Assembly (NCBI RefSeq): GCF_036242395.1
Contig: NZ_CP108458.1
Coordinates: forward strand, 992,001-1,056,000
Direction of reading: 5' to 3'
DNA length: 64,000 nucleotides
Origin: Kitasatospora sp. NBC_01266
GTDB lineage: Bacteria; Actinomycetota; Actinomycetes; Streptomycetales; Streptomycetaceae
A program made the translations under genes and the position numbers. Within the stretch, counting starts at the first letter, position 1, and each line of letters opens with the position of its first letter. This document shows positions 1 through 64,000 of the stretch, in pieces. The notes under the pieces are model-generated. The model searched no databases. It saw only the letters and a program-made list of their open reading frames with translations, and was not told the origin of the DNA.

Positions 1-159
1 CTTGGTCTCCGGCAGCAGCAGACCGATCTTGATCGCGGCCGTCGAGCCGGTGGCGACCGCGCGGCTGCCGGCGCTCTTGGCGATGCCGCAGGCGCTCGCA
101 CCGGCGGCCAGGCACAGGACGGCGGCGACGACGGCCGCTCGACGCGGAGCGATCTTCAT
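1..159 (-). CDS. Sugar ABC transporter substrate-binding lipoprotein (N-terminal fragment)
   Basis: Only the first 53 codons are present; the gene runs out of the window at base 1. The ATG at 159 has a GGGAGG ribosome site about 8 bases upstream. The product starts with a basic and hydrophobic signal peptide ending in ASAC, a relaxed lipobox. The mature protein soon reads IKIGLLLPETK, the first beta strand typical of periplasmic-binding-protein sugar receptors of the xylose/ChvE type. It would sit outside the membrane and deliver a sugar to an ABC permease encoded to the left. The exact sugar cannot be told from this fragment. Confidence 0.75.
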   Translation of the reverse strand, partial: MKIAPRRAAVVAAVLCLAAGASACGIAKSAGSRAVATGSTAAIKIGLLLPETK

Positions 160-279
160 AAGGCTGCCTCCCGTGGACCGGTCACCCCCGACTCTCGAGT
201 CTGCGAAGCCGGGGACGGCCCTCACCAGCCGGACTGCGCCGTACGGGAGGCGGCGTCACCCTCTTGATGGCGGGTCGCG

Positions 280-335
280 GGCAGGGGCACGGGCACGGGC
301 ACGGGCAGGGGCAGGGGCAGGGGCAGGGGCAGGGC
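280..335. repeat. Hexanucleotide tandem repeat (GGGCAC/GGGCAG)n
   Basis: About nine 6-base units: three GGGCAC-type copies followed by five or six GGGCAG copies. They sit just past the stop codon of the lipoprotein at 343-1029, in the short gap before the leftmost gene. They encode nothing convincing. The sharp switch from CAC to CAG units suggests two separate expansions. The rest of 160-342 shows only the ribosome site of the leftmost gene. Confidence 0.8.
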
Positions 336-342
336 TGCCGGT

Positions 343-1029
343 CTACTGGGCGAGCGCGGTGGCCGCCTTGGCCCAGTTGGCGTGCAGCTGGTCCAGGTAG
401 GAGCGGGCCGCCGAGCCGGGTGCGGTGCCGTGGGCGAAGGCGAGCATGTTGCCCGCGCCGGCGTTGTAGCCCAGCGCCAGCAGCTCGTCCTTGGTGAGGG
501 CGGCGGTCGGGTGCGCGGGCAGCTGGGCGGCCAGGTCGTGCAGGAACCAGGCGGCGGCCTCGATCGCGAGGTCCGGGTCGTCGGGCAGCTCCTGCCAGCT
601 GCGGTTGGCGAAGTCGCGGCCGACCTTGGTGTCGTCGAAGGCCGCCTGGTGCATGTTGGCGATGCCGAAGGCGGCGTCCGGCTTCATCTTCTGCCAGGCC
701 CGCTCGAAGGCCGGGTCGTGCGGCTTGTAGGACTCGTTGTAGAGGATCGCCATCAGCAGCTGGGGGTCGATCCCGGCCTGGCCGGCCCGGGTGCGGACCT
801 GGGCGGCGAAGTTGGCCGGGTCGTAGGCGTTCGCGGACGGCGCCGCGGACGGGCTCGCGGACCCGGGCGCGCCGGGGCTCGCCGCGCCGGGTGACGCCGT
901 GGCGGCGCCCGGACGGGCCGCCCCGGCGCTCCCGGGGCCACTGCCGTGGCAGCCGTGCACCACGATCCCGAAGGCCAGCACCGCGACCATCCCGGCCACC
1001 GCCCGTCCGTACCTGCGCAACGCCCCCAC
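343..1029 (-). CDS. Lysozyme-fold (lytic transglycosylase-like) lipoprotein
   Basis: A 228-residue secreted lipoprotein. A hydrophobic signal (about residues 10-27) ends in VVHGC, a lipobox. A Ser/Pro/Ala-rich linker follows (about 28-65), then a lysozyme-fold domain. The segment QLLMAILYNESYKP carries a candidate catalytic glutamate, followed by AFGIANMHQAAF and LGYNAGAGNMLAFA, which match the SLT/goose-lysozyme motif order. It probably cleaves peptidoglycan glycan strands from the outer face of the membrane. The start is GTG at 1029. No operon partner is clear; the upstream GNAT gene is on the same strand about 45 bases away. Enzyme activity is inferred from motifs only. Confidence 0.72.
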   Translation of the reverse strand: MGALRRYGRAVAGMVAVLAFGIVVHGCHGSGPGSAGAARPGAATASPGAASPGAPGSASPSAAPSANAYDPANFAAQVRTRAGQAGIDPQLLMAILYNESYKPHDPAFERAWQKMKPDAAFGIANMHQAAFDDTKVGRDFANRSWQELPDDPDLAIEAAAWFLHDLAAQLPAHPTAALTKDELLALGYNAGAGNMLAFAHGTAPGSAARSYLDQLHANWAKAATALAQ

Positions 1030-1075
1030 CCGGCCTTCCGTCTCGATCTGCCACCGCCATCCTGCCTGATCGGCC

Positions 1076-1642
1076 TCAGTCCTGGAGCGCCCCGGGTGCC
1101 CGCCGCATCCGCAGGTTGGGCATCCGCTCCCGCCACAGCTCCCGCTCGCCGGTGAGCCGGAAGCCGTGGCGCCGGTAGAAGCGGATCGCCTGCTCGTTGT
1201 AGCCGGCGACCCAGAGCTGGATCGGCTCGGGCTGCGCCCAGGCGAGGAACCCGGTCATCAACTGCCGTCCGAGACCGAGGCCCTGGGCCGCCGTACGGAG
1301 GTACATCGGACCGAGCGTGACCCGCTGGTCAGCGGCGGTCTGCTGGTCGGACGCGGACCCGGGTCGCTCGCGCAGGCCGCACAGCACACCGACGATCGCC
1401 CCGCCCGACGCCTGCCGCACCACCCGGCAGTGGGCGCGCTGCGGCTCGGCGGCCGCCAGCACGAGGAACTCCCGCCAGCGGGCCACGCCCTCGGGGCTGA
1501 CCAGGTCACCGCGCTGGGTGCGGATCCAGGACTCGTCGATGCCGGTGGCCGGGTGGGGGTAGGTCTCCAGCCAGGCGGCGAGCTGCATCCGCCCGATGGC
1601 GGCGGCGTCCTCGGGGCTCGGAACGTCGATCAGATGGCGCAT
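1076..1642 (-). CDS. GNAT family N-acetyltransferase
   Basis: A 188-residue GNAT protein, cytoplasmic. The acetyl-CoA pyrophosphate loop is seen in AAQGLGLGRQLM (Q-x-x-G-x-G/A type). The C-terminal strand-helix NEQAIRFYRRHGF, with its F-Y-x-x-x-G-F signature, is the usual end of the GNAT fold. The N-terminal part (about 1-60) starts with acidic EDAAAIGRM and contains a W-rich segment seen in relatives that act on small amines or protein N-termini. The ATG at 1642 is the only sensible start. The substrate cannot be predicted and the neighbours give no help. Confidence 0.85.
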   Translation of the reverse strand: MRHLIDVPSPEDAAAIGRMQLAAWLETYPHPATGIDESWIRTQRGDLVSPEGVARWREFLVLAAAEPQRAHCRVVRQASGGAIVGVLCGLRERPGSASDQQTAADQRVTLGPMYLRTAAQGLGLGRQLMTGFLAWAQPEPIQLWVAGYNEQAIRFYRRHGFRLTGERELWRERMPNLRMRRAPGALQD

Positions 1643-1761
1643 CCCCGGATCATCGGGCCCGGCCCGGGGGCAGCGCCAGCGGGTTTCCGCCCGGCCCGCG
1701 CGGGGGCCGGGCGCGATTGAGCGGCCGGGGGCCGGGTAGGCGGACTGACGAGGTGACGATC

Positions 1762-1947
1762 ATGAGCATCCCCTTCCCGGCCGATCCGGACGCCGCGCCC
1801 CCGCACTCGCCGATCCCGCCGGACCCGCTGCCGCCCGTGCCCGGGCCGCCGGCGCCCCGGCCCCCGGTGCCGGGCCCCGACCCCACGGGTCCGCAACCGG
1901 GCGAGCCCGAGCCGGACGAACCGGCGGAACCGACCCTGCGCAACTGA
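1762..1947 (+). CDS. Small proline-rich protein
   Basis: A 61-residue protein, about a third proline, with Pro-Asp/Pro-Glu steps and an acidic C-terminal third. It has no signal peptide or membrane segment, so if made it is probably a disordered cytoplasmic protein. The start at 1762 was chosen because GAGGTGA lies 5-8 bases ahead; a longer frame from 1717 lacks a ribosome site. I do not recognise a family. Proline codons are naturally common in this GC-rich DNA, so a chance ORF is possible. Confidence 0.45.
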   Translation: MSIPFPADPDAAPPHSPIPPDPLPPVPGPPAPRPPVPGPDPTGPQPGEPEPDEPAEPTLRN

Positions 1948-2076
1948 CCGCGACCGGCGGTCCCGCGCGCCGCGGCCGCCCGGGGACGGCTGGCGCGCCT
2001 ACGGTGGACGCCGGGGCCGCTGCTCCGGGCGCCCCTCCGTGACTCGGACTGATCTTCGGACTGATCTGGAGAACCC

Positions 2077-2631
2077 ATGAGCAACACCCCCCTCACCGAG
2101 CTGACCGGCGAGTACGTGCTGGACCCGGCCCACACCAGGATCGGCTTCATGGCCCGGCACGCGATGGTGACCAAGGTTCGCGGCCACTTCAAGGAGTTCG
2201 AGGGCCGCGCGCACCTCGACGGCTCCGACCCGGCCAAGTCCACCGTGACCCTCACCATCAAGACCGCCAGCATCGACACCGGCAACGAGCAGCGCGACGG
2301 CCACCTGCGCACCAACGACTTCCTGGACGCGCCGGCCTTCCCCGAGATCGTCTTCGCCTCGACCGGCATCGAGGCACTGGGCGGCGACCGCTACCGGCTC
2401 AGCGGCGACCTCCGGATCAAGGAGGTGTCCCGGCCGGTCAGCCTGGACGTCGAGTTCGACGGCAGCGCCCGGGACCCGTACGGCAACCTGCGGGTGGGCT
2501 TCGAGGGCTCCACCGCGATCAGCCGCAAGGATTACGGCATCACCTGGAACGCCCCGCTGGAAGGCGGCGGCGTGCTGGTCGGCGACCGGGTGACGCTGGA
2601 GTTCGACGTCTCGGCGATCCGGCAGGACTGA
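2077..2631 (+). CDS. YceI family lipid-binding protein
   Basis: A 184-residue YceI-domain protein of normal family length. It opens with the family pattern GEYVLDPAHTRIGFMARHAMVTKVRGHF and continues with KTASIDTGNEQRDGHLRTNDF and the closing strand GVLVGDRVTLEFDVSA. YceI proteins form an elongated lipocalin-like barrel that binds polyisoprenoid lipids. This copy has no signal peptide, so it is probably cytoplasmic, as is common in actinomycetes. GGAG lies just before the ATG. It is a single-gene unit between opposed or unrelated genes. Confidence 0.93.
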   Translation: MSNTPLTELTGEYVLDPAHTRIGFMARHAMVTKVRGHFKEFEGRAHLDGSDPAKSTVTLTIKTASIDTGNEQRDGHLRTNDFLDAPAFPEIVFASTGIEALGGDRYRLSGDLRIKEVSRPVSLDVEFDGSARDPYGNLRVGFEGSTAISRKDYGITWNAPLEGGGVLVGDRVTLEFDVSAIRQD

Positions 2632-2685
2632 GGGACCGATCCGCCAGGGCTGAGGGACCGGTCCGCCGGGGCGCAGGGACCGGGC
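2628..2685. repeat. 22-bp direct repeat at the yceI stop
   Basis: Two 22-base copies (2628-2649 and 2650-2671) beginning CTGAGGGACCG differ at only a few positions; a partial third copy follows. The YceI TGA stop lies inside the first copy, so duplication of the gene end by slippage is a simple explanation. No hairpin strong enough to call a terminator is seen. Confidence 0.7.
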
Positions 2686-2735
2686 GCCGCACCCCGGACC
2701 GCCGTCGGGGGACAAGCGCCGGTTACCATCTCCCG

Positions 2736-3293
2736 GTGTCCCGTACCCAGCGCGCCCGGCGCGCCCTGCAGGCCCTGCCGGCGCCGGTCCGCTGGCTCGC
2801 GGCACCGCTGGTGCTGCTCGCCTGCACGGGCGCGGTCCTGATGACCGACGGCAGCTACCAGCCGCCGGTCACGGCGCCCGAGCCCCCCGCGCAGGTCGCC
2901 GGCTTCTGCGCCGCGCTGATCAAGGCACTGCCGTCGACCATGCTGGGCCACCCGCGGGCGGACCCGGCGAACTCCCCGTACGTCGCCGTCTGGCGGAGCT
3001 CACCCCGCACCGTACTGCGGTGCGGGGTGGCCCGGCCCAAGTCGCTGGACAGTCTGGCGAACCAGATGTCGATCGGGCCGAACGTCGACAACCTCCAGTG
3101 GTACCTGGAGAAGGACGGCCACGGCGGCTACCGCTTCACCACCACGCTGCGCGCCGCCTACGTCGAGGTGGCGGCGCCGGCCGGGGCCACCGTCAACGCG
3201 ACCGACGCGCTCGCCGTGGTCTCGCCGACCGTGCTGGCCAAGGTTCCCGACCTGAGCGGGCAGTTCGTCCCGGACCAGGACACCGAGCAGTAG
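2736..3293 (+). CDS. DUF3515 family membrane-anchored protein
   Basis: A 185-residue actinobacterial DUF3515 protein. A basic N-terminus leads into one hydrophobic segment (about residues 20-40, WLAAPLVLLACTGAVLM), which is either an anchor or a lipoprotein signal. The outside part has the family features: a Cys-containing LIKALPSTMLGH segment, YVAVW, then a hydrophobic strand ending VLRCGVARP. The two conserved cysteines could form a disulfide. The start is GTG at 2736. Relatives are often found near D-Ala-D-Ala ligase or thiL genes, but neither is nearby here. Function is unknown. Confidence 0.82.
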   Translation: MSRTQRARRALQALPAPVRWLAAPLVLLACTGAVLMTDGSYQPPVTAPEPPAQVAGFCAALIKALPSTMLGHPRADPANSPYVAVWRSSPRTVLRCGVARPKSLDSLANQMSIGPNVDNLQWYLEKDGHGGYRFTTTLRAAYVEVAAPAGATVNATDALAVVSPTVLAKVPDLSGQFVPDQDTEQ

Positions 3294-3331
3294 CGGTCCC
3301 GGGCCGCTGCGCCCGGTAGCGGTCCCGGGCC
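3290..3331. terminator. Repeat and small hairpin between convergent genes
   Basis: A 16-base direct repeat, GTAGCGGTCCCGGGCC, occurs at 3290-3305 and 3316-3331. The second copy can fold with the bases before it (GCCCGG at 3311-3316 against CCGGGC at 3325-3330). The site lies between the stops of the converging DUF3515 and LacI genes, so it may act as a weak two-way terminator. There is no T-tract, as usual in this kind of genome. Confidence 0.45.
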
Positions 3332-3334
3332 CGC

Positions 3335-4372
3335 TCAGCCGGAGTCGCGCACCACCAGCTCGGTGGGGAGCACCAGTTGGCGCCGGGGGCGGTGCGGGTC
3401 GGCGATCTCGTCCAGCAGCAGACGGACCATGGTGCGGCCGAGCTCCGCTATCGGCTGGCGCACGCTGGTCAGCGGCGGATCGGTGTGCCGGGCCACGATC
3501 GAGTCGTCGAAGCCGATCAGCGCGACGTCCTCGGGCACCCGGCGGCCGGCCGCGCGCAGCACCTGCAGCGCGCCGGCGGCCAGCACGTCGGAGGCGCAGA
3601 AGACCGCGTCCAGGTCGGGGGCGCGGTCCAGCAGTTCGCGCATCGCCGCCCGGCCGCCCTGCTCGGTGAAGTCGGCCAGGCCCACCAGCTCCGCCGCCTG
3701 CGGTTCCCCGGCCTCGGCCAGCGCGGCGCGGTAGCCGGCCAGCCGGGCCTCGGCGACCTCCATGTCCAGCGGCCCGGTGATGGTGGCGATCCGCTGCCGG
3801 CCGGCCGCCAGCAGGTGGCGCACGGCGGCGCGGGCGCCACCCAGGTTGTCGGCGGCGACATAGCTCAGCGACTCGTGGTCGGCGCGCCGCCCGGCCAGGA
3901 CGACGGGGATCCGCAACTCCTCCAGGGTGCTGGGCAGCGGGTCCTCGCGGTGCACGGCGACCAGCAGCACGCCATCCACCCGCTGGGCCCGCAGGTAGGC
4001 CGCGAGCCGGTCGCGCTCACGCTGGTCGCGGACCAGGATGAGCAGCAACTGCAGCTCCGAGTCGGACAGTTCGGCGCAGACCCCGCTGATGATGTCGGCG
4101 AAGTACGGCTCCGAGAAGAGCCTGGTCTCGGCCTCGGGCACCACCAGGGCGATCGCGTCCGTGCGCGAGGTGACCAGGGTGCGGGCGGCCCGGTTGGGGA
4201 CATAGCCGAGTTCGGCGACCGCCTGCTCTACGACGGCCCTGGTGCGGTCGCTGACCCGGGGCGAGCCGTTGATCACCCGGGACACGGTGCCCCGGCCGAC
4301 ACCGGCCAGCACGGCCACCTCCTCCAGGGTGGGCCGGCCGCTGCCGGGGCGGCGTGGTGCGGTGGAGCTCAT
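3335..4372 (-). CDS. LacI family transcriptional regulator (CebR-like)
   Basis: A 345-residue LacI regulator. The helix-turn-helix (about residues 13-60) reads TLEEVAVLAGVGRGTVSRVI with hinge-helix sequence GYVPNRAARTL. A sugar-binding periplasmic-type domain follows (about 70-340), including LIGFDDS and TSVRQPIAELGRTMVRLLLDEI. Wording across the whole protein is close to what I know of the cellobiose repressor CebR. A near-copy of the CebR operator lies about 90 bases upstream of the start, which suggests autoregulation. No sugar transporter or glycosidase lies beside it, so its target genes are probably elsewhere or to the left of the window. The inducer is inferred only from family resemblance. 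Confidence 0.93.
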   Translation of the reverse strand: MSSTAPRRPGSGRPTLEEVAVLAGVGRGTVSRVINGSPRVSDRTRAVVEQAVAELGYVPNRAARTLVTSRTDAIALVVPEAETRLFSEPYFADIISGVCAELSDSELQLLLILVRDQRERDRLAAYLRAQRVDGVLLVAVHREDPLPSTLEELRIPVVLAGRRADHESLSYVAADNLGGARAAVRHLLAAGRQRIATITGPLDMEVAEARLAGYRAALAEAGEPQAAELVGLADFTEQGGRAAMRELLDRAPDLDAVFCASDVLAAGALQVLRAAGRRVPEDVALIGFDDSIVARHTDPPLTSVRQPIAELGRTMVRLLLDEIADPHRPRRQLVLPTELVVRDSG

Positions 4373-4461
4373 CGATCACCTCGGGCGACGATCACGGGGC
4401 GGGGTCGGGCGGGGGCCATTGTGGCAGGCCAACCTGGGTGTTGGTTGTGAGCCACCGCCCC

Positions 4462-4475
4462 TGGGAGCGCGCCCA
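4462..4475. promoter_or_regulatory. CebR-like LacI operator
   Basis: The sequence TGGGAGCGCGCCCA differs at one base from the 14-base CebR operator TGGGAGCGCTCCCA known from streptomycetes. It lies about 90 bases upstream of the LacI-family gene at 3335-4372, in the gap before the PadR gene. Its place and palindromic shape fit an operator for that regulator. TTGACC starts two bases after it, but on the opposite strand to the LacI gene. Confidence 0.55.
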
Positions 4476-4521
4476 CTTGACCGGCCGGTCAGCCCGCCCC
4501 GCCGCTGGGCCGCCGGGGCCG

Positions 4522-5061
4522 TCAGGGCCGCGCGCCGTCCGGCAGGTCGGCCAGCGCCTCGGTGAGCCACTGGATCCAGAAGGTCTCCAGCCCGATGCCG
4601 GCCAGCAGCACCAGATGCTGCAACCGGTTCTGCTCCCCCGCCCGCTCGGCCGGGAAGTCCTTCCGCTCGATCGCCTGATAGTCCGTCAGTTGCTGCTCGT
4701 GCAACGTGAGATGACGCTCCAGCTCGGCCCGCAACCCGGGCGCGCCGACCACGGCGGCCGCCCGCAGCCGCAGCAGCAGCGGCTCGCGGACGGCCTTCGG
4801 GTCCTGGCTCTCGGCCACCCAGTCGACCAGCGCCGCCCGGCCGGCCGCCAGCACCTCGTACTCCTTGCGCTGCCCCCGGCTGGGCGGCTGCGGGACGGCC
4901 CGGATCAGCCCCGCCTGCTCCAACTTGCCGAGCTCGCGGTAGATCTGCTGGTGCGTGGCGGACCAGAAGAAGCCGATCGACTTGTCGAAGCGGCGCGTCA
5001 ACTCCAGCCCGGAGGAAGGCTTCTCCAGCAGGGCGGTGAGGATGGCGTGCGGCAGCGACAT
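4522..5061 (-). CDS. PadR family transcriptional regulator
   Basis: A 179-residue PadR protein of the two-domain (PF03551 plus C-terminal helical) type. The winged helix covers about residues 1-85 (MSLPHAILTALLEKPSSGLE, ATHQQIYRELGKLEQAGLI, KEYEVLAAGRAAL). The C-terminal helical domain (about 90-170) supports dimer formation. It follows the fadH-like gene on the same strand after a 12-bp stem hairpin and may control it. PadR proteins usually respond to phenolic or other small toxic compounds; the ligand here is unknown. Confidence 0.9.
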   Translation of the reverse strand: MSLPHAILTALLEKPSSGLELTRRFDKSIGFFWSATHQQIYRELGKLEQAGLIRAVPQPPSRGQRKEYEVLAAGRAALVDWVAESQDPKAVREPLLLRLRAAAVVGAPGLRAELERHLTLHEQQLTDYQAIERKDFPAERAGEQNRLQHLVLLAGIGLETFWIQWLTEALADLPDGARP

Positions 5062-5089
5062 GGCGGGATCCGGTCTCCTGGAGTGCGCG

Positions 5090-5123
5090 GGGTGCTGCTC
5101 GGAATCCTAGGCGAGCAGCACCC
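5090..5123. terminator. Perfect 12-bp hairpin between fadH and padR
   Basis: GGGTGCTGCTCG at 5090-5101 pairs perfectly with CGAGCAGCACCC at 5112-5123 across a 10-base loop. It lies downstream of the fadH stop and ahead of padR on the same strand. It could end fadH transcripts. Since PadR proteins bind inverted repeats near their own genes, an operator role is the alternative. Confidence 0.6.
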
Positions 5124-5144
5124 GCCCACCGGTGAATTATCAGC

Positions 5145-7220
<2,076 letters not shown>

Positions 7221-7256
7221 CTATGCAACTAGTTTCAAAACACGATCGGACAGCGC

Positions 7257-7664
7257 TCAGTCGTGCGCTTCGTCGTAGCGCTGCTGCGCCTGCCGGACCT
7301 GCGGCATCCGCTGCTCGACCAACCCGATCAGCAGCCGCAGCTGCTCGGCGACCTCGCGCCCCAGGCCGGTGAGGCAGTAGTCGACCCGCGGCGGGTTGGT
7401 CTGCTGCGCCTCGCGGTGCACCAGGCCGTCCCGCTCCAGCGCCTGAAGGGTCTGCGACAGCATCTTCTCGCTCACCCCGTCGACCCGGCGGCGCAGCTCG
7501 TTGAAGCGGAAGCTGCCGTCGAGCAGCGCGGCGAGCGTCAGGCTGCCCCAGGCGTGGGTGACGTCCTTCAGCACGTGCCGGGACGGGCAGGCGCGCCCGA
7601 ACACGTCGTAGGGCAACTCGTCGGCGCCCTGGCAGACGGTGGCTTCGGTGCTGTCAGTCGTCAT
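7257..7664 (-). CDS. HxlR family redox-type regulator
   Basis: A 135-residue HxlR winged-helix protein starting at the ATG at 7664; the frame stays open further upstream but without a ribosome site. The segment RACPSRHVLKDVTHAWGSL contains the conserved N-terminal cysteine used as a thiol switch in QorR/HypR-type members. The core FNELRRRVDGVSEKMLSQTLQALERDGL is the recognition part. It is divergent from the flavoprotein gene at 7784, and the two share a 119-base promoter region, so it most likely represses that gene until an electrophile or quinone oxidises it. That mechanism is inferred from family members. Confidence 0.9.
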   Translation of the reverse strand: MTTDSTEATVCQGADELPYDVFGRACPSRHVLKDVTHAWGSLTLAALLDGSFRFNELRRRVDGVSEKMLSQTLQALERDGLVHREAQQTNPPRVDYCLTGLGREVAEQLRLLIGLVEQRMPQVRQAQQRYDEAHD

Positions 7665-7783
7665 GCCAAGCAGTGTACGCGCGTAGGGCGCCATCCACTG
7701 GGTTGCGCTTTCAAAAAGATAGTGCTTTCCTTTCATCAGCACTTACCGAACGACACCGCATCACACCTTTCAGGAGCACCGCT

Positions 7784-8374
7784 GTGACCAGCCCCGTCAT
7801 CTCCATCGCCGTCCACTCCGGCTTCGGCCACACCGCCGTCATCGCCGAGGCCGTCCAGGCCGGCGCGCTGGAGGCCGGTGCCACCGTCCACCTGATCAAG
7901 GTCGACGAGATCACCGAGGCCCAGTGGGAGCTGCTGGACGCCTCGGACGCGATCGTCTTCGGCTCGCCCACCTACATGGGCGGCGCCTCCGCCGCCTTCC
8001 ACACCTTCGCCGAGGCCAGCGCCAAGCGCTGGTTCGCCGCCGCCTGGAAGGACAAGCTGGCGGCCGGCTTCACCAACTCCGGCTCCAAGAGCGGCGACAA
8101 GCTCGGCACCCTGCAGTTCCTCAGCATCTTCGCCGCCCAGCACGGCATGACCTGGGTCAGCCTGGGCCTGCACCCGGGCTGGAACGTCAGCACCGGCTCG
8201 GAGAACGACCTGAACCGGCTCGGCTTCTTCCTGGGCGCCGGCGCGCAGTCCAACAACGACCAGGGCACCGAGGGCGTGCACAAGGCGGACATCGCCACCG
8301 CCGAGCACCTGGGCCGCCGGGTGGCCGAGCAGACCAAGGTCTTCCTGGCCGGCAAGGCGGCGTCGGCCGTCTGA
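7784..8374 (+). CDS. WrbA-like flavodoxin-fold NAD(P)H:quinone reductase
   Basis: A 196-residue flavodoxin-fold protein. The FMN phosphate loop is seen at the start (IAVHSGFGHTAVIAEAV), followed by DAIVFGSPTYMGGASAAFHTF and TNSGSKSGDK, the flavin ring-binding segments of the WrbA family. Such enzymes reduce quinones by two electrons, or move electrons in reductive metabolism. The GTG at 7784 was chosen because AGGAG lies 9 bases ahead; a longer open frame from 7673 has no ribosome site and overlaps the divergent promoter. A perfect hairpin follows the gene. The HxlR regulator next door is the probable controller. Confidence 0.93.
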   Translation: MTSPVISIAVHSGFGHTAVIAEAVQAGALEAGATVHLIKVDEITEAQWELLDASDAIVFGSPTYMGGASAAFHTFAEASAKRWFAAAWKDKLAAGFTNSGSKSGDKLGTLQFLSIFAAQHGMTWVSLGLHPGWNVSTGSENDLNRLGFFLGAGAQSNNDQGTEGVHKADIATAEHLGRRVAEQTKVFLAGKAASAV

Positions 8375-8388
8375 GCCGAGCAACCCGG

Positions 8389-8435
8389 ACGCGGCGATGG
8401 CCGCCCCCCGCAGCGGGGGGCGGCCATCGCCGCGT
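8389..8435 (+). terminator. Perfect 23-bp stem-loop terminator
   Basis: Two 23-base arms (8389-8411 and 8413-8435) are exact reverse complements around a single central A; in practice the loop would be CAG. The stem is almost all G/C and starts 15 bases after the flavoprotein stop. TTCTG follows the second arm, the nearest thing to a T-tract. It is the strongest intrinsic terminator in the window. Confidence 0.85.
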
Positions 8436-8586
8436 TCTGAACGGGTGATTCCCAGGCGCTGTCCGTGCAGCTTTGGCAACTCTGTGTTACCAGAACGGCT
8501 AGCGTGAGCGCCCTGCCGCTCTGACCGGCGGACGCCGCGCGCGACTCCGGCACAGGAGCGGGCTGCCATCGCCGAAAGGGCAACTC

Positions 8587-9876
8587 GTGCACATCGTCTC
8601 CAGCCGGACACGCGTCGGCAAAACATTCCTGGCGGCCTGCGGGATCTCCGCGCTGCTCGCCTCCGCGGCGGCGGCCGGCCCCAACGCCGCTGCCACGCAG
8701 CGCTCTTCCGACGGCGGCGGGCCCGGCCGGGTGATCACCCTGACCACCGCCAAGGTCGGCGCACCCGGCAACCCCTCAGTCGCCGTGCTGCCGTTCGAGG
8801 ACGCCGTCTACCCGACCTGTGCCGACGCCCCGCCGAGCCCGAAGCAGTGCGCGACCCTCGGCTCCGTCGCCTACCCGTACCAGATCGGGCAGCTCGAGAT
8901 CACCGTCGAGCAGTACGTGGACTTCCTGAACACGGTCGACCCCGAGGGCCTCAACCAGCACGCGCTCTGGAACCCGATCGAGAGCTCGGCGGCCTGGCCC
9001 AAGTACGGCCAGATCGACCTCGCCCCCGGCGCGGGCCGCGGCGCCCACTACACGGTGGCCTTCCCGGAGTGGGCCGACAAGCCCTACGCGTTCGCCGACT
9101 TCCTCAAGGAGGCGCGCTTCGTCAACTCGCTCTCCAACGGCCGGCTGATCTCCCGCACCGACAGCACCAGCGGCAGCTTCGGCTACACCTCGTACCGGAT
9201 CGAGCTGTCACCGCGGACCGAGCAGGGGATGTACGACCTCGACCAGCACGCCCCAACCCGCACCCGGGACAACGGCTTCGTCGTGCCCAGCCAGGACGAG
9301 TGGGTCAAAGCCGCCTACTACGACCCGACCGGCGGCGGCACCCTCTCCTACTGGAAGTACCCCACCAACCCCGGCGTCTTCGGCGACGGTGACGCCACCG
9401 CGCCCAACGCCACCGTCCTCAACCCCACCACCGGCGACGTCACCAACCAGGGCCAGCAGCCGCTGGCCAACTACACCCCCGCCAACGGGAGCGCACCCAC
9501 CTGGTGCCCCGGCCAGATCCCCACCGACGTCTGCAACACCGCCAACCCGCTGGGACTGGACCCCACCGAGTACGCCAAGCGCTACCAGGGCGTCGTCGCC
9601 ACCGTCGGCCAGACCAGGACCCCCTCCCCGTGGGGCACCTTCGACCAGGGCGGCAACACCGTCGAGTGGACCGACACCATCACCCCCGGCCCCACCGGAG
9701 GCGACAGCGCGCTCGTCTGGCGACGCCTGCACGGCGGCGTCTCCAACTCCCCGGCCTACCAGATGTGGCTCTCCGCCACCGGCCTGACCCCCCAGGGCAA
9801 CACCTTCTTCAACGGCTACCCCTGGTTCGGCATGCGGATCGGCATCATCGGCGATCTCAACCCCTGCGCGCACTGA
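8587..9876 (+). CDS. Secreted FGE-sulfatase-fold (SUMF1-like) protein
   Basis: A 429-residue exported protein. A signal peptide (about residues 1-31) ends near ASAAAAG. The mature part has the formylglycine-generating-enzyme fold: YQIGQLEITVEQYVDFLNTV at the front, a central VPSQDEWVKAAYYDP, and WGTFDQGGNTVEWTDTI then WRRLHGGVSN near the end. The usual catalytic cysteine pair of true FGEs is not visible at the end of the fold; the cysteines present sit elsewhere. It may therefore be a binding or structural version rather than a sulfatase-activating enzyme. The GTG start at 8587 has only a weak ribosome site. It converges on the kinase gene. Confidence 0.85.
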   Translation: MHIVSSRTRVGKTFLAACGISALLASAAAAGPNAAATQRSSDGGGPGRVITLTTAKVGAPGNPSVAVLPFEDAVYPTCADAPPSPKQCATLGSVAYPYQIGQLEITVEQYVDFLNTVDPEGLNQHALWNPIESSAAWPKYGQIDLAPGAGRGAHYTVAFPEWADKPYAFADFLKEARFVNSLSNGRLISRTDSTSGSFGYTSYRIELSPRTEQGMYDLDQHAPTRTRDNGFVVPSQDEWVKAAYYDPTGGGTLSYWKYPTNPGVFGDGDATAPNATVLNPTTGDVTNQGQQPLANYTPANGSAPTWCPGQIPTDVCNTANPLGLDPTEYAKRYQGVVATVGQTRTPSPWGTFDQGGNTVEWTDTITPGPTGGDSALVWRRLHGGVSNSPAYQMWLSATGLTPQGNTFFNGYPWFGMRIGIIGDLNPCAH

Positions 9877-9881
9877 CCTAC

Positions 9882-9908
9882 CACCGCGGGCGGCCGGCGG
9901 CCGCGGTG
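9882..9908. terminator. Hairpin between convergent genes
   Basis: CACCGCGG at 9882-9889 pairs with CCGCGGTG at 9901-9908, and the GC-rich inner bases can pair further. It fills the gap between the stops of the FGE-fold gene and the kinase gene, so it can serve both strands as a terminator. Confidence 0.65.
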
Positions 9909-11909
9909 TCAGGGGACCTGCCACTCCTGGGACGAGTTGCCCGGGGTGCAGGTGCCCATGGTGAGCTGCCTGCCCGCGCCGTTGTCGGTCAGGCAGTTCT
10001 GCCCCAGGTAGTCCTTGACGTAGACGCCGGACGGCGCCGACACCACCGTCCAGGCGGACGGACCCGCGTAGCCCGAGACGAGTTGAATGCCGGTGCCGCC
10101 GTAGTAGACCACCCCGAGCGGGCTGTCGTTCGCGTTGCAGGCGGTGAAGGTGGCCCAGGTCTGAACGGCCCCGCGCAGCCAGCCGTAGCTGGTGTTCCCG
10201 CCCATGATCACCGCACCGCTCCCCGACGGATTGCCGTCGGCCAGGCCGGCCTTGAGCCCGTCGCCGACGTTGACGATGGCACCCCAGCCGCTGCCGCCGC
10301 AGCCGGCGGGCGGGCCGGCCGCCGGGGGCGCGGGGTTGGGCGGCTGGGTGGTGGGCTGGCTGACCGGCGCGGAGCCGCCGCCCGAGGAGCCACCGGATCC
10401 CGTGCCGCCGCCACCTCCCGGGTTGCTGCCGTTGCTGCCACCGGCACCGCCGCCGCTGCCGGTGCCGGTGGCAGCCGTGCCACCGCCGCCACCACCCGCT
10501 GCTGTGCCACCGCCGGTGCGGGCTCCGCTGCCGCCACCCGGCGCGGGCGCGGCACCGCCACCACCCTGCGGCTGGGCCGCGCCCTGTCCCCCACCGCCGG
10601 CCGGCGCAGACACGCCCGGCGCCGATGAGCCCGAGGGGGTCGCGCTGCTCGGCGCAGCCGGAGCTGACGCCGACGCCGACACGGCGGTCGAAGGCGAGGG
10701 TGAGGCCGGTCCCGACGCACTCGGCGACCCGGAGCCCGGTGCCGAGGCGCCGGCCAGCGGGCGGCCGGCCACCACCGAGGTGACCGGGTGCGGGTCGCGG
10801 GCGGCCGCGTCGGAGCTGAACGGGGTCTGGTCGATCAGCACCGCCGAGCCGACCACCACGGTCACGCCGCACGGGATCAGCAGCGGCAGCACGAAGCGGC
10901 GCCGGATCCACGGCCGGCGCGGCGCGACGTCCGGCTGGGTCTTCGCCAGGTCCGGGTCCGCCCCGACGGTCGGCGTGGCGACGGTCTTCGCCGCCGGTGC
11001 GACCTCGAGCTCCGCTGCGGGCGGGGTCTTGGCCTTCACCAGCGGGATCGTCCGGGAGGCGATCACCGCCGCGACCGGCACCCCCTGCGCCGCTCCCCGG
11101 GCCGCCGCCGCCATCTCGGCGGCGTTGGCGAACCGCTCCTCGGTCGGCTTGGCGAGCGCCGTCGCGACCAGGTCCCGCACCGGCTGCGCGAAGCTCCCGG
11201 GCAACTCGGGCGCGGGCTCCCGGACATGCTTGAGCACGATCTCCAGCGCCGTCTCACCCGTGAACGGCGGCTCACCGACGAGCATCTCGTAGCAGAGCAC
11301 GCCCATCGAGTAGAGGTCGGAGGCCGGGTTCGAAGCCGCCCCCTCGGCCCGCTCGGGCGCCACGTACAGGGCCGTGCCCAGCACCGCGTGGGAGGAGGTG
11401 ATCCGGGTCCCGGCCATCGCGCTGGCGATCCCGAAGTCGGTCACCGCCACCCGGTCGTCCTCCCGGAGCATCAGGTTGGACGGCTTGATGTCCCGGTGCA
11501 CGATGCCCCGTTGATGCGCCGCGTGCAGCGCGTCCAGCGCCTGCGCGACGATCTCCAGCGCGCGCTCGGCCGGCAGCGGTCCGCTCTCCGTGAGCACCAC
11601 GTCCAGCGGCCGGCCCGTGATCAGCTCCATCACGATGTAGGCGACCCGGTCCTCGGCCTCCTCGCCGCTCTCGCCGTAGTCGTGCACCTCGACGATGCCC
11701 GGGTGGTTGATCGAGGCCAGCAGCCGCGCTTCCCGCCGGAACCGCTCCATGAACGTCGCGTCGTCCAGCAGCCCGGGCAGCAGGATCTTCACCGCCACCT
11801 GGCGGCCGAGCACACTGTCCTCGGCCCGCCAGACCTCCCCCATCGCCCCGCCGCCGAGCCGCTCGGTGAGCGTGTAGCGACCACCGAGCTCGGTCCCCCG
11901 ACCCCACAT
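9909..11909 (-). CDS. Membrane Ser/Thr protein kinase with ricin-like external domain
   Basis: A 666-residue PknB-type receptor kinase. The kinase domain covers about residues 10-270, with GGGAMGEV loop, lysine K41 in VAVK, HRD aspartate D140, DFG aspartate D158 and an APE segment. One membrane helix follows (about 345-370, FVLPLLIPCGVTVVV). The outside part has a long Pro/Ser/Ala then Gly/Ser linker (about 385-530) and a C-terminal domain with four cysteines ending in QEWQVP, like the last QxW repeat of a ricin-type lectin. It may sense a carbohydrate at the cell surface. The start at 11909 was chosen because AGGGGGA lies upstream; an ATG at 11936 lacks one. Confidence 0.92.
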   Translation of the reverse strand: MWGRGTELGGRYTLTERLGGGAMGEVWRAEDSVLGRQVAVKILLPGLLDDATFMERFRREARLLASINHPGIVEVHDYGESGEEAEDRVAYIVMELITGRPLDVVLTESGPLPAERALEIVAQALDALHAAHQRGIVHRDIKPSNLMLREDDRVAVTDFGIASAMAGTRITSSHAVLGTALYVAPERAEGAASNPASDLYSMGVLCYEMLVGEPPFTGETALEIVLKHVREPAPELPGSFAQPVRDLVATALAKPTEERFANAAEMAAAARGAAQGVPVAAVIASRTIPLVKAKTPPAAELEVAPAAKTVATPTVGADPDLAKTQPDVAPRRPWIRRRFVLPLLIPCGVTVVVGSAVLIDQTPFSSDAAARDPHPVTSVVAGRPLAGASAPGSGSPSASGPASPSPSTAVSASASAPAAPSSATPSGSSAPGVSAPAGGGGQGAAQPQGGGGAAPAPGGGSGARTGGGTAAGGGGGGTAATGTGSGGGAGGSNGSNPGGGGGTGSGGSSGGGSAPVSQPTTQPPNPAPPAAGPPAGCGGSGWGAIVNVGDGLKAGLADGNPSGSGAVIMGGNTSYGWLRGAVQTWATFTACNANDSPLGVVYYGGTGIQLVSGYAGPSAWTVVSAPSGVYVKDYLGQNCLTDNGAGRQLTMGTCTPGNSSQEWQVP

Positions 11910-12006
11910 GCCCCGTCCCCCTGTCAGGCCCGGCATGACAGTTCGTCAGCCGACAGCGACAGTGTGCCAGAGCCCTCGCGATGGTCCAAGATGGACGGTG
12001 CAAGCC

Positions 12007-12066
12007 GGGTCAGTTCGAGTCGGGTCAGTCCGAGTCGGGTCAGTCCGAGTCAGGTTGGTTCGGGTA
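12007..12066. repeat. 15-bp tandem repeat upstream of the kinase gene
   Basis: Four head-to-tail 15-base units: 12007-12021, 12022-12036 and 12037-12051 are near-identical (GGGTCAGTYCGAGTC) and 12052-12066 is degenerate. They lie between the alcohol dehydrogenase stop and the kinase start, about 100 bases upstream of the kinase ATG. They could be repeated regulator sites or plain slippage products. Confidence 0.75.
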
Positions 12067-12070
12067 GGCG

Positions 12071-13150
12071 TCAGAACACCACCAGCGAGCGCCCGCCCTG
12101 CCCCGCGCGCATCCGCTCGAACGCGGCGGGGATCTCGTCCAGCGTGATCCGGTCGGTGATCAGCGCCTCCAGGTCGAGCCGCCCCGCGCGCACGTGCTCG
12201 GCGAGCAGCGGGACGTCCTGGGCCGGGTCGCTGTTGCCGTACACGCAGGCACTCAGCGTGCGGGCGAAGTGGAACAGCTCCAGCGAGGAGAAGGAGACCA
12301 GGTCGTCCTTGCCGCCGATGCCCACCACCGTGGTCCGCCCGCCCCGGCGGGTGGTGGACCAGGCGGCCCGGATCGTGCTGCCCCGGCCGACGCACTCGAA
12401 GGCCTGGTCGGCACCGTGGCCATCAGTCAACTTCCGTACCGTGCGGGCCAGCTGGTCGTCCGCCAGGAGGAACTCGGTGGCTCCGTGACGGCGCGCCAGC
12501 TCCTCCTTCTGCGGGCTGACGTCGACCGCGATGATCGGGCCGGCGCCGGCGATCCGGGCCGCCTGCAGCACCGCCAGGCCCACCCCGCCCAGGCCGAGCA
12601 CCACCACCGACTCACCGGCCCGGACCCGGGCGGCGTTGTGCACCGCCCCGTAGCCGGTCAGCACCGCGCAGCCGAGCAGCGCGGCCGAGGTGAGCGGCAC
12701 GCCGTCGGGCACCGGCAGCAGGGCGCGTTCGCTGACCACCGTCTCCTCGGCGAAGGCCGCCACGCCGAGCCCGGGGTAGACGGCGGTGCCGTCCGCGAGC
12801 GCGCCGTAGGTCTCGCCGTAGGCTTCGCCCGCGCGCTCGCACAGCCACGGCTCGCCGAGTCCGCAGAGGTGGCAGCCGCCGCAGGCGGGGGCCCAGTTGA
12901 GCACCACCGGGTCGCCGACCCGCACGGTGCTGACGCCCGCACCGACGGCGGCCACCGTGCCCGCGCCCTCGTGGCCGAGGACCACGGGGGTGGGGGCCCG
13001 CAGCACGCCGGTGGCGAGCGACAGGTCGGAGTGGCAGACGCCGGCGGCGGCCAGCTTGACCCGGACCTGGCCGGGGCCGGGCTCGGGCAACTCGATCTCG
13101 GTCAGCTCCAGCGGAGCGCCAACGGCGGTGAGCAGGGCGGCGCGAACCAT
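12071..13150 (-). CDS. Zinc-dependent alcohol dehydrogenase (MDR family)
   Basis: A 359-residue medium-chain zinc dehydrogenase. Catalytic zinc ligands are C39 (GVCHSD), H60 and E61 (GHEGAG) and a later cysteine. The structural zinc lobe has C90, C93, C96 and C104. The NAD-binding fold has VVLGLGGVGLAVL with an acidic residue ending the next strand (IIAVDVS), which suggests NAD rather than NADP. It lies 29 bases after the aldehyde dehydrogenase at 13180-14598 on the same strand, so the pair can turn an alcohol into an acid through the aldehyde. The substrate may be the amino-alcohol intermediate of the neighbouring locus; that is inference. Confidence 0.92.
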   Translation of the reverse strand: MVRAALLTAVGAPLELTEIELPEPGPGQVRVKLAAAGVCHSDLSLATGVLRAPTPVVLGHEGAGTVAAVGAGVSTVRVGDPVVLNWAPACGGCHLCGLGEPWLCERAGEAYGETYGALADGTAVYPGLGVAAFAEETVVSERALLPVPDGVPLTSAALLGCAVLTGYGAVHNAARVRAGESVVVLGLGGVGLAVLQAARIAGAGPIIAVDVSPQKEELARRHGATEFLLADDQLARTVRKLTDGHGADQAFECVGRGSTIRAAWSTTRRGGRTTVVGIGGKDDLVSFSSLELFHFARTLSACVYGNSDPAQDVPLLAEHVRAGRLDLEALITDRITLDEIPAAFERMRAGQGGRSLVVF

Positions 13151-13179
13151 GGTGTTCCTCTCGGTAGGTGGTGAAGGGG

Positions 13180-14598
13180 TCAGAGCTGGAGCGACTTGGT
13201 CTGCAGGAACTCCTCCAGGCCGTGCCGTCCCAACTCCCGCCCGACCCCGGAGGACTTGTACCCGCCGAACGGCGCCAGCGGGTTGAACTGGCCGCCGTTG
13301 ATGTGCACCTGGCCGGTGTCCATCCGCCGGGCGAAGGCGATCGCGCTCTCCTGGTCCGCCGCCCAGACCCCGCCCGCCAGGCCGTACTCGGTCCCGTTGG
13401 CGATCTCCAGGGCGTGCTCCTCGTCCCGGTAGGCGAGGATCGACAGCACCGGGCCGAAGATCTCCTCCCGCGCGACCGCCATGTCGGGCGTGACGTCGGC
13501 GAGCACGGTGGGCTGGACGTAGTAGCCGGTAGGCAGTTCGGCCGGGGCCTCGGCGCCGCCGACCACCAGCCGGGCGCCCTGGGCCAGACCGCTCTCGATG
13601 TAACCGCGCACCCGGTCACGCTGCTTGGCGCTGACCACCGGGCCCATCCGGGTCTGCGGGGCGGCCGGGTCACCGGGCCGGTACTTGGCGGCGGCCTTCG
13701 CGGCCAGCGCGACGGCCTCCTCGTACTGGTCCTGGTGGACCAGCAGCCGGGTCCAGGCGGTGCAGGTCTGGCCGGAGTTGGCGAAGACGTTGGCGGCGTT
13801 CACGTTGACCGCCCGGGCCAGGTCGGCGCCGGGCAGCACCACGTTGGCCGACTTGCCGCCCAGCTCCAGGGCCACCTTCTTGACGCCGCGCCCGGCCACC
13901 TCGCCGATCGCGCGGCCCACGGCCGTGGAACCGGTGAAGGAGACCAGGTCCACCTCGGGGTGGGCGACCAGCGCCGCGCCGACCACCGTGCCCAGGCCGG
14001 TGACCAGGTTGAAGACCCCGGCCGGGAAGCCGGCCGCGTCCACCAGCTCGGCGAACAGTCGGGCCACCAGCGGGGTGTCCTCGGCGGGCTTGAGGACCAC
14101 GGTGCAGCCGGCCGCGAGCGCCGGGACCACCTTGGCGACGATCTGGTGCAGCGGATAGTTCCAAGGGGTGATCGCGGCGACCACGCCGGCCGGCTCGGCC
14201 AGGACGGTGGAGTTGCCCACCTGCTCCTGGAACTCGTAGCCGGCCAGCAGCTCCAGGTAGCCGGAGGCGACCGTGAGCGGCAGCCCCGCCTGCACGTTGG
14301 CGGCGAAGCCGATCGGGCTGCCCTGCTCGGCACTGACCGTCTCGGCGATCTCCTGCTGCCGGGCGGCCAGGCCGTCGCGCAGCCGGGTGAGCGGTACCAG
14401 GCGCTGCTCGCGGGTGGTGGCGCCCCAGGACCGGGCGGCGGCGCGGGCGGCGGCCACGGCGGCGTCGATGTCGGCGGGCGTGCCGGCCGGGACGGTGGCG
14501 ATCACCTGCTCGGTGGCGGGGTTGACCACCGGCAGCGGCTCACCGCCGAGGCTGGGCCGCCAGGCGCCGCCGATGTACTGGTCCGCATGCTGCTGCAC
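13180..14598 (-). CDS. NAD(P)-dependent aldehyde dehydrogenase
   Basis: A 472-residue aldehyde dehydrogenase of standard length. The general-base glutamate is E245 (ALELGGKS) and the catalytic cysteine is C279 (NSGQTCT). The cofactor-binding ITPWNYPL and FTGSTAVG segments are intact. It oxidises an aldehyde to the acid in the cytoplasm. It is first in a two-gene unit with the zinc alcohol dehydrogenase and is separated from the upstream SDR gene by 157 bases that hold an inverted repeat, so it may be expressed from its own regulated promoter. The substrate is unknown; an aminoaldehyde or acetaldehyde-type compound fits the setting. Confidence 0.93.
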   Translation of the reverse strand: MQQHADQYIGGAWRPSLGGEPLPVVNPATEQVIATVPAGTPADIDAAVAAARAAARSWGATTREQRLVPLTRLRDGLAARQQEIAETVSAEQGSPIGFAANVQAGLPLTVASGYLELLAGYEFQEQVGNSTVLAEPAGVVAAITPWNYPLHQIVAKVVPALAAGCTVVLKPAEDTPLVARLFAELVDAAGFPAGVFNLVTGLGTVVGAALVAHPEVDLVSFTGSTAVGRAIGEVAGRGVKKVALELGGKSANVVLPGADLARAVNVNAANVFANSGQTCTAWTRLLVHQDQYEEAVALAAKAAAKYRPGDPAAPQTRMGPVVSAKQRDRVRGYIESGLAQGARLVVGGAEAPAELPTGYYVQPTVLADVTPDMAVAREEIFGPVLSILAYRDEEHALEIANGTEYGLAGGVWAADQESAIAFARRMDTGQVHINGGQFNPLAPFGGYKSSGVGRELGRHGLEEFLQTKSLQL

Positions 14599-14627
14599 GG
14601 GTGGTCCTCTCCTCGCCGCCAGGACGT

Positions 14628-14648
14628 TTAACTACCGTTGCTAGTTAA
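14628..14648. promoter_or_regulatory. Inverted repeat operator upstream of the aldehyde dehydrogenase
   Basis: TTAACTA at 14628-14634 and TAGTTAA at 14642-14648 are exact reverse complements around a 7-base spacer. This is an unusually AT-rich island in the GC-rich DNA, 30 bases upstream of the ATG at 14598. Shape and length fit a TetR- or MarR-type dimer site overlapping a promoter. No such regulator gene is adjacent. The rest of the gap up to 14755 shows nothing else. Confidence 0.5.
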
Positions 14649-14755
14649 CGCCGTGTGCCCTGCACCCCGCAAGCATGCCGCAGCGCCGCACCGCACCCCC
14701 CGGGCGGGTGCGGCGCGGCGCTGCGAGGTCCGATTCCTACTGCGGGGTCCGGTCC

Positions 14756-15523
14756 TTACTGCGGGGTCACGTACGCACCTGAGATGCCGCCGTCCACCAG
14801 GAAGGTGTTCGCCGTCATGAACGAGGAGTCGTCGCTGGCCAGGAAGGCCACGGCGGCCGCGATCTCGCTCGGCTCGGCGAACCGGCCCAGCGGGATGTGC
14901 ACCAGGCGGCGGGCGGCGCGCTCCGGGTCCTTGGCGAAGAGCTCCTGGAGCAGCGGGGTGTTGACCGGCCCGGGGCAGAGCGCGTTCACCCGGATCCCCT
15001 CGCGGGCGAACTGCACACCCAGCTCGCGGGACATCGACAGCACCCCGCCCTTGGAGGCGCTGTAGGAGATCTGCGAGGTGGCCGCGCCCATCACCGCGAC
15101 GAACGAGGCGGTGTTGATGATCGAGCCCTTGCCCAGGCGCTGCATGTGCGGGATCGCGTACTTGCAGCAGAGGTAGACGCTGGTCAGGTTGACCTCCTGG
15201 ACCCGCTTCCAGGCCTCCAGGCCGGTGGTGAGGATCGAGTCGTCCTCGGGCGGCGAGATGCCGGCGTTGTTGAAGGCGATGTCCAGGCGGCCGTACTCGG
15301 CCACCGCTGCCTCGTACATCGCCTTGACCGCTTCCTCGTCGGTCACGTCGGCGCGCACGAAGAGCCCGCCGACCTCCTCGGCGGCCGCCTTGCCGCTCTT
15401 CTCGTCCAGGTCGACGCAGACGACCTTGGCTCCCTCGCTCGCCAGGCGGCGGGCGCTGGCCAGGCCGATTCCACTGCCCGCACCGGTGATCACGGCCACC
15501 CGGCCGTCGAGACGATTGGTCAT
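14756..15523 (-). CDS. Short-chain dehydrogenase/reductase
   Basis: A 255-residue classical SDR. The cofactor motif is TGAGSGIG (about 13-20) with D38-D40 at the end of the second strand, typical of NAD preference. The NNAG structural motif and the catalytic S140, Y154 and K158 (YSASK) are intact. The C-terminal signature FLASDDSSFMTANTFLVDGG is typical. GGAGGAG lies 8 bases before the ATG. Only 4 bases separate it from the upstream aldehyde dehydrogenase, so it belongs to the same operon. In a gamma-glutamyl amino-alcohol pathway it could oxidise the hydroxyl group; that role is inferred. Confidence 0.93.
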   Translation of the reverse strand: MTNRLDGRVAVITGAGSGIGLASARRLASEGAKVVCVDLDEKSGKAAAEEVGGLFVRADVTDEEAVKAMYEAAVAEYGRLDIAFNNAGISPPEDDSILTTGLEAWKRVQEVNLTSVYLCCKYAIPHMQRLGKGSIINTASFVAVMGAATSQISYSASKGGVLSMSRELGVQFAREGIRVNALCPGPVNTPLLQELFAKDPERAARRLVHIPLGRFAEPSEIAAAVAFLASDDSSFMTANTFLVDGGISGAYVTPQ

Positions 15524-15527
15524 CTGA

Positions 15528-16904
15528 CTACTCCTCCGTGGAGATGAAGACGTTCTTGGTTTCGGTGAAGGCACTGAGGGCGTCGGGGCCCAGTTCGCGG
15601 CCGAGACCGGACTGCTTGAAGCCGCCGAACGGGGTGGTGTAGCGCACCGAGGAGTGCGAGTTGACCGAGAGGTTGCCGGCCTCCACACCACGGGCCAGCC
15701 GCAGCGCGCGGCCCAGGTCCCGGGTCCAGATCGAGCCGGCCAGGCCGTACTCGGTGGCGTTGGCGATCCGCAGCGCGTCGGCCTCGTCGGTGAACGGGAC
15801 GACGGCGACCACCGGGCCGAAGACCTCCTCGGTGAAGACCCGCGAACGCTGGTCCACCGGGGCCAGCACGGTCGGCGGGAACCAGAAGCCCTTGCCGTCC
15901 GGAACCTTGCCCTGGAGGTGAATTGACACATCGTCAGTCAGGTAGGAGCTGACCCTGGCATGGTGCGCCGCCGAGATCAGCGGCCCCATCTCGGTGCTCT
16001 CCTCGCGCGGGTCGCCCACCTTGACCCCGAGCACAGCCGGCTCCAGCAGCGCCAGGAACTCGTCCAGCGCGCTCTCCTGGACCAGGATCCTGGACCGGGC
16101 GCAGCAGTCCTGGCCCGCGTTGTCGAAGACGGCGTAGGGCGCGGTGGCGGCGGCCTTGGCCAGATCGGCGTCGGCGAAGACGATGTTGGCGCTCTTGCCG
16201 CCGAGTTCCAGGGTGACCGGCTTGACCTGCTCGGCGCAGCCGGCCGCGATCTCCTTGCCGACCCGGGTGGAACCGGTGAAGACCACCTTGCGCACGTCGG
16301 GGTGGGTGACGAAGCGGCGGCCGACCACCGGGCCGTGGCCCGGCAGCACCTGGAACACGCCCTCCGGCAGCCCGGCGGCGAGCGCGAGTTCGGCCAGCCG
16401 CAGCGCGGTGAGCGGGGTCAGCTCGGCGGGCTTGAGCACCACCGTGTTGCCGGCCGCCAGCGCCGGGGCCAGGCCCCAGGCGGCGATCGGCAGCGGGAAG
16501 TTCCACGGCACGATGATGCCGACCACGCCGAGCGGTTCCTGGAAGGTGACGTCGATCCCGCCCGCGACCGGGATCTGCCGGCCGAACAGCCGCTCCGGCG
16601 CTGCGGCGTAGTACTCGATCACGTCGCGCGCGTTGCCCGCCTCCCAGCGGGCGTTGCCGATGGTGTGGCCGGCGTTGGCCACCTCCAGTTGGGCCAGGTG
16701 CTCGCGGTCGGCGTCCACGGCTGCCGCGAACGCGCGCAGCAGCCTGGCCCGGTCGGCCGGACTGACCCGGCGCCAGCTCTCGAACGCGGCCTTGGCACGG
16801 GCGATCGCGGCGTCGGTGGCGGCCAGGTCGGCCATCGCGACGGTCTCGATCACCTCCTCGGTGGCGGGGTTGACCACCTCGAAGAGGTCGGCGGGTTGGG
16901 TCAC
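15528..16904 (-). CDS. Aldehyde dehydrogenase, gamma-glutamyl-aminoaldehyde type
   Basis: A 458-residue aldehyde dehydrogenase with E233 (TLELGGKS) and catalytic C267 (NAGQDCCARS). The NAGQDCC wording, rather than NSGQTC, resembles the betaine/gamma-aminobutyraldehyde (PuuC-like) branch. It would turn a gamma-glutamyl-aminoaldehyde into the acid before PuuD-type hydrolysis. Its ATG overlaps the stop of the hydrolase gene by 4 bases (ATGA), so the two are translated together. Operon order is permease, ligase, hydrolase, this gene, SDR. Confidence 0.93.
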   Translation of the reverse strand: MTQPADLFEVVNPATEEVIETVAMADLAATDAAIARAKAAFESWRRVSPADRARLLRAFAAAVDADREHLAQLEVANAGHTIGNARWEAGNARDVIEYYAAAPERLFGRQIPVAGGIDVTFQEPLGVVGIIVPWNFPLPIAAWGLAPALAAGNTVVLKPAELTPLTALRLAELALAAGLPEGVFQVLPGHGPVVGRRFVTHPDVRKVVFTGSTRVGKEIAAGCAEQVKPVTLELGGKSANIVFADADLAKAAATAPYAVFDNAGQDCCARSRILVQESALDEFLALLEPAVLGVKVGDPREESTEMGPLISAAHHARVSSYLTDDVSIHLQGKVPDGKGFWFPPTVLAPVDQRSRVFTEEVFGPVVAVVPFTDEADALRIANATEYGLAGSIWTRDLGRALRLARGVEAGNLSVNSHSSVRYTTPFGGFKQSGLGRELGPDALSAFTETKNVFISTEE

Positions 16905-17617
16905 GAGGTCTTCTCCTCAACGGCGTTGACGAAGGATCTGAACAGCCGGGGATCGCCCGGGTCGGCTTCCGGGTGCCACTGGACGCCCAGCGCGAAGCGG
17001 GCGCCGGGCAGTTCGAGCGCCTCCACGGTGCCGTCGGCGCTCCAGGCCACCGGGCGCAGGCCGGTGCCGATCCGGTCCACCGCCTGGTGGTGGTAGCAGA
17101 GCACCTCGGCCTGCCCGCCCAGGATGCCGGCGAGCCTGCTGTCCGGCTCGGTCCGCACCACGCGGCGGTGGAAGGTGGCCGGGGCGACCTGGTGGCTCTG
17201 CTCGCCGATCCGGTCCGGCAGGTGCTGGACCAGGTCGCCGCCGAGCGCCACGTTGAGCACCTGGAGACCCCGGCAGACGCCGAGCAGCGGCAGGCCGGCC
17301 GCCAGTGCCGCCCGGACCAGCGCGAACTCCCAGTCGTCGCGCGGCGGGTGCGGTGCGCCGGTGCGCTCGTGCGGCCGGGCGCCGTAGCGGGCCGGGTCGA
17401 CATCGGGGCCGCCGGCCACCACCAGGCCGTCCAGCCGGGCCATCAGCGCCTCCGGCACGCCGCCGGTGGGCTGCGGCGGCAGCAGCACCGGCACGGCACC
17501 CGCCGCGGTGACCGCGTCCACGTACAACTGAGGAATCAGCGCGGCAGGTTGGTCCCAGACGCCCCAGGCGGCCCGTTCCAGGTAGCTGGTGATTCCCACC
17601 AGCGGCAGCCCGGTCAC
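16901..17617 (-). CDS. Gamma-glutamyl-amide hydrolase (PuuD-like, class I glutamine amidotransferase fold)
   Basis: A 238-residue class I amidotransferase-fold peptidase (C26). The nucleophile is C115 in LLGVCRGLQ and the partner residues are H215 and E217 in VQWHPEAD. The N-terminal PLVGITSY and the DGLVVAGGPDVDPARYG segment match gamma-glutamyl-GABA hydrolase. It would release glutamate from the oxidised gamma-glutamyl product in the last step of the pathway. It overlaps the ligase gene (stop of the ligase at 17614-17616) and the aldehyde dehydrogenase start. The precise amide substrate depends on the ligase. Confidence 0.9.
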   Translation of the reverse strand: MTGLPLVGITSYLERAAWGVWDQPAALIPQLYVDAVTAAGAVPVLLPPQPTGGVPEALMARLDGLVVAGGPDVDPARYGARPHERTGAPHPPRDDWEFALVRAALAAGLPLLGVCRGLQVLNVALGGDLVQHLPDRIGEQSHQVAPATFHRRVVRTEPDSRLAGILGGQAEVLCYHHQAVDRIGTGLRPVAWSADGTVEALELPGARFALGVQWHPEADPGDPRLFRSFVNAVEEKTS

Positions 17618-18972
17618 AGCCGCTCGAATCCGCGCCGACGCTCCCAGTCCGTCACCGCCGCCTCGAAAGCGGCCAGTTCGACCCGGCCGGTGTGCGCGTA
17701 GTGGCGCACCACGTCCTTGCCGAAGGCGAGTGCGGCCACCTCGCTCCGCTCGAAGGCGGTCACCGCCTCGCGCAGCGTGGCCGGCACCCGGGGCGCGTCG
17801 GAGGCGTACGCGTTGCCGGTGAACTCCGGCTCCAGCTCCAGCTGTTGCTCCACCCCGTGCAGACCGGCCGCGATCAGCGCGGCAACCGCGAGGTAGGGGT
17901 TCACGTCACCGCCGGGCACCCGGTTCTCGAAGCGCAGCGAGGAGCCGTGGCCGACCACCCGCAGCGCGCAGGTGCGGTTGTCGCGGCCCCAGGCGATCGC
18001 GGTGGGCGCGAAGCTGCCGGGGACGTAGCGCTTGTAGGAGTTCACGGTCGGCGCCAGCAGCAGGGCGAAGTCGGCCAGGCAGGCGAGTTGGCCCGCAAGG
18101 AAGTGCTCCATCACCTTGGAGAAGCCGTGCGGCTGCTCCCCCGCCATCACCGGTGCGCCGTCCGCGTCGCGCAGACTCAGGTGGATGTGGCAGGAGTTAC
18201 CCTCGCGCTCGTTGTACTTGGCCATGAAGGTCAGGCTGACGCCCTCCTGCGCGGCGATCTCCTTGGACCCGGTCTTGTAGACCACGTGGTCGTCGCAGGT
18301 CTTCAGCGCGGAAGCGTACTTGAAGGCGATCTCGTGCTGGCCGAGGTTGCACTCGCCCTTGGCCGACTCCACGGTGAGCCCGGCGCCGGTCATCTCGCGG
18401 CGCAGCCGGCGCAGCAGCGGCTCGATCCGGGCGGTGCCCAGGATCGAGTAGTCCACGTTGTACTGGTTGACCGGGGTGAGCTGCCGGTAGTCCTTGTCCC
18501 AGGCCTGCTCGTAGCTGTCCCGGAACACGATGAACTCCAACTCGGTTCCCACGTACGCCTGCCAGCCGTACCCGGCGAGCCGGTCCAGCTGCCGCTGCAG
18601 GATCTGCCGGGGCGATACGGCCACCGGGGTGCCGTCGTGCTGGGCCAGGTCGCACTGCACCATCGCGGTGCCCGGATGCCAGGGCACCAGCCGCAGGGTC
18701 TCCAGGTCGGGCACCATGGCCAGGTCGCCGTAGCCGTTCTCCCAGGAGGAGACCTCGTAGCCGTCGACGGTGTTCATCTCGACGTCCACGGCCAGCAGGT
18801 AGCCGCAGCCCTCGGCGGCCTGCCCCAGCACATCGGTGAGGAAGTACTCGGCGTCCAGCCGCTTGCCCTGCAGCCGGCCCTGCATGTCGGTGATGGCCAG
18901 CACGACGGTGTCGATGCTGCCGTCGGCGACGCGGGCCCTGAGCTGATCCAGCGTCAGCCGTGCGCTGCTCAT
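17614..18972 (-). CDS. Glutamine-synthetase-like gamma-glutamylamine synthetase
   Basis: A 452-residue glutamine synthetase homologue. It has the two glutamine synthetase parts: a beta-grasp N-terminal domain (about 5-105) and a catalytic domain with YVGTELEFIVF, ESAKGECNLGQHEIAFKYA, NSCHIHLSL and the YKRYVPGSFAPTAIAWG substrate loop. The usual NRS/EAP wording of true GlnA enzymes is changed and the tyrosine adenylylation site is absent, as in GlnA3/GlnA4-type enzymes that glutamylate amines. Context (amine permease, PuuD-like hydrolase, aldehyde dehydrogenase, SDR, no FAD amine oxidase) suggests an ethanolamine-type substrate, like gamma-glutamylethanolamide synthetase. Its ATG overlaps the permease stop (ATGA). 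Confidence 0.88.
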   Translation of the reverse strand: MSSARLTLDQLRARVADGSIDTVVLAITDMQGRLQGKRLDAEYFLTDVLGQAAEGCGYLLAVDVEMNTVDGYEVSSWENGYGDLAMVPDLETLRLVPWHPGTAMVQCDLAQHDGTPVAVSPRQILQRQLDRLAGYGWQAYVGTELEFIVFRDSYEQAWDKDYRQLTPVNQYNVDYSILGTARIEPLLRRLRREMTGAGLTVESAKGECNLGQHEIAFKYASALKTCDDHVVYKTGSKEIAAQEGVSLTFMAKYNEREGNSCHIHLSLRDADGAPVMAGEQPHGFSKVMEHFLAGQLACLADFALLLAPTVNSYKRYVPGSFAPTAIAWGRDNRTCALRVVGHGSSLRFENRVPGGDVNPYLAVAALIAAGLHGVEQQLELEPEFTGNAYASDAPRVPATLREAVTAFERSEVAALAFGKDVVRHYAHTGRVELAAFEAAVTDWERRRGFERL

Positions 18973-20552
18973 CCGTTCTCCTCCAAGGGAGTTGAGTCGG
19001 GGGTCGATTCCTGAAGGTCGTGGATGCGCGGACCGGTGAACCAGCGCCGCGCCGAGGCGAACCACCAGACGGCCGCGAACCCGAGCACCACCGCGATGGC
19101 GACGCTGGTGTAGTTGAAGTTCTGGACGGTGATCGGATTCAGCGTGGGGAGCATGAACAGCACGGTGATCAGCGCGGTCCAGGCCACGGCGACGATGCCG
19201 ATCGGACGGCTCCAGCGCCCCAGGTGCCAGGGGCCGTTGCGGAACTGCTCGCCCTGGCGCAGCCTCAGGTAGACCGGGATCACATAGGCGAGGTAGAGGC
19301 CGATCACCGAGACCGAGGTGACGGCGGCGAAGGCGGTGGTGTTCCACAGCGCGGGCAGGCCGAGCAGGAAGGCGCCGCCGGTGCCCAGCCAGATCGCGTT
19401 GTTGGGCGTCTGGGTGCGCGGCGCGATCCGGTGCCACAGGCGCGAACCGGGCAGCGCGCCGTCACGCGAGAAGGCGTAGATCATCCGGGAGTTGGCGGTG
19501 ACCGAGGCCATCCCGCAGAAGAACTGGGCGCCGATCACGATGATCAGCAGGAACTCGGCACCGTTGCGGCCGATCGCGTCCAGGAAGATCTGCGCGGGCG
19601 GCTCGCCGGTGGCGCTGTTCACCTCACCGTTGTAGTTCTGGATCGCGAAGGTGAGGCCGATCAGCAGGATCCAGCCGGCCACCAGCGAGACCAGGATCGA
19701 GTTGACGATGCCGCGCGGCCCGGAGCGGGCGGCGTCCCTGGTCTCCTCGGTCATGTGTGCGGAGGCGTCGTAGCCGGTCAGGGTGTACTGGGCGAGCAGC
19801 AGACCGAGCATGGCCACGTAGAAGGAGCTGTGGAAGCCGGTCTGGTTGACGAAGTGTCCGAAGACGAAGGAGACCGAGGTGTGGTGCTGCGGCAGGATCG
19901 CCAGCATGCCGACGATGATCACCACGCCCAGCAGGTGCCACCAGACGCTGACCGTGTTGAAGAGCGCCACCAGTCGCACGCCGAAGCTGTTCAGCAGCCC
20001 GTGCAGCAGCAGGATGACCGCGAAGATCGCGATGGTGTGGGAAGCGGTGGCGCTGAAGCCGAACCGCAGGTCGAGCAGCGCGTTGGTGAAGGTGGCCGCG
20101 CCGTAGTCGACGCTCGCGGTGACCGCGACCTGGCCCATGAAGTTGCACCAGCCGGTGAACCAGCTGGCGGCGGGCGCGTTGCCGCGGGCCAGCTTGGCCG
20201 CCCAGTAGTAGAGGCCGCCGGCGGTCGGGTAGGCGGAGCAGATCTCGGCCATCGCCAGACCCACGCAGAGGGTCATCGCGCCGACCAGCGGCCAGCCCCA
20301 GGTGATCAGTGCGGGGCCGCCGGTCACCATGCCGAAGCCGTAGAGGGTCAGGCAGCCGGAGAGGATCGAGACGATGGAGAAGGAGACGGCGAAGTTGGAG
20401 AAGCCGGAGAGCGAGCGGGCCAGCTCCTGGGTGTAGCCCAGCTCGCGCAACCGCTGCTCGTCGGCGGAGAGGTCGTCGGTGGAAACAACGGGGGAAACGG
20501 CGTGCAACACAGGTGGGGAAACCTGGTTGACGGGTGACTGCTCGGAGGACAT
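18969..20552 (-). CDS. APC superfamily amine/amino-acid permease (GABA-permease type)
   Basis: A 527-residue membrane protein with about twelve hydrophobic helices. The N-terminal ELARSLSGFSNFAVSFSIVS, the AEICSAYPTAGGLYYWAA helix and YDASAHMTEETRDA are signatures of the APC branch containing GABA and choline/ethanolamine-type permeases. It probably imports the amine used by the co-transcribed ligase. The start at 20552 was chosen because AAGGGG lies 8 bases upstream; an upstream extension to 20672 looks non-coding. It is the first gene of the operon and lies divergent to the FadR-type regulator. Confidence 0.92.
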   Translation of the reverse strand: MSSEQSPVNQVSPPVLHAVSPVVSTDDLSADEQRLRELGYTQELARSLSGFSNFAVSFSIVSILSGCLTLYGFGMVTGGPALITWGWPLVGAMTLCVGLAMAEICSAYPTAGGLYYWAAKLARGNAPAASWFTGWCNFMGQVAVTASVDYGAATFTNALLDLRFGFSATASHTIAIFAVILLLHGLLNSFGVRLVALFNTVSVWWHLLGVVIIVGMLAILPQHHTSVSFVFGHFVNQTGFHSSFYVAMLGLLLAQYTLTGYDASAHMTEETRDAARSGPRGIVNSILVSLVAGWILLIGLTFAIQNYNGEVNSATGEPPAQIFLDAIGRNGAEFLLIIVIGAQFFCGMASVTANSRMIYAFSRDGALPGSRLWHRIAPRTQTPNNAIWLGTGGAFLLGLPALWNTTAFAAVTSVSVIGLYLAYVIPVYLRLRQGEQFRNGPWHLGRWSRPIGIVAVAWTALITVLFMLPTLNPITVQNFNYTSVAIAVVLGFAAVWWFASARRWFTGPRIHDLQESTPDSTPLEENG

Positions 20553-20702
20553 GCGCACCCCTTGGGGGTTCGGTGGGGGATCCGAAACGTGCGCCCACAG
20601 CACTGTGGCCGTCAATGGCCCGGAACTAGACCATTGGCTTACCGCGCATGCTTCCGTCTCGCCCCGCACCACGTCAAGAGGGGCATGCCCGGCGATCGCG
20701 GC

Positions 20703-20718
20703 TCGTACCTCGGTACGA
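20703..20718. promoter_or_regulatory. Palindromic operator in the divergent permease/regulator region
   Basis: TCGTACC at 20703-20709 and GGTACGA at 20712-20718 are exact reverse complements with a 2-base centre. The site is 8 bases before the regulator GTG at 20726 and about 150 bases upstream of the permease start. GntR/FadR proteins bind short palindromes of this kind, so autoregulation and control of the divergent operon are likely. Confidence 0.55.
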
Positions 20719-20725
20719 TTTGCCG

Positions 20726-21481
20726 GTGGAACTTGCGGGCACGGACGATCCGGGCGAGCCGGGCATGGACTGGCAGGGCGGCGCGATCTTCCGCCCCGTC
20801 CGGACCGGCAATGCCTTCGAGGAGACCGTCGAGCGGATCCTGGAGGCGGTGAAGCTCGGCGTCTTCGGCTACGGCGACCGCCTGCCGGCCGAACGCGAGC
20901 TGGCTGTCCGCCTCGGCATCAGCCGCGAGACGCTGCGCGAGGCGATCCGCTCGCTGCAGGAGGCGGGGTGCGTGGAATCGCGGCGCGGTCGCTACGGCGG
21001 CACCTTCGTCACCTACCGGCTGCCGGCCCCCGATCTGGGCGAACTGCGGCGCGCGGTCCTGGACATGGGCGCCGAGCTGGAGGACGCGCTGACCTTCCGG
21101 ATGGTGCTGGAGACCGGCGCCGCCGAGCAGGCCGCCCGGCGCGAGCTGACCGAGGACCAGCGCGCCTACCTGGGGCGGCGGCTGGCCGAGTTGGAGGCGG
21201 CCGACGCCGACGGGTACCGCCGGCTGGACTCCCGCTTCCACCTGGCGATCGCCGAGCTGGCCGGCTCGCCGTCACTGGCCGCCGGGGTGGCCGAGAGCCG
21301 GATGCGGCTCAACGATCTGCTGAACGCGATACCCGTGCTGGACCGCAACATCGCGCACGCCTCGGACCAGCACCGGGCGATGGTGCGGGCGATCCTGGCC
21401 GGCGACGTCGCGGGCGCCCGGCGCTCGACCGAGGAGCACCTGGCGGCGACCGCGGCGCTGCTGCGCGGGTTCCTGGGCTGA
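20726..21481 (+). CDS. GntR/FadR family transcriptional regulator
   Basis: A 251-residue FadR-subfamily GntR protein. The winged helix (about residues 20-90) includes FEETVERILEAVKLGVFGYG, DRLPAERELAVRLGISRETL and a REAIRSLQEAGCVES turn. The C-terminal FCD domain (about 105-245) has the helical ligand pocket with metal-binding-type residues (RLDSRFHLAIAELAG, DQHRAMVRAI). It is divergent from the permease-ligase operon and is its most likely regulator. The start is uncertain: GTG at 20726 sits just after a palindrome and has no ribosome site, and ATG at 20765 is the alternative, right before the conserved IFRPVR. Confidence 0.9.
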   Translation: MELAGTDDPGEPGMDWQGGAIFRPVRTGNAFEETVERILEAVKLGVFGYGDRLPAERELAVRLGISRETLREAIRSLQEAGCVESRRGRYGGTFVTYRLPAPDLGELRRAVLDMGAELEDALTFRMVLETGAAEQAARRELTEDQRAYLGRRLAELEAADADGYRRLDSRFHLAIAELAGSPSLAAGVAESRMRLNDLLNAIPVLDRNIAHASDQHRAMVRAILAGDVAGARRSTEEHLAATAALLRGFLG

Positions 21482-21530
21482 GCAAGGTTCCCGGACTGAG
21501 CAAGGCCCTGGGCTGAGCAAGGCCCTGGGC
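21479..21530. repeat. 17-bp tandem repeat at the regulator stop
   Basis: Three units starting TGAGCAAGG (21479-21496, 21497-21513, 21514-21530); the last two are identical 17-base copies. The TGA stop of the FadR-type gene is the first three bases of the first unit, so the gene end has been copied by slippage. Confidence 0.75.
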
Positions 21531-21552
21531 TGAGCGCGGGCCGCTCGGGCGG

Positions 21553-22365
21553 CTACTCGGAGACGGCCGGCGCGGTGTTGGTCGTGTCGCTCGACAGGTG
21601 GTGGTCGGTGTTCGCGTACTCGTTGAACACGTGCCCCGCCAGCCCCAGCACCAGGAAGGCCACCAGCAGCGCCTTGCCGCCCCCGCTGAGCACCAGCGGC
21701 CGGGTGGCCGACGCGGGCGGGCCGGCCGTGCCGGGCGCGGCGGCCTCCTCGCCGAACAGCCCCTTGGGGTAGGCGGAGGTCAGCATCAGCACGTACGCGT
21801 CGAACCGCATCCGGTACCGCACGAAGGCCGCCGTCGCCTCGAAGACCGGGCGCGGCATCCGCCCCGTGATCAGCACCCAGAGCCAGAGGAAGAAGCAGAG
21901 CACCAGCCAGCCGCTACCGACCAGGCTGTTGATCACGGCCGCCGGAATCATCAGGATCAGCCGGAAGAAGACCGCCGCCCGGGTCAGCCGGCCCGGCCGC
22001 AGCTCCACCTGGACCGGGAAGTCCGGCGGCTGGCGCAGCGAGAACGGCGGGTACTGGTCGATCAGCAGGGTCGCGCTGGCCGTCACCCGGCTGTCGTAGC
22101 CGACGTAGCCGATCAGGAAGCGGGCGATCCCGACGGGCAGGTGCGCGGTGAAGAGCGCGGCGAACCAGCCGATCACGGCGGCGAAGAAGGCGGCCACCGA
22201 GAGCACCCAGAGCACGATCGCCTGCGGCACCAGCAGGAGCCAGCGGAAGAGCACCGTCAGCCGGCGCTGCGGGCCGGGTTCGGGGACGTCCAGGATCGGC
22301 AGGAACTCCGGCGGACCGGCCGCCACCGGCATCGTCCACCCGCCCGGGCCTGGCGTCTGCGCCAT
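21553..22365 (-). CDS. DUF4389 family membrane protein
   Basis: A 270-residue protein with two pairs of membrane helices typical of DUF4389: LFRWLLLVPQAIVLWVLSVA plus FFAAVIGWFAALFTAHLP near the front, and the second repeat FFRLILMIPAAVIN followed by LVLCFFLWLWVLITGRMP. A fifth hydrophobic stretch (LLVAFLVLGLAGHVF) lies near the C-terminus. The two internal repeats each end in a GRMP/AHLP-type turn followed by a tyrosine-rich amphipathic stretch. AAGGAG lies 8 bases before the ATG at 22365. Function is unknown. It is divergent from nsrR. Confidence 0.88.
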   Translation of the reverse strand: MAQTPGPGGWTMPVAAGPPEFLPILDVPEPGPQRRLTVLFRWLLLVPQAIVLWVLSVAAFFAAVIGWFAALFTAHLPVGIARFLIGYVGYDSRVTASATLLIDQYPPFSLRQPPDFPVQVELRPGRLTRAAVFFRLILMIPAAVINSLVGSGWLVLCFFLWLWVLITGRMPRPVFEATAAFVRYRMRFDAYVLMLTSAYPKGLFGEEAAAPGTAGPPASATRPLVLSGGGKALLVAFLVLGLAGHVFNEYANTDHHLSSDTTNTAPAVSE

Positions 22366-22481
22366 GACGCACTCCTTCGGATCGCTCGTGCCTGACTCCT
22401 CCTCACGACGCTCGCAGCAGCCCTGCCCTCCGGCATCTCCACGGGGCCGGACGAGGATGGGCCGCACCGAGCCGTTCAGAT

Positions 22482-22504
22482 AATTGGACTTTCAGATACC
22501 AATT
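22482..22504. promoter_or_regulatory. NsrR-type box upstream of nsrR
   Basis: A 23-base dyad with AATTGG at 22482-22487 and CCAATT at 22499-22504. Its length, AT-rich arms and ATACCAATT right half fit the 23-base NsrR sites known from Streptomyces. It ends 14 bases before the GTG of nsrR, consistent with autorepression, and also lies upstream of the divergent DUF4389 gene. Confidence 0.65.
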
Positions 22505-22518
22505 GCTAGAGTCCAGGC

Positions 22519-22959
22519 GTGCGACTGACCAAGGGAACCGACATCGCCCTGCGGATTGCCATGCGACTGGCCGTCCTGGAGGGCCAGACGCCGACCACCC
22601 GCGAGGTGGCCGCGGCCGTGGAGGTCCCGTACACCCACGCGGCCAAGGTGGTCAGCAGGCTGCAGCACCTGGGCGTGGTGGAAGCCCGCCGGGGTGCGGG
22701 CGGCGGACTGGCGCTCACCACGGCCGGCCGGACCGGCTCGCTCGGCCGGCTGGTCCGCGAACTGGAAGGCGTGGGCGACGTGGTCGGCTGCGAGGACGAT
22801 CCGCCCTGCCCGCTGCGCGCGGCCTGCCGGCTGCGCGGCGCGCTGCGCACGGCCCAGGAGGCGTTCTTCCAGGCGCTGGATCCGCTCTCGATCGATGACC
22901 TGGTGGCAGCGCCGACCGGTCCGATCCTGCTCTCCCTGAGCTCGCGCCCGGCCGACTAG
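22519..22959 (+). CDS. nsrR: NsrR, Rrf2 family nitric-oxide-sensing repressor
   Basis: A 146-residue Rrf2 regulator. The winged helix (about residues 1-65) contains TTREVAAAVEVPYTHAAKVVSRLQ and the wing ARRGAGGGLAL. Three cysteines at C91, C97 and C103 (C-x5-C-x5-C) match the [4Fe-4S] ligands of streptomycete NsrR. Nitric oxide destroys the cluster and frees target promoters. The flavohaemoglobin gene directly downstream, with its own box, is the expected target. The start is GTG at 22519; no strong ribosome site is seen. Confidence 0.95.
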   Translation: MRLTKGTDIALRIAMRLAVLEGQTPTTREVAAAVEVPYTHAAKVVSRLQHLGVVEARRGAGGGLALTTAGRTGSLGRLVRELEGVGDVVGCEDDPPCPLRAACRLRGALRTAQEAFFQALDPLSIDDLVAAPTGPILLSLSSRPAD

Positions 22960-23001
22960 CCCACCACTCCCTCTCGCCACCCCCTCACTCCCGCGCCCCC
23001 T

Positions 23002-23043
23002 CGCTCGCCTGATCGGCGACGCGAGCGCCCCGCCCTGGGCGGG
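23002..23043 (+). terminator. Double hairpin after nsrR
   Basis: CGCTCGC (23002-23008) pairs with GCGAGCG (23021-23027), and CCCGCCC (23029-23035) pairs with GGGCGGG (23037-23043), followed by TTC. They separate nsrR from the hmp promoter and would stop read-through. Confidence 0.6.
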
Positions 23044-23059
23044 TTCAGTCACACCCTTG

Positions 23060-23082
23060 AATACGAATCTTATTTACCACTT
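23060..23082 (+). promoter_or_regulatory. NsrR box in the hmp leader
   Basis: The 23-base site begins AATACGAATCTTAT and ends TTTACCACTT. By my recollection of the Streptomyces hmpA1 NsrR box (AACACGAATATC...TACCAATT) it agrees at about 18 of 23 positions. It directly precedes the AGGAG ribosome site and the ATG at 23094, so NsrR binding would block transcription of the flavohaemoglobin until nitric oxide appears. Confidence 0.7.
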
Positions 23083-23093
23083 AGGAGTCCGCC

Positions 23094-24308
23094 ATGCTGT
23101 CCCCGCAGTCCACGGCCATCGTCCGAGCGACCCTCCCCGCGGTCGGCGGCGCGATCGGGGAGATCGCCCCGCTCTTCTACCAGAAGCTCTTCGCCGCCCA
23201 CCCGGAACTGCTGCGCGACCTGTTCAACCGGGGCAACCAGGCCAACGGCAGCCAGCAGCAGGCGCTGGCCGGCTCGATCGCCGCCTTCGCCACCGCGCTG
23301 CTCGAGCACCCCGACCTGCGGCCGGACACCATGCTGAGCCGGATCGCCCACAAGCACGCCTCGCTCGGCATCCGCCCCGAGCAGTACCCGATCGTGCGGG
23401 AGCACCTGTTCGCGGCGATCGTCGAGGTGCTTGGCGACGCGGTGACCGCCGAGGTCGCCGCCGCCTGGGACGAGGTCTACTGGCTGATGGCGAACGCGCT
23501 GATCGCGATCGAGGACAGACTGCGCCGCGAGCACGGTTACGGGGACGGGGACAGCGGCGACCGGCCCTGGCGCACCTACCGGGTGACCGAGCGCCGCCAG
23601 GAGACCGCCGAGGTGGTGACCTTCGTGGTCCGACCGCTGGACGGCGGCCCGGTACCCGCCCAGCGGCCCGGTCAGTACGTCTCGGTGCAGGTCGAACTGC
23701 CGGACGGGGCACGGCAGATACGCCAGTACAGCCTGTCCGGGCAGGCGGCCGGCGCGCTCCGCTTCAGCGTCAAGCGGCTCGCCGGCGACGGCGGCCCGGT
23801 CGGCGAGGTCTCCCAGCACCTGCACGAACAGGCCTGGGAGGGAACCGAGTTGCGACTGAGCGCGCCGTGCGGCGATGTCTACCTGGACGAGGCGGGGGAC
23901 GGCCCGGTGCTGCTCGTCTCGGCCGGTATCGGCTGCACCCCGATGATCGGCATGCTCAACCACCTGGCCGCCACCGGGTCGACCCGCCGGGTGATCACCG
24001 CGCATGCCGACCGGAGCGAGCAGACCCACGCCTTCCGCACCGAACTGCAGCTGCTCACCGGCACCTTGGCGAACGCCGAGGCACACGTCTGGTACGAGCG
24101 GCCGAGCGCTGCCGACTGGCCGGCCGAGCGCACCGGGCGGATCGACCTCGGCACCCTGGAGCTGCCCGCCGGCAGCACGGCCTATCTCTGCGGCCCGGTG
24201 CCGTTCCTGCGCGCCGCGCGCGGCCAGTTGCTCGCGGCGGGCGTGCCGGCGGCCGCCATCCACTACGAGGTCTTCGGCCCGGACCTCTGGCTCGGCAGCG
24301 CCAGCTGA
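23094..24308 (+). CDS. hmp: Flavohaemoglobin (nitric oxide dioxygenase)
   Basis: A 404-residue flavohaemoprotein. The globin domain (about 1-140) has distal Tyr29 and the proximal haem histidine H88 in IAHKHASLGI. The FAD domain (about 150-260) has the RQYSLSG flavin motif. The NAD domain (about 265-400) has LLVSAGIGCTPMIGML and YLCGPVPFL. It turns nitric oxide into nitrate using oxygen and NAD(P)H. Control by the adjacent NsrR is supported by the box at 23060-23082. AGGAG lies 6 bases before the ATG. Confidence 0.96.
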   Translation: MLSPQSTAIVRATLPAVGGAIGEIAPLFYQKLFAAHPELLRDLFNRGNQANGSQQQALAGSIAAFATALLEHPDLRPDTMLSRIAHKHASLGIRPEQYPIVREHLFAAIVEVLGDAVTAEVAAAWDEVYWLMANALIAIEDRLRREHGYGDGDSGDRPWRTYRVTERRQETAEVVTFVVRPLDGGPVPAQRPGQYVSVQVELPDGARQIRQYSLSGQAAGALRFSVKRLAGDGGPVGEVSQHLHEQAWEGTELRLSAPCGDVYLDEAGDGPVLLVSAGIGCTPMIGMLNHLAATGSTRRVITAHADRSEQTHAFRTELQLLTGTLANAEAHVWYERPSAADWPAERTGRIDLGTLELPAGSTAYLCGPVPFLRAARGQLLAAGVPAAAIHYEVFGPDLWLGSAS

Positions 24309-24366
24309 CGCCTGGCCAGGCGACGCAGTGCCGTGTCGGCGCGGCGCACCTGCCCCGCCCGGCGGG

Positions 24367-24840
24367 TCAGCCTTCCAGCCCCTCGCGAATCCGCCGCGAG
24401 GGGCTGAAGGAGTAGAGCTCGAGGATGTCGGGCGGGTCGACCAGCCCCGGCCCGCCGGCCGCCACCCAGGCGGTGATGTCGCGCGCCGCGTCCTCGTCGT
24501 TGACGAAGCCCAGCCAGACCGGGCGCCCACCGGCCCGCCGACCCTGCGGGGAGGGCTGTATGACGATCACATTCGCGCGGTCGCAAGCGTCCAGGCAGTC
24601 GACCGGCCGCACCTCGGCCACCCCCACCAGACTCGTACGCAGGCCGGTGAGCTGCGCGGCATGGTCGATCCCGGGCACCTTCGGCGTGCCGCAGCAGCAG
24701 CCCCGGCAGACGCTCACCCGGCAGCGCGCCGCGCCGTCACTCCCCGTCCTGGCATCCGCCGTTGCCGTCCTGGCACGCCCCTTGCCACCCCGATCGCCCC
24801 CGTCGCCCTTGCCGCCACGATCACCACGCCGCTTGCTCAC
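24367..24840 (-). CDS. [2Fe-2S] ferredoxin-like domain protein
   Basis: A 157-residue protein. The first 35 residues are a low-complexity basic Arg/Gly/Asp/Lys stretch with GDRGGKG repeats. The core begins RVSVCRGCCCGTPKVPGIDH and continues to VRPVDCLDACDRANVIVIQP, a thioredoxin-like [2Fe-2S] ferredoxin fold with paired cysteines. The C-terminal third ends in acidic and hydrophobic segments. It may carry electrons or sense redox state. The GTG at 24840 was chosen over TTG at 24858. The start faces the ArsR-type gene across a palindrome, so that regulator may control it. Confidence 0.78.
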   Translation of the reverse strand: MSKRRGDRGGKGDGGDRGGKGRARTATADARTGSDGAARCRVSVCRGCCCGTPKVPGIDHAAQLTGLRTSLVGVAEVRPVDCLDACDRANVIVIQPSPQGRRAGGRPVWLGFVNDEDAARDITAWVAAGGPGLVDPPDILELYSFSPSRRIREGLEG

Positions 24841-24875
24841 CTCGGCACCGTATCCCAATCGCCCGATCCAGGATT

Positions 24876-24895
24876 ACATGAACAGCTATTCATGT
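24876..24895. promoter_or_regulatory. ArsR/SmtB-type operator
   Basis: ACATGAA at 24876-24882 and TTCATGT at 24889-24895 are exact reverse complements, and the central AGCT is itself palindromic, so 18 of 20 bases obey the dyad. ATGAAC-type palindromes are the usual sites of ArsR/SmtB metal sensors. It lies 10 bases before the ArsR-type start and 36 bases from the start of the divergent [2Fe-2S] gene. Confidence 0.7.
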
Positions 24896-24905
24896 ACCCA
24901 TCAGT

Positions 24906-25292
24906 ATGATGGACGCCATGGGTCATGGAGCCGTCACCCCCGCCGAGAGCACCGTCCCGCGCGCCCGCCTGGACGCGGCCAACGCCGCCAAGGTCGCCGC
25001 CACCCTCCAGGCCCTGGCCACCCCCTCCCGCCTGCTCATCCTCTCCCGGCTGCGCGAAGGCTCCTGCGCGGCCACCGAGCTGGCCAACGAGGTGGGGATG
25101 GAGCAGTCGGCCTGCTCGCACCAGCTGCGCCTGCTGCGCAACCTCGGCCTGGTGGTCGGCCACCGCAACGGCCGCTCGATCGTCTACGCGCTCTACGACG
25201 ACCACGTCGCCGCGCTGCTCGACCAGGCCGTCTACCACATCGAGCACCTGCGCCTCGGCCTGACCGACAGCGAGGGTGACACCGAGGCCTGA
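24906..25292 (+). CDS. ArsR family metal-sensing regulator
   Basis: A 128-residue ArsR/SmtB protein. The winged helix includes LQALATPSRLLILSRLREG, CAATELANEVGMEQSACSHQLRLLRNLGLVVG and the wing HRNGRSIVYALYDDHV. The C-terminal helix DQAVYHIEHLRLGL carries D, H and H residues placed like the alpha-5 metal site of NmtR-type nickel/cobalt sensors, and the N-terminus has an extra MGHG. Cysteines in the recognition region are another option for thiophilic metals. Starts at 24906, 24909 or 24918 are possible; no ribosome site is seen, so the mRNA may be leaderless. Confidence 0.88.
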   Translation: MMDAMGHGAVTPAESTVPRARLDAANAAKVAATLQALATPSRLLILSRLREGSCAATELANEVGMEQSACSHQLRLLRNLGLVVGHRNGRSIVYALYDDHVAALLDQAVYHIEHLRLGLTDSEGDTEA

Positions 25293-25330
25293 CCCGACCG
25301 CCCACCGCCGCCGGCCCCGCTCCTCCGGCG

Positions 25331-25588
25331 TCAGCGGCGGCGCCAGCGCCCCTTGCGCACCCGGCTCCAGAACCAGCCGGCCGGCGGCCGGTCGGACCGC
25401 CAGGGCTGCGGTTCCGGTGGCTCCCGACGCCAGCGCGCGGCCAGCATCCGCGCCCGACCCGAGGGCTCGACCACCGGCGCCGAGCGGATGAACGCCTCGT
25501 CCAGCGACACCGCGTCCCAGTCGTCCGGCGTCGGCGGCTCGCTCCCGGGCCCGCCGAACGGCTCGGACGGCTTGTCCGCGCTGCTCAT
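25331..25588 (-). CDS. Conserved small actinobacterial protein
   Basis: An 85-residue hypothetical protein starting at the ATG at 25588. It has an acidic front (PPTPDDWDAVSLDEAFIRSA), a middle APVVEPSGRARMLAARWRRE and a very basic tail rich in Arg and Trp. The DWDxVxLDExF...EPSxRARMLAARWR pattern is one I associate with a small protein common in streptomycetes, of unknown function. No signal or membrane segment is seen. It converges on the ArsR-type gene. The 263-base gap upstream, to 25851, holds no clear gene. Confidence 0.65.
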   Translation of the reverse strand: MSSADKPSEPFGGPGSEPPTPDDWDAVSLDEAFIRSAPVVEPSGRARMLAARWRREPPEPQPWRSDRPPAGWFWSRVRKGRWRRR

Positions 25589-25851
25589 CGACCCACCACC
25601 CGTCCTGCTCGACACTCCCGCCCCATCGGACGGCCCGCTCTGGTCAACGCGCGACCGGCCACCGCAGTGCCCGGGCCCGGGACGGCAACGAGCCCTTCCG
25701 GCATGACCTCCCCCGTCTCGCCGGACATCCGCTATGTCTGCTATGCCCGCCATGTCAGCCATTGAAATAGAGTGGATCTCAGGTTGTCCGCCTGGCAGGC
25801 GTGCGATTCGGACCAAGGTCGGCGTCGGCGTCCGCGATGAGAGGAACTGCC

Positions 25852-26754
25852 TTGACTGACACAGTGCTTGCGAGTTGGCGGGACGGTACGGCCAAGACGG
25901 CGATCCTGGACTTCGTGACCCGCGCGACGAGGCAGGGGCCGGACTTCGTGCCAGCCGGCGACCGGATCGCGACCTTCGACAACGACGGCACGTTATGGGT
26001 CGAACAGCCGTTGCCGCCGCAGTTCGACTTCGTCTTCCGGCACTGGGCCGAGGAGGTCAAAGCCGATCCTTCACTGGCGGGCCGGCAGCCGTACAAGGCG
26101 CTGATCGAGAAGGACCCGTCGTTCCTCCACGGCGTGGCGACGCAGGACCCACAGGTGATCGAGTCGCTACTGAAAGCGTTCGCACGGTCCTGGGCGGGGA
26201 GCACACCGGCCGAGTTCGACGCCCAGGTCCGTGAATGGCTGGCGACGGTCAAGCAGCCGAAGCTCGGAGTGCTCTACCAGGACCTCGTCTACCAGCCCAT
26301 GCTGGAGCTGTTCGACCTGCTGAAGGCGAACGGTTTCCGGGTCTTCGTGTGCTCCGGCGGGGGTCGGGACTTCATGCGGGTGTTCGCCGAGGAGACCTGG
26401 GGGATCAACAAGGAGAACATCATCGGCTCGGCCGCCGAATACACCTACACCGACGGCGGCATGGTGCGCGGCGAGCAGTTGCTCGGCACCCTCGACCTCG
26501 GCCCGGGCAAACCGGAACACATCTTCGCCCGGACCGGACGCCTGCCCGTCTTCGCCGGCGGCAACGCCGACGTGGACATCGAGATGCTCAGCGCGGCCCG
26601 GTTCGCCCTGCTGATCAACCACGACGACGCCGAACGCGAGTTCGCGTACACCGCCGCCGCCGAGGCCTCGCTGGCGAAGGCCGGGGAGCTCGGGTGGACG
26701 GTCGTGAGCATGAAGGACGACTGGAGCACCCTCTACCGGAACCGGGAGCAGTGA
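25852..26754 (+). CDS. HAD superfamily phosphatase with a TTA (bldA) codon
   Basis: A 300-residue HAD hydrolase of the phosphoserine-phosphatase-like type. Motif I is ATFDNDGTLW (about residues 41-50), motif II is VFVCSGGGRDF, a GKPEHI lysine supplies motif III, and motif IV is VFAGGNADVDIEML. The leucine of DGTLW is written TTA (25993-25995), the codon read only by the bldA tRNA in streptomycetes. The TTG at 25852 was chosen because AGAGGA lies 6 bases upstream; ATG at 25837 is the alternative. The following gene starts within 7 bases of the stop, so the two form an operon. The substrate is unknown. Confidence 0.88.
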   Translation: MTDTVLASWRDGTAKTAILDFVTRATRQGPDFVPAGDRIATFDNDGTLWVEQPLPPQFDFVFRHWAEEVKADPSLAGRQPYKALIEKDPSFLHGVATQDPQVIESLLKAFARSWAGSTPAEFDAQVREWLATVKQPKLGVLYQDLVYQPMLELFDLLKANGFRVFVCSGGGRDFMRVFAEETWGINKENIIGSAAEYTYTDGGMVRGEQLLGTLDLGPGKPEHIFARTGRLPVFAGGNADVDIEMLSAARFALLINHDDAEREFAYTAAAEASLAKAGELGWTVVSMKDDWSTLYRNREQ

Positions 26755-26760
26755 TGAGTG

Positions 26761-27423
26761 ATGAGTGACCTGACCGCCGTCGACATCCTGGTCGAGCCGG
26801 ACGCCATCGCGATCGGGCGGGCGCGCGAGGTGAACCGGCGGATGCCGCTGAGCTTCGCCGCCGGGATCACCCTGGACGACACCCACCTGCCGCACATCAC
26901 CCTGCTCCAGCGCTACCTGGTCACCGCCGACCTCGACGAGGCGTACGCGGCCGTCGAGCGGACGCTGGCCGCCATCGACCCCGCGTCGTTGGCCTTCCAC
27001 GTCGGCGGGATCAGCTACTCGGAGCAGTGGGGACCGCCCGGCCAGGCCGTCGCCGTCCTCGGCGTCCGGCCCAATCAGCAGGTGCTCGACCTCCAGGCCG
27101 CGCTGGTGGCCGCAGTGGCCCCGTTCACCGGATCCGGCGCCACCGACGCCGCGTTCGTCACCGATCCCGACCAGCCGATCAGCCGGACCACCAAGGACTG
27201 GGTCGAGGCCTACGTGCCCGACCAGACCGGGGCGAACTACACCGCCCACCTGACCGTCGGCCTCGACACCGTCGACCACCTCAAGGCCCTGCAGGCCGAG
27301 CCGTTCGACGCCTTCGACGTCCACCCGGTCGCCTTCGCCGCCTACCAGCTCGGCAACAACGGCACCGCCCGAACCCTCCTCAAGTCCTGGCCGCTGACGC
27401 CGACCGAGCCGGCCCGCGGCTGA
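26761..27423 (+). CDS. 2H phosphoesterase-like (2'-5' RNA ligase fold) protein
   Basis: A 220-residue protein with two H-x-T/S motifs about 155 residues apart: PHITLLQRYL near residue 46 and AHLTVGLD near residue 163. Two such histidine motifs are the signature of the 2H phosphoesterase/LigT fold, which acts on cyclic phosphates of RNA or nucleotides. It begins 6 bases after the HAD phosphatase stop, so both are probably made from one mRNA and may be limited by the same TTA codon. The ATG at 26761 is preferred over the GTG just before it. The substrate is unknown. Confidence 0.75.
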   Translation: MSDLTAVDILVEPDAIAIGRAREVNRRMPLSFAAGITLDDTHLPHITLLQRYLVTADLDEAYAAVERTLAAIDPASLAFHVGGISYSEQWGPPGQAVAVLGVRPNQQVLDLQAALVAAVAPFTGSGATDAAFVTDPDQPISRTTKDWVEAYVPDQTGANYTAHLTVGLDTVDHLKALQAEPFDAFDVHPVAFAAYQLGNNGTARTLLKSWPLTPTEPARG

Positions 27424-27466
27424 GGGCCGTCCGGCTTCCGGGGCGACCACGGCCGGCCGCTCGGCA

Positions 27467-28195
27467 TCAGTCGCCGAGCAGCGCGCCGATCGCCTCGACC
27501 ACGTGGTCGGCCACCAGCTCCGGCCGCCGCTCCAGGGCGGGCCAGGTCCGTCCACGGCGGATCCACACCGTGCGCAGGCCCGCCGCGTGCCCGCCGGCGA
27601 TGTCGGCGCGCACGCTGTCTCCGACCATCCAGGCGGCACCCGTCGCCGCCACCGGCTCCCCGGCGCCCGCTGCCGGGTAGCCGCAGCGCTCGGCCGCGCG
27701 GGCGAAGATCCGCGGGTCGGGCTTGCGCAGGCCCTCCGCCTCGGAGACGCACCAGCCGTCCACCAGCTCGGCCAGGCCGGTCAGCCAGAGCGCCGCGACC
27801 TGCTGCTCGTTGGTCCCGTTGGTCACCACGCCGATCCGCCAACCCGCCGCCCGCAACCGGACCAGGCCCGCCGACACCGCCGGTTCGCAACGCATCAACT
27901 CCGCGTGCCGGCGCCGGTACTGCGCCCACAGCTCCGCCACCGGGGTCGGCAGGGCGAAGCGCTCGCGGATCGCCGCGAAGACCTCCGCCTTGGGCCGCAG
28001 CCCGTCACCGTCCAGCTCGATCAACCACGCGACGGCATCCGGTCCCAGGCCCCACTGCCCGGCGAACTCCTCGGCCCAGGCGGTCAGCGCCGCGCTGCGG
28101 TCGACCAGGGTGTTGTCCAGGTCGAAGAGCACCAGGCCCGGGTGCCCCGTCGCCGCCCTGTCCGTGGCCGACTTCGCCATCGCCGACTTCGCCAT
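27467..28195 (-). CDS. HAD family hydrolase (haloacid-dehalogenase-like phosphatase)
   Basis: A 242-residue HAD protein. Motif I is VLFDLDNTLVDR, a C1-type helical cap follows (about 35-110), motif II is IGVVTNGTNE, motif III is the lysine in LRKPDPRIFA, and motif IV is WMVGDSVRADIAGG. These features fit a YjjG/phosphoglycolate-phosphatase-like enzyme that removes phosphate from small metabolites. GAGGAG lies 6 bases before the ATG at 28195. The N-terminus carries a duplicated MAKSA from a 15-base DNA repeat. The 278-base gap upstream, to 28473, holds no supported gene. Confidence 0.88.
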   Translation of the reverse strand: MAKSAMAKSATDRAATGHPGLVLFDLDNTLVDRSAALTAWAEEFAGQWGLGPDAVAWLIELDGDGLRPKAEVFAAIRERFALPTPVAELWAQYRRRHAELMRCEPAVSAGLVRLRAAGWRIGVVTNGTNEQQVAALWLTGLAELVDGWCVSEAEGLRKPDPRIFARAAERCGYPAAGAGEPVAATGAAWMVGDSVRADIAGGHAAGLRTVWIRRGRTWPALERRPELVADHVVEAIGALLGD

Positions 28196-28473
28196 CGCCG
28201 CTCTCCTCGCTGTCACTGATCGCCGACCTCGGCGAGCTCGACCAGGGCGGACATCGTAGGCGGCCAGTCCTCCGTGACCGCCGGCCGAGTCTCCGCAGAG
28301 ACTATCCGCCGATGCCCTTTCGGTCGCCCTCGGTCAGCCGCCCACCCCACCGCGCTGAGCACCGCGCTGAGCATCGCGCGCTCGCGAGCGTCGCGTTCGG
28401 CAGCAGGTGGTCGGGGCACCCACCCCGCCGCCGGGCGGTACGCGGAGCTGCCCGGCCGCAGGCCGACGCCTCG

Positions 28474-28902
28474 TCAGCAGCCGTCCCGGTCCATGCTCAC
28501 CGTCCCGTCGAGCACCGCGCGCAGCCCGGCCAGCCGCTGCCGCCAGCGGTCCTCCTCACCGGAGTCCGCCCACAGCTCGGCGAGTTCGCTGCCCGGCCCG
28601 GCGACCCGCTCCAGCGCGCGGAGCGCGAGCACCCCGAACTCCGCCCCGAGCACCGGAATAGCGGCCCTCGGCGCATAGGCCGGATCGATCGGCTCGCCGC
28701 CGGGGCGCTGCGCGGCGACCAGCGCCGCGGCGGCCACCGCTTCCTGGGCCTCGTCGATCTCCAGGTAGCCGCCGGCGGCGAGCGCCCGCGCCAGCGCCGA
28801 CCGCAGCAGGCCCGGCCGCTCGGCGAGCCCGGCCCGGTCCAATCGGCCGGAGAAGTCCGCGGCGGTGTCGTTGTGGAAGGGACCGATGTCCCAGGTTCCC
28901 AT
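28474..28902 (-). CDS. DUF4259 domain protein
   Basis: A 142-residue DUF4259 protein. It starts with the family signature MGTWDIGPFHNDTAADF and is mostly helical, with a leucine- and alanine-rich middle and a C-terminal ELWADSGEEDRWRQRLAGLR. Relatives are small cytoplasmic proteins of unknown role, some found near toxin-type or immunity genes. I saw no such partner here. The ATG at 28902 matches the conserved start. Confidence 0.85.
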   Translation of the reverse strand: MGTWDIGPFHNDTAADFSGRLDRAGLAERPGLLRSALARALAAGGYLEIDEAQEAVAAAALVAAQRPGGEPIDPAYAPRAAIPVLGAEFGVLALRALERVAGPGSELAELWADSGEEDRWRQRLAGLRAVLDGTVSMDRDGC

Positions 28903-29029
28903 GGCTGCGCTCCCATCCGAGCAACTGTTCGACCCGTTGCCACCAGGGTGGCACCGAGCACTGACAATCGCGGAGCGCGCCGACCGGATATCGGTCACCG
29001 AAGCCGACGAACCGTTCGCTCCCCCGGCG

Positions 29030-30322
29030 TCACCGCGCCCGGCGCGGCGGGCCGACGGGCGGCTCGGCGAGGACGGTGAACCGGATCCCGGCCGCCCGCA
29101 GCCGATCGATCAGCGCCTCCCCCATGGCGACGGCCGGAGTGACCTGGCCCGCCGTCACCGGCAGATCGTCGAAGGCGAGGCTGAGCGCGGACTCGGCCAG
29201 CATCTTCGCCGTCTCGGTGTAGCCGGGGTCGCCGCCCGAGACCTCGGTCCAGATCCGCGCTCCGCCGCTCTGCGCGACGAACCTGACGGTGAACCAGGAC
29301 TTCGCCCGCTCGGCCGCGCTCGGCCCCTCACCGGGCTTGCGCAGCGCCGACAGCCCCCGGCGCAGGGCCGGCAGCTGGGCCGCCGCGAGCAGCAGCGCGA
29401 TGCCCGCGCTGCCGGCCAGGGCAATCGGCAGGCGCTTGATCGCGGCGTAGTGCCCGTAGCGGAAGTCGGGCCCGTAGGCGGGCAGCGCGGCAGCCGAACG
29501 GCCCACCACCTGCGGGTCGATGGTGGGCAGCGGCCAGGCCCAGGCCTGGGCGTCCTTCGAGCGGCGCGGGCGGTCCGGCGAGGTGCGGATCCGCCGGCCG
29601 GCCGGGCGCTGCTCCAGGACCCGCCGCTCGCGGGCGGCCTGGGCCGCGGCGCGCGGGCGGGAGAGCGCGGTCAGCGCCGAGGCGAAGGTACCGCCGGAGA
29701 AGGTGCCGCCGGCCCGGACGAAGCCGCGCACCGTGACCGGCGCGTCCTTGGCGTCGGCCGGCAGGCTGTTCACGGTGAAGAGCGCGCCGAGGTCGTGCGG
29801 CACCGAGTCGAACCCGCAGGAGTGCACCAGCCGGGCGCCGCTGGCCTTCGCTCGCTCGTGGTGCCGCGTGTACATCCGGTCCACGAACTCGGGCTCACCG
29901 GTCAGGTCGACGTAGTCGGTGCCGGCCTCGGCGCAGGCGGCCACCAGCGGTTCACCGAACCGCAGGTAGGGGCCGACGGTGGAGATCACCACCCGGGCCG
30001 CGCCGGCCACCTCGCGCAGCGCCGTCCGGTCAGCGGCGTCGGCGACCAGCAGCGGCAGGTCGGCGAGCGCGGGACGGGTGGCGGCGAGCGAACGCCGTAC
30101 CTCGGTCAGCTTGTCGAGGCTGCGGCCGGCCAGCGCCCAGCGGCAGCCCTCGGGCACCGCGTCCGCGAGGTACTCGGCGGTCAGCTGCCCGGTGAAGCCG
30201 GTGGCGCCGAAGAGGACCAGGTCGTAGCGGCTCGCCTGGCCGGCCGGGTCACCCTCCGGACCGGGCGAGTTGGCCGAGCCGGTCGAGCCGGTCGAGCCGC
30301 TGTCCTTGCCGATCGCGTCCAT
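29030..30322 (-). CDS. Saccharopine-dehydrogenase-like NAD(P)-binding oxidoreductase
   Basis: A 430-residue protein of the saccharopine-dehydrogenase-like/trans-acting enoyl reductase family. After a Ser/Gly-rich leader (about 1-32) comes the Rossmann motif VLFGATGFTGQLTAEYL. Then follow VVISTVGPYLRFGEPLVAAC, TDYVDLTGEPEF and the SCGFDSVPHDLG segment typical of the family. One hydrophobic stretch (about 300-320, LPIALAGSAGIALLLAAAQL) may touch the membrane. Mycobacterial relatives reduce polyketide-type lipids; the substrate here is unknown. No partner polyketide synthase gene is nearby. Confidence 0.87.
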   Translation of the reverse strand: MDAIGKDSGSTGSTGSANSPGPEGDPAGQASRYDLVLFGATGFTGQLTAEYLADAVPEGCRWALAGRSLDKLTEVRRSLAATRPALADLPLLVADAADRTALREVAGAARVVISTVGPYLRFGEPLVAACAEAGTDYVDLTGEPEFVDRMYTRHHERAKASGARLVHSCGFDSVPHDLGALFTVNSLPADAKDAPVTVRGFVRAGGTFSGGTFASALTALSRPRAAAQAARERRVLEQRPAGRRIRTSPDRPRRSKDAQAWAWPLPTIDPQVVGRSAAALPAYGPDFRYGHYAAIKRLPIALAGSAGIALLLAAAQLPALRRGLSALRKPGEGPSAAERAKSWFTVRFVAQSGGARIWTEVSGGDPGYTETAKMLAESALSLAFDDLPVTAGQVTPAVAMGEALIDRLRAAGIRFTVLAEPPVGPPRRAR

Positions 30323-30416
30323 ACTTGTCCCTACTGGCCGGTAGACGAGGCGCCCACGCTAAGGACCGGATCGGCAGGGTGTCAACGAGGCGGCCGGCGC
30401 GGGCCGTCCACCGCCG

Positions 30417-31457
30417 CTACGGCCGCTGCCCGGTGCGCGTCCAGGCCAGCAGCTGGTCCACCGTCCAGGTGGTGATCACCCGCTCGGGCGGCACCCCGGC
30501 AGCGGCGGCGCGGGCGCAGCCGTAGTCCTGCCAGGTGAGTTGGCCGGGTGCGTGCGCGTCGGTGTCCAGGGCGAAGAGGCAGCCGGCCTGTTCGGCCTGG
30601 CGCAGCAGCCGACTTGGCGGATCCAGGCGCTCGGGGCGGCAGTTGATCTCGACGGCGGTCCGGTGCTCCGCGCAGGCCGCGAACACCCGCGCCGCGTCGA
30701 ACTCGGACTCCGGGCGCTGCTTGCCGCTGAGCAGCCGCCCGGTGCAGTGGCCCAGCACGTCGACCAGCGGATTGCCGACGGCGGCCAGCAGCCGCCTGGT
30801 CATCGGCCCCGCCGCCATCCGCAACTTGGAGTGGACCGAGGCGACCACCACGTCCAACTCGGCCAGCAGCTCGTCCTCCTGGTCGAGCGAGCCGTCGTCC
30901 AGGATGTCGCACTCGATTCCGGTGAGCAGCCGGAACGGTGCCAGCCGCTGGTTCAACTCGGCCACCACGTCGAGCTGTTCGCGCAGCCGGTCGGCGCTCA
31001 GACCGCGTGCCACGGTCAGCCGCGGCGAGTGGTCGGTGAGCACCGCCCAGTCGTGGCCCAGGTCGCGGGCGGTGCGGGCCATCAGCTCGATCGGGCTGCC
31101 GCCGTCCGACCAGTCGGAGTGCAGGTGGCAGTCCCCGCGCAGGGCCGCGCGCAACGCGGTGCCCGGCCCGTCCAGTTCGGCCAGCGGGGTGCGGGCGCGC
31201 TGCTCCAGCTCGGCGAGGTAGTCGGGCAGCCGGCCCGCGCGGGCCTCGGCGACCACGGCGGCGGTGACCGGCCCGAGGCCGGGCAGCGCGGCCAGCGCGG
31301 CCGTGGTGCGCGGCAGCTCACCGCGGTGCGTGCGCAGTGTCGCGGCCGCCTTGCGGAAGGCCTGGACCCGGTACGGGGAGGCCAGCTCCCGCTCCAGCAG
31401 GAAGGCGATCCGCTCCAGCGCCGCGATCGGTTCCGTCAGGTCCGTCGGCTCCGTCAC
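30417..31457 (-). CDS. PHP-domain phosphoesterase with PolX-like helix-hairpin-helix region
   Basis: A 346-residue protein resembling the non-polymerase parts of bacterial PolX. The N-terminal part (about 1-95) has the PolX-like PYRVQAFRKAAATLRTH and a helix-hairpin-helix, LPGLGPVTAAVV. The PHP domain (about 108-335) starts GDCHLHSDWSDG and includes VLTDHSPR, TGIECDIL, VVASVHSKLR, VLGHCTGR and ALDTDAHAPGQL, giving the histidine and aspartate metal ligands. It likely removes 3' phosphates or nucleotides from DNA ends. It is next to the LigD/Ku genes, which fits a role in break repair. The start is GTG at 31457. Confidence 0.87.
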   Translation of the reverse strand: MTEPTDLTEPIAALERIAFLLERELASPYRVQAFRKAAATLRTHRGELPRTTAALAALPGLGPVTAAVVAEARAGRLPDYLAELEQRARTPLAELDGPGTALRAALRGDCHLHSDWSDGGSPIELMARTARDLGHDWAVLTDHSPRLTVARGLSADRLREQLDVVAELNQRLAPFRLLTGIECDILDDGSLDQEDELLAELDVVVASVHSKLRMAAGPMTRRLLAAVGNPLVDVLGHCTGRLLSGKQRPESEFDAARVFAACAEHRTAVEINCRPERLDPPSRLLRQAEQAGCLFALDTDAHAPGQLTWQDYGCARAAAAGVPPERVITTWTVDQLLAWTRTGQRP

Positions 31458-31552
31458 CCGCCCATCATCGGACAGCCGCGCCCGCGCCGCCCGCGACGCG
31501 CCGGGCCCCGGCGGGAGCGGGCCGGCACCGGACGGGCTGCCACCATCAGGGC

Positions 31553-32449
31553 ATGCCCGACCCCACCGCGACCGTGACCGAGGTGGCCGGCCGCCGCCTG
31601 CGACTGACCCACCTGGACCGGGTGCTCTACCCCCGCACCGGATTCACCAAGGCCGCCCTGCTGCGCTACTACACGCTGGTCGCGCCCGCCATGCTCCCGC
31701 ACCTGGCCGGGCGCCCGGCCAGCTTCCTGCGGCTGCCGGACGGCGTCGAGGGTCAGCGCTTCTGGGCCAAACGGGTGCCGCCGGGCGCACCGGACTGGGT
31801 GACCGCGCTGGACGTCACCCACCGTGCGGAGACGATGCGCCAGACCGTGGTGGCCGACCTGCCGACCCTGCTCTGGGCGGCGAACCTGGGGTGTTTGGAG
31901 TTCCACGTCCCGCAGTGGCGTGAGGATCCGGCGACCCATGACCGGCTGATCATCGACCTGGATCCCGGGGAGGGCGCCGGCGTGGTCGAGTGCTGCGCGG
32001 TGGCCCTGGCCGCGCGCGAGCTGCTGGCGGCCGACGGGCTGCGCTGCTGGCCCAAGACCACCGGGAGCAAGGGCCTGCACCTGACCGTGCCGCTGGTCGA
32101 CACCCCGGCCGCGCGGGTCGCGCAGTACGCCCGCGCGCTGGCCCGGCGGCTGCGCCAGGCGCTGCCCGACCTGGTGGTGGACCAGATGGCCAAGCAGCTG
32201 CGCCCCGGGCGGGTCTTCGTGGACTGGTCGCAGAACAACAGCGCGAAGACCACGGTGGCGGCGTACTCGCTCCGGGCCCGCCCGGAGCCCACCGTCTCGA
32301 CCCCCTTGGAGTGGGCCGAGGTGGCCGGCTGCCGCCGGGCCGAGCAGCTGGTCTTCACCGCCGACGCGGTCGCCGAGCGGGTCCGGTCGGCCGGCGACCT
32401 GCACGCGGCTGTGCACGCTCCGGCGCGGGCGGGCACGCTGCCGGGGTGA
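31553..32449 (+). CDS. LigD-type polymerase/primase (end-joining polymerase) 1
   Basis: A 298-residue stand-alone LigD polymerase domain. The archaeo-eukaryotic primase metal site is D135 and D137 (IIDLDPGEG), followed by SKGLHLTVPL and VFVDWSQNNSAKTTVAAYSL. It fills gaps and adds nucleotides or ribonucleotides at broken DNA ends during non-homologous end joining. It converges on the Ku gene, separated only by 54 bases of hexamer repeat. A second copy lies at 62628-63638; the two are clearly different in sequence, so they are old paralogues. Confidence 0.93.
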   Translation: MPDPTATVTEVAGRRLRLTHLDRVLYPRTGFTKAALLRYYTLVAPAMLPHLAGRPASFLRLPDGVEGQRFWAKRVPPGAPDWVTALDVTHRAETMRQTVVADLPTLLWAANLGCLEFHVPQWREDPATHDRLIIDLDPGEGAGVVECCAVALAARELLAADGLRCWPKTTGSKGLHLTVPLVDTPAARVAQYARALARRLRQALPDLVVDQMAKQLRPGRVFVDWSQNNSAKTTVAAYSLRARPEPTVSTPLEWAEVAGCRRAEQLVFTADAVAERVRSAGDLHAAVHAPARAGTLPG

Positions 32450-32466
32450 GCCGGGCCGGCGACAGC

Positions 32467-32520
32467 GGTGGCGGTGGCGGTGGCGGTGGCGGTGGCGGTG
32501 GCGGTGGCGGTGGCGGTGGC
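32467..32520. repeat. (GGTGGC)9 repeat between the polymerase and ku
   Basis: Nine perfect GGTGGC units fill the space between the two converging genes and end exactly at the Ku stop codon (TCA at 32521-32523 on this strand). On the Ku strand they read GCCACC. Change in copy number would leave both proteins intact unless the Ku stop is lost. Confidence 0.9.
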
Positions 32521-33603
32521 TCAGGAGACCGCGCGCAGGCGGCGCTTCTTGGCCGGTTCGGACCGCAAGTCCCGCAGCGCCTCCAGCAGTTGGTCACGCG
32601 TCATCGAGGAGCGTCCTGTGACGCCCTGCTCGGTCGCCAACCGGTACAGCTCGGCCTTGCTCAGCTCACCGAGGTCGCCGGGCTGTTCGGCCGGCGTTTC
32701 GGCCGGCTCGGCAGCCGACTTCCCGGCCGACTTCCCAGCCGACTTCCCAGCCGACTTCTTCGCCGCCTTCGCGGTCGGCGTCCCGTCGGCTTCGCCGTCC
32801 TCGGCGCCCTCGCCGTCCTCGCCGCCGGCCCGCTGGAGGCTGCGTTCCAGGACGGCCATCAGGTCCACCACGTTCGTCGACTCCGGCACGGGCGCGGCGC
32901 TGACCACCTCCTGGCCGTTCAGCTTCGCCTCGACCAGTTCGCGCACCTGCTCGGTGTAGGTGTCGCGGTACTCCGAGGGGTCCCACTCGGAGCTGAGCAT
33001 CTCGATCAGCTGGCGGGCCGCCGCCAGTTCCCGCTCCGAGGGCTCGGCGGGCTGCTCCGGCAGGTTGTCGATCTCCTGGTGCGGGTCCCGCACCTCCTGC
33101 GCGTAGTGCATGGTCTGCAGCACCAGCACCTCGCCCTCCACCCGGACCGCCGCCAGGTACTGCTTGCCGCGCATCACGAAGGTGGCCAGCCCGGCGCGGT
33201 TGGTCTCCGCCAGGGCCCGGTGCAGCAGACCGTAGACGCGGGCGTACTCCTTGCCGCGCGGACCGAGGTAGTACGTCTTGTCGAAGTAGATCGGGTCGAC
33301 CTCGGTCAGGTCCACGAAACCGCTGATCTCGATCGACTTGGAGCGGCCGGGCGAGATCTGCTCCAGTTCGGCCGGCTCCAGCACCACGTACTCGCCCTCG
33401 GCCAGCTCGAAGCCCTTGACCACGTCGCGGTACTCGACCTCCTCGCCGGTGCGCTCGTTGACCCGCTGGTTGCGCACCCGGTCGGAGGTGCCGCGCTGGA
33501 GCTGGCGGAAGTGCACGGAATGGTCCTCGGTCGCCGAGTACAGGCCCACCGGTACGGTGACCAGCCCGAAACTCAGCGTGCCGGTCCAGATGGGTCTGGC
33601 CAT
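32521..33603 (-). CDS. ku: Ku protein (non-homologous end joining)
   Basis: A 360-residue bacterial Ku. The ring-forming core (about 1-255) starts MARPIWTGTLSFGLVTVPV and contains IDLTEV-type and YYLGPRGKEYARVYGLL segments. A Lys/Ala tail follows with four copies of KSAG/KSAA (about residues 284-299), then a SAP-like motif (LGELSKAELYRLATEQGV...DQLLEALR) and the basic end KKRRLRAVS. It binds DNA ends and recruits LigD enzymes. The tail and SAP-like part should add DNA affinity. The ATG at 33603 has GGAGG 8 bases upstream; the longer frame (33612) was rejected. It is convergent with the polymerase gene. Confidence 0.96.
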   Translation of the reverse strand: MARPIWTGTLSFGLVTVPVGLYSATEDHSVHFRQLQRGTSDRVRNQRVNERTGEEVEYRDVVKGFELAEGEYVVLEPAELEQISPGRSKSIEISGFVDLTEVDPIYFDKTYYLGPRGKEYARVYGLLHRALAETNRAGLATFVMRGKQYLAAVRVEGEVLVLQTMHYAQEVRDPHQEIDNLPEQPAEPSERELAAARQLIEMLSSEWDPSEYRDTYTEQVRELVEAKLNGQEVVSAAPVPESTNVVDLMAVLERSLQRAGGEDGEGAEDGEADGTPTAKAAKKSAGKSAGKSAGKSAAEPAETPAEQPGDLGELSKAELYRLATEQGVTGRSSMTRDQLLEALRDLRSEPAKKRRLRAVS

Positions 33604-33792
33604 CGCCACCACCTCCTCGCCGAGCTCTCAAGTATTTCACCCTGCCGTACGGCCTGCCGCGCGGTGCGAGACCGGGTACCTCCCCGCCGAGGCCGACCTG
33701 CTCCGCTTCCGGCGGCGCTTTCGCCCCGGCCACCGGCCGACCGAACCGGGCGGCGGCACGGTGGGCTCCCCCGCAGGTGTAGAAAAGGGGCC

Positions 33793-34545
33793 GTGACCAG
33801 AGACCAGCACGCCCTGCGGGCCCTGCGGGCTGTCGACGCGCTCGGGTACTTCTTCGCCCTCCAGGTCGGCGCGACCCCCGACGCACCGCCACCGAACGGC
33901 CTGCGCCCGCTGCGCGAGCTGTACGCGACCGGGCGGGACGGCAGCGGCCCGGACGCACCGCTCGCCGCGCGGATCCGGCTGGTCGGCGAGCGGCTGCGCA
34001 CCCCCGAGGCACGGGTGGCCGCCTCGAGCGTGCAGTTCGGGATCGCGGCACGGCTGCTCTCGGTGGCGCTCGGCGCGGTAGCGTTCGGCGGCGTGCTGCC
34101 CGACCTCGATCCGGACCGCGCCTACGCGCGGCAGCCGGCGGACGGCCCGCTCGACCTCTGGGTGCCGTACCCGCAGGGGGCACCGGCGCGGCCCGTGACG
34201 GCCGAGCAGGTGCACCGCGAGGTGCTGCTGGCCAACCTCGCGCCACTCGGTACGGCCGTGCGGGCGATCACCCCGGTCGCGGAGCGGCTGCTCTGGGGCA
34301 ACGCCGCCTCCGCGCTGGTCGGCACGCTGCGGGTGCTGCGCGGGCAGCCCGGCGCGGCGCACGCCACCGTCGCGGCCGTCGCCCGGCAGCTGCTGGCGCG
34401 CGAACCGCTGGCGGGCAGCAGCACCTGGTCACCCGCGTTCCGGCGGACCACCTGCTGCCTCTACTACCGCGTGCCGGGCGGCGGACTGTGCGGCGACTGC
34501 GTCTTCACCACGGCTCCCGGCGCCGCGACCGGAGCGCGGCGATGA
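33793..34545 (+). CDS. FhuF-like ferric reductase ([2Fe-2S]) 1
   Basis: A 250-residue helical protein ending in the FhuF-type cluster motif: TTCCLYYRVPGGGLCGDC, with C-C and C-x-x-C supplying four ligands. FhuF proteins take iron out of ferric siderophores in the cytoplasm. The middle (SSVQFGIAARLLSVALGAVAFG) resembles the IucA/FhuF helical region. The GTG at 33793 follows AAAAGGGG. Its stop overlaps the start of the next gene (ATGA), so the two are coupled. No iron box is seen directly upstream. Confidence 0.88.
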   Translation: MTRDQHALRALRAVDALGYFFALQVGATPDAPPPNGLRPLRELYATGRDGSGPDAPLAARIRLVGERLRTPEARVAASSVQFGIAARLLSVALGAVAFGGVLPDLDPDRAYARQPADGPLDLWVPYPQGAPARPVTAEQVHREVLLANLAPLGTAVRAITPVAERLLWGNAASALVGTLRVLRGQPGAAHATVAAVARQLLAREPLAGSSTWSPAFRRTTCCLYYRVPGGGLCGDCVFTTAPGAATGARR

Positions 34546-35324
34546 CGCCCCGCACCGTCGCCGACGACCAGGGCCGGCCCGTGCGCGTCGGCTCCGTCAC
34601 CCGGGTGGTCTCGCTGGTCCCGTCCCTCACCGAGGCGGTCGCGGTGAGCGCACCGGGCCTGCTGGTGGGCGCGACCGACTGGCGCAGCCACCCGGCCGAG
34701 TTGGCGGTGACCCGGGTCAAGGGCACCAAGAACCCGGACCTCGCCGCGATCCGCGCCCTCGCGCCCGACCTGGTGATCGCCAACGAGGAGGAGAACCGGC
34801 TGCCCGACCTGGACGCCCTGCGCGCGGCCGGAATCGCGGTGTACGTGACGGAGATCCGCACCCTGGACGCCGCATTCGACTCGCTCGAACGCCTGTTGAC
34901 CGAGGCCTGCGGGCTCTCCCGGCCCGCGTGGCTGCCCCGGGCCCGGGCCGCCTGGCAGCAGCTGCCGACGCCGACTCGGCCGCGCAGTGCGGTCGTTCCG
35001 ATCTGGCGGCGCCCGTGGATGGTGCTCGGCCGGGACACCTTCGCCGGTGACCTGCTGCGCCGCCTGGGCGTCCGCCAGCTCCACGCGGACCACGCCGACC
35101 GTTACCCGGCCATTCCGCTGCCCGAACTGCTCGCCAGTGAGCCGGAGTTGGTTGTGCTGCCGGACGAGCCGTACCGGTTCGGCCCGACGGACGGACCCGA
35201 GGCCTTTCCCGGGATCCCGGTGGCACTGCTGAGCGGTCGCCATCTCACCTGGTACGGGCCGTCCTTGGTCGAGGCGCCGGAGTTGCTCGCCGCCCAACTG
35301 CGGACCGCCCTGCCGGGCAGCTGA
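34542..35324 (+). CDS. Helical-backbone metal receptor (BtuF-like), no signal peptide
   Basis: A 260-residue class III (BtuF/FhuD-type) substrate-binding fold. It begins VVSLVPSLTEAVAVSAPGLLVGATDW, contains VKGTKNPDLAAIRALAPDLVIANEEENR and ends with LLSGRHLTWYGPSLVEAP. There is no signal peptide or lipobox at either start codon, so it should stay in the cytoplasm, unlike ordinary receptors. It is translated together with the FhuF-like protein, so it may hold a siderophore or corrinoid inside the cell for reduction. GGAG lies 7 bases before the ATG at 34542. Ligand unknown. Confidence 0.85.
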   Translation: MTPRTVADDQGRPVRVGSVTRVVSLVPSLTEAVAVSAPGLLVGATDWRSHPAELAVTRVKGTKNPDLAAIRALAPDLVIANEEENRLPDLDALRAAGIAVYVTEIRTLDAAFDSLERLLTEACGLSRPAWLPRARAAWQQLPTPTRPRSAVVPIWRRPWMVLGRDTFAGDLLRRLGVRQLHADHADRYPAIPLPELLASEPELVVLPDEPYRFGPTDGPEAFPGIPVALLSGRHLTWYGPSLVEAPELLAAQLRTALPGS

Positions 35325-35407
35325 CTTCCGCACCGCGCCACGCCCGTTCGGTGCGCCGCTTCGCGACCGGCACGGCACTCGCGCCGCCGGATCCGCCCGG
35401 GGCCCGC

Positions 35408-36178
35408 CTACTCCTCCAGGCGCCGCACCCGCTCCGCGTCGCAGGTGCGCGGGCAGGTCAGGCAGGTGTCCTCCGGGCGCACCGCGTAGTAGAGGCAGCA
35501 GCCGAGCCGGGTCCGGGTCAGGTGCTCGCGGTCGGCCGTGCCCGCCAGGCGGCGGAACTGCGCACCGCCGGGCAGCGGCCCGGTCCCACCGGGCAGCAGT
35601 CGCTCGGCCCGCGCCACCGCGTCCTCCTCGCGGCCGAGCATCCGGCCCAGGTACCACAGGCCCGAGACCAGATCGTCCGTCACCATCCCCCACAGCGACC
35701 GGGATCCGCGCTTGGCGACCGGTCGAAAGGCGGCCAGCACCGGCGCCGCGTGCGCGGCGACCACGGCGCGCAGCCGTTCGTCCCCTGACGTCGCACGATC
35801 TGACGCGTCGTCAAGCTCGTTGCCGGGCCGGAACGCCAGCTCCCCGCTCTGCGGGGCGAGCCACAGCCGATCGTGCCCCAACTCCGGCACCCGCCCCGTC
35901 AGGTACCAGGGTCCACTGGCGAGCAGGCAGACCGACCAGAGGTAGTGGTGCAGCAGCCGCGCCGCCGCGACGTGCGGCGGCACCGCACAGCCGTGCTCCG
36001 CCCGGATCCGCCCCGCCTCCCCCGCGATCAGCTCCGGCATCCGGTCCGCGAAGTCCGTCGCCGGGACCCAGTCCCGGCCGGGTGCCGGTTCGCCCGCCCC
36101 CAGCATCCGGACAGTCAGCGCCGGGCAGCACTCGGCCACCCGGCGGCAGGCCTCCAGCAGCGGCGGCAGCTCGGACAT
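35408..36178 (-). CDS. FhuF-like ferric reductase ([2Fe-2S]) 2
   Basis: A 256-residue IucA-C-terminal/FhuF-like protein. The helical middle has VAAARLLHHYLWSVCLLASGPWYL and the C-terminus has LGCCLYYAVRPEDTCLTC, the CC...C-x-x-C cluster motif, followed by RTCDAERVRRL. It probably releases iron from the siderophore handled by the divergent uptake and synthesis operon. An iron box lies 35 bases upstream, so it should be iron-repressed. The ATG at 36178 follows GGGGAG; a GTG just before it is less likely. Confidence 0.9.
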   Translation of the reverse strand: MSELPPLLEACRRVAECCPALTVRMLGAGEPAPGRDWVPATDFADRMPELIAGEAGRIRAEHGCAVPPHVAAARLLHHYLWSVCLLASGPWYLTGRVPELGHDRLWLAPQSGELAFRPGNELDDASDRATSGDERLRAVVAAHAAPVLAAFRPVAKRGSRSLWGMVTDDLVSGLWYLGRMLGREEDAVARAERLLPGGTGPLPGGAQFRRLAGTADREHLTRTRLGCCLYYAVRPEDTCLTCPRTCDAERVRRLEE

Positions 36179-36212
36179 CACGGAACTCCCCGTCAGATCG
36201 ATAGCATACGAC

Positions 36213-36231
36213 TAAGGCAAGCCTCACCTTA
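36213..36231 (-). promoter_or_regulatory. Iron box (DmdR/IdeR) for fhuF-like gene 2
   Basis: TAAGGCAAGCCTCACCTTA is a 19-base imperfect dyad close to the actinobacterial iron box TTAGGTTAGGCTCACCTAA. It lies upstream of the ATG at 36178 on the minus strand. An iron-loaded DmdR1/IdeR repressor should bind it. Confidence 0.85.
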
Positions 36232-36271
36232 TACATGAGTCGCACGCCCGGGCGCTACCAAGGTCAACAGT

Positions 36272-36302
36272 TTGACTTTCTTAGGGTTGCCTAACCTAAT
36301 AT
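36272..36302 (+). promoter_or_regulatory. Promoter with iron box (DmdR/IdeR) for the siderophore operon
   Basis: TTGACT at 36272-36277 can serve as a -35 element and TAATAT at 36297-36302 as a -10, 19 bases apart. Between and over them lies TTAGGGTTGCCTAACCTAA (36281-36299), a near-perfect iron box. Binding of the iron repressor would cover the -10. The first gene starts 8 bases later (GTG 36310), so the mRNA may be nearly leaderless. Confidence 0.88.
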
Positions 36303-36309
36303 CCATCCC

Positions 36310-37347
36310 GTGCTCAGAATCGACCTGCCGGCCTCAACTGCCCCGGCACCACGGACTTTGGCAACCCGACAGGCCCTCCTGCTCGGCCTCGGTCTCGGCG
36401 TCCTGCTCCTCTGCCTGGCGCTGAGCCTGGCGCTGGGCTCCCGCTCCGTCCCGCTGCCGACCGTCCTCCACGCGCTGTTCGGCGGCGGCCGGCACGGCGA
36501 CCCGGACATCGAGGTGGTGACGGGTCTTCGGGTGCCGCGCACGGTGCTCGGCCTGGTGGTCGGCGCGGCCCTCGGCGCGGCCGGGGCGATCGCCCAGGGC
36601 GCCACCCGCAACCCGCTGGCCTCGCCGACCACCCTGGGCGTCAACGCCGGGGCGAGCTTCGCCGTGGTCACCGCGATCTACGCGCTGCGGCTGACCCGGC
36701 CGGTCGAGTACGTCTGGTTCGCGGTCGCCGGGGCGGCGCTGGCGGCCTGTGCCGCGCACGCGATGGCCCGGCGCAGCGGCGATCTCGACCCGACCCGGCT
36801 CGCGCTGGGCGGCACGGTGCTGGCCACCGTGCTCACCTCCTGGACCTCCGCGCTGATGCTCGCCAGCCGCCGCACGCTGGACGAGGCGCGGTTCTGGCTG
36901 GTCGGCTCGCTGGACGGGCGCGGGCTCGAAGTCCTCGCCCCCGTACTGCCGTTGCTGCTGCTCGGGCTGGTCCTGGCGATCGCCGTCGCCCCCGCGCTCA
37001 ACGCGCTGGCACTGGGCGACGAGGCCGCGCAGGCGCTGGGCGTACCGGTGGCGCGGATCCGGGCCACCGCCGGGCTGGCCGTGGTGCTGCTGGCCGCCGG
37101 CGCGGTGGCGGTGGCCGGTCCGATCGCGTTCGTCGGCCTGGCCGCACCCCGTCTGTGCCGGCTGCTGCTCGGCAACGACCACCGGGTGCTGCTGCCCGGC
37201 TGCCTGATCGGTGGTCCGATCCTGCTGCTGGCCGCCGATGTGCTGGGCCGGCTGGTGATCCGGCCCTCCGAGCTGGAGGTCGGCATCGTCACCGCGTTCC
37301 TCGGCGCCCCGCTGCTCGCCGTGCTCGCCCGGAAGGCCGCCCGATGA
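36310..37347 (+). CDS. FecCD family ferric-siderophore ABC permease 1
   Basis: A 345-residue BtuC/FecCD permease with about nine to ten membrane helices. Family segments include TGLRVPRTVLGLVVGAALGAAGA, the GATRNPLASPTTLGVNAGASF loop that meets the ATPase, and GPIAFVGLAAPRLCRLLLG. It forms a heterodimer channel with the next gene product. It is the first gene of the iron-box promoter, with a GTG start. Its stop overlaps the next start (ATGA). Confidence 0.95.
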   Translation: MLRIDLPASTAPAPRTLATRQALLLGLGLGVLLLCLALSLALGSRSVPLPTVLHALFGGGRHGDPDIEVVTGLRVPRTVLGLVVGAALGAAGAIAQGATRNPLASPTTLGVNAGASFAVVTAIYALRLTRPVEYVWFAVAGAALAACAAHAMARRSGDLDPTRLALGGTVLATVLTSWTSALMLASRRTLDEARFWLVGSLDGRGLEVLAPVLPLLLLGLVLAIAVAPALNALALGDEAAQALGVPVARIRATAGLAVVLLAAGAVAVAGPIAFVGLAAPRLCRLLLGNDHRVLLPGCLIGGPILLLAADVLGRLVIRPSELEVGIVTAFLGAPLLAVLARKAAR

Positions 37348-38381
37348 CCTTCCAGCTCCGCTCGGCCACCGCTCCCGCGCTGCGCCGCCGCCGCACCCTG
37401 CTGCTCTGCCTGCTCGCGCTCGCCGCGCTGCTCGTGCTCACGGCGACCGGCCTGAGCACCGGCGAGGTGTCGATCCCGCCGCTCACCGCACTGCGCGCGC
37501 TGGTCGGGCTCGGTGACGGCGGCGATGTCCTGGTGGTGCAGCAGTTCCGGGCGCCCCGGGTGCTCGCCGCACTGATCGCGGGCGCCGGTCTGGCCGTCTC
37601 GGGGGCACTGCTGCAGCGACTCTTCCGCAACCCGCTGGCCTCACCGGACGTGGTCGGGGTGACCGGTGGCGCGTCCTTCGGTGCGGTGCTGCTGCTCTCC
37701 CTGGGCGCGTCCCAACTGCTGGTGCCGCTGGCCGCGTTGGGCGGCGGCCTGGTCGCCGCCGCGCTGCTCGGGGCGTTCGCCTGGCGGTCCCGGGCGGCAG
37801 TGGGCCGACTGGTCCTGGTCGGGCTCGCCGTGCAGTCCGCACTGGCCGCGGCGGTGAACCTGATGATCGTCCGCTTCCCGGCCGAACTCGCCTCCACCGC
37901 ACTGCAGTGGACCACCGGCTCGCTCTACGGGCGGACCTGGACCGAGGTCTGGGCCGGCGGCGGCGCGATCGCGGTGGCGCTGACCGCCGTATTGCTGGCG
38001 GACCGCCGGGTGGCGGTGCTGGACCTGGGCGACGACTCGGCGGGCGGGCTCGGCCTGCGCCCGGACCGGGACCGGCTCCGGCTGCTGCTGCTCGCCATCA
38101 CGCTGGCCTCGCTGGCCGCCGCGCTGACCGGCCCGGTCGGCTTCGTGGCGCTGGCGGTGCCGCACCTGGTGCGCTACCTGGCCGGACCGCCCACCCCCGC
38201 GACCCTGGTGCTCTGCGGACTGCTCGGCGGCACCCTGCTGCTGGCCGCCGACCTGACCGTGCTGCACCTGCTGCCCGTGGCGGGGTTGCCGGTCGGCGCG
38301 ATGACCGCCACTCTCGGCGCCCCCTGGCTGCTGGTCCTGATGATCCGTCAGGGCCGTGTGACGAACCGGAGTACCCGATGA
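37344..38381 (+). CDS. FecCD family ferric-siderophore ABC permease 2
   Basis: A 345-residue second FecCD permease with multiple helices. It shows FRAPRVLAALIAGAGLAVSGA, LFRNPLASPDVVGVTGGASF and GPVGFVALAVPHLVRYL. Pairing with the first permease makes the usual FecC/FecD type channel for a siderophore. It overlaps both neighbours by 4 bases, so all three transporter parts are made together. Confidence 0.95.
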   Translation: MTFQLRSATAPALRRRRTLLLCLLALAALLVLTATGLSTGEVSIPPLTALRALVGLGDGGDVLVVQQFRAPRVLAALIAGAGLAVSGALLQRLFRNPLASPDVVGVTGGASFGAVLLLSLGASQLLVPLAALGGGLVAAALLGAFAWRSRAAVGRLVLVGLAVQSALAAAVNLMIVRFPAELASTALQWTTGSLYGRTWTEVWAGGGAIAVALTAVLLADRRVAVLDLGDDSAGGLGLRPDRDRLRLLLLAITLASLAAALTGPVGFVALAVPHLVRYLAGPPTPATLVLCGLLGGTLLLAADLTVLHLLPVAGLPVGAMTATLGAPWLLVLMIRQGRVTNRSTR

Positions 38382-39208
38382 CCCTGCCCGCGAGCCCGAC
38401 CGTCGCGGCGACGGAGCGCCCCAACCGGCTGGCCGCGCACGGCCTGCGACTGCGCTACGCCGACCGGCTGATCGTGGACGGCCTGGACCTGGAGCTGCCC
38501 GGCGGCGCGGTGACCGCCGTGGTCGGCCCGAACGCCTGCGGCAAGTCGACCCTGCTGCGCGGCCTGGCCCGCCTCCTCGACCCGGCGGCCGGCAGCGTCA
38601 CGCTGGACGGCACCGACCTGCACCGGATGCCCGCCCGGACGCTGGCCAAGCGGCTCGGCCTGCTGCCGCAGCAGCCGGTCACGCCCGAGGCGATCACCGT
38701 CGAGGCGCTGGTCCGGCTCGGCCGCTACCCGCACCAGCGGCTGCTCAGCCCCTGGTCGGCCGCCGACCAGGCGGCGGTGGAAGCCGCGCTGGAGCGCACC
38801 GGCACCGCCGAGCTGCGCGACCGGCCGGTCGACCAGCTCTCCGGCGGGCAGCGCCAACGCGCCTGGATCGCACTGACCTTGGCGCAGGACACCGAACTGC
38901 TGCTGCTGGACGAGCCGACCACCTTCCTGGACCTGCGCCACCAGCTCGACGTGCTCGACCTGGTCGCCCGGCTGCACCGGGACCTCGGCCGCACCGTGGT
39001 CATGGTGCTGCACGACCTGGGCCAGGCCGCCCGCTACGCCGACCACCTGGTCGTGCTGCACGAGGGCCGGCTGGCCGCCGCGGGCCCGCCGGCCGAAGTG
39101 CTGGACGCGGGGCTGGTCGAGCGGGTCTTCCAGGTGCCCTGCCGGGTGATCCCGGACCCCGAGACCGGCACACCGCTGGTCATCCCGCGCGCCCGCGGCC
39201 GACTCTGA
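38378..39208 (+). CDS. Ferric-siderophore ABC transporter ATPase
   Basis: A 276-residue FecE-type ATPase. Walker A is GPNACGKST, the Q-loop is GLLPQQPVTP, the signature is LSGGQRQRAWIAL, Walker B is LLLLDEPTTFLDL and the H-loop is VLHDLGQAARYAD. It powers import through the two FecCD permeases. The ATG overlaps the permease stop. The C-terminus ends in a family-specific Arg-rich tail. Confidence 0.96.
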   Translation: MTLPASPTVAATERPNRLAAHGLRLRYADRLIVDGLDLELPGGAVTAVVGPNACGKSTLLRGLARLLDPAAGSVTLDGTDLHRMPARTLAKRLGLLPQQPVTPEAITVEALVRLGRYPHQRLLSPWSAADQAAVEAALERTGTAELRDRPVDQLSGGQRQRAWIALTLAQDTELLLLDEPTTFLDLRHQLDVLDLVARLHRDLGRTVVMVLHDLGQAARYADHLVVLHEGRLAAAGPPAEVLDAGLVERVFQVPCRVIPDPETGTPLVIPRARGRL

Positions 39209-39246
39209 CCGACCGTCAACTCCCCTTCCACGAAAGAAGCACCACC

Positions 39247-40245
39247 ATGTCCCAGCTCCGCCGTCTGCCCGTCGCCGTGCTCGCCGTCGCGCTCACCACC
39301 ACCCTGCTGGCCGGTTGCGGCAGCAGCGCGACCGACAGCAGCAGCAAGCCCGCCGCCGCGAGCAGCGGCAGCGACGCGACCGCGGCCTTCCCGATCACCG
39401 TCAAGCACGCCATGGGCAGCACCGAGATCAAGAGCGCGCCCAAGCGGGTCGTGGTGCTGGACAGCGGCGAGTTGGACGATGTCACCCTGCTCGGCATCAC
39501 GCCGGTGGGCGCGGTCTCCCCGCACCTGAAGACCGAGGGCGGGTTCCCGACCTACCTCAAGGGCGAGATCCAGGGCACCAAGGACGTCGGCCCGATGGCC
39601 GAGCCCAACCTGGAGTTGATCGCCTCGCTCAAGCCGGACCTGATCCTCTCCTCCAAGGTCCGCCACGAGAAGATCTACGACAAGCTCAGCGCGATAGCCC
39701 CCACCGTCTTCGCCGAGACCACCGGCGTGACCTGGAAGGAGAACATCGCGCTCTACGCCCAGGCGCTCGGCAAGCAGGCCCAGGCCACGCAGGCGCTGGC
39801 CGACTACCAGACCCGGGCGGCGAAGGTCGGCGCCGAGATCAAGGAGAAGAACGGCGGCACCATGCCGACCGCTTCGGTGGTGCGCTTCATCGCCGGCCCG
39901 ACCCGGCTTTACCAGAAGGCCTCGTTCAGCGGCACGGTGCTGAAGGACGTCGGCCTGAACCGCCCGGCCTCGCAGGACGTCGACGCCTCGATGATGGACG
40001 TCAGCCCCGAGCAGCTCGACAAGGCCGACGCCGACCTGGTCTTCGTGACCACCGCCGACGACCCGAGCAAGACCCAGCAGAGCCAGGTGGAGGCCACCCC
40101 GCTCTGGCAGAACCTCAAGGCGGTGAAGGCGAACAAGGTCTTCAACGTGCCGGACGAGACCTGGATGTCCGGCATCGGGGTGCAGGCGGCCGACCAGATG
40201 CTGAACGACATCGCGAAGGCGACCGGCGTGACGCCGGTCAACTAG
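39247..40245 (+). CDS. Siderophore-binding lipoprotein (FecB/FhuD type)
   Basis: A 332-residue class III substrate-binding lipoprotein. The signal ends in the lipobox LLAGC (Cys at about residue 24), then a Ser/Ala linker. The ligand-binding fold starts PKRVVVLDSGELDDVTLLGI, followed by PNLELIASLKPDLILSSKVR and a long connecting helix (about 165-200). It captures ferric siderophore outside the cell and hands it to the FecCD permease. GAAAGAAG lies upstream of the ATG. It precedes the synthesis genes by only 64 bases, so uptake and synthesis probably share one mRNA. Confidence 0.95.
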   Translation: MSQLRRLPVAVLAVALTTTLLAGCGSSATDSSSKPAAASSGSDATAAFPITVKHAMGSTEIKSAPKRVVVLDSGELDDVTLLGITPVGAVSPHLKTEGGFPTYLKGEIQGTKDVGPMAEPNLELIASLKPDLILSSKVRHEKIYDKLSAIAPTVFAETTGVTWKENIALYAQALGKQAQATQALADYQTRAAKVGAEIKEKNGGTMPTASVVRFIAGPTRLYQKASFSGTVLKDVGLNRPASQDVDASMMDVSPEQLDKADADLVFVTTADDPSKTQQSQVEATPLWQNLKAVKANKVFNVPDETWMSGIGVQAADQMLNDIAKATGVTPVN

Positions 40246-40309
40246 ACACCGGTCAACCAGCCAGCGCCCGAAGGCCGGTACACCCCATCACCACGAAACA
40301 GGGACTCCG

Positions 40310-41518
40310 TTGCGGCTCTACCTGCTCGCCCACAACCCCACCGACTCCGTCACCCAGGGCTTCCTGCCCGCCGCGGCCCGGCTCGGCCTGCCCGTCACCG
40401 TGCTGACCGACCAGGCCGAGGCGCACCACCGGGCCTACGCGCACCGCGCCCACCTGCCGGCCGACCTGCTGGTGCTGCCCTGCGAGGTGGCCGACTTCCG
40501 CGAGGTGGTCGGTCTGGTCTCCGGCCATGAGCCGCCCGCGGCCGTGTTCAGCAACAGCGACCACCTGCAGACCCAGGCCGCCCTGGCCGCCGCCTACTTC
40601 GGCCTGCCCGCCAAGGACTGGCGAGCCACCCTGCGCGCCAAGAACAAGGCCGAGCTGCGCCGGCACCTGGCCGCCACCGGTCTCGACACGGTCCGCAGCG
40701 CCGAGTTGACGGCGGGTCAAGATCCTGCTGACGTCGAGCTTCCGCCCTTCCCCTGCGTACTCAAGCCCCGCGAAGGTGTGGCCAGCGAGGATGTGGTGCT
40801 GGTCGCGGACGCCGCCGAACTCGCCGCCCGCTGCGCGGAGATCCGGCGCCGCCGACCCGAGGCCACCCTGCTGGTCGAGGAGTTCCTCAGCGGCGAACTG
40901 CACACCCTGGAGACGCTGGGCGACGGGCAGCGGCGCGAGGTGCTCGGCGGCTTCCGGACCCGGCTCTCCCCGCCGCCGCACTTCATCGAGGAGGTGCTGG
41001 AGTTCGTCCCCGCCCACCCGGGACCGGTGGTCGACCAGGTCCTCGCTCAGCTCGACGCACTGGGCGTGGGTCTGGGCGCCTGCCACACCGAGTTCGTGGT
41101 GCAGCCGGACGGCCGGGCCCGGATCATCGAGGTCAACTACCGGGCGATCGGCGACCAGTGCGACCTGATGCTGGCGCAGCTGCTGGGGATCCCGTACTTC
41201 GAGCACGTACTGCGGGTCCACCTGGGCCACCCGCTGCCCGCCGACCTCGGCGCCCGCACCGACCTGCGCGGGCGCAACGAGGTGGTCTGCGCCGACCGGG
41301 CCGGCACCCTGACCGCCGCACCGGGGCCGCAGGACGCCGGGGCCGAGGGCGTGCGGCTCAGCTACCGCCCGCTGCGCGCCCTCGGCGAACGGCACGAGCA
41401 CTACCGGACCAACCGCGACTACCTGGGCGTGATCTGGGCGATCGGCCCCGACCAGCGGGCCGTGGACCGCGCGGTGGCCGACTTCATCACCGCCAACCGC
41501 TGGGAGATCACCCCGTGA
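40310..41518 (+). CDS. ATP-grasp ligase, siderophore biosynthesis (PvsA-like)
   Basis: A 402-residue ATP-grasp protein. The pre-ATP-grasp part (about 1-110) starts MRLYLLAHNPTDSV; the ATP-grasp fold has PFPCVLKPREGVASEDVVLV, a TLLVEEFLSGELHTLE hinge and the metal site in GRARIIEVNYRAIGDQ. It ligates a carboxylate to an amine through an acyl phosphate. It is the first of five genes in the order ATP-grasp, NIS, MFS, NIS, decarboxylase, exactly as pvsA-E. In that system PvsA adds an amino acid unit. It starts with TTG at 40310, and its stop overlaps the next gene (GTGA). Confidence 0.9.
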   Translation: MRLYLLAHNPTDSVTQGFLPAAARLGLPVTVLTDQAEAHHRAYAHRAHLPADLLVLPCEVADFREVVGLVSGHEPPAAVFSNSDHLQTQAALAAAYFGLPAKDWRATLRAKNKAELRRHLAATGLDTVRSAELTAGQDPADVELPPFPCVLKPREGVASEDVVLVADAAELAARCAEIRRRRPEATLLVEEFLSGELHTLETLGDGQRREVLGGFRTRLSPPPHFIEEVLEFVPAHPGPVVDQVLAQLDALGVGLGACHTEFVVQPDGRARIIEVNYRAIGDQCDLMLAQLLGIPYFEHVLRVHLGHPLPADLGARTDLRGRNEVVCADRAGTLTAAPGPQDAGAEGVRLSYRPLRALGERHEHYRTNRDYLGVIWAIGPDQRAVDRAVADFITANRWEITP

Positions 41519-43218
41519 GCACCGCCGATCAGCTGACCCTGCGGGTGCTCAGCGCCCTGCTGCGCGAGGACGTGCTCGGGCTGCGGACCGGCTCCCACCG
41601 CGAACGGCGCCCGGACGGCGACTGGCTGGTCCTCGAGCACCTCGCGCTGCCGGTCCGCCCGGACGGCTTCCAGTGCGAACTCGCCGCGCGCGAGCCCCTG
41701 CTGGAGGTCGACGGGCACCCGGTGCGCGAGCTGGACGAGATCCTCGCCGAGCTGCGCGCGCGGGCCGCACAGCCGGACCGCGAGGGCTTCACCGCCTTCG
41801 CCGAGGAGTGCCGCCAGACGCTGGCCACCATGCGGCTGCACGAGGCCGAGCAACCGGCCGTCCTCGCCGCGCTGGCACGGGACTTCGGGGCCGACCCGGC
41901 CGACTGGACCGGCCCGCGGGCGAGCCTGGCCTTCGACACCCTGGCGGCCTACCTGGACCACCCGGTCTACCCGACCGCACGCGGCCGGGCCGGCCTCACC
42001 GCCGCCGACCTGCACCGGTACGCGCCCGAGTGCCACCCGGCGTTCCTGCTCCGCTGGCTGCTGCTGCCCATCGAGGCGCTGACCGTGCACGGCGGGGCCC
42101 CGCTGCCCGCCTGGTGGCCGACCCCGGCGGCGCTCGGGCACCCCGAACTGACTGACAGTCACCGTACTGTGCCCGTGCACCCGCTGTCGGTCGGCGCGCC
42201 GCTCACCGAAGCACTGCGCGCCACCGGCCTGGCGGACCGCGCCCTGCTCGCCGAGCACCCGTACCTGGAGGTGACGCCGACCCTCTCGATGCGCACCGTC
42301 GCGGTCGCCACCGACCCGCGCCACCACGTCAAACTGCCGCTCGCCACCGCGACCCTGGGCCTGCGCAACCGGCGCACCATCAAGCCGGCCACCCTGCTGG
42401 ACGGCGCGGCCGGGCAGCTGCTGCTCACCGAAGTCCGGTCCCGGGAAGCACGGTTCGCCGACACCGTGCTCTTCGCCGACGAGCAGAGCTACGCGCACGC
42501 CGGACACGAGCTGCTCGCCGTGCTGCTGCGGCGGCTGCCTGCGGCCATCGACGCCCCGGACGCGGTCATCGTGCCGCTGGCCGCGCTGGCGGCCACCGCG
42601 CCGGACGGGCGCCTGGTGCTGGACGCACTGGCCGAGCGCTTCTACGGCGGCGACCCCGTCGCCCTCTACGACGCGCTGCTCACCCTGCTGCTGGACTGGC
42701 AGTGCACGCTCTTCGGCCACGGCGTCGCGCTGGAGTCGCACCAGCAGAACACCTCGCTGATCCTCGACCGCAGCGCCGGCGCGACCCGGCTGCGGCTGCT
42801 GCTGAAGGACAACGACGGCCCACGGATCAACCGCGCCCGCGCCGAACTGACGATCAGTCAGCAGACCCTGGAAGGCTTCGACGACCCTCGCACCTTCAGC
42901 GCCGACGACCGCGCGCTGACCGACCTGTTCACCACCATCACCGGCCACCTCTGCACCGCCTCGCTCGCCTTCGCCCTCGCCGAGCACGAACGGGCGCCGC
43001 TGTCCGAGACCTTGGGGCTGCTGCGCAAGCGGCTCGCCGAGGCGCTGGACCGGCTCGGCCCAGCGGGCCTGCCGCTGCGCGCGGCGCTGCTGGACGCCGA
43101 CCGGCTGCCGGTCAAGGCGATGGTCAGCGCCGGCACCCTGCTCAGCAAGGAGCGCTCGGGCGCGGCGGACATCAACAAGCACTACACCACTGGACCGAAC
43201 TACCTGGCGGGCGCGTGA
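41515..43218 (+). CDS. IucA/IucC family NIS siderophore synthetase 1 (PvsB-like)
   Basis: A 567-residue NRPS-independent siderophore synthetase. The ATP-binding front has DHPVYPTARGRAG, a variant of the usual G-H-P-x-x-P-x-x-K-x-R-x-G in which the lysine is Ala/Arg. VPVHPLSVGAPL, TPTLSMRTVAVATD and HHVKLPLATATLGLRNRR follow, and the FhuF-like C-terminal half has ALESHQQNTSLIL and LLLKDNDGPRIN. Such enzymes adenylate citrate or another carboxylate and condense it with an amine or alcohol. In the pvs order this copy would add the last unit (2-oxoglutarate in vibrioferrin). It overlaps both neighbours by 4 bases. Confidence 0.94.
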   Translation: MSTADQLTLRVLSALLREDVLGLRTGSHRERRPDGDWLVLEHLALPVRPDGFQCELAAREPLLEVDGHPVRELDEILAELRARAAQPDREGFTAFAEECRQTLATMRLHEAEQPAVLAALARDFGADPADWTGPRASLAFDTLAAYLDHPVYPTARGRAGLTAADLHRYAPECHPAFLLRWLLLPIEALTVHGGAPLPAWWPTPAALGHPELTDSHRTVPVHPLSVGAPLTEALRATGLADRALLAEHPYLEVTPTLSMRTVAVATDPRHHVKLPLATATLGLRNRRTIKPATLLDGAAGQLLLTEVRSREARFADTVLFADEQSYAHAGHELLAVLLRRLPAAIDAPDAVIVPLAALAATAPDGRLVLDALAERFYGGDPVALYDALLTLLLDWQCTLFGHGVALESHQQNTSLILDRSAGATRLRLLLKDNDGPRINRARAELTISQQTLEGFDDPRTFSADDRALTDLFTTITGHLCTASLAFALAEHERAPLSETLGLLRKRLAEALDRLGPAGLPLRAALLDADRLPVKAMVSAGTLLSKERSGAADINKHYTTGPNYLAGA

Positions 43219-44408
43219 AGACGGGGACGCTGCTGCGGACCCGCAGCCAGGCCTCCGAAGGCGGCCTGGCCCGACGCCAGGTGCACGCGGTGGCCGGCTG
43301 CTACTTCGTGGCCTCCTTCGCCGCACTCGGCCTGCCGCCCTACCTGACCTCGATCCTGCCGGGCCTGGGCGACCGGCACGGCCACTGGGCCGGCCTGCTC
43401 TACATCGTGCCGACCGTGTTCAGCGCGCTGGGCGCCCCGGTCTGGGGGCGGCTGGCCGACCGGTTCGGCCGCAAGCGCCTGCTGCTGCGGGCCCAACTGG
43501 GCCTGAGCGTCTCGTTCCTGCTGGCCGGACTGGCCGACAGCCTGCCCGCCTTCACGCTCGCCCTGGTGCTGCAGGGCTTCCTCGGCGGCACCTTCGCCGC
43601 CACCAACGGCTACCTCGCCGCCGCTCTGGAGGGGCCCGGGCTGTCCAGAGCGCTGACCCTGATGCAGGGCAGCGCGCGAGCCGCGCTGGTGGCCGCGCCG
43701 ATCCTGGTGGGAGCGCTCTCCCCCTGGCTCTCGCCGCACCGGCAGTACCTGGTGATGGCCCTGCTGCCGCTGGCGGCGGCGGCGCTGCTGGCCCGGCTGC
43801 CCGAACCCCGCCGGGCCACCGCGCCAGGTGCCGCGGCGGCCTCCGCCGCGAGCGCCGCTCCCACCGGCCTCCGCGCGCTCTACGTCTACGAGTTCGCGTT
43901 CGTCTTCGCCACCATCGTCTCCTTCCCCTACCTGATCGCGCTGGTCGACCAGCGAATACCGGGGATCGACGCGACCGTGGCGGGCGCGCTCTTCGCCCTG
44001 CCGCACCTGTGCTACTTGCTGCTCGCCTCCCGGGTGCACACCGCCTTCCTGCACCGGCCCAGGGCCGGGCTCGCGCTCGGCTACCTGCTGGTCGCGGCCG
44101 GCCTGGCCGGACACGGGCCCGCCCACTCGGTGCTGACCTTCACACTGGCCCGGCTGGTGCTCGGCGGCGGGCTGACCCTCGGCCTGGTCTGCCTGTCGAT
44201 CCTGGCCGCCGACGCCGCCCGGGGTCGCGCGCCGGGCCGGATGTTCGGCACACTGGAACTGATCTCCAAGGGTGGCGCGGTCGCCGCCGGCGTCATCGCC
44301 ATGCTGGTCAACTCGGCCTTCGGCGCCGACTCGCCGGTGCTGATCGGCACCGCCGCCGCGCTGGCCGCCGCCGCCTTCCTCCTCCCCCGCCTGCTCTGGA
44401 GTCGCTGA
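43215..44408 (+). CDS. MFS siderophore exporter (PvsC-like)
   Basis: A 397-residue major facilitator protein with about twelve helices in two halves. The loop 2-3 motif is GRLADRFGRKRLLL and the C-terminal half has ARLVLGGGLTLGLVCLSIL. Its place between the two synthetases and its 4-base overlap with the first of them point to export of the finished siderophore, as shown for PvsC in Vibrio. The start is GTG at 43215. The stop and the next start share one base (TGATG). Confidence 0.92.
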   Translation: MKTGTLLRTRSQASEGGLARRQVHAVAGCYFVASFAALGLPPYLTSILPGLGDRHGHWAGLLYIVPTVFSALGAPVWGRLADRFGRKRLLLRAQLGLSVSFLLAGLADSLPAFTLALVLQGFLGGTFAATNGYLAAALEGPGLSRALTLMQGSARAALVAAPILVGALSPWLSPHRQYLVMALLPLAAAALLARLPEPRRATAPGAAAASAASAAPTGLRALYVYEFAFVFATIVSFPYLIALVDQRIPGIDATVAGALFALPHLCYLLLASRVHTAFLHRPRAGLALGYLLVAAGLAGHGPAHSVLTFTLARLVLGGGLTLGLVCLSILAADAARGRAPGRMFGTLELISKGGAVAAGVIAMLVNSAFGADSPVLIGTAAALAAAAFLLPRLLWSR

Positions 44409-46168
44409 TGTCGATCACCCTCTCCCCCGCCCTGACCACGCTGCCCACCGCCGAGCAGGTGGTGGCGCACACCCTGGTCAACTGCCTGCTGCGCGAGGTC
44501 TCCGGGCCGGAGCACCAGACCGCGGTGAGCGCCGGGCGACTACTCCTGCGACTGCCACGGTGCGGGGCACTGCTCCGGGTCGCGCTGCGCCGCACCTCGC
44601 TGATCGGCGCCCACCGCTTCGCCGGCCCCGTGCAGCGCAAGGATGCTGACGGGTGGTCAGATCTGGACTGGCGGGAGCTGGCCGAGCTGGTCCAGGCCGA
44701 ACTCACGCTGCGCACCGGGGTGCGCAACGAGGAGTTCCTCGACCAGCTGACCTCCAGCCACCAGGGCGTGGCGGCGGCCCTGACCGGCCGCCCGGCGCCG
44801 GACGGCGACCGGTACCGGGAGTCCGAGCAGGCCCTGCTGTTCGGCCACCGCTTCCACCCCGCGCCCAAGTCCCGCTCGGCGCGCGGCGCCGACGCCACCA
44901 CCTGGGCGGCGTACGCGCCCGAGGCCCGCGCGAGCTTCCCGCTGCGCTACCTCGCCGTGCGGGACAACCTGCTCGCCGAGCAGTCCGTCGACCCGGCCGC
45001 GACGGCCCTGCTCGACGGGCTCCTCGACGGACCGCACGAGGCAGTGCGCGAGGTCCCGGCCGGCTACCGCCTGCTGCCCACCCACCCGTGGCAGTACCAG
45101 CTGCTCGGCGAGCACCCGCTGCTCCGGGCCGCGCTCGCGAACGGCGACGTGATCGATCTCGGCACCGGCGGGCCCGAGTTCGCCGCCACCGCCTCGGTGC
45201 GCACGCTGCACGGCGCCGGCGCCTTCCTCAAGTTCAGCCTGAACGTGCGGATCACCAACTGCCTGCGCAAGAACGCCGCCTACGAGCTGACCGGCGCCGT
45301 CGAGCTGACCCGGCTGCTGGACGGCGCGCTCGGCGACCTGGCCGAACGCTTCCCGGACGCCGCGATGCTGCGCGAACCGGCCTTCCGCACCCTCGCGCTG
45401 CCCGGCCCCGACGGCACCCCCGACACCGAACTCTTCGAGGGCTTCGGCCTGATCGTCCGCGAGGACCTCGACGCCCGGCTGCACCCCGGCCTCACCCCGC
45501 TGCTGGCGGCCGCGGTGGCCGACGAGTACCCGACCAGCTCGGCCCAACTCGGCCGGCTGCTCGGCGAGCCGGCCCCGGCGGCGGCCGAGCTGCTCGACTG
45601 GTGGACCCGCTACCTGCGGCTGCTGCTGCCACCGGTGCTGGCCGCCTACTTCGACCACGGCGTGGTGCTGGAGCCGCACCTGCAGAACGTGCTCATCGCG
45701 GTGGACGACGCGGGCTACCCGGCCCAGGTGCTCTTCCGCGACCTGGAGGGCACCAAGCTGCTGCCGGAGCGCAACGCCGCCCTGCTGGCCGAACTGCCGC
45801 CGCAGGTGGCCGGACCGATGAGCTACGACGAGCAGCGCGGTTGGGACCGGGTGGTGTACTGCCTGCTGGTCAACCACGTCGCCGAGCTGCTGGCGGTGAT
45901 CGCCGACCAGGACCCCTCGCTGGAGCCGCAGTTGTGGGAGCGGGTGCGCGGCGTGCTGGCGCGGTACGCCGAACTGCACGGCTGCCCGCCCCGGCTGCGA
46001 GCCCTGCTGGCCGGGGTGCCGCTGCCGGCCAAGGCCAACCTGCTGACCCGCTGGGAGCGCAAGGCGGACCGCGAGGCCGGGTACGTCCGGCTGCCCTCGC
46101 CGCTGGCCGCCGCAGTGCTGAACCAGGCCGCCCAGGCCCCCACCGAGTCGGCAGGAGAAGTCCGTTGA
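44408..46168 (+). CDS. IucA/IucC family NIS siderophore synthetase 2 (PvsD-like)
   Basis: A 586-residue NIS synthetase with the full motif set: GHRFHPAPKSRSA (ATP phosphate binding), LLPTHPWQYQ, ATASVRTLHGAGAFLKFSLN, VRITNCLRKN, VLEPHLQNVLI and LFRDLEGTKLL. This looks like a type A (citrate-activating) enzyme such as AcsD/PvsD, which joins citrate to the hydroxyl of serine. The product would be the substrate for the next enzyme. It overlaps the exporter by one base and the decarboxylase by four. Confidence 0.95.
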   Translation: MSITLSPALTTLPTAEQVVAHTLVNCLLREVSGPEHQTAVSAGRLLLRLPRCGALLRVALRRTSLIGAHRFAGPVQRKDADGWSDLDWRELAELVQAELTLRTGVRNEEFLDQLTSSHQGVAAALTGRPAPDGDRYRESEQALLFGHRFHPAPKSRSARGADATTWAAYAPEARASFPLRYLAVRDNLLAEQSVDPAATALLDGLLDGPHEAVREVPAGYRLLPTHPWQYQLLGEHPLLRAALANGDVIDLGTGGPEFAATASVRTLHGAGAFLKFSLNVRITNCLRKNAAYELTGAVELTRLLDGALGDLAERFPDAAMLREPAFRTLALPGPDGTPDTELFEGFGLIVREDLDARLHPGLTPLLAAAVADEYPTSSAQLGRLLGEPAPAAAELLDWWTRYLRLLLPPVLAAYFDHGVVLEPHLQNVLIAVDDAGYPAQVLFRDLEGTKLLPERNAALLAELPPQVAGPMSYDEQRGWDRVVYCLLVNHVAELLAVIADQDPSLEPQLWERVRGVLARYAELHGCPPRLRALLAGVPLPAKANLLTRWERKADREAGYVRLPSPLAAAVLNQAAQAPTESAGEVR

Positions 46169-47376
46169 GCACCATCGCGCTGCCGCCCGCCGTCCACGCC
46201 GAGGCGGCCGAGCTGCCCACCGAGGCGCTGCCCGCCTACCTCTACGACCTGCCCGCGCTGCGCGCCCACGCGGCGGCGATCCGGGCCGCGCTGCCCGAGC
46301 GGGTGGAGCTGTACTACGCCGCCAAGGCCAATCCCGACCCCGCGCTGCTGACCGCGATGCGCGACCAGGTGGACGGCTACGAGGTGTCCTCCGGTGGCGA
46401 GTTGGCCCATGTGCGGGCCGCCGTTCCGGACGCCCGGCTGGCCTTCGGCGGACCGGGCAAGACGCCGGCCGAACTGAGCGCCGCGCTGGCGGCCGGCGTG
46501 CACCGCTGGCACGTGGAGAGCGTGGCCGAACTCCACCAACTCGCCGCGCTGGCCACCGGACCGGTCGACCTGCTGCTGCGGGTCAACCTGCCGCTGCGCG
46601 CGGGCGCGCTGGACGGCGTACCGCTCGCCATGGGCGGCCGGCCCACCCCGTTCGGTCTGGACCCCGAACACCTGGACCACTGCCTGCGGTTGCTGGCCGA
46701 GCCCCGGTTCGCCCGGCACCTGCGGCTGCGCGGCATCCACGCGCACCTGGCCAGCGGCCTGGACGCGGTCGGCCAACTCGCGGTCGCCGAGCAGCTGGTG
46801 GACTGGGCGGCGGGCCTGCCGGTGGCGATCGAGGAGGTCAACATCGGCGGCGGCATGGCCGTGGACTACGCCGATCCGCACGCGCGCTTCGACTGGTCCG
46901 GCTACGGCGCGGGGCTGGCGAGCCTGCTGCGCCGCCATCCCGGACTGCGGCTGCGGATCGAGCCCGGCCGGGCGATCACCGCCTACTGCGGCTGGTACGC
47001 CACCGAGGTGCTGGAGGTCAAGCGCAGCCACGGCGAGGAGTTCGCGGTGCTCCGCGGCGGCACCCACCACCTGCGCACGCCCGCCGCGCGCGGGCACGAC
47101 CAGCCGTTCGCCGTGCTGCCCGTGGAGCACTGGCCGCACCCCTGGCCCCGCCCGACGGCCGAGAGCGGCCAGGTCACGCTTGCCGGACAACTCTGCACCC
47201 CCAAGGACGTCCTGGCCCGCCGGGCGAGCGTGCCGGCGCTGCGGACCGGGGACCGGGTGGTGTTCGGGCTGGCCGGAGCGTACGCCTGGAACATCTCGCA
47301 CCACGCCTTCCTGATGCACCCTCAGCCGGGCTTCCACCTGCTGGGTGAGCAACCCGTCGAGGGCAACGACCGGTAG
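46165..47376 (+). CDS. PLP-dependent type III decarboxylase (PvsE-like)
   Basis: A 403-residue fold-type III decarboxylase related to diaminopimelate/ornithine decarboxylases. The PLP lysine is K54 in YYAAKANPDP; VDGYEVSSGGELAHV, HAHLASGLDAV, VNIGGGMAVDY and LRIEPGRAITAYCG follow, and LAGQLCTPKDVL gives the C-terminal active-site cysteine. In vibrioferrin and achromobactin-type routes such an enzyme decarboxylates the citryl-serine unit to citryl-ethanolamine. It is the last gene of the operon. It starts with TTG inside the previous stop (TTGA), with AGGAG 7 bases upstream. Confidence 0.93.
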   Translation: MSTIALPPAVHAEAAELPTEALPAYLYDLPALRAHAAAIRAALPERVELYYAAKANPDPALLTAMRDQVDGYEVSSGGELAHVRAAVPDARLAFGGPGKTPAELSAALAAGVHRWHVESVAELHQLAALATGPVDLLLRVNLPLRAGALDGVPLAMGGRPTPFGLDPEHLDHCLRLLAEPRFARHLRLRGIHAHLASGLDAVGQLAVAEQLVDWAAGLPVAIEEVNIGGGMAVDYADPHARFDWSGYGAGLASLLRRHPGLRLRIEPGRAITAYCGWYATEVLEVKRSHGEEFAVLRGGTHHLRTPAARGHDQPFAVLPVEHWPHPWPRPTAESGQVTLAGQLCTPKDVLARRASVPALRTGDRVVFGLAGAYAWNISHHAFLMHPQPGFHLLGEQPVEGNDR

Positions 47377-47433
47377 CGCCGGAATACCGGAATACCGGCC
47401 AAGGGGGGGCCTTAGCAGATGATCACACTGCTC

Positions 47434-47439
47434 TAATCT
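47434..47439 (+). promoter_or_regulatory. -10 element of a leaderless promoter for the histidine kinase
   Basis: TAATCT ends 6 bases before the ATG at 47446, and there is no ribosome site between them. This spacing is what leaderless mRNAs show in streptomycetes. No clear -35 element is seen. Confidence 0.5.
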
Positions 47440-47445
47440 GAGCTG

Positions 47446-48966
47446 ATGCGTTTGCTGACGATCGAGAACGCCGGCCGGCCGCCGACCGCCGACCGACCGC
47501 CCCGCTGGTGGCGGCGGCGCCCCGGAATCCGCGCCAGGGCCGCGTTGGCGGCCCTGGTCGCGGCGGCGCTGGCGTTCGGCCTCGCCACCGTCTGGGTCGG
47601 CCGTTCCCTGCACGCCGACCTGGAGCTGCAGGCCACGGACCGGGCGGAGTCCGCCGTGGCGAACATCGAGGGAAAGATCCCCGACTCGCCGGACGAGCCC
47701 TACGCGACCTCCTCCTACGTCGTGATGGACGCGGACGGGCTCTGGCTGCGCTCCGGAGCCGATTTCTCCTGGCCGCCCGGGTGGGCGCGCGAGGGGCTGC
47801 TGCCGCCCGTCCCGCCCGCGGACTACGACCAGGTGAGCCCGGCCACCGAGGAGGTCATCATCCGGATGCCGTCCTTCGTGCCCGGTATGCAGTCCGGCTG
47901 GCTGAGCGGTCGCACCGTACGGTTCCGGCGGTCCATCAGCGATTCGCTCTCCAGTGCCGACCTCGCCAAGTACACCGGTGTCACCGGGATGCGCCCGCAG
48001 ACCCTCACCATCTACGTGCTGGTCGACGACGAGGAGGCCGACCGGACCAGCGCCACCGTGGCCCGGATCCTCGGCTGGTACCTCACCCCCGGCGCCTCAC
48101 TCTTCGTCGCCCTGATCGCCTGGCTGGTCACCGGCCTCGCGCTGCGCCCCGTCGAAGCCATCCGCCGCCGGATGGCCGAGATCGGCGACGGCGCCATCCA
48201 CCAACGCGTCCCCGTCCCCACCACCCGCGACACCATCAACCGCCTCGCCCGCACCACCAACCACACCCTCGACAGACTCGAACACGCCCTCGACGAACAA
48301 CGCCGCCTGGTCGCCGACGCCTCCCACGAACTCCGCAGCCCCCTCGCCGCCCTGCGCACCTCCCTCGAAATCCCCCTCGCCCACCCCGACCACGCCCACT
48401 GGCCCACCGTCGTCACAAACGCCCTCACCGACACCGCACGCCTCCAAGAACTCGCCGACGACCTCCTGCTACTCGCCCGCACCCAGGAAACCCACACCCA
48501 GGAAACCCACACCCCCACCGACAGCACCGTCGCCCTGCACGACATCGTCGCCGAACAACTCGCCGAACGCACCGTCACCGACCCCACCCTCAACTGGCAC
48601 GGCCACCTCACCGAAGCCACCGTCCCCGGCCACGAAGTCCTGATCGGCCGACTCGTCCGCAACCTGCTCGACAACGCCGCCCGCCACACCACCGACACCA
48701 TCACCGCCACCCTCCACACCACCGACGGCTGGGCCGAACTCACCATCACCGACAACGGACCCGGCATCCCACCCGCCGACCGCGAACGCGTCTTCGACCG
48801 CTTCGTCCGCCTCGACACCGCCCGCAACCGCGCCACCGGCGGCGCCGGCCTCGGCCTCGCCCTGGTCCGCACCATCGCCACCACCCTCGGCGGCACCGCC
48901 ACCGCCACCCAACCCCCCACCCCACCCGGCGCCCACCTGCTCATCCGCCTCCCCCTCGCCCGGTAG
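47446..48966 (+). CDS. Orphan sensor histidine kinase
   Basis: A 506-residue membrane kinase. Helix 1 is about residues 27-48, an external sensor of about 150 residues follows, and helix 2 is about 210-230. Then come HAMP (RPVEAIRRRMAEIGDG...), the HisKA motif RRLVADASHELRSPLAALRT with its phosphate-accepting His, and HATPase_c with NLLDNAARHT, TDNGPGIPP and GGAGLGLALV. No response-regulator gene lies beside it. Codon use changes sharply around base 48170: the first part uses CTG and G-ending codons, the last 800 bases use CTC, CAC, ACC and GAA, so the gene looks like a mosaic. LARTQETHTQETHT marks a 15-base repeat. Confidence 0.92.
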   Translation: MRLLTIENAGRPPTADRPPRWWRRRPGIRARAALAALVAAALAFGLATVWVGRSLHADLELQATDRAESAVANIEGKIPDSPDEPYATSSYVVMDADGLWLRSGADFSWPPGWAREGLLPPVPPADYDQVSPATEEVIIRMPSFVPGMQSGWLSGRTVRFRRSISDSLSSADLAKYTGVTGMRPQTLTIYVLVDDEEADRTSATVARILGWYLTPGASLFVALIAWLVTGLALRPVEAIRRRMAEIGDGAIHQRVPVPTTRDTINRLARTTNHTLDRLEHALDEQRRLVADASHELRSPLAALRTSLEIPLAHPDHAHWPTVVTNALTDTARLQELADDLLLLARTQETHTQETHTPTDSTVALHDIVAEQLAERTVTDPTLNWHGHLTEATVPGHEVLIGRLVRNLLDNAARHTTDTITATLHTTDGWAELTITDNGPGIPPADRERVFDRFVRLDTARNRATGGAGLGLALVRTIATTLGGTATATQPPTPPGAHLLIRLPLAR

Positions 48967-49061
48967 CGGGGTCTCTCCACCCACGGGTGGAGGGCGGGAT
49001 CCAACCAATGACCCACCCAGGGGCCGAGGCGGGTCCGGGCGCCGGGCGGGAAGCTACTGCC

Positions 49062-49574
49062 ATGAACACCACCGAGTACTGCGTACAGATCGCCCTGGTC
49101 CTCCTCGTCCTGCGGCAGATGCGCGGCGGAAAGCTCGACCTGATGAGCCTGGTCCTGCCGATCGTGCTGATCGGCGCCACCGCGGTGACCTACCTGAAGT
49201 CGATCCCCACCGGCGGCGGCGACCTCGCCCTGGAGATCGGCCTGGGCGCCAGCGGCGTGCTGCTCGGCACGCTGGCCGGCCTGGCCACCCGGGTCTGGAG
49301 CACCAAGGAGGGCACCTTCGCGAAGGCCGGCCTGGCCGCGGCGGCCCTGTGGGTGGGCGGCATCGGCGCCCGGATCGCCTTCGTGCTGGCCAGCGAGCAC
49401 ACCGGCTTCGGTCAGCAGGTGGTCGACTTCAGCCGCAACCAGGACATCACCAGCCAGCAGGCCTGGGTCGTCGCCTTCGTCCTGATGGCGCTGGGCGAGG
49501 CCGTCTCCCGGCTGATCACCATCCGGCTGCGCGCCCTGCGGCTGCGCAGCGCCGCGGCCCCGCTCGCCGCGTGA
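49062..49574 (+). CDS. Small polytopic membrane protein (CcdC/DUF1453-like)
   Basis: A 170-residue integral membrane protein with about four helices: CVQIALVLLVLRQM, LPIVLIGATAVTYL, LGASGVLLGTLAGLATRVW, FAKAGLAAAALWVGGIGARIAFVLA and a C-terminal AWVVAFVLMALGEAVSRLI. The R-x-M-R-G-G-K-L-D pattern after the first helix resembles CcdC/DUF1453 proteins. A 49-base longer run of codons upstream is not convincing; the ATG at 49062 was taken. Function is unknown. It has no clear link to the kinase before it. Confidence 0.72.
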   Translation: MNTTEYCVQIALVLLVLRQMRGGKLDLMSLVLPIVLIGATAVTYLKSIPTGGGDLALEIGLGASGVLLGTLAGLATRVWSTKEGTFAKAGLAAAALWVGGIGARIAFVLASEHTGFGQQVVDFSRNQDITSQQAWVVAFVLMALGEAVSRLITIRLRALRLRSAAAPLAA

Positions 49575-49586
49575 GTGCCCGCCCCG

Positions 49587-49627
49587 CGCGTTGACCCTCC
49601 GGTCACCCCGACCGGAGGGTCAACGCG
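49587..49627. terminator. Perfect 18-bp hairpin between convergent genes
   Basis: CGCGTTGACCCTCCGGTC at 49587-49604 and its exact reverse complement at 49610-49627 enclose the loop ACCCC. The stop codon of the truncated MFS gene (TCA at 49620-49622 on this strand) lies in the second arm. It can end transcription from both sides. Confidence 0.85.
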
Positions 49628-50438
49628 TGCCCGGCGCGCGCCGGGCCACGGCGGTACCGGCCAGCAGTTGGAAGCCGGCGGCGGCGAGCAGCGCCCCGGG
49701 CAGCGACCGGCTCGCCAGCGGTCCGGCGAGGGCCGCGCCGAAGGCGAAGGCGGTGAGCTTGAGGCTGGCGCCGGTGGTGAAGACCTGGCCGCGCAGCCGC
49801 TCCGGCGCCTCCCGGTGCCGCACCGCGAAGAGCGCGGTGAGCTGCGGCCCCTCGGCGGCGCCCAGCAGCAGCACGGCCGCGATGACCGGGACCGGCCGGC
49901 AACGCGCCGCGAGCAGCAGCGCGAGCGCCTGGACCGCGGCGGCACACCGGAGCACGGTGTCGGGCGCGGGCTGACGCGGCACCCGGGCGAGCAGGAGGTT
50001 GGCCGCCAACCCCGCACCGGCGAGCAGCGCGAGCAGCAGCGCCCCGCGTCCCGCACCGCCGAGCGCCCGCGCCCCGAGCAGCGGGGCGCAGGCCACCAGC
50101 AGGCCCTGGCCCGCGCAGGAGAGCGCCGAACCGGCGGTGGCCCGGGCCAGCGGCCGGGTCCGGACGACGGCCCGCAGCCCCGCACCGAGGTCGCCGAGCA
50201 GCGCCCCGCCGCCCGCGTATCCCGCCCCCGGCGGCAGCCGCCAGGCCACCGGCACCGCGCAGCAGATCAGCGCGACCGCCAGCAGCACACCGGCCCGCAC
50301 CCCGGCCAGGCTCGCGAGGGCACCGGCCAGCCCGGGGCCCAGCAGGGCGGCGAGGTCGAAGGTCATCGCGTCCAGCGCGTTCGCCCGGCCCAGCCGGGTC
50401 GGCGGCGCCACCCGTGGCAGCTGCGCCGTCCAGCCGCC
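49620..50438 (-). pseudogene. MFS transporter, N-terminal part missing
   Basis: The frame encodes only the last two thirds of an MFS transporter. It starts abruptly at GGWTAQLPRVAPPTRLGRANALDAM, which in intact relatives is in the middle of the N-terminal half. About six to seven helices remain, including GLRAVVRTRPLARATAGSAL and an AAEGPQLTALFAVRHREA loop. The segment before GGW (right of about 50438) no longer reads as transporter and is instead the start of the oppositely oriented CGNR-type gene. A GTG at 50411 could start a 263-residue remnant, but roughly 130-150 residues are missing, so transport is unlikely. Confidence 0.75.
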
Positions 50439-50965
50439 ACTCGGTGGCCGCCACCGCCCACCGCACCGCCGCGCTGATCAACGTGCTGGCCGGGGAGCCG
50501 CCGACGGCGGGCACCGTCGCCAAGGTGCTGCGCGAGCACGGCGAAGCCGATCCGATCGACCTCACGGAGCACGACCTCGCGCAACTGCGGGCCGCCGCCC
50601 TGCTGCTGCGCGAGGTGTTCGCCGCCGAAGGGGTGGACGGCGCCGCCGACCTGCTGAACCGCCTGCTCGCCGAGCACACCGGCCGACTGCGGCTCTCCTC
50701 GCACCAGGGCCGCAGCCCCTGGCACCCGCACCTGGACACCGACGACGACGCCCCGTGGGCCGCCTGGTTCCTGGCCTCGTCCTGCCTGGCGCTGACCGTG
50801 CTGGTCTGGGACCGCCAGCGGCCGCCCGGTGGGCTGTGCGCCTCCCCGAGCTGCCACCAGGTCCACCTCGCCCTGGGCAGCGGCCCGACCCGCCGCTACT
50901 GCTCACGCCGCTGCGCCACCCGCGAGCGCGTCGCCGCGCACCGCCGCGCCCACCCGCAGACCTGA
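50414..50965 (+). CDS. CGNR-type zinc-finger DNA-binding protein
   Basis: A 183-residue protein of the ABATE/CGNR family. The helical ABATE-like region (about 15-130) contains AALINVLAGEP and LRAAALLLREVFAAEG. The C-terminal finger is GLCASPSCHQVHLALG...RRYCSRRCATRERVAAHRR, with the cysteines of a treble-clef zinc finger and CATR in place of CGNR. Such proteins often regulate a divergent transporter. Here the divergent MFS gene is truncated right at this gene, so the N-terminus (GTG at 50414 lies inside MFS-derived sequence) and promoter may be altered or lost. Confidence 0.75.
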   Translation: MAAAPSSRHSVAATAHRTAALINVLAGEPPTAGTVAKVLREHGEADPIDLTEHDLAQLRAAALLLREVFAAEGVDGAADLLNRLLAEHTGRLRLSSHQGRSPWHPHLDTDDDAPWAAWFLASSCLALTVLVWDRQRPPGGLCASPSCHQVHLALGSGPTRRYCSRRCATRERVAAHRRAHPQT

Positions 50966-51056
50966 GGCCCGCACCCGAACGCACGACCGGGCGGACCGAC
51001 ACCGGCCCGCCCAGCCACCCCGCCGCCCCCTGCTTCTTACCGTCGACTACGCACCA

Positions 51057-51401
51057 TCACCCAGCCGGTGACGCCCCGCCAGGGCCACCCGGCCCGCCGC
51101 CCGGTTCGCGCAGCATCCGCAGCCGCCGCTGGTACTCCTCCTCGTCGATCTCGCCGCGCGCGTACCGCTCCCCGAGGATGCGCTCGGCCTCGCCGCCCGA
51201 CCGGCCGGGCCAACCGCCGCCCGCCGGGCCGCTCATCGGCGCCCCGCCCGCGGCCATGTGGTGCCGGTTCGCCGCGAGCCGGGCCACCATCACGATCAAC
51301 ACCACCAGCGCCGCCAGCAGCAGGAACCCGCCGACCGAGAAGATCCAGAAGCCGGCATGCCAGCCGCCGATGCCGGCTCCGTGGTGATAGCGGTAGAACA
51401 T
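51057..51401 (-). CDS. SHOCT-domain membrane protein
   Basis: A 114-residue protein. One membrane helix (about residues 15-42, FWIFSVGGFLLLAALVVLIVMVA) follows a His/Gly-rich N-terminus. A Gly/Ala/Pro linker leads to the SHOCT motif EAERILGERYARGEIDEEEYQRRLRML (given here in part as 74-97), then a Gly/Pro tail. SHOCT motifs are short C-terminal oligomerisation segments. Role unknown; it is a single-gene unit. GGAGAGG lies upstream of the ATG. Confidence 0.88.
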   Translation of the reverse strand: MFYRYHHGAGIGGWHAGFWIFSVGGFLLLAALVVLIVMVARLAANRHHMAAGGAPMSGPAGGGWPGRSGGEAERILGERYARGEIDEEEYQRRLRMLREPGGGPGGPGGASPAG

Positions 51402-51593
51402 CCCGCACCGCCTCTCCGGGCCTCGGCTCCGAGGCCGCCAACTCCACCGCCCGACTTGTCCGGTTTCCTCCAGTGTGCCCCCCGATTATGAGCGCACCCT
51501 ATAAACCTGACCGCGAACGGCCGCGACCGCACCAGCCATCGGAATTCTGGCATCGACCCGGCGGGCGACCGGCGCCGGCGCACGAGGCGGGTG

Positions 51594-51860
51594 TCAGGAC
51601 AGCAGGCCGTTGCAGCCGGGCAGCTTGAACGTCTGCTCGCCGTGTCCGCCGGCCAGGTCGCTGACGTTGTTTCCGATGTTCACGATGATCGTGCAGCCCT
51701 GGCTCTCGATGGAGATCCGGGCCTTGGCCTTGAAGGTGTGGTCCGACTCGGACAGCGGCCAGTGTTACGACCCGGCGGCCGGTGTGGTGCAGGTCAGCAC
51801 CCCACAGGAGTCCATCAGCGGCAGCTCCGTACTCCCGATCGCCGAGCTCCCCCAATCGCC
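51594..51860 (-). pseudogene. Decayed small secreted-type protein gene with in-frame TAA
   Basis: On the minus strand one frame reads like protein from about 51860 down to a TGA at 51594-51596: IGDWGSSAIGSTELPL, MDSCGVLTCTTPAAGS, then TAA (51765-51767), then HWPLSESDHTFKAKARISIE and SQGCTIIVNIGNN...KLPGCNGLLS. Both sides of the TAA have coding-like third positions, and the piece after it has no start codon. TAA is a rare stop in this genome. No N-terminal signal or start is found before the PP2C gene at 51923, so the front is also lost. I do not recognise the family; paired cysteines suggest an exported protein. Confidence 0.45.
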
Positions 51861-51922
51861 GATCGGTCTGAATCGATGGGATGATCTGATCAAGGACTGC
51901 CCCCGGCCAGGCAGGAGGGACC

Positions 51923-53719
51923 ATGGCCGACCCCGTTGGCGCGTTCTCCTTCCTGGACGACGCCCAGGCCCGCGAACTGCTGGCCGCGCTGGACGCCGCG
52001 CTCGGCGAGCGCCCCGCGCTGGACGCGCTGCTCGCCGACTACCACCTGGTGCGCCAGATCCTGGACCGCGCCACGGTGGGCATCGCCGTCTTCGACCTGG
52101 AGCTGCGCTACCGGTACGTCAACCGGACCCTGGCCGAGATCAACGGGGTCCCGGCCACCGGCCACACCGGCCGGACGATCGCCGAGGTGGTGCCGGGCAT
52201 CGAGGTGGACGCCGCCGAGAGCGCGCTGCGCGAGGTGCTGGCCGACGGCAAGCCGCGGGCGCTCACCATCGAGGGCACCACCGCCTCCGGCCCCGCCACC
52301 GAACCGCGCTGGTGGCACAACGCCTACCACCGGCTGGACTCGGCGGCGGGCGTGCCGCTGGGCGCCGTCGGGATGGTGCTGGAGATCACCGAGGACCGCC
52401 GGATCCGGCACGCCCTGGACCGGGCCCGGACCCGCCTGGCGCTGCTGGACGAGGCGGCCACCCGGATCGGCACCACGCTCGACGTGGCGCAGGCCTCCAA
52501 GGAGCTGACCCGGCTGCTGGTGCCGCGGCTGGCCGACGTCGCGCTGGTCGACATCGTGGAACCCGACCGGCACGCCGGCGAGCCGGCCACCGGCGACGGC
52601 CTGGCGATGCGCCGGCTGGCCCTGAGCACCACGCCCGCGCTGGTCGGCACCAGCGACCTGGTCGGCGGCACCGGCGCGCTGATCCACCCGCAGGCGGGCT
52701 CGGCGGTGGCCCGCTGCGTGGCCGAGGCGGCACCGATCGTGCTCAACTTCCCGTCCGACGCGCAACTGCGCACCACTGCGCCGAACGCCGCCCGGGTGAG
52801 CCGCTACCGGCAGCTCGGCCTGCACTCGGGCGCCTTCGTGCCGCTCACCGCGGGCGGCACGGTGATCGGCGCGCTGACCCTGGCCCGGGGCGGCCAGTCG
52901 CCCGCGTTCACCCCGGACGAGGTCGCGCTGATGGTCGAGCTGGCCAGCCGGGCCGGGTCGGGCATCAGCAACGCGCAGCGCTACTCGCACGAGCACGAGT
53001 CCGCGCTGGCGCTGCAGCGGGCGCTGCTGGCCGAGCCGATGACCCCGCACCCGGACGTCGAGTGCGCGGGCCGCTACCTGCCGGCCGGCACCAGCGCGGA
53101 GGTGGGCGGCGACTGGTACGACACGGTCGCGCTGCCCGGCGGGCGGACCCTGCTGGTGGTCGGCGACGTGATGGGGCACGGGCTGGACGCGGCGGCCACC
53201 ATGAGCGAGTACCGCTCCCTGGTCCGGGCGCTGGCGCTGCAGCGGCGCTCACCAGCCGGGATCCTGTGGGAGGCCGAGCGGATCGTCGAGGCGCTGGAAC
53301 AGGAACGGGTGGCGACCTGCGTGCTGGCCCTGCTCGACCCGGCCACGCACAGCTGCACCTTCGCCACCGCCGGGCACCTGCCGCCGCTCCAGCTCGACCG
53401 GCCGCACCAGTACGGCCGGCTACTGCGGCTACCGGTCGGCCCGCCGCTGGGCACCGGCGCCGGCGGCCACAGCGCGATCACGCTGCCCTTCGACCCGGGC
53501 GCGACCCTGCTGCTCTACACCGACGGCCTGATCGAGCGCCGCGACCGCGACATCGAGCAGTCGCTGGCGGCGCTCGCCGCCCTGCGCTTCGATCCGGCCG
53601 CCCCGCTGGAGCACCTGATCGACACCGCGCTGACCGGCCTGACCGCCGGGCACGGCGAGGACGACGTCGCCATCCTCGCCACCCGGCTGGCCGACGCGCA
53701 CCGGGACCGACGGGCCTGA
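51923..53719 (+). CDS. PAS-GAF-PP2C (SpoIIE-type) protein phosphatase
   Basis: A 598-residue cytoplasmic signalling phosphatase. A PAS domain (about 40-160, LDRATVGIAVFDLELRYRYV, TGRTIAEVVPG), a GAF domain (about 175-350, LLDEAATRIGTTLDVAQASK) and a SpoIIE/RsbU-type PP2C domain (about 370-590) are visible. The phosphatase has GGDWYDTVAL and VVGDVMGHGLDAA for metals, TAGHLPPL, and LLYTDGLIERRD. No anti-sigma kinase domain is attached. It probably removes phosphate from an anti-sigma-factor antagonist elsewhere. AGGAGGG lies before the ATG. Confidence 0.95.
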   Translation: MADPVGAFSFLDDAQARELLAALDAALGERPALDALLADYHLVRQILDRATVGIAVFDLELRYRYVNRTLAEINGVPATGHTGRTIAEVVPGIEVDAAESALREVLADGKPRALTIEGTTASGPATEPRWWHNAYHRLDSAAGVPLGAVGMVLEITEDRRIRHALDRARTRLALLDEAATRIGTTLDVAQASKELTRLLVPRLADVALVDIVEPDRHAGEPATGDGLAMRRLALSTTPALVGTSDLVGGTGALIHPQAGSAVARCVAEAAPIVLNFPSDAQLRTTAPNAARVSRYRQLGLHSGAFVPLTAGGTVIGALTLARGGQSPAFTPDEVALMVELASRAGSGISNAQRYSHEHESALALQRALLAEPMTPHPDVECAGRYLPAGTSAEVGGDWYDTVALPGGRTLLVVGDVMGHGLDAAATMSEYRSLVRALALQRRSPAGILWEAERIVEALEQERVATCVLALLDPATHSCTFATAGHLPPLQLDRPHQYGRLLRLPVGPPLGTGAGGHSAITLPFDPGATLLLYTDGLIERRDRDIEQSLAALAALRFDPAAPLEHLIDTALTGLTAGHGEDDVAILATRLADAHRDRRA

Positions 53720-53758
53720 CCCGGCTCAAGGTCTTACCGGGCTCAGGTCTTGCTGGGC

Positions 53759-53944
53759 TCAGGCCTCGCCGGGGCGCCAGGTCGGCCACTCCCACGGGTG
53801 GTCCTGCCACTCGACCTGCTCGGGGTCGGCCAGGTCGATCTTCGGGAAGAGCCGGGTCGCCTCCGCACGGAACTCCTGCCGGTCCACCGGCTCCCACTCG
53901 TGCCCCCTGAAGCGGACCAGACGGTAGCGGCTGTCACTGCTCAT
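53759..53944 (-). CDS. Conserved small protein
   Basis: A 61-residue acidic protein reading RYRLVRFRGHEWEPVDRQEF near the start and ending EQVEWQDHPWEWPTWRPGEA, rich in Trp, Glu and Pro. No signal, membrane segment or known motif is seen. The start at 53944 has GAGG 8 bases upstream; an ATG at 53989 would add 15 residues but lacks a ribosome site. The wording is not random, with aromatic and charged residues spread evenly, so I think it is a real gene of unknown function. Confidence 0.6.
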   Translation of the reverse strand: MSSDSRYRLVRFRGHEWEPVDRQEFRAEATRLFPKIDLADPEQVEWQDHPWEWPTWRPGEA

Positions 53945-54083
53945 CGCGGCGACCTCGACCAGCGGGTCATGACTCTGGTTTCTGTCCATACCACCAGGCT
54001 GGCCGTCCGGCCCCGTCCCCGCCACCGCGTCCGGTCCGGAGCCAGCGACGGGGACGGGGTGGCGGGGACGGGGCCGGGGCGGC

Positions 54084-55055
54084 TCAGGAGTCGCAGTCGG
54101 TCCGGTAGAGGAACCGGGCCACGCTCGGATCACCCACGTTGTCCCGGGTGATGCTGGCCAGGTCGGTCTGGATGTCGGCGTCCACCGCCTTCCCGGTGAG
54201 CGCGTTGGCCAGCTGGTCCACCGCCTGCTGGCCGATCCCGTACGGGTCCTGGGAGATCAGCGCGTCCACCGACCCGCTCTTCAACTCGGCCACCTGCTGC
54301 GGTCCGGCGTCGAACGAGACCACCTTGACCACGCCCTGCCTGCCCGCGTCCTTCAGCCCGGTCCCGACCCCCTCACCGGTCTGCGAGTTGGCGGCGAAGA
54401 TGCCCACCAGACCGGGGTGGGCGGAGAGTTCGTCGCTGACAGCGGAGGCCGCGCCCTGGGCGGTGTCACCGACCTGACGGACGTCGTCGATCTTCAGACC
54501 GGGGTCCTTCGCGGCCAGCTCCTGCTTGAAGCCCTGGATCCTGGCGTTGGTGGTGGTCGTCGTCAGGTCCGGCGTGAGCACCACCACCTCGCCGCTGCCA
54601 CCGGTCAGTTGGGCCATCGTGTCGGCCGCCTGCCGGCCGCCCTGCAAGTTGTTCGAGGAGATCCGGGTGATCCCGATCGAGGGGTCGGTCAGCGTGGTGT
54701 CGACGATCGCCACCTTCGTCCCGGCACTCTGCAGGGTGCGGATCGGGCCCTGCAGCGAGTTCGGGTCCACCGGCGCGATCAGCACCCCGGCCGGGCGGGT
54801 CGCGGTCACACTGGTCAGCGAACTCACCTGCTCGGGCACGCTCCAGTCGGCCGAGCCGGTGGCGGTGAACTTGTCGCCGAGCTTGCCCGCCTCGGCCTGC
54901 GCGCCGCACTTCATGGTGATGTAGAAGGGGTCGCCGGTCTTGCCGGCCACGAAGGTGATGGTCTTCTGGCCGGCCTGCGCGCCACCCGAACTGCCGCAGC
55001 CCGCCACCAGCGCGAGCAGCGCGACCGCACCCACCGCCAAAGCCTTGCTGTGCAC
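54084..55055 (-). CDS. Ribose-type ABC transporter substrate-binding lipoprotein
   Basis: A 323-residue periplasmic-binding-protein type I lipoprotein. The signal ends with LVAGC; the mature fold starts KTITFVAGKTGDPFYITMKCGAQ, and has GVLIAPVDPNSLQGPI, GEVVVLTPDL and VGIFAANSQTGEGVGTGL, typical of ribose/autoinducer-type sugar receptors. It is third in an ATPase-permease-receptor operon divergent to psuG-psuK, so a nucleoside or pseudouridine ligand is plausible. The GTG at 55055 was chosen for its AAGGAGG ribosome site; the frame extends to 55082. Confidence 0.92.
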   Translation of the reverse strand: MHSKALAVGAVALLALVAGCGSSGGAQAGQKTITFVAGKTGDPFYITMKCGAQAEAGKLGDKFTATGSADWSVPEQVSSLTSVTATRPAGVLIAPVDPNSLQGPIRTLQSAGTKVAIVDTTLTDPSIGITRISSNNLQGGRQAADTMAQLTGGSGEVVVLTPDLTTTTTNARIQGFKQELAAKDPGLKIDDVRQVGDTAQGAASAVSDELSAHPGLVGIFAANSQTGEGVGTGLKDAGRQGVVKVVSFDAGPQQVAELKSGSVDALISQDPYGIGQQAVDQLANALTGKAVDADIQTDLASITRDNVGDPSVARFLYRTDCDS

Positions 55056-55113
55056 CGTGAGTTCCTCCTTGCTGGATTCCACCGTCCGTACCGGGCCTAG
55101 CGTCTGTCCTGCG

Positions 55114-56205
55114 TCACCGGTTGCTGCGCCGTCGCCGACGCAACTGGTCGAAGTAGACGGCCAGGATCAGCACCGCGCCCACCGCCACCGTCTGCCAGAA
55201 GGACTGCACCTGAAGGATGGTGAAGCCGCTCTGCAGCACGGCGGGGATGAAGACGCCGATCACGGTGCCGATCACCGTGCCGACGCCGCCGAACAGGCTG
55301 GTGCCGCCGAGCACCACCGCGGCGATCGCGTTGAGGTTGTCCTGGGCGCCGCTGGTCAGCGTGGTGCTGCTGTAGTGCGCGAGGTTGAGCACGCCCGCGA
55401 GGCCGGAGAGCAGACCGGACAGCGCGTAGACCTTGATCAGATGGCGGTCGACCCGGATGCCGACCCGGGCCGCCGCCTCCTCGTTGGACCCGACGGCCAG
55501 GGTGTAGCGGCCGAACCGGGTGGTCCGCAGGGCCAGCGCGGCGAGCGCGACCACCAGGACCGCGACGACGATCAGCCACGGGATCCCCAGCACGCTGCCG
55601 CTGCCGACCGAATTGGCCAGCGAGGCGGGCACGTTGCCGACGTCCACGCCGTGCGTGAGGACCTGGCCCAGGCCCAGCGCGATGCCGAGCGTACCCAGGG
55701 TGACGATCAGCGGCGGGACCTTGGCCTTGGCCACCCAGATCCCGTTGAAGACACCCCAGGCCAGCCCCCCGAGCAGCCCCGCCAGCGCCCCGGCGAGGAT
55801 CGTGCCCGCCCCGGCGTTCGGGCCGGGGTCCAGCGCGTTCATCGTCTTCACCGCGACCACGCCGGAGAAGATCAGCACCGAGCCGACCGACAGGTCGATG
55901 CCCGAGGTGACGATCACGAAGGTCTGACCGACCGCGAGCACCACCAGGATCGAGGACTCCACGGCGATGCTCTTGAACTCGAAGGTGGTGGCGAAGGCGT
56001 TCGGCCGCAGCGCCGAGAAGGCCGCGACCAGCACGAGCAGGACCAGGAAGGTCCACAGCGTGTTCTGGCCACGGGCGCGCTGCCACAGCAGCGCCGCAGC
56101 ACCGCGCGGTGCCGCCGGCGCCGGGGCCGGGGCCGGCTCAGCCGTCGGGGTCGGCACCGGTTCCGGTGCGGGCGGTGACTCGGGCGTCAGCGGTGCCTCG
56201 CTCAC
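55114..56205 (-). CDS. Ribose-type ABC transporter permease
   Basis: A 363-residue RbsC-type permease with about eight to ten helices after a Pro/Ala-rich N-terminal tail of 35 residues. Family segments are GIDLSVGSVLIFSGVV, LVTLGTLGIALG-type, GRYTLAVGSNEEAARVGIRVDR in part (the EAA-like loop), LNAIAAVVLGGTSLFGG and VGTVIGTVIGVFIPAVLQSG. It forms the channel for the receptor encoded next. The GTG at 56205 overlaps the ATPase stop (GTGA). It has a basic C-terminus. Confidence 0.93.
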   Translation of the reverse strand: MSEAPLTPESPPAPEPVPTPTAEPAPAPAPAAPRGAAALLWQRARGQNTLWTFLVLLVLVAAFSALRPNAFATTFEFKSIAVESSILVVLAVGQTFVIVTSGIDLSVGSVLIFSGVVAVKTMNALDPGPNAGAGTILAGALAGLLGGLAWGVFNGIWVAKAKVPPLIVTLGTLGIALGLGQVLTHGVDVGNVPASLANSVGSGSVLGIPWLIVVAVLVVALAALALRTTRFGRYTLAVGSNEEAAARVGIRVDRHLIKVYALSGLLSGLAGVLNLAHYSSTTLTSGAQDNLNAIAAVVLGGTSLFGGVGTVIGTVIGVFIPAVLQSGFTILQVQSFWQTVAVGAVLILAVYFDQLRRRRRSNR

Positions 56206-56972
56206 GTGCGGTCCTCCTCCTCGTTCGCCAGCGCGCCGGTCATCGCCGCCACCAGTTCCTCCACCGAGGTCCGCGCCGCGCGGAACCGGGCCACCCGCCG
56301 CCCGAGCCGCAGCACTTCGATCCGGTCGGCGACCGCGAGCACCTCGGGCATGTTGTGACTGATCAACACGGTGGCCACGCCCCGGTCGCGGACCCGCCGG
56401 ATCACGTCGAGCACCCGGCCGCGCTGGACCACCCCGAGCGCGGCCGTCGGCTCGTCCATGAAGACCACCCGGGAGGCCCAGGCCACCGAACGGGCGATCG
56501 CCACGCTCTGCCGCTGACCGCCGGAGAGGGTGGCCACCGGCGCGTCGATGTCCTTGAGCTGGACGCCGAGTTCGGCGAACGCGGCGATCGAGCGCTCCCG
56601 CATGCCGCGCTTGTCCAGCACCCCGAGGGCGCCGAGCAGTCCGCCGCGGACCTGCTCGCGGCCCAGGAAGAGGTTGGCCGCCGCGTCCAGCTCGGCGGCC
56701 AGCGCCAGGTCCTGGTAGACCGTTTCGATCCCCAGCCGCTGGGCGTCGCGCGGGCCGGCGAACGAGACCGGCCGGCCGTCCAGCAGGATCTCGCCGCGGT
56801 CCGGGGCCGCCGCACCCACCAGGGTCCGCACCAGGGTCGACTTGCCGGCGCCGTTGTCACCGATCAGCGCCACCACCTCGCCCGGGTGGACGGTGAAGTG
56901 GGCGCCGCGCAGCGCCTCCACCTGGCCGTAGGTCTTCCACAGACCGCGTGCGTCGAGCAGCGGTTCGGACAT
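56202..56972 (-). CDS. Ribose-type ABC transporter ATPase (single domain)
   Basis: A 256-residue ATPase. Walker A is GDNGAGKST, the Q-loop is IETVYQDLALA, the signature is LSGGQRQSVAIAR, Walker B is VVFMDEPTAAL and the H-loop is VLISHNMPEVLA. It resembles one half of RbsA/XylG; the second half is absent, so it must work as a dimer. It is the first gene of the import operon, GGAGGAG lies just before the ATG, and it faces psuG across a 539-base gap. Confidence 0.93.
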   Translation of the reverse strand: MSEPLLDARGLWKTYGQVEALRGAHFTVHPGEVVALIGDNGAGKSTLVRTLVGAAAPDRGEILLDGRPVSFAGPRDAQRLGIETVYQDLALAAELDAAANLFLGREQVRGGLLGALGVLDKRGMRERSIAAFAELGVQLKDIDAPVATLSGGQRQSVAIARSVAWASRVVFMDEPTAALGVVQRGRVLDVIRRVRDRGVATVLISHNMPEVLAVADRIEVLRLGRRVARFRAARTSVEELVAAMTGALANEEEDRT

Positions 56973-57511
56973 CTCTCCTCCGCCCTGCCAACGTTGATGA
57001 CCTTGGCATGAACTCATGCACAACGGAGCGCTGTCAATGCCACCGGAGCCCGCTGGCCTCTCATCAACCCCACTCATCTCCAAGCCAGTTCAGCAGCTCA
57101 GGTGATCCGTCGGGCCGCTGCGGAGATCGAACGGCAGCGCCACCGGCAACCGGCCCGGCCCACCGGCAGGCGGGTCCCGGCCCGGCGGATCGGGCTGCCG
57201 TGGAAAACCGATCGCCCGAACCCCTTGACCGGGGGACAAATCGGAGCACACTGGTCTTTACACCGGAATACCGGAGAGAGCCACACCGCCGACGCAGACG
57301 TCACGTCGGCCGTCCGAGTGACCCTGATCCAGGCTCTGGCCAGGCCCCCGGCCGGGCCCGCTCGTTCTCGGAGTGGTCAGCGACGACTGACACCCACGAG
57401 GCGAGCCGGGGCCCGCCGGGGCCGCCGTCTGCCCGCCGCCACCGGCGCACCACCACCACGGGTTCACCCCTGCCACGTTTGAACTCCCCCGTACCACGCC
57501 AGGATTACGGG
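56973..57511. other. 539-base divergent control region between the importer and psuG
   Basis: No gene is supported here. Near the importer end lies a palindrome (57006-57019). TTGACC at 57225-57230 could be a -35 for psuG transcription, but no good -10 follows. Open frames present on both strands lack ribosome sites and have flat codon bias. The region is long for this compact genome, so a long leader, a small RNA or a lost gene is possible. Confidence 0.5.
57006..57019. promoter_or_regulatory. Palindrome upstream of the ABC importer
   Basis: GCATGA and TCATGC are exact reverse complements with AC between them. With the flanks TTG and ACAA the dyad extends imperfectly to about 20 bases, a size fitting a LacI- or GntR-type operator. 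It is 34 bases upstream of the ATPase ATG. No regulator gene is adjacent. Confidence 0.5.
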
Positions 57512-58441
57512 ATGACCGAGCCTTCCCCCGCCCTGTGCCTGTCCGACGAGGTGCGCGAGGCCCTCGCCCACCGCCGCCCCGTGGTCGCCCTGGAGTCCAC
57601 GATCATCGCCCACGGGCTGCCCCGGCCTCGCAACCTTGCCGTGGCACGGGAGTTGGAGGAGCTGGTGCGGGCCGGCGGCGCGGTCCCGGCGACCGTCGCG
57701 GTACTGGACGGCACCGCCCGGATCGGCCTCGACGACGCGGAGCTGACCCGGGTCGCCGAGGACCCGGCGCTGCGCAAGCTCGGCTTCCGCGACCTGGCCC
57801 CGGCACTGGCCACCGGCGCGAGCGGGGCGACCACCGTCTCCGGCACCGCCTTCCTGGCCGCCAGGGCCGGGATCCGGGTCTTCGCCACCGGCGGCCTGGG
57901 CGGCGTGCACCGGGGCTGGGCCGACACGATGGACGAGTCGGCCGACCTCAACCTGCTCTCCCGGACCCGGATCACCGTGGTCTGCGCCGGGGTGAAGTCG
58001 ATCCTGGACGTGCCGGCCACCCTGGAGCGGCTGGAGACCCTGGGGATCACCGTGCTCGGCTACCGCACCACCGAGTTCCCCGGCTTCTACCTGAACAGCT
58101 CAGGCCGCCCGGTCGACTGGACGGTCCAGCAGGCCGCCGAGGTCGCTCAGCTGATGCTCCGTCAGGACCAGCTCGGCGCCCTGGACTCCGCCCTGGTGGT
58201 GGCCAACCCGGTGCCCGTCGAGGAGCAGTTGGACCCGCAGCTGCACGACCGGGTACTCGCCGAGGGCCTGGCGGCGGCCGAACTGGCGGGCGCCAGGGGG
58301 CAGGCGGCGACGCCGTTCCTGCTTGCCCACCTGGCCGAGCACACCAAGGGCGCCTCGCTGGAGGCCAACCTGGCGGCGGTGCGCGGCAACGTCCGCCTGG
58401 CCACCGAGATCGCCGCCCACTGGGCCGGGCCGCACCGGTGA
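57512..58441 (+). CDS. psuG: Pseudouridine-5'-phosphate glycosidase
   Basis: A 309-residue PsuG. It begins EVREALAHRRPVVALESTII with the active-site glutamate E28, then AHGLPRPRNLAVARELE; K89 and K162 (CAGVKSILD) match the lysines used in catalysis. GATTVSGTAFLAARAGIRVF and ATGGLGGVHRG are also typical. It splits pseudouridine 5'-phosphate to uracil and ribose 5-phosphate. The stop overlaps the kinase start (GTGA), so both steps are made together. No ribosome site is seen before the ATG; a leaderless start is possible. Confidence 0.95.
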   Translation: MTEPSPALCLSDEVREALAHRRPVVALESTIIAHGLPRPRNLAVARELEELVRAGGAVPATVAVLDGTARIGLDDAELTRVAEDPALRKLGFRDLAPALATGASGATTVSGTAFLAARAGIRVFATGGLGGVHRGWADTMDESADLNLLSRTRITVVCAGVKSILDVPATLERLETLGITVLGYRTTEFPGFYLNSSGRPVDWTVQQAAEVAQLMLRQDQLGALDSALVVANPVPVEEQLDPQLHDRVLAEGLAAAELAGARGQAATPFLLAHLAEHTKGASLEANLAAVRGNVRLATEIAAHWAGPHR

Positions 58442-59331
58442 CGGGCGGACCGGGTGCGCTGCTGGTCATCGGCGACGTCGCCACCGACATCGTGGCCCTG
58501 CTGGGCGCTCCACTGGCCGCGCACACCGACACCGCCGCGCGGATCACCCTGCGGCCGGGCGGCTCGGCAGCCAACACGGCTGCCTGGGCCGCCCGTTCGG
58601 GCATCGAGGCGCGGCTGCTCGCCCGGATCGGGACCGACTTCGCCGACTGGCACCGGGCGGAACTGCTCGCCGCCGGGGTGCGCCCGTACCTGATGGTGGA
58701 TCAGCAGGCGCCCACCGCCACGGTGATCGCCCTGGTGGACGCGGCGGCCGAACGCAGCTTCGTGACCGACAGCGGCGCCGCCCACCGCCTGGGGCCCGCC
58801 GACTGGGACCCGGCGCTGCTGGCCGGCGCCGACCTGCTGCACCTCTCCGGCTACCTGCTCTTCTCCGCACCGGGCCGGGCACTGGCCCGCCATGCGATCG
58901 CCGCCGCCCGCACCGCCGGACTGCCGGTGAGCGTGGACCCGGCCTCCACCGGCTTCATCGAGCAGTTGGGCGTCGATGCCTTCCTGGCCACGATCGAGGG
59001 CGCCGACCTGCTGCTCCCCAACCTGGCCGAGGCCCGCCTGCTCAGCGGCGCCACCGACCCCGCCGAAGCCGCCGAGCGGCTCAGTGCCGCCTTCGGGCAG
59101 GCCGTGGTCACCCTGGGCCCGGCCGGAGCGCTCGCCGCCGAAGCCGGCGCGGTGCTGGCCCGGGTTCCCGGCGTACCGGCCACGGCTCTGGACAGTACCG
59201 GCGCGGGCGACGCGTTCACCGGCGCCTTCCTGGCGGCGCGACTGCGCGGCGCCGACCTCCCCGAAGCCACCGCCGCCGGCTGCCGCGCGGGCGCCACCGC
59301 CGTCACCGTGATAGGCGGGCGCCCGGCCTGA
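58438..59331 (+). CDS. psuK: PfkB family carbohydrate kinase, probable pseudouridine kinase
   Basis: A 297-residue PfkB/ribokinase-family kinase. It begins ALLVIGDVATDIVALLG, has RPGGSAANTAAWAARSGIEA and the C-terminal signature LDSTGAGDAFTGAFLAARL with the catalytic aspartate. PfkB kinases coupled to psuG phosphorylate pseudouridine at the 5' position, giving the PsuG substrate. The GTG overlaps the psuG stop. The assignment to pseudouridine comes from the coupling, not from residues. Confidence 0.9.
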   Translation: MTGGPGALLVIGDVATDIVALLGAPLAAHTDTAARITLRPGGSAANTAAWAARSGIEARLLARIGTDFADWHRAELLAAGVRPYLMVDQQAPTATVIALVDAAAERSFVTDSGAAHRLGPADWDPALLAGADLLHLSGYLLFSAPGRALARHAIAAARTAGLPVSVDPASTGFIEQLGVDAFLATIEGADLLLPNLAEARLLSGATDPAEAAERLSAAFGQAVVTLGPAGALAAEAGAVLARVPGVPATALDSTGAGDAFTGAFLAARLRGADLPEATAAGCRAGATAVTVIGGRPA

Positions 59332-59336
59332 CGGGC

Positions 59337-59430
59337 ATCGAAGCTCCAAGGCAAGAGGCACCCAAGCAATAGGAGACACCCAAGCAAGAGGCACCCGAGT
59401 AAGAGACACCCAAGCCTCTTGCCTCTTACC
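59337..59430. repeat. Degenerate 17-bp tandem repeats and hairpin after psuK
   Basis: Four to five copies of a unit near CAAGAGGCACCCAAG follow the psuK stop. GTAAGAG at 59399-59405 pairs with CTCTTAC at 59423-59429, and the inner CAAG/CTTG bases can add to the stem. The array could end psuGK transcripts. It touches the methyltransferase promoter on its right. Confidence 0.6.
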
Positions 59431-59446
59431 CATCCATGAGTAGAGT
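59419..59446 (+). promoter_or_regulatory. Promoter of the methyltransferase gene
   Basis: TTGCCT at 59419-59424 and TAGAGT at 59441-59446, with a 16-base spacer, form a housekeeping-type promoter. The palindrome AGGTAATACCT begins just after the -10, a possible repressor site. The methyltransferase ATG is at 59511. Confidence 0.5.
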
Positions 59447-59510
59447 AGGTAATACCTCCTGGCCGCATACAGGCCTTACGCGATTCCCTCCTCCGCCCAA
59501 GGAAGGCACC

Positions 59511-60290
59511 ATGACCGACACTCAGCTCAGCACCCACGACACCGACAGCGCCTTCTGGGAGGACTGGCAGCGCAGCTGGGACCAGCAGCAGGAGTGGTAC
59601 CTGCCGGAGCGCGAGGAGCGCTTCCGGGTGATGACCGACCTGGTCGAGGCGGTCGGCGGAGCGACCCCGCGGGTGCTCGACCTGGCCTGCGGCACCGGCA
59701 GCATCAGCCGCCGCCTGCTGACCCGCCTGCCCGGCGCCCGCAGCGTCGGCGTCGACCTCGATCCCGCCCTGCTCGCCATCGCCGAGGGCAGCTTCGCCGC
59801 CGACCCGCGCGTGGAGCTGGTCACCGCCGACCTGCGCGATCCGCGGTGGACGGCCGCCCTGCCCGAGGGGCCGTTCGACGCGGTGGTCACCGCGACCGCG
59901 CTGCACTGGCTGGACACCCCGGACCTGCTGCGGCTCTACCGTGAGCTGGCGGGCCTGCTCCGCCCGGGCGGGCTCTTCCTGAACGCCGACCACTGCCCGC
60001 AGCCGGACACCCCGCTGCTGAACGCGGCCGACCGGGCCCAGCAGCAGCTGCGCCAGCAGCAGGAGCGGGCCGCCGGGGTGCTGGACTGGGCCCAGTGGTG
60101 GCAGGCCGCGGCGGCCGAGCCGCGGCTCGCCGAGCAGGTCGCCGCCCGCTCCACCGTCTACCGCGACCACAAGGACGGCGCGATCCACCCGGTCGAGTGG
60201 CAGACCGCCCAGCTGCGCGAAGCGGGGTTCAGCGAGGCCGGACTCGCCTGGCGCTCGGTCTCCGACGCGATGGTCGCCGCGATCCGCTGA
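59511..60290 (+). CDS. SAM-dependent methyltransferase (class I)
   Basis: A 259-residue class I methyltransferase. Motif I is VLDLACGTGSISRRLL, the acidic end of the second strand is GVDLDPALLAIA, motif II is VTADLRDPRW, and FDAVVTATALHWLDTP gives motif III/IV, resembling trans-aconitate/ubiquinone-type enzymes. The last 60 residues form a helical cap with YRDHKDGAIHPVEWQ. GGAAGG lies 5 bases before the ATG. The substrate is unknown. It is a single-gene unit. Confidence 0.9.
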   Translation: MTDTQLSTHDTDSAFWEDWQRSWDQQQEWYLPEREERFRVMTDLVEAVGGATPRVLDLACGTGSISRRLLTRLPGARSVGVDLDPALLAIAEGSFAADPRVELVTADLRDPRWTAALPEGPFDAVVTATALHWLDTPDLLRLYRELAGLLRPGGLFLNADHCPQPDTPLLNAADRAQQQLRQQQERAAGVLDWAQWWQAAAAEPRLAEQVAARSTVYRDHKDGAIHPVEWQTAQLREAGFSEAGLAWRSVSDAMVAAIR

Positions 60291-60338
60291 GGCACCATCA
60301 GCTGAAACACGACCGGCGCCCCGGACCGCCCCCGCCGC

Positions 60339-60896
60339 TCACTGCTCGCCGCGCTCCGCCGGCGCCGGGTGTCCCTCCTCCGCCGCGCGCGCGGCCTGCT
60401 CGGTCGCCTGGTCGGCCGCCCGCTCGGCGGCCCGCACCTCGGCGGCCACCTCCTCGGCGGGCCGGCGCAGCAGGCTGCCGCCGTGCCGGGCGGCCAGCTC
60501 GTCGGCCGGCTCGCGGTGCCGCTCGTGCAGCTCCACGATCAGCATCGCGTGCCCCTCGGCCAGGTCCTTGCTGTACACCAGCAGGCCCTCCGCCCCGTCC
60601 TGGAACTGCCGCCACTCGGCCGCGCCGCCCAGCACCGTGCCCGCCGTCCAGCCGAGCAGCACACCGATCGGACCGCCGAAGAGCCCGAGCAGCCCGCCGA
60701 CGATCCCGGTGGCGACGGTCGGCGTCCCGGCGCCGCGCACCCAGCTCTCGGGGGTGTCCAGCAGGCCCTGCGCCGACCGCCGCAGCACCGCCGCCTGCCG
60801 CGCCCCGGGCAGCTCCTTCGCCTCGGCGAAGGCGGCGAGTGCGGCGGCCGGGTCGTCGAAGGTGACGAAGAGCATCGTGTGACTGTCGTCCGACAT
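60339..60896 (-). CDS. Glycine-zipper stress-type protein (DUF1269-like)
   Basis: A 185-residue protein. The N-terminal part (MLFVTFDDPAAALAAFAEA, ...AAVLRRSAQG) is a ferredoxin-like domain seen in DUF1269 proteins. A central glycine-zipper hydrophobic stretch (about 62-90: VATGIVGGLLGLFGGPIGVL, LGWTAGTVLGG) follows. The C-terminal part has AEGHAMLIVELHER and a long charged Glu/Ala/Arg helix likely to form a coiled coil. It may bind membranes under stress. GGAGAGGAA lies upstream of the ATG at 60896. Function unknown. Confidence 0.78.
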   Translation of the reverse strand: MSDDSHTMLFVTFDDPAAALAAFAEAKELPGARQAAVLRRSAQGLLDTPESWVRGAGTPTVATGIVGGLLGLFGGPIGVLLGWTAGTVLGGAAEWRQFQDGAEGLLVYSKDLAEGHAMLIVELHERHREPADELAARHGGSLLRRPAEEVAAEVRAAERAADQATEQAARAAEEGHPAPAERGEQ

Positions 60897-61065
60897 CGTT
60901 TTCCTCTCCCAGGGCTGTACCGTCACGGTAGGCGCCGCGTGCTGACCGGGCGTCAACACCGCGCCCGTCCGGGTGGCTCCCGGCGGCTCGGGAGGCAGCG
61001 CGACACGCGCGACCGAAGGGGGCGGTGTCATGGTGCCGACCGGCCCAGAAGCGGACAATCGGCCC

Positions 61066-62619
61066 ATGTCGCTACGCGCCGCGCTCACCGTCCCCGCCCG
61101 TTACGGCTCGCTGGCGGCAGGCATGCTGCCGGTGCTCGCCTTCCCCGCGCTCAACCTCGAACCGCTGGCCTGGGTCGGCCTGCTCCCCGGCCTGCTGCTG
61201 TTCCGCGCCGCGCCGACGGCGCGCGAGGCGGCCGTGCGCGGCTGGTGGTTCGGCACCGGGTACGTGCTGGCCGCGATGTACTGGCTGCTGCCCTCGGTGG
61301 GCCCGGCGCTGCCGCTGATCGCCGTGGTCTTCGGCGTGCTGCAGACCGGCCTGGGCCTGGCGGCCCGGGCGCTGCTGCGCCCCCCGCTGACAGCGCGTCG
61401 GGCGCTGGCGGCACTCGTCGTGCTGCCCTCCCTTTGGGTGGTCGCCGAGTTCGCCCGCTCCTGGCAGGCGCTCGGCGGACCGTGGGCGCTGCTCGGCGCC
61501 ACCCAGTGGCAGCACCCGACCGTGCTGGCGCTCGCCTCGATCGGCGGGGTCTGGCTGCTCAGCGCCGTCGTGGTCGCGGTCAACACCGCCGTCCTGATCG
61601 CGCTGCTGGCCGCCCGCACCAGCGTGCGGGTGCTCGGCGCGCTCACCGCCACCACCCTGCTGCTGGCCGGCCCCGCCGCCTTCGCGCTGACTCCCGCCCC
61701 GCGTCCGGTGCGCTCCGCCACGCTGGCCCTGGTGCAGCCGGGCCTCACCCCCGACGGTGCCTCCCGGCTGGACGCCTCGGCCGCGCTCACCACCACCCTC
61801 ACCGACCACCCGGACCTGGTGGTCTGGGGCGAGAGCAGCGTCACCACCGACCTGGACCGGGACACCGCCGCACTCGCCCGGCTGCGCGCGCTCGCCGCCG
61901 GCACCGGCAGCGAGCTGCTGGTCAACGAGGACGCCCGGAAGGCCAACGGCACCATCTCCAAGGACGCGGTGCTGATCGACCCGGCCGGCATCCAGGCCCG
62001 GTACGCCAAGATGCGCCTGGTCCCGTTCGGCGAGTACATCCCGTTCCGCTCAGCGCTCGGCTGGCTCACCGGGATCAGCAAGGCGGCGGCCGAGAACCGC
62101 ACCCCGGGCCACAGCTTCCACCTCTTCGAGCCGGTCGACCGTACCGGCCGCCCGCTCCCCGCCGGGGTGCTGATCTGCTTCGAGTCGGCCTTCCCCGACC
62201 TGTCCAGGACCGCCACCCTGCAAGGCGCGCAGCTGATCATCTACCAGTCCGCGACCTCCACCTTCCAGCACAGCTGGGCCCCCGAGCAGCACGCCTCGCT
62301 GGCCGCGCTGCGCGCCGCCGAGACCGGGCGCCCGGTGGTGCAGGCCGCGCTCACCGGCGTGTCGGTGGCCTTCGACGCCCAGGGTCGCGAGCTGGCCCAC
62401 TACGGCACCGGGCAGCGCGGCGTACTCACCGTCCACCTGGCACTGCCCGCGCCCACTGCCCGCACCTGGTACGACCGGGTGGGCGACGTGGTGCCCTGGA
62501 CGGCCCTGGCCGTCACCCTCGCCACCGCGGCCTACGCGCTGCGCTCGACCCGCCGGCGCCCGGCCCGCGCCACCGTGTCCGAGCAGGCCGAGGACCGTCA
62601 CCCGGCCACGCAGAGCTAG
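61066..62619 (+). CDS. lnt: Apolipoprotein N-acyltransferase
   Basis: A 517-residue Lnt. About six N-terminal helices (residues 15-210) precede the outside carbon-nitrogen-hydrolase domain, where the catalytic triad is E256 (VVWGESS), K315 (YAKMRLVPFGEYIPF) and C371 (GVLICFES). A C-terminal helix (about 480-500) anchors the end. It adds a third acyl chain to lipoproteins such as those encoded at 1, 343, 39247 and 54084. The start at 61066 is preferred because GACAAT, a -10-like element, lies 6 bases ahead (leaderless); earlier in-frame starts at 60973 and 61030 lack support. Confidence 0.93.
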   Translation: MSLRAALTVPARYGSLAAGMLPVLAFPALNLEPLAWVGLLPGLLLFRAAPTAREAAVRGWWFGTGYVLAAMYWLLPSVGPALPLIAVVFGVLQTGLGLAARALLRPPLTARRALAALVVLPSLWVVAEFARSWQALGGPWALLGATQWQHPTVLALASIGGVWLLSAVVVAVNTAVLIALLAARTSVRVLGALTATTLLLAGPAAFALTPAPRPVRSATLALVQPGLTPDGASRLDASAALTTTLTDHPDLVVWGESSVTTDLDRDTAALARLRALAAGTGSELLVNEDARKANGTISKDAVLIDPAGIQARYAKMRLVPFGEYIPFRSALGWLTGISKAAAENRTPGHSFHLFEPVDRTGRPLPAGVLICFESAFPDLSRTATLQGAQLIIYQSATSTFQHSWAPEQHASLAALRAAETGRPVVQAALTGVSVAFDAQGRELAHYGTGQRGVLTVHLALPAPTARTWYDRVGDVVPWTALAVTLATAAYALRSTRRRPARATVSEQAEDRHPATQS

Positions 62620-62627
62620 GCCGAGGC

Positions 62628-63638
62628 TCACTCCTCCTTGCGGGCCCGGCTCGGCTGCACCCGTGGCGGCTCCCCCGGCATCTTCGGGTGGTCCGGCGGG
62701 TAGGGCAGTTCGCCCAGCCCCTCGTCGCGCTCCTGACGGTCCGCCAGCTCGAGCACCGCCTCCAGGCCGAAGGCCTGCCCCTCCATCCCGGCGAACGGAT
62801 CACCCAGCTCGGCCAGCCGGGCCGGCACGGTGCGCAGCGTGAAGTCGCCGGGCGCGGCCCCGTCCAGCTCCGGCCAGCTCAGCGGGGTGGAGACGGTGGC
62901 CTCGGGGCGGGCCCGCAGCGAGTAGGCGGAGGCGATGGTGCGGTCGCGGGCCATCTGGTTGTAGTCCACGAAGACCTTCACGCCGCGCTCCTCCTTCCAC
63001 CAGTGCGTGGTGACCCGCTCGGGCAACAGCCGCTCCAGCTCCCGGCCGAGCGCGATGGCGCAGCGCCGCACCTCGGCGAAGTGCCACTCGGCGCGGATCG
63101 GCACGTAGACGTGCAGACCGCGCCCGCCGGAGGTCTTGGGCCAGCCGGTCAGCCCGTACCGGGCGAGCACCTCGCGCAGCTGGTGGGCGGCGCGCACCGC
63201 GTCGGCGAAGTCGGTGCCCGGCTGCGGGTCGAGGTCCAGCCGCAGCTCGTCGGGCCGGTCGGTGTCGTGGCGGCGCACCGGCCAGGGGTGGAAGGTGAGG
63301 CAGCCCAGGTTCGCCGCCCAGAGCACGGCGGCCGGCTCGCCGGGGCAGATCTCGTCGGCGAACCGCCCGCTGGGAAAGGCGATCCGGGCGGTGGGCAGCC
63401 AGTCGGGCGTGTTCTTCGGGGCCCGCTTCTGGTAGAAGAACTCACCTTCGACCCCGTCCGGGAACCGCTGCAGCGTGGTCGGCCGGTCACGCAGCCCGCG
63501 CAGCACCGCCTCGGCGACCGCCTGGTAGTACTGGGCAACGTCCAGCTTGGTGTAGCCGGGGCCGGGGTAGTACACCTTGCCGGGGTTGGACAGTCTGACG
63601 ACCCGCGCCCCGACCTGCAGCTCAACGGCTTCACCCAT
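62628..63638 (-). CDS. LigD-type polymerase/primase (end-joining polymerase) 2
   Basis: A 336-residue stand-alone LigD polymerase domain. The metal site is D135 and D137 (LRLDLDPQPG), with GGRGLHVYVPI and VKVFVDYNQMARDRTIASAY. VRLSNPGKVYYPGPGYTKLD opens the fold. Compared with copy 1 (31553-32449) it keeps a longer, charged C-terminal tail after residue 290. It is divergent to a DNA ligase gene, a layout that joins polymerase and ligase activities of LigD in two proteins. The ATG at 63638 has GGAAGG close by; a frame to 63662 is possible. Confidence 0.93.
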   Translation of the reverse strand: MGEAVELQVGARVVRLSNPGKVYYPGPGYTKLDVAQYYQAVAEAVLRGLRDRPTTLQRFPDGVEGEFFYQKRAPKNTPDWLPTARIAFPSGRFADEICPGEPAAVLWAANLGCLTFHPWPVRRHDTDRPDELRLDLDPQPGTDFADAVRAAHQLREVLARYGLTGWPKTSGGRGLHVYVPIRAEWHFAEVRRCAIALGRELERLLPERVTTHWWKEERGVKVFVDYNQMARDRTIASAYSLRARPEATVSTPLSWPELDGAAPGDFTLRTVPARLAELGDPFAGMEGQAFGLEAVLELADRQERDEGLGELPYPPDHPKMPGEPPRVQPSRARKEE

Positions 63639-63697
63639 GCCTTCCACGCTAGAGGCACGCACTGCGGGACGCTCGTGGGTGACGCACCATCAGAGCC

Positions 63698-64000
63698 ATG
63701 GACCTTCCCGTGCTACCCCCCGTCGAGCCGATGCTGGCCAAGGCGGTGGACGAGATCCCGGCCGGCATGCACTACGAGGCCAAGTGGGACGGCTTCCGCG
63801 CGATCGTCTTCCGCGACGGGGACGAGGTGGAGGTGGCCAGCCGCACCGGCAAGTCGCTGGCCCGCTACTTCCCCGAGCTGCTCGATGCCTGCCGCGCCGA
63901 GCTGCCGCCGCGCTGCGTGCTGGACGGCGAGATCGTCATGGCGCACGACGGCCGGCTGCACTTCGAGGAGCTGCAGGAGCGGATCCATCCGGCGGCCTCC
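63698..64000 (+). CDS. ATP-dependent DNA ligase (N-terminal fragment)
   Basis: The first 101 codons of an ATP-dependent DNA ligase; the rest lies beyond the window. PVLPPVEPMLAKAVDEIP leads to motif I, EAKWDGFRAI, with K29 as the AMP-accepting lysine. Motifs Ia/III begin in SRTGKSLARYFPEL and LDGEIVMAHDGRLHFEELQ. It seals breaks in non-homologous end joining together with Ku and the LigD-type polymerases. It is divergent to polymerase 2 with 59 bases between starts. The LigC/LigD assignment cannot be completed from the fragment. Confidence 0.92.
   Translation, partial: MDLPVLPPVEPMLAKAVDEIPAGMHYEAKWDGFRAIVFRDGDEVEVASRTGKSLARYFPELLDACRAELPPRCVLDGEIVMAHDGRLHFEELQERIHPAAS

Follow-up and report, generated by a model that had tools for sequence, protein, structure and literature searches.

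An operon in Kitasatospora sp. NBC_01266 predicted to encode an iron-repressed system for the uptake of a vibrioferrin-type carboxylate siderophore

In a 64-kb stretch of the genome of Kitasatospora sp. NBC_01266 (64,000 nucleotides, hereafter the window), nine consecutive genes were identified that very probably form a self-contained system, repressed by iron, for taking up a carboxylate siderophore of the vibrioferrin type. This reading is based on the content and order of the genes, the relatedness of the enzymes, the active-site residues of the synthetase D, the predicted fold of the ligase A and iron boxes that are conserved in relatives. From these we infer which reactions would take place on which substrates, what the finished molecule would look like and how the genes would be regulated in the cell; by sequence relatedness the product may be vibrioferrin or an analogue. 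The gene set has already been predicted in actinomycetes as vibrioferrin-like.

The nine genes are located on the forward strand at positions 36310-47376 and consist of four importer genes followed by A-B-C-D-E. Pfam and NCBIfam searches placed all of them in the families that had been named in an earlier, sequence-only reading of this DNA. The importer comprises two FecCD-type siderophore permeases (36310-37347, Pfam FecCD 4.2e-86, and 37344-38381, 5.4e-74), a FecE-like ATPase (38378-39208; top NCBIfam match the Fe(3+)-dicitrate ATPase FecE at 8e-91, under the cut-off of that model) and a siderophore-binding receptor lipoprotein with the lipobox LLAGC (39247-40245, Pfam Peripla_BP_2 1.2e-33). 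These are followed by the PvsA-like ATP-grasp ligase A (40310-41518, TTG start, 35-36% identical to Vibrio PvsA-type proteins), the PvsB-like IucA/IucC synthetase B (41515-43218, SbnC-related, type B, 34% identical to the V. fortis protein), the PvsC-like MFS exporter C (43215-44408, Pfam MFS_1 3.8e-23, 38% identical to a Vibrio PvsC-type protein), the PvsD/AcsD-like IucA/IucC synthetase D (44408-46168, type A, citrate-activating, nearest structure AcsD at 7.9e-71) and the PvsE/AcsE/SbnH-like PLP decarboxylase E (46165-47376, TTG start, Pfam Orn_Arg_deC_N 2.8e-28). Within the importer, permease 1 and permease 2 (37344-37347) and permease 2 and the ATPase (38378-38381) overlap by 4 bases, and the same is seen for A/B (41515-41518), B/C (43215-43218) and D/E (46165-46168), while C and D share a single base (44408). 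Gaps are found between the ATPase and the lipoprotein (38 nt) and between the lipoprotein and A (64 nt). Both the overlapping series ATP-grasp, IucA/IucC, MFS, IucA/IucC, PLP decarboxylase and the FecCD-type importer with its receptor lipoprotein directly upstream, as proposed in the sequence-only reading, could thus be confirmed.

Iron boxes were searched in the whole window with the 19-bp IdeR/DmdR-type pattern TWAGGTWAGSCTWACCTWA, and 100 shuffles served as null. Only two matches were obtained (shuffle mean 0.00). Both are located in the stretch that separates the operon from the divergent gene upstream of it, and each has 2 mismatches to the pattern: box 1, TAAGGCAAGCCTCACCTTA, at 36213-36231 near the divergent FhuF-family gene, and box 2, TTAGGGTTGCCTAACCTAA, at 36281-36299, 10 nt 5' of the start of permease 1. 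Of the 79 named relatives, 73 show a box directly ahead of the operon when up to 3 mismatches are allowed, and most of the others are loci truncated at contig ends; in control stretches from the same loci, some of which may overlap true boxes, a box was found in 39 of about 2000. In relatives that carry the importer, no box was detected in the gap from the importer to A (8-10 mismatches at best), and therefore importer and biosynthesis genes appear to share a single iron-box promoter, as had been suggested before for this operon. This arrangement is well supported at the level of the DNA. An IdeR/DmdR-type repressor would act on both predicted boxes.

The relationships of the two synthetases were analyzed by maximum likelihood in a tree with 71 IucA/IucC proteins, in which the aerobactin class is represented by rhizobactin and haloarchaeal homologues and not by virulence-plasmid aerobactin genes. 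B falls in one clade with PvsB-type proteins of Vibrio, Pantoea and Cupriavidus (27 rows, support 100/100) and apart from AcsA, AcsC, DfoC and rhizobactin-type enzymes, and by its placement is assigned as a PvsB orthologue. D is found inside a clade of PvsD and AcsD (99/97), in which the two types are not separable. The expected grouping with PvsB/PvsD thus holds for B, but D is nearest to PvsD and AcsD jointly and not to PvsD alone. Desferrioxamine- or aerobactin-like synthetases at this locus are ruled out by the same tree. The PvsB clade splits into two sister groups, one of actinobacterial (100/99) and one of proteobacterial rows (99/92), and nearly all actinobacterial D rows form one branch (100/99) that is sister to PvsD-type proteins and AcsD; AcsD itself nests among proteobacterial PvsD-type rows (97/88). 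A recent import from Gram-negative bacteria as a simple story is ruled out, since actinobacterial B and D are separate, well-supported branches beside the proteobacterial ones. In the tree they appear as a separate, old branch.

The nearest solved structure to B is 7cbb, which we take to be SbnC, and SbnC is also its best NCBIfam model. Synthetases of type B accept 2-oxoglutarate or derivatives of citrate as substrates. In the ATP loop, B has the motif DHPVYPTAR versus GHPxHPxPK in AcsD-type enzymes. This difference had been noticed before and taken as a sign that the final unit could differ from that of vibrioferrin. The motif is real, but the form DHPxxPTxR is common to all 8 aligned PvsB-type proteins, Vibrio fortis included. 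Because Vibrio PvsB carries the same motif, the motif of B gives no hint of a different product, and an altered ATP loop as the mark of an altered product is ruled out; in the aligned sequences DHPxxPTxR is a mark of the PvsB class and predicts no different final unit.

When D was aligned to AcsD, H170, S279, R281, K293, R305 and H444 (AcsD numbering) were found to be kept; these are presumably the catalytic residues of AcsD, an enzyme that couples citrate to L-serine. D is as close to AcsD as to PvsD, and the remaining molecule of the AcsD pathway is different, which counts against a vibrioferrin-type product. The identity of B and D to the Vibrio proteins is also only 33-34%, so that their substrates may have drifted.

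For A, an AlphaFold model with a pLDDT of 94.6 was compared with the PDB. The L-amino acid ligase 3vot came out first, with a Z of 36.4 and an rmsd of 2.8 across 383 residues, followed by an entry at 31.4. In this model A has the L-amino acid ligase fold, and the corresponding activity is predicted. The nearest solved structure to E is 6knh (2.9e-79), presumably SbnH, which decarboxylates a citryl conjugate, and E is 42% identical both to a Vibrio PvsE-type protein and to Sodalis AcsE. Enzyme relatedness and the modelled fold suggest the reaction order D, E, A, B leading to vibrioferrin or an analogue. D would couple citrate and L-serine to citryl-serine, and E would decarboxylate this citryl conjugate to O-citryl-ethanolamine. 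An amino acid (alanine in vibrioferrin) would then be attached to the free amine by A, and 2-oxoglutarate by B, after which the 2-oxoglutarate end could close on itself to a lactam. Two reviews let PvsA form the ester and PvsB and PvsD the amides, one of them calling this untested (PMC5577590, PMC6836290), and the roles given to PvsA, PvsB and PvsD in the order D-E-A-B differ from those in both. The anatomy of the locus yields a concrete pathway of four steps, with enzymes that can be tested one by one.

The finished siderophore would be exported by C, whose best NCBIfam match is the rhizoferrin exporter FslB. The lipoprotein would then catch the iron complex, and the two permeases and the ATPase would bring it into the cell. 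None of the genes examined in the surroundings of the operon encodes a TonB-dependent receptor, the lipoprotein receptor being present instead. It is from its position that we infer the importer to be cognate to the product of the cluster. It is unlikely that this importer takes up some other ligand, such as ferric citrate or a siderophore of foreign origin, and has only the promoter in common with the biosynthesis genes. In most Streptomyces relatives the biosynthetic genes do occur while this importer is missing, and the curated NCBIfam models nearest to receptor and ATPase are those of ferric-citrate importers, with the Fe(3+)-dicitrate binding protein as top match of the receptor lipoprotein. 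However, 25 loci contain importer and exporter together, and no iron box separates the two; a homologous receptor, 47% identical to the Kitasatospora lipoprotein, is linked to the Rhodococcus pvs-type operon. The divergent gene (35408-36181, reverse strand), which was not part of the gene set named earlier, encodes a FhuF-family [2Fe-2S] protein (Pfam FhuF_C 1.7e-5, above cut-off), and an FhuF-family homologue adjoins the cluster in 38 of the 79 named relatives. It is best read as a ferric-siderophore reductase, presumably part of the system, that would free the iron from the complex by reducing it.

The claim that the operon has the order and family content of pvsABCDE was borne out gene for gene by comparison with Vibrio plasmid pvs operons. 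Unchanged A-B-C-D-E is present on plasmids of Vibrio fortis, Vibrio sp. THAF190c, Cupriavidus necator, Pantoea soli and Rhodococcus oxybenzonivorans. With Vibrio pvsABCDE and pvuBCDE, the Kitasatospora locus shares the five families, their order, the PvsB clade and the MFS exporter. The operon of Vibrio sp. THAF190c adjoins TonB receptors and an Fe(3+)-dicitrate-type ABC importer, which is the classical vibrioferrin arrangement, whereas in Kitasatospora a lipoprotein takes the place of the TonB-dependent receptor, the importer is co-directional and upstream, the boxes are of the IdeR/DmdR type, and the proteins are 33-42% identical. The operon on plasmid pRB29 of R. oxybenzonivorans has the A-B-C-D-E order, a receptor and a FecCD importer in common with the Kitasatospora locus, but its receptor lies downstream, the permeases and the ATPase are on the opposite strand and an extra gene of the aldolase/citrate-lyase family is present. 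Among the closest known systems is also xanthoferrin of Xanthomonas, reported to be a vibrioferrin-related alpha-hydroxycarboxylate siderophore. A published actinobacterial counterpart by description is the avs cluster of S. avermitilis (SAVERM7320-7323), which was named a 'vibrioferrin-like polyhydroxycarboxylate siderophore' cluster and whose product is uncharacterised in that report; it likewise combines three synthetase components with a diaminopimelate-type decarboxylase, but is listed with four genes, among which there is neither an MFS nor an importer gene (PMC9394381). In this it resembles those of the Streptomyces loci analyzed here that have no MFS. In Streptomyces tunisialbus, vibrioferrin was the nearest cluster (18%) in an antiSMASH analysis (PMC7385001).

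Two other kinds of product were weighed against vibrioferrin itself. A siderophore of the achromobactin or staphyloferrin B type is very improbable. It would agree with the grouping of D with AcsD as well as PvsD and with E being as close to AcsE as to PvsE, and the achromobactin cluster of Sodalis (pSG1) shares an AcsD-like D, an AcsE-like E, an MFS exporter and a FecCD-type importer with the Kitasatospora locus. Those pathways, however, use three synthetases and no ATP-grasp enzyme, as is the case on pSG1, whereas two synthetases and an ATP-grasp ligase are found here, and B lies in the PvsB clade, outside of which AcsA and AcsC are placed. The chance that the product is a close analogue is only slightly below even; such an analogue would still combine citrate and 2-oxoglutarate with a two-carbon linker and an amino acid, but A would introduce another amino acid or the linker would be changed. 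The actinobacterial enzymes form their own branch, A, B and D are only 33-36% identical to the Vibrio proteins, and L-amino acid ligases are generally known to vary in specificity; on the other hand, in D and E many positions hold the same residue throughout the actinobacterial and Vibrio groups, and genes forming diaminopropionate are absent at the locus. Diaminoethane derived from diaminopropionate is an example of such a linker, and an analogue of this kind would refine the vibrioferrin-type reading and not exclude it.

Among actinomycetes the system is not unusual. B was found in 53 of the 70 genomes searched in the Kitasatospora group and, within the family, in 111 of the 249 that were sampled, and the avs cluster has already been published (PMC9394381). 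In a phylum-wide sample B was found in 3 of 396 genomes, all three in Kitasatospora's own family. Named carriers include Kitasatospora, Streptomyces, Nocardia, Kribbella, Catenulispora, Actinomadura, Amycolatopsis and Arthrobacter, and the gene set also occurs in Rhodococcus. The phylum sample and the carriers in other families show a patchy spread, from which no reliable frequency follows. The complete importer-A-B-C-D-E unit is present in 25 of the 79 named actinobacterial loci; in 41, some of them on cut contigs, importer and MFS are both missing from the position that they have in Kitasatospora. 'Vibrioferrin' genes are thus no speciality of marine Gram-negative bacteria. The gene set occurs in three quarters of the searched Kitasatospora-group genomes and in many other actinomycetes, and its product is undescribed in the literature searched. 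No siderophore isolated from an actinomycete with such a cluster was found in the open-licence literature, so one could exist.

The genome contains four IucA/IucC genes, the B/D pair and a rhizobactin/aerobactin-like pair. The latter belongs to a rhizobactin/aerobactin-like hydroxamate-citrate locus with an N-monooxygenase at ~5.736 Mb. IucA/IucC orthologues accompanied by an N-monooxygenase and an acetyltransferase are absent at the B/D locus and present elsewhere in the genome. No DesD was found among the four genes, and neither B nor D groups with DfoC. The earlier statement that hydroxamate genes are absent is correct for the locus and, for DesD, genome-wide, but not for the genome as a whole, given the hydroxamate-citrate locus. 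It is a tentative proposal, somewhat less probable than its opposite, that the actinobacterial branch makes an undescribed carboxylate siderophore on the vibrioferrin plan, in which the amino acid or the linker is another one, and that this is a common citrate-type siderophore of Kitasatospora, where DesD occurs only in a minority of species. DesD-type genes, called by score class with one member checked, were found in 12 of 70 genomes of the genus. They are present in 6 of the 53 genomes with B and 6 of the 17 without B (Fisher p = 0.058, kinship uncorrected), and with this value it is not claimed that the operon replaces desferrioxamine within the genus.

Across the Kitasatospora group, the desferrioxamine synthetase DesD was identified in only 12 of the 70 genomes searched, as counted by score class with one member (L113) checked, whereas the PvsB-like synthetase B of the operon was found in 53. 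In two genus members, B is present as two pieces in different frames (G008:C1:7525907-7527546 and G022:C1:6537976-6539627), which reflects either gene decay or an assembly error.

The pvs-type operons of Cupriavidus, Rhodococcus and Pantoea differ from that of the window by an extra gene of the aldolase/citrate-lyase family, which might be SbnG-like and supply citrate. On the Streptomyces plasmids L111 (about 7190-10600) and L012 (7430-10599), a D-type synthetase is paired with a different, divergent IucA/IucC protein in place of B, and L111 also carries an E-type decarboxylase. Neither A nor B was detected at these two plasmid loci, and their gene sets possibly represent another citrate siderophore type.

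The genome containing the operon has a second siderophore locus (L106, G000:C1:5728000-5747999, at about 8225-13785), which encodes IucA-like and IucC-like synthetases, an acetyltransferase-like domain and an N-monooxygenase, and is adjoined by hflX and a DinG-like helicase. Compared with the synthetase pair encoded in the rhizobactin region of Sinorhizobium pSymA, its synthetases are 39% and 42% identical.

In the window, a second FhuF_C [2Fe-2S] protein (33700-34545, + strand) adjoins the siderophore system, as does a TroA-like helical backbone metal receptor (34542-35324, + strand); K. humi has both as well. Genes for non-homologous end joining lie one on each side of the operon, about 30 kb apart: Ku (32521-33612, - strand) and a LigD-type primase-polymerase (62628-63662, - strand). 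Genes at 13180-20672 (- strand) resemble a group for the catabolism of gamma-glutamylated amines: they encode two aldehyde dehydrogenases together with a C26 gamma-glutamyl hydrolase-type protein and an amino acid permease.
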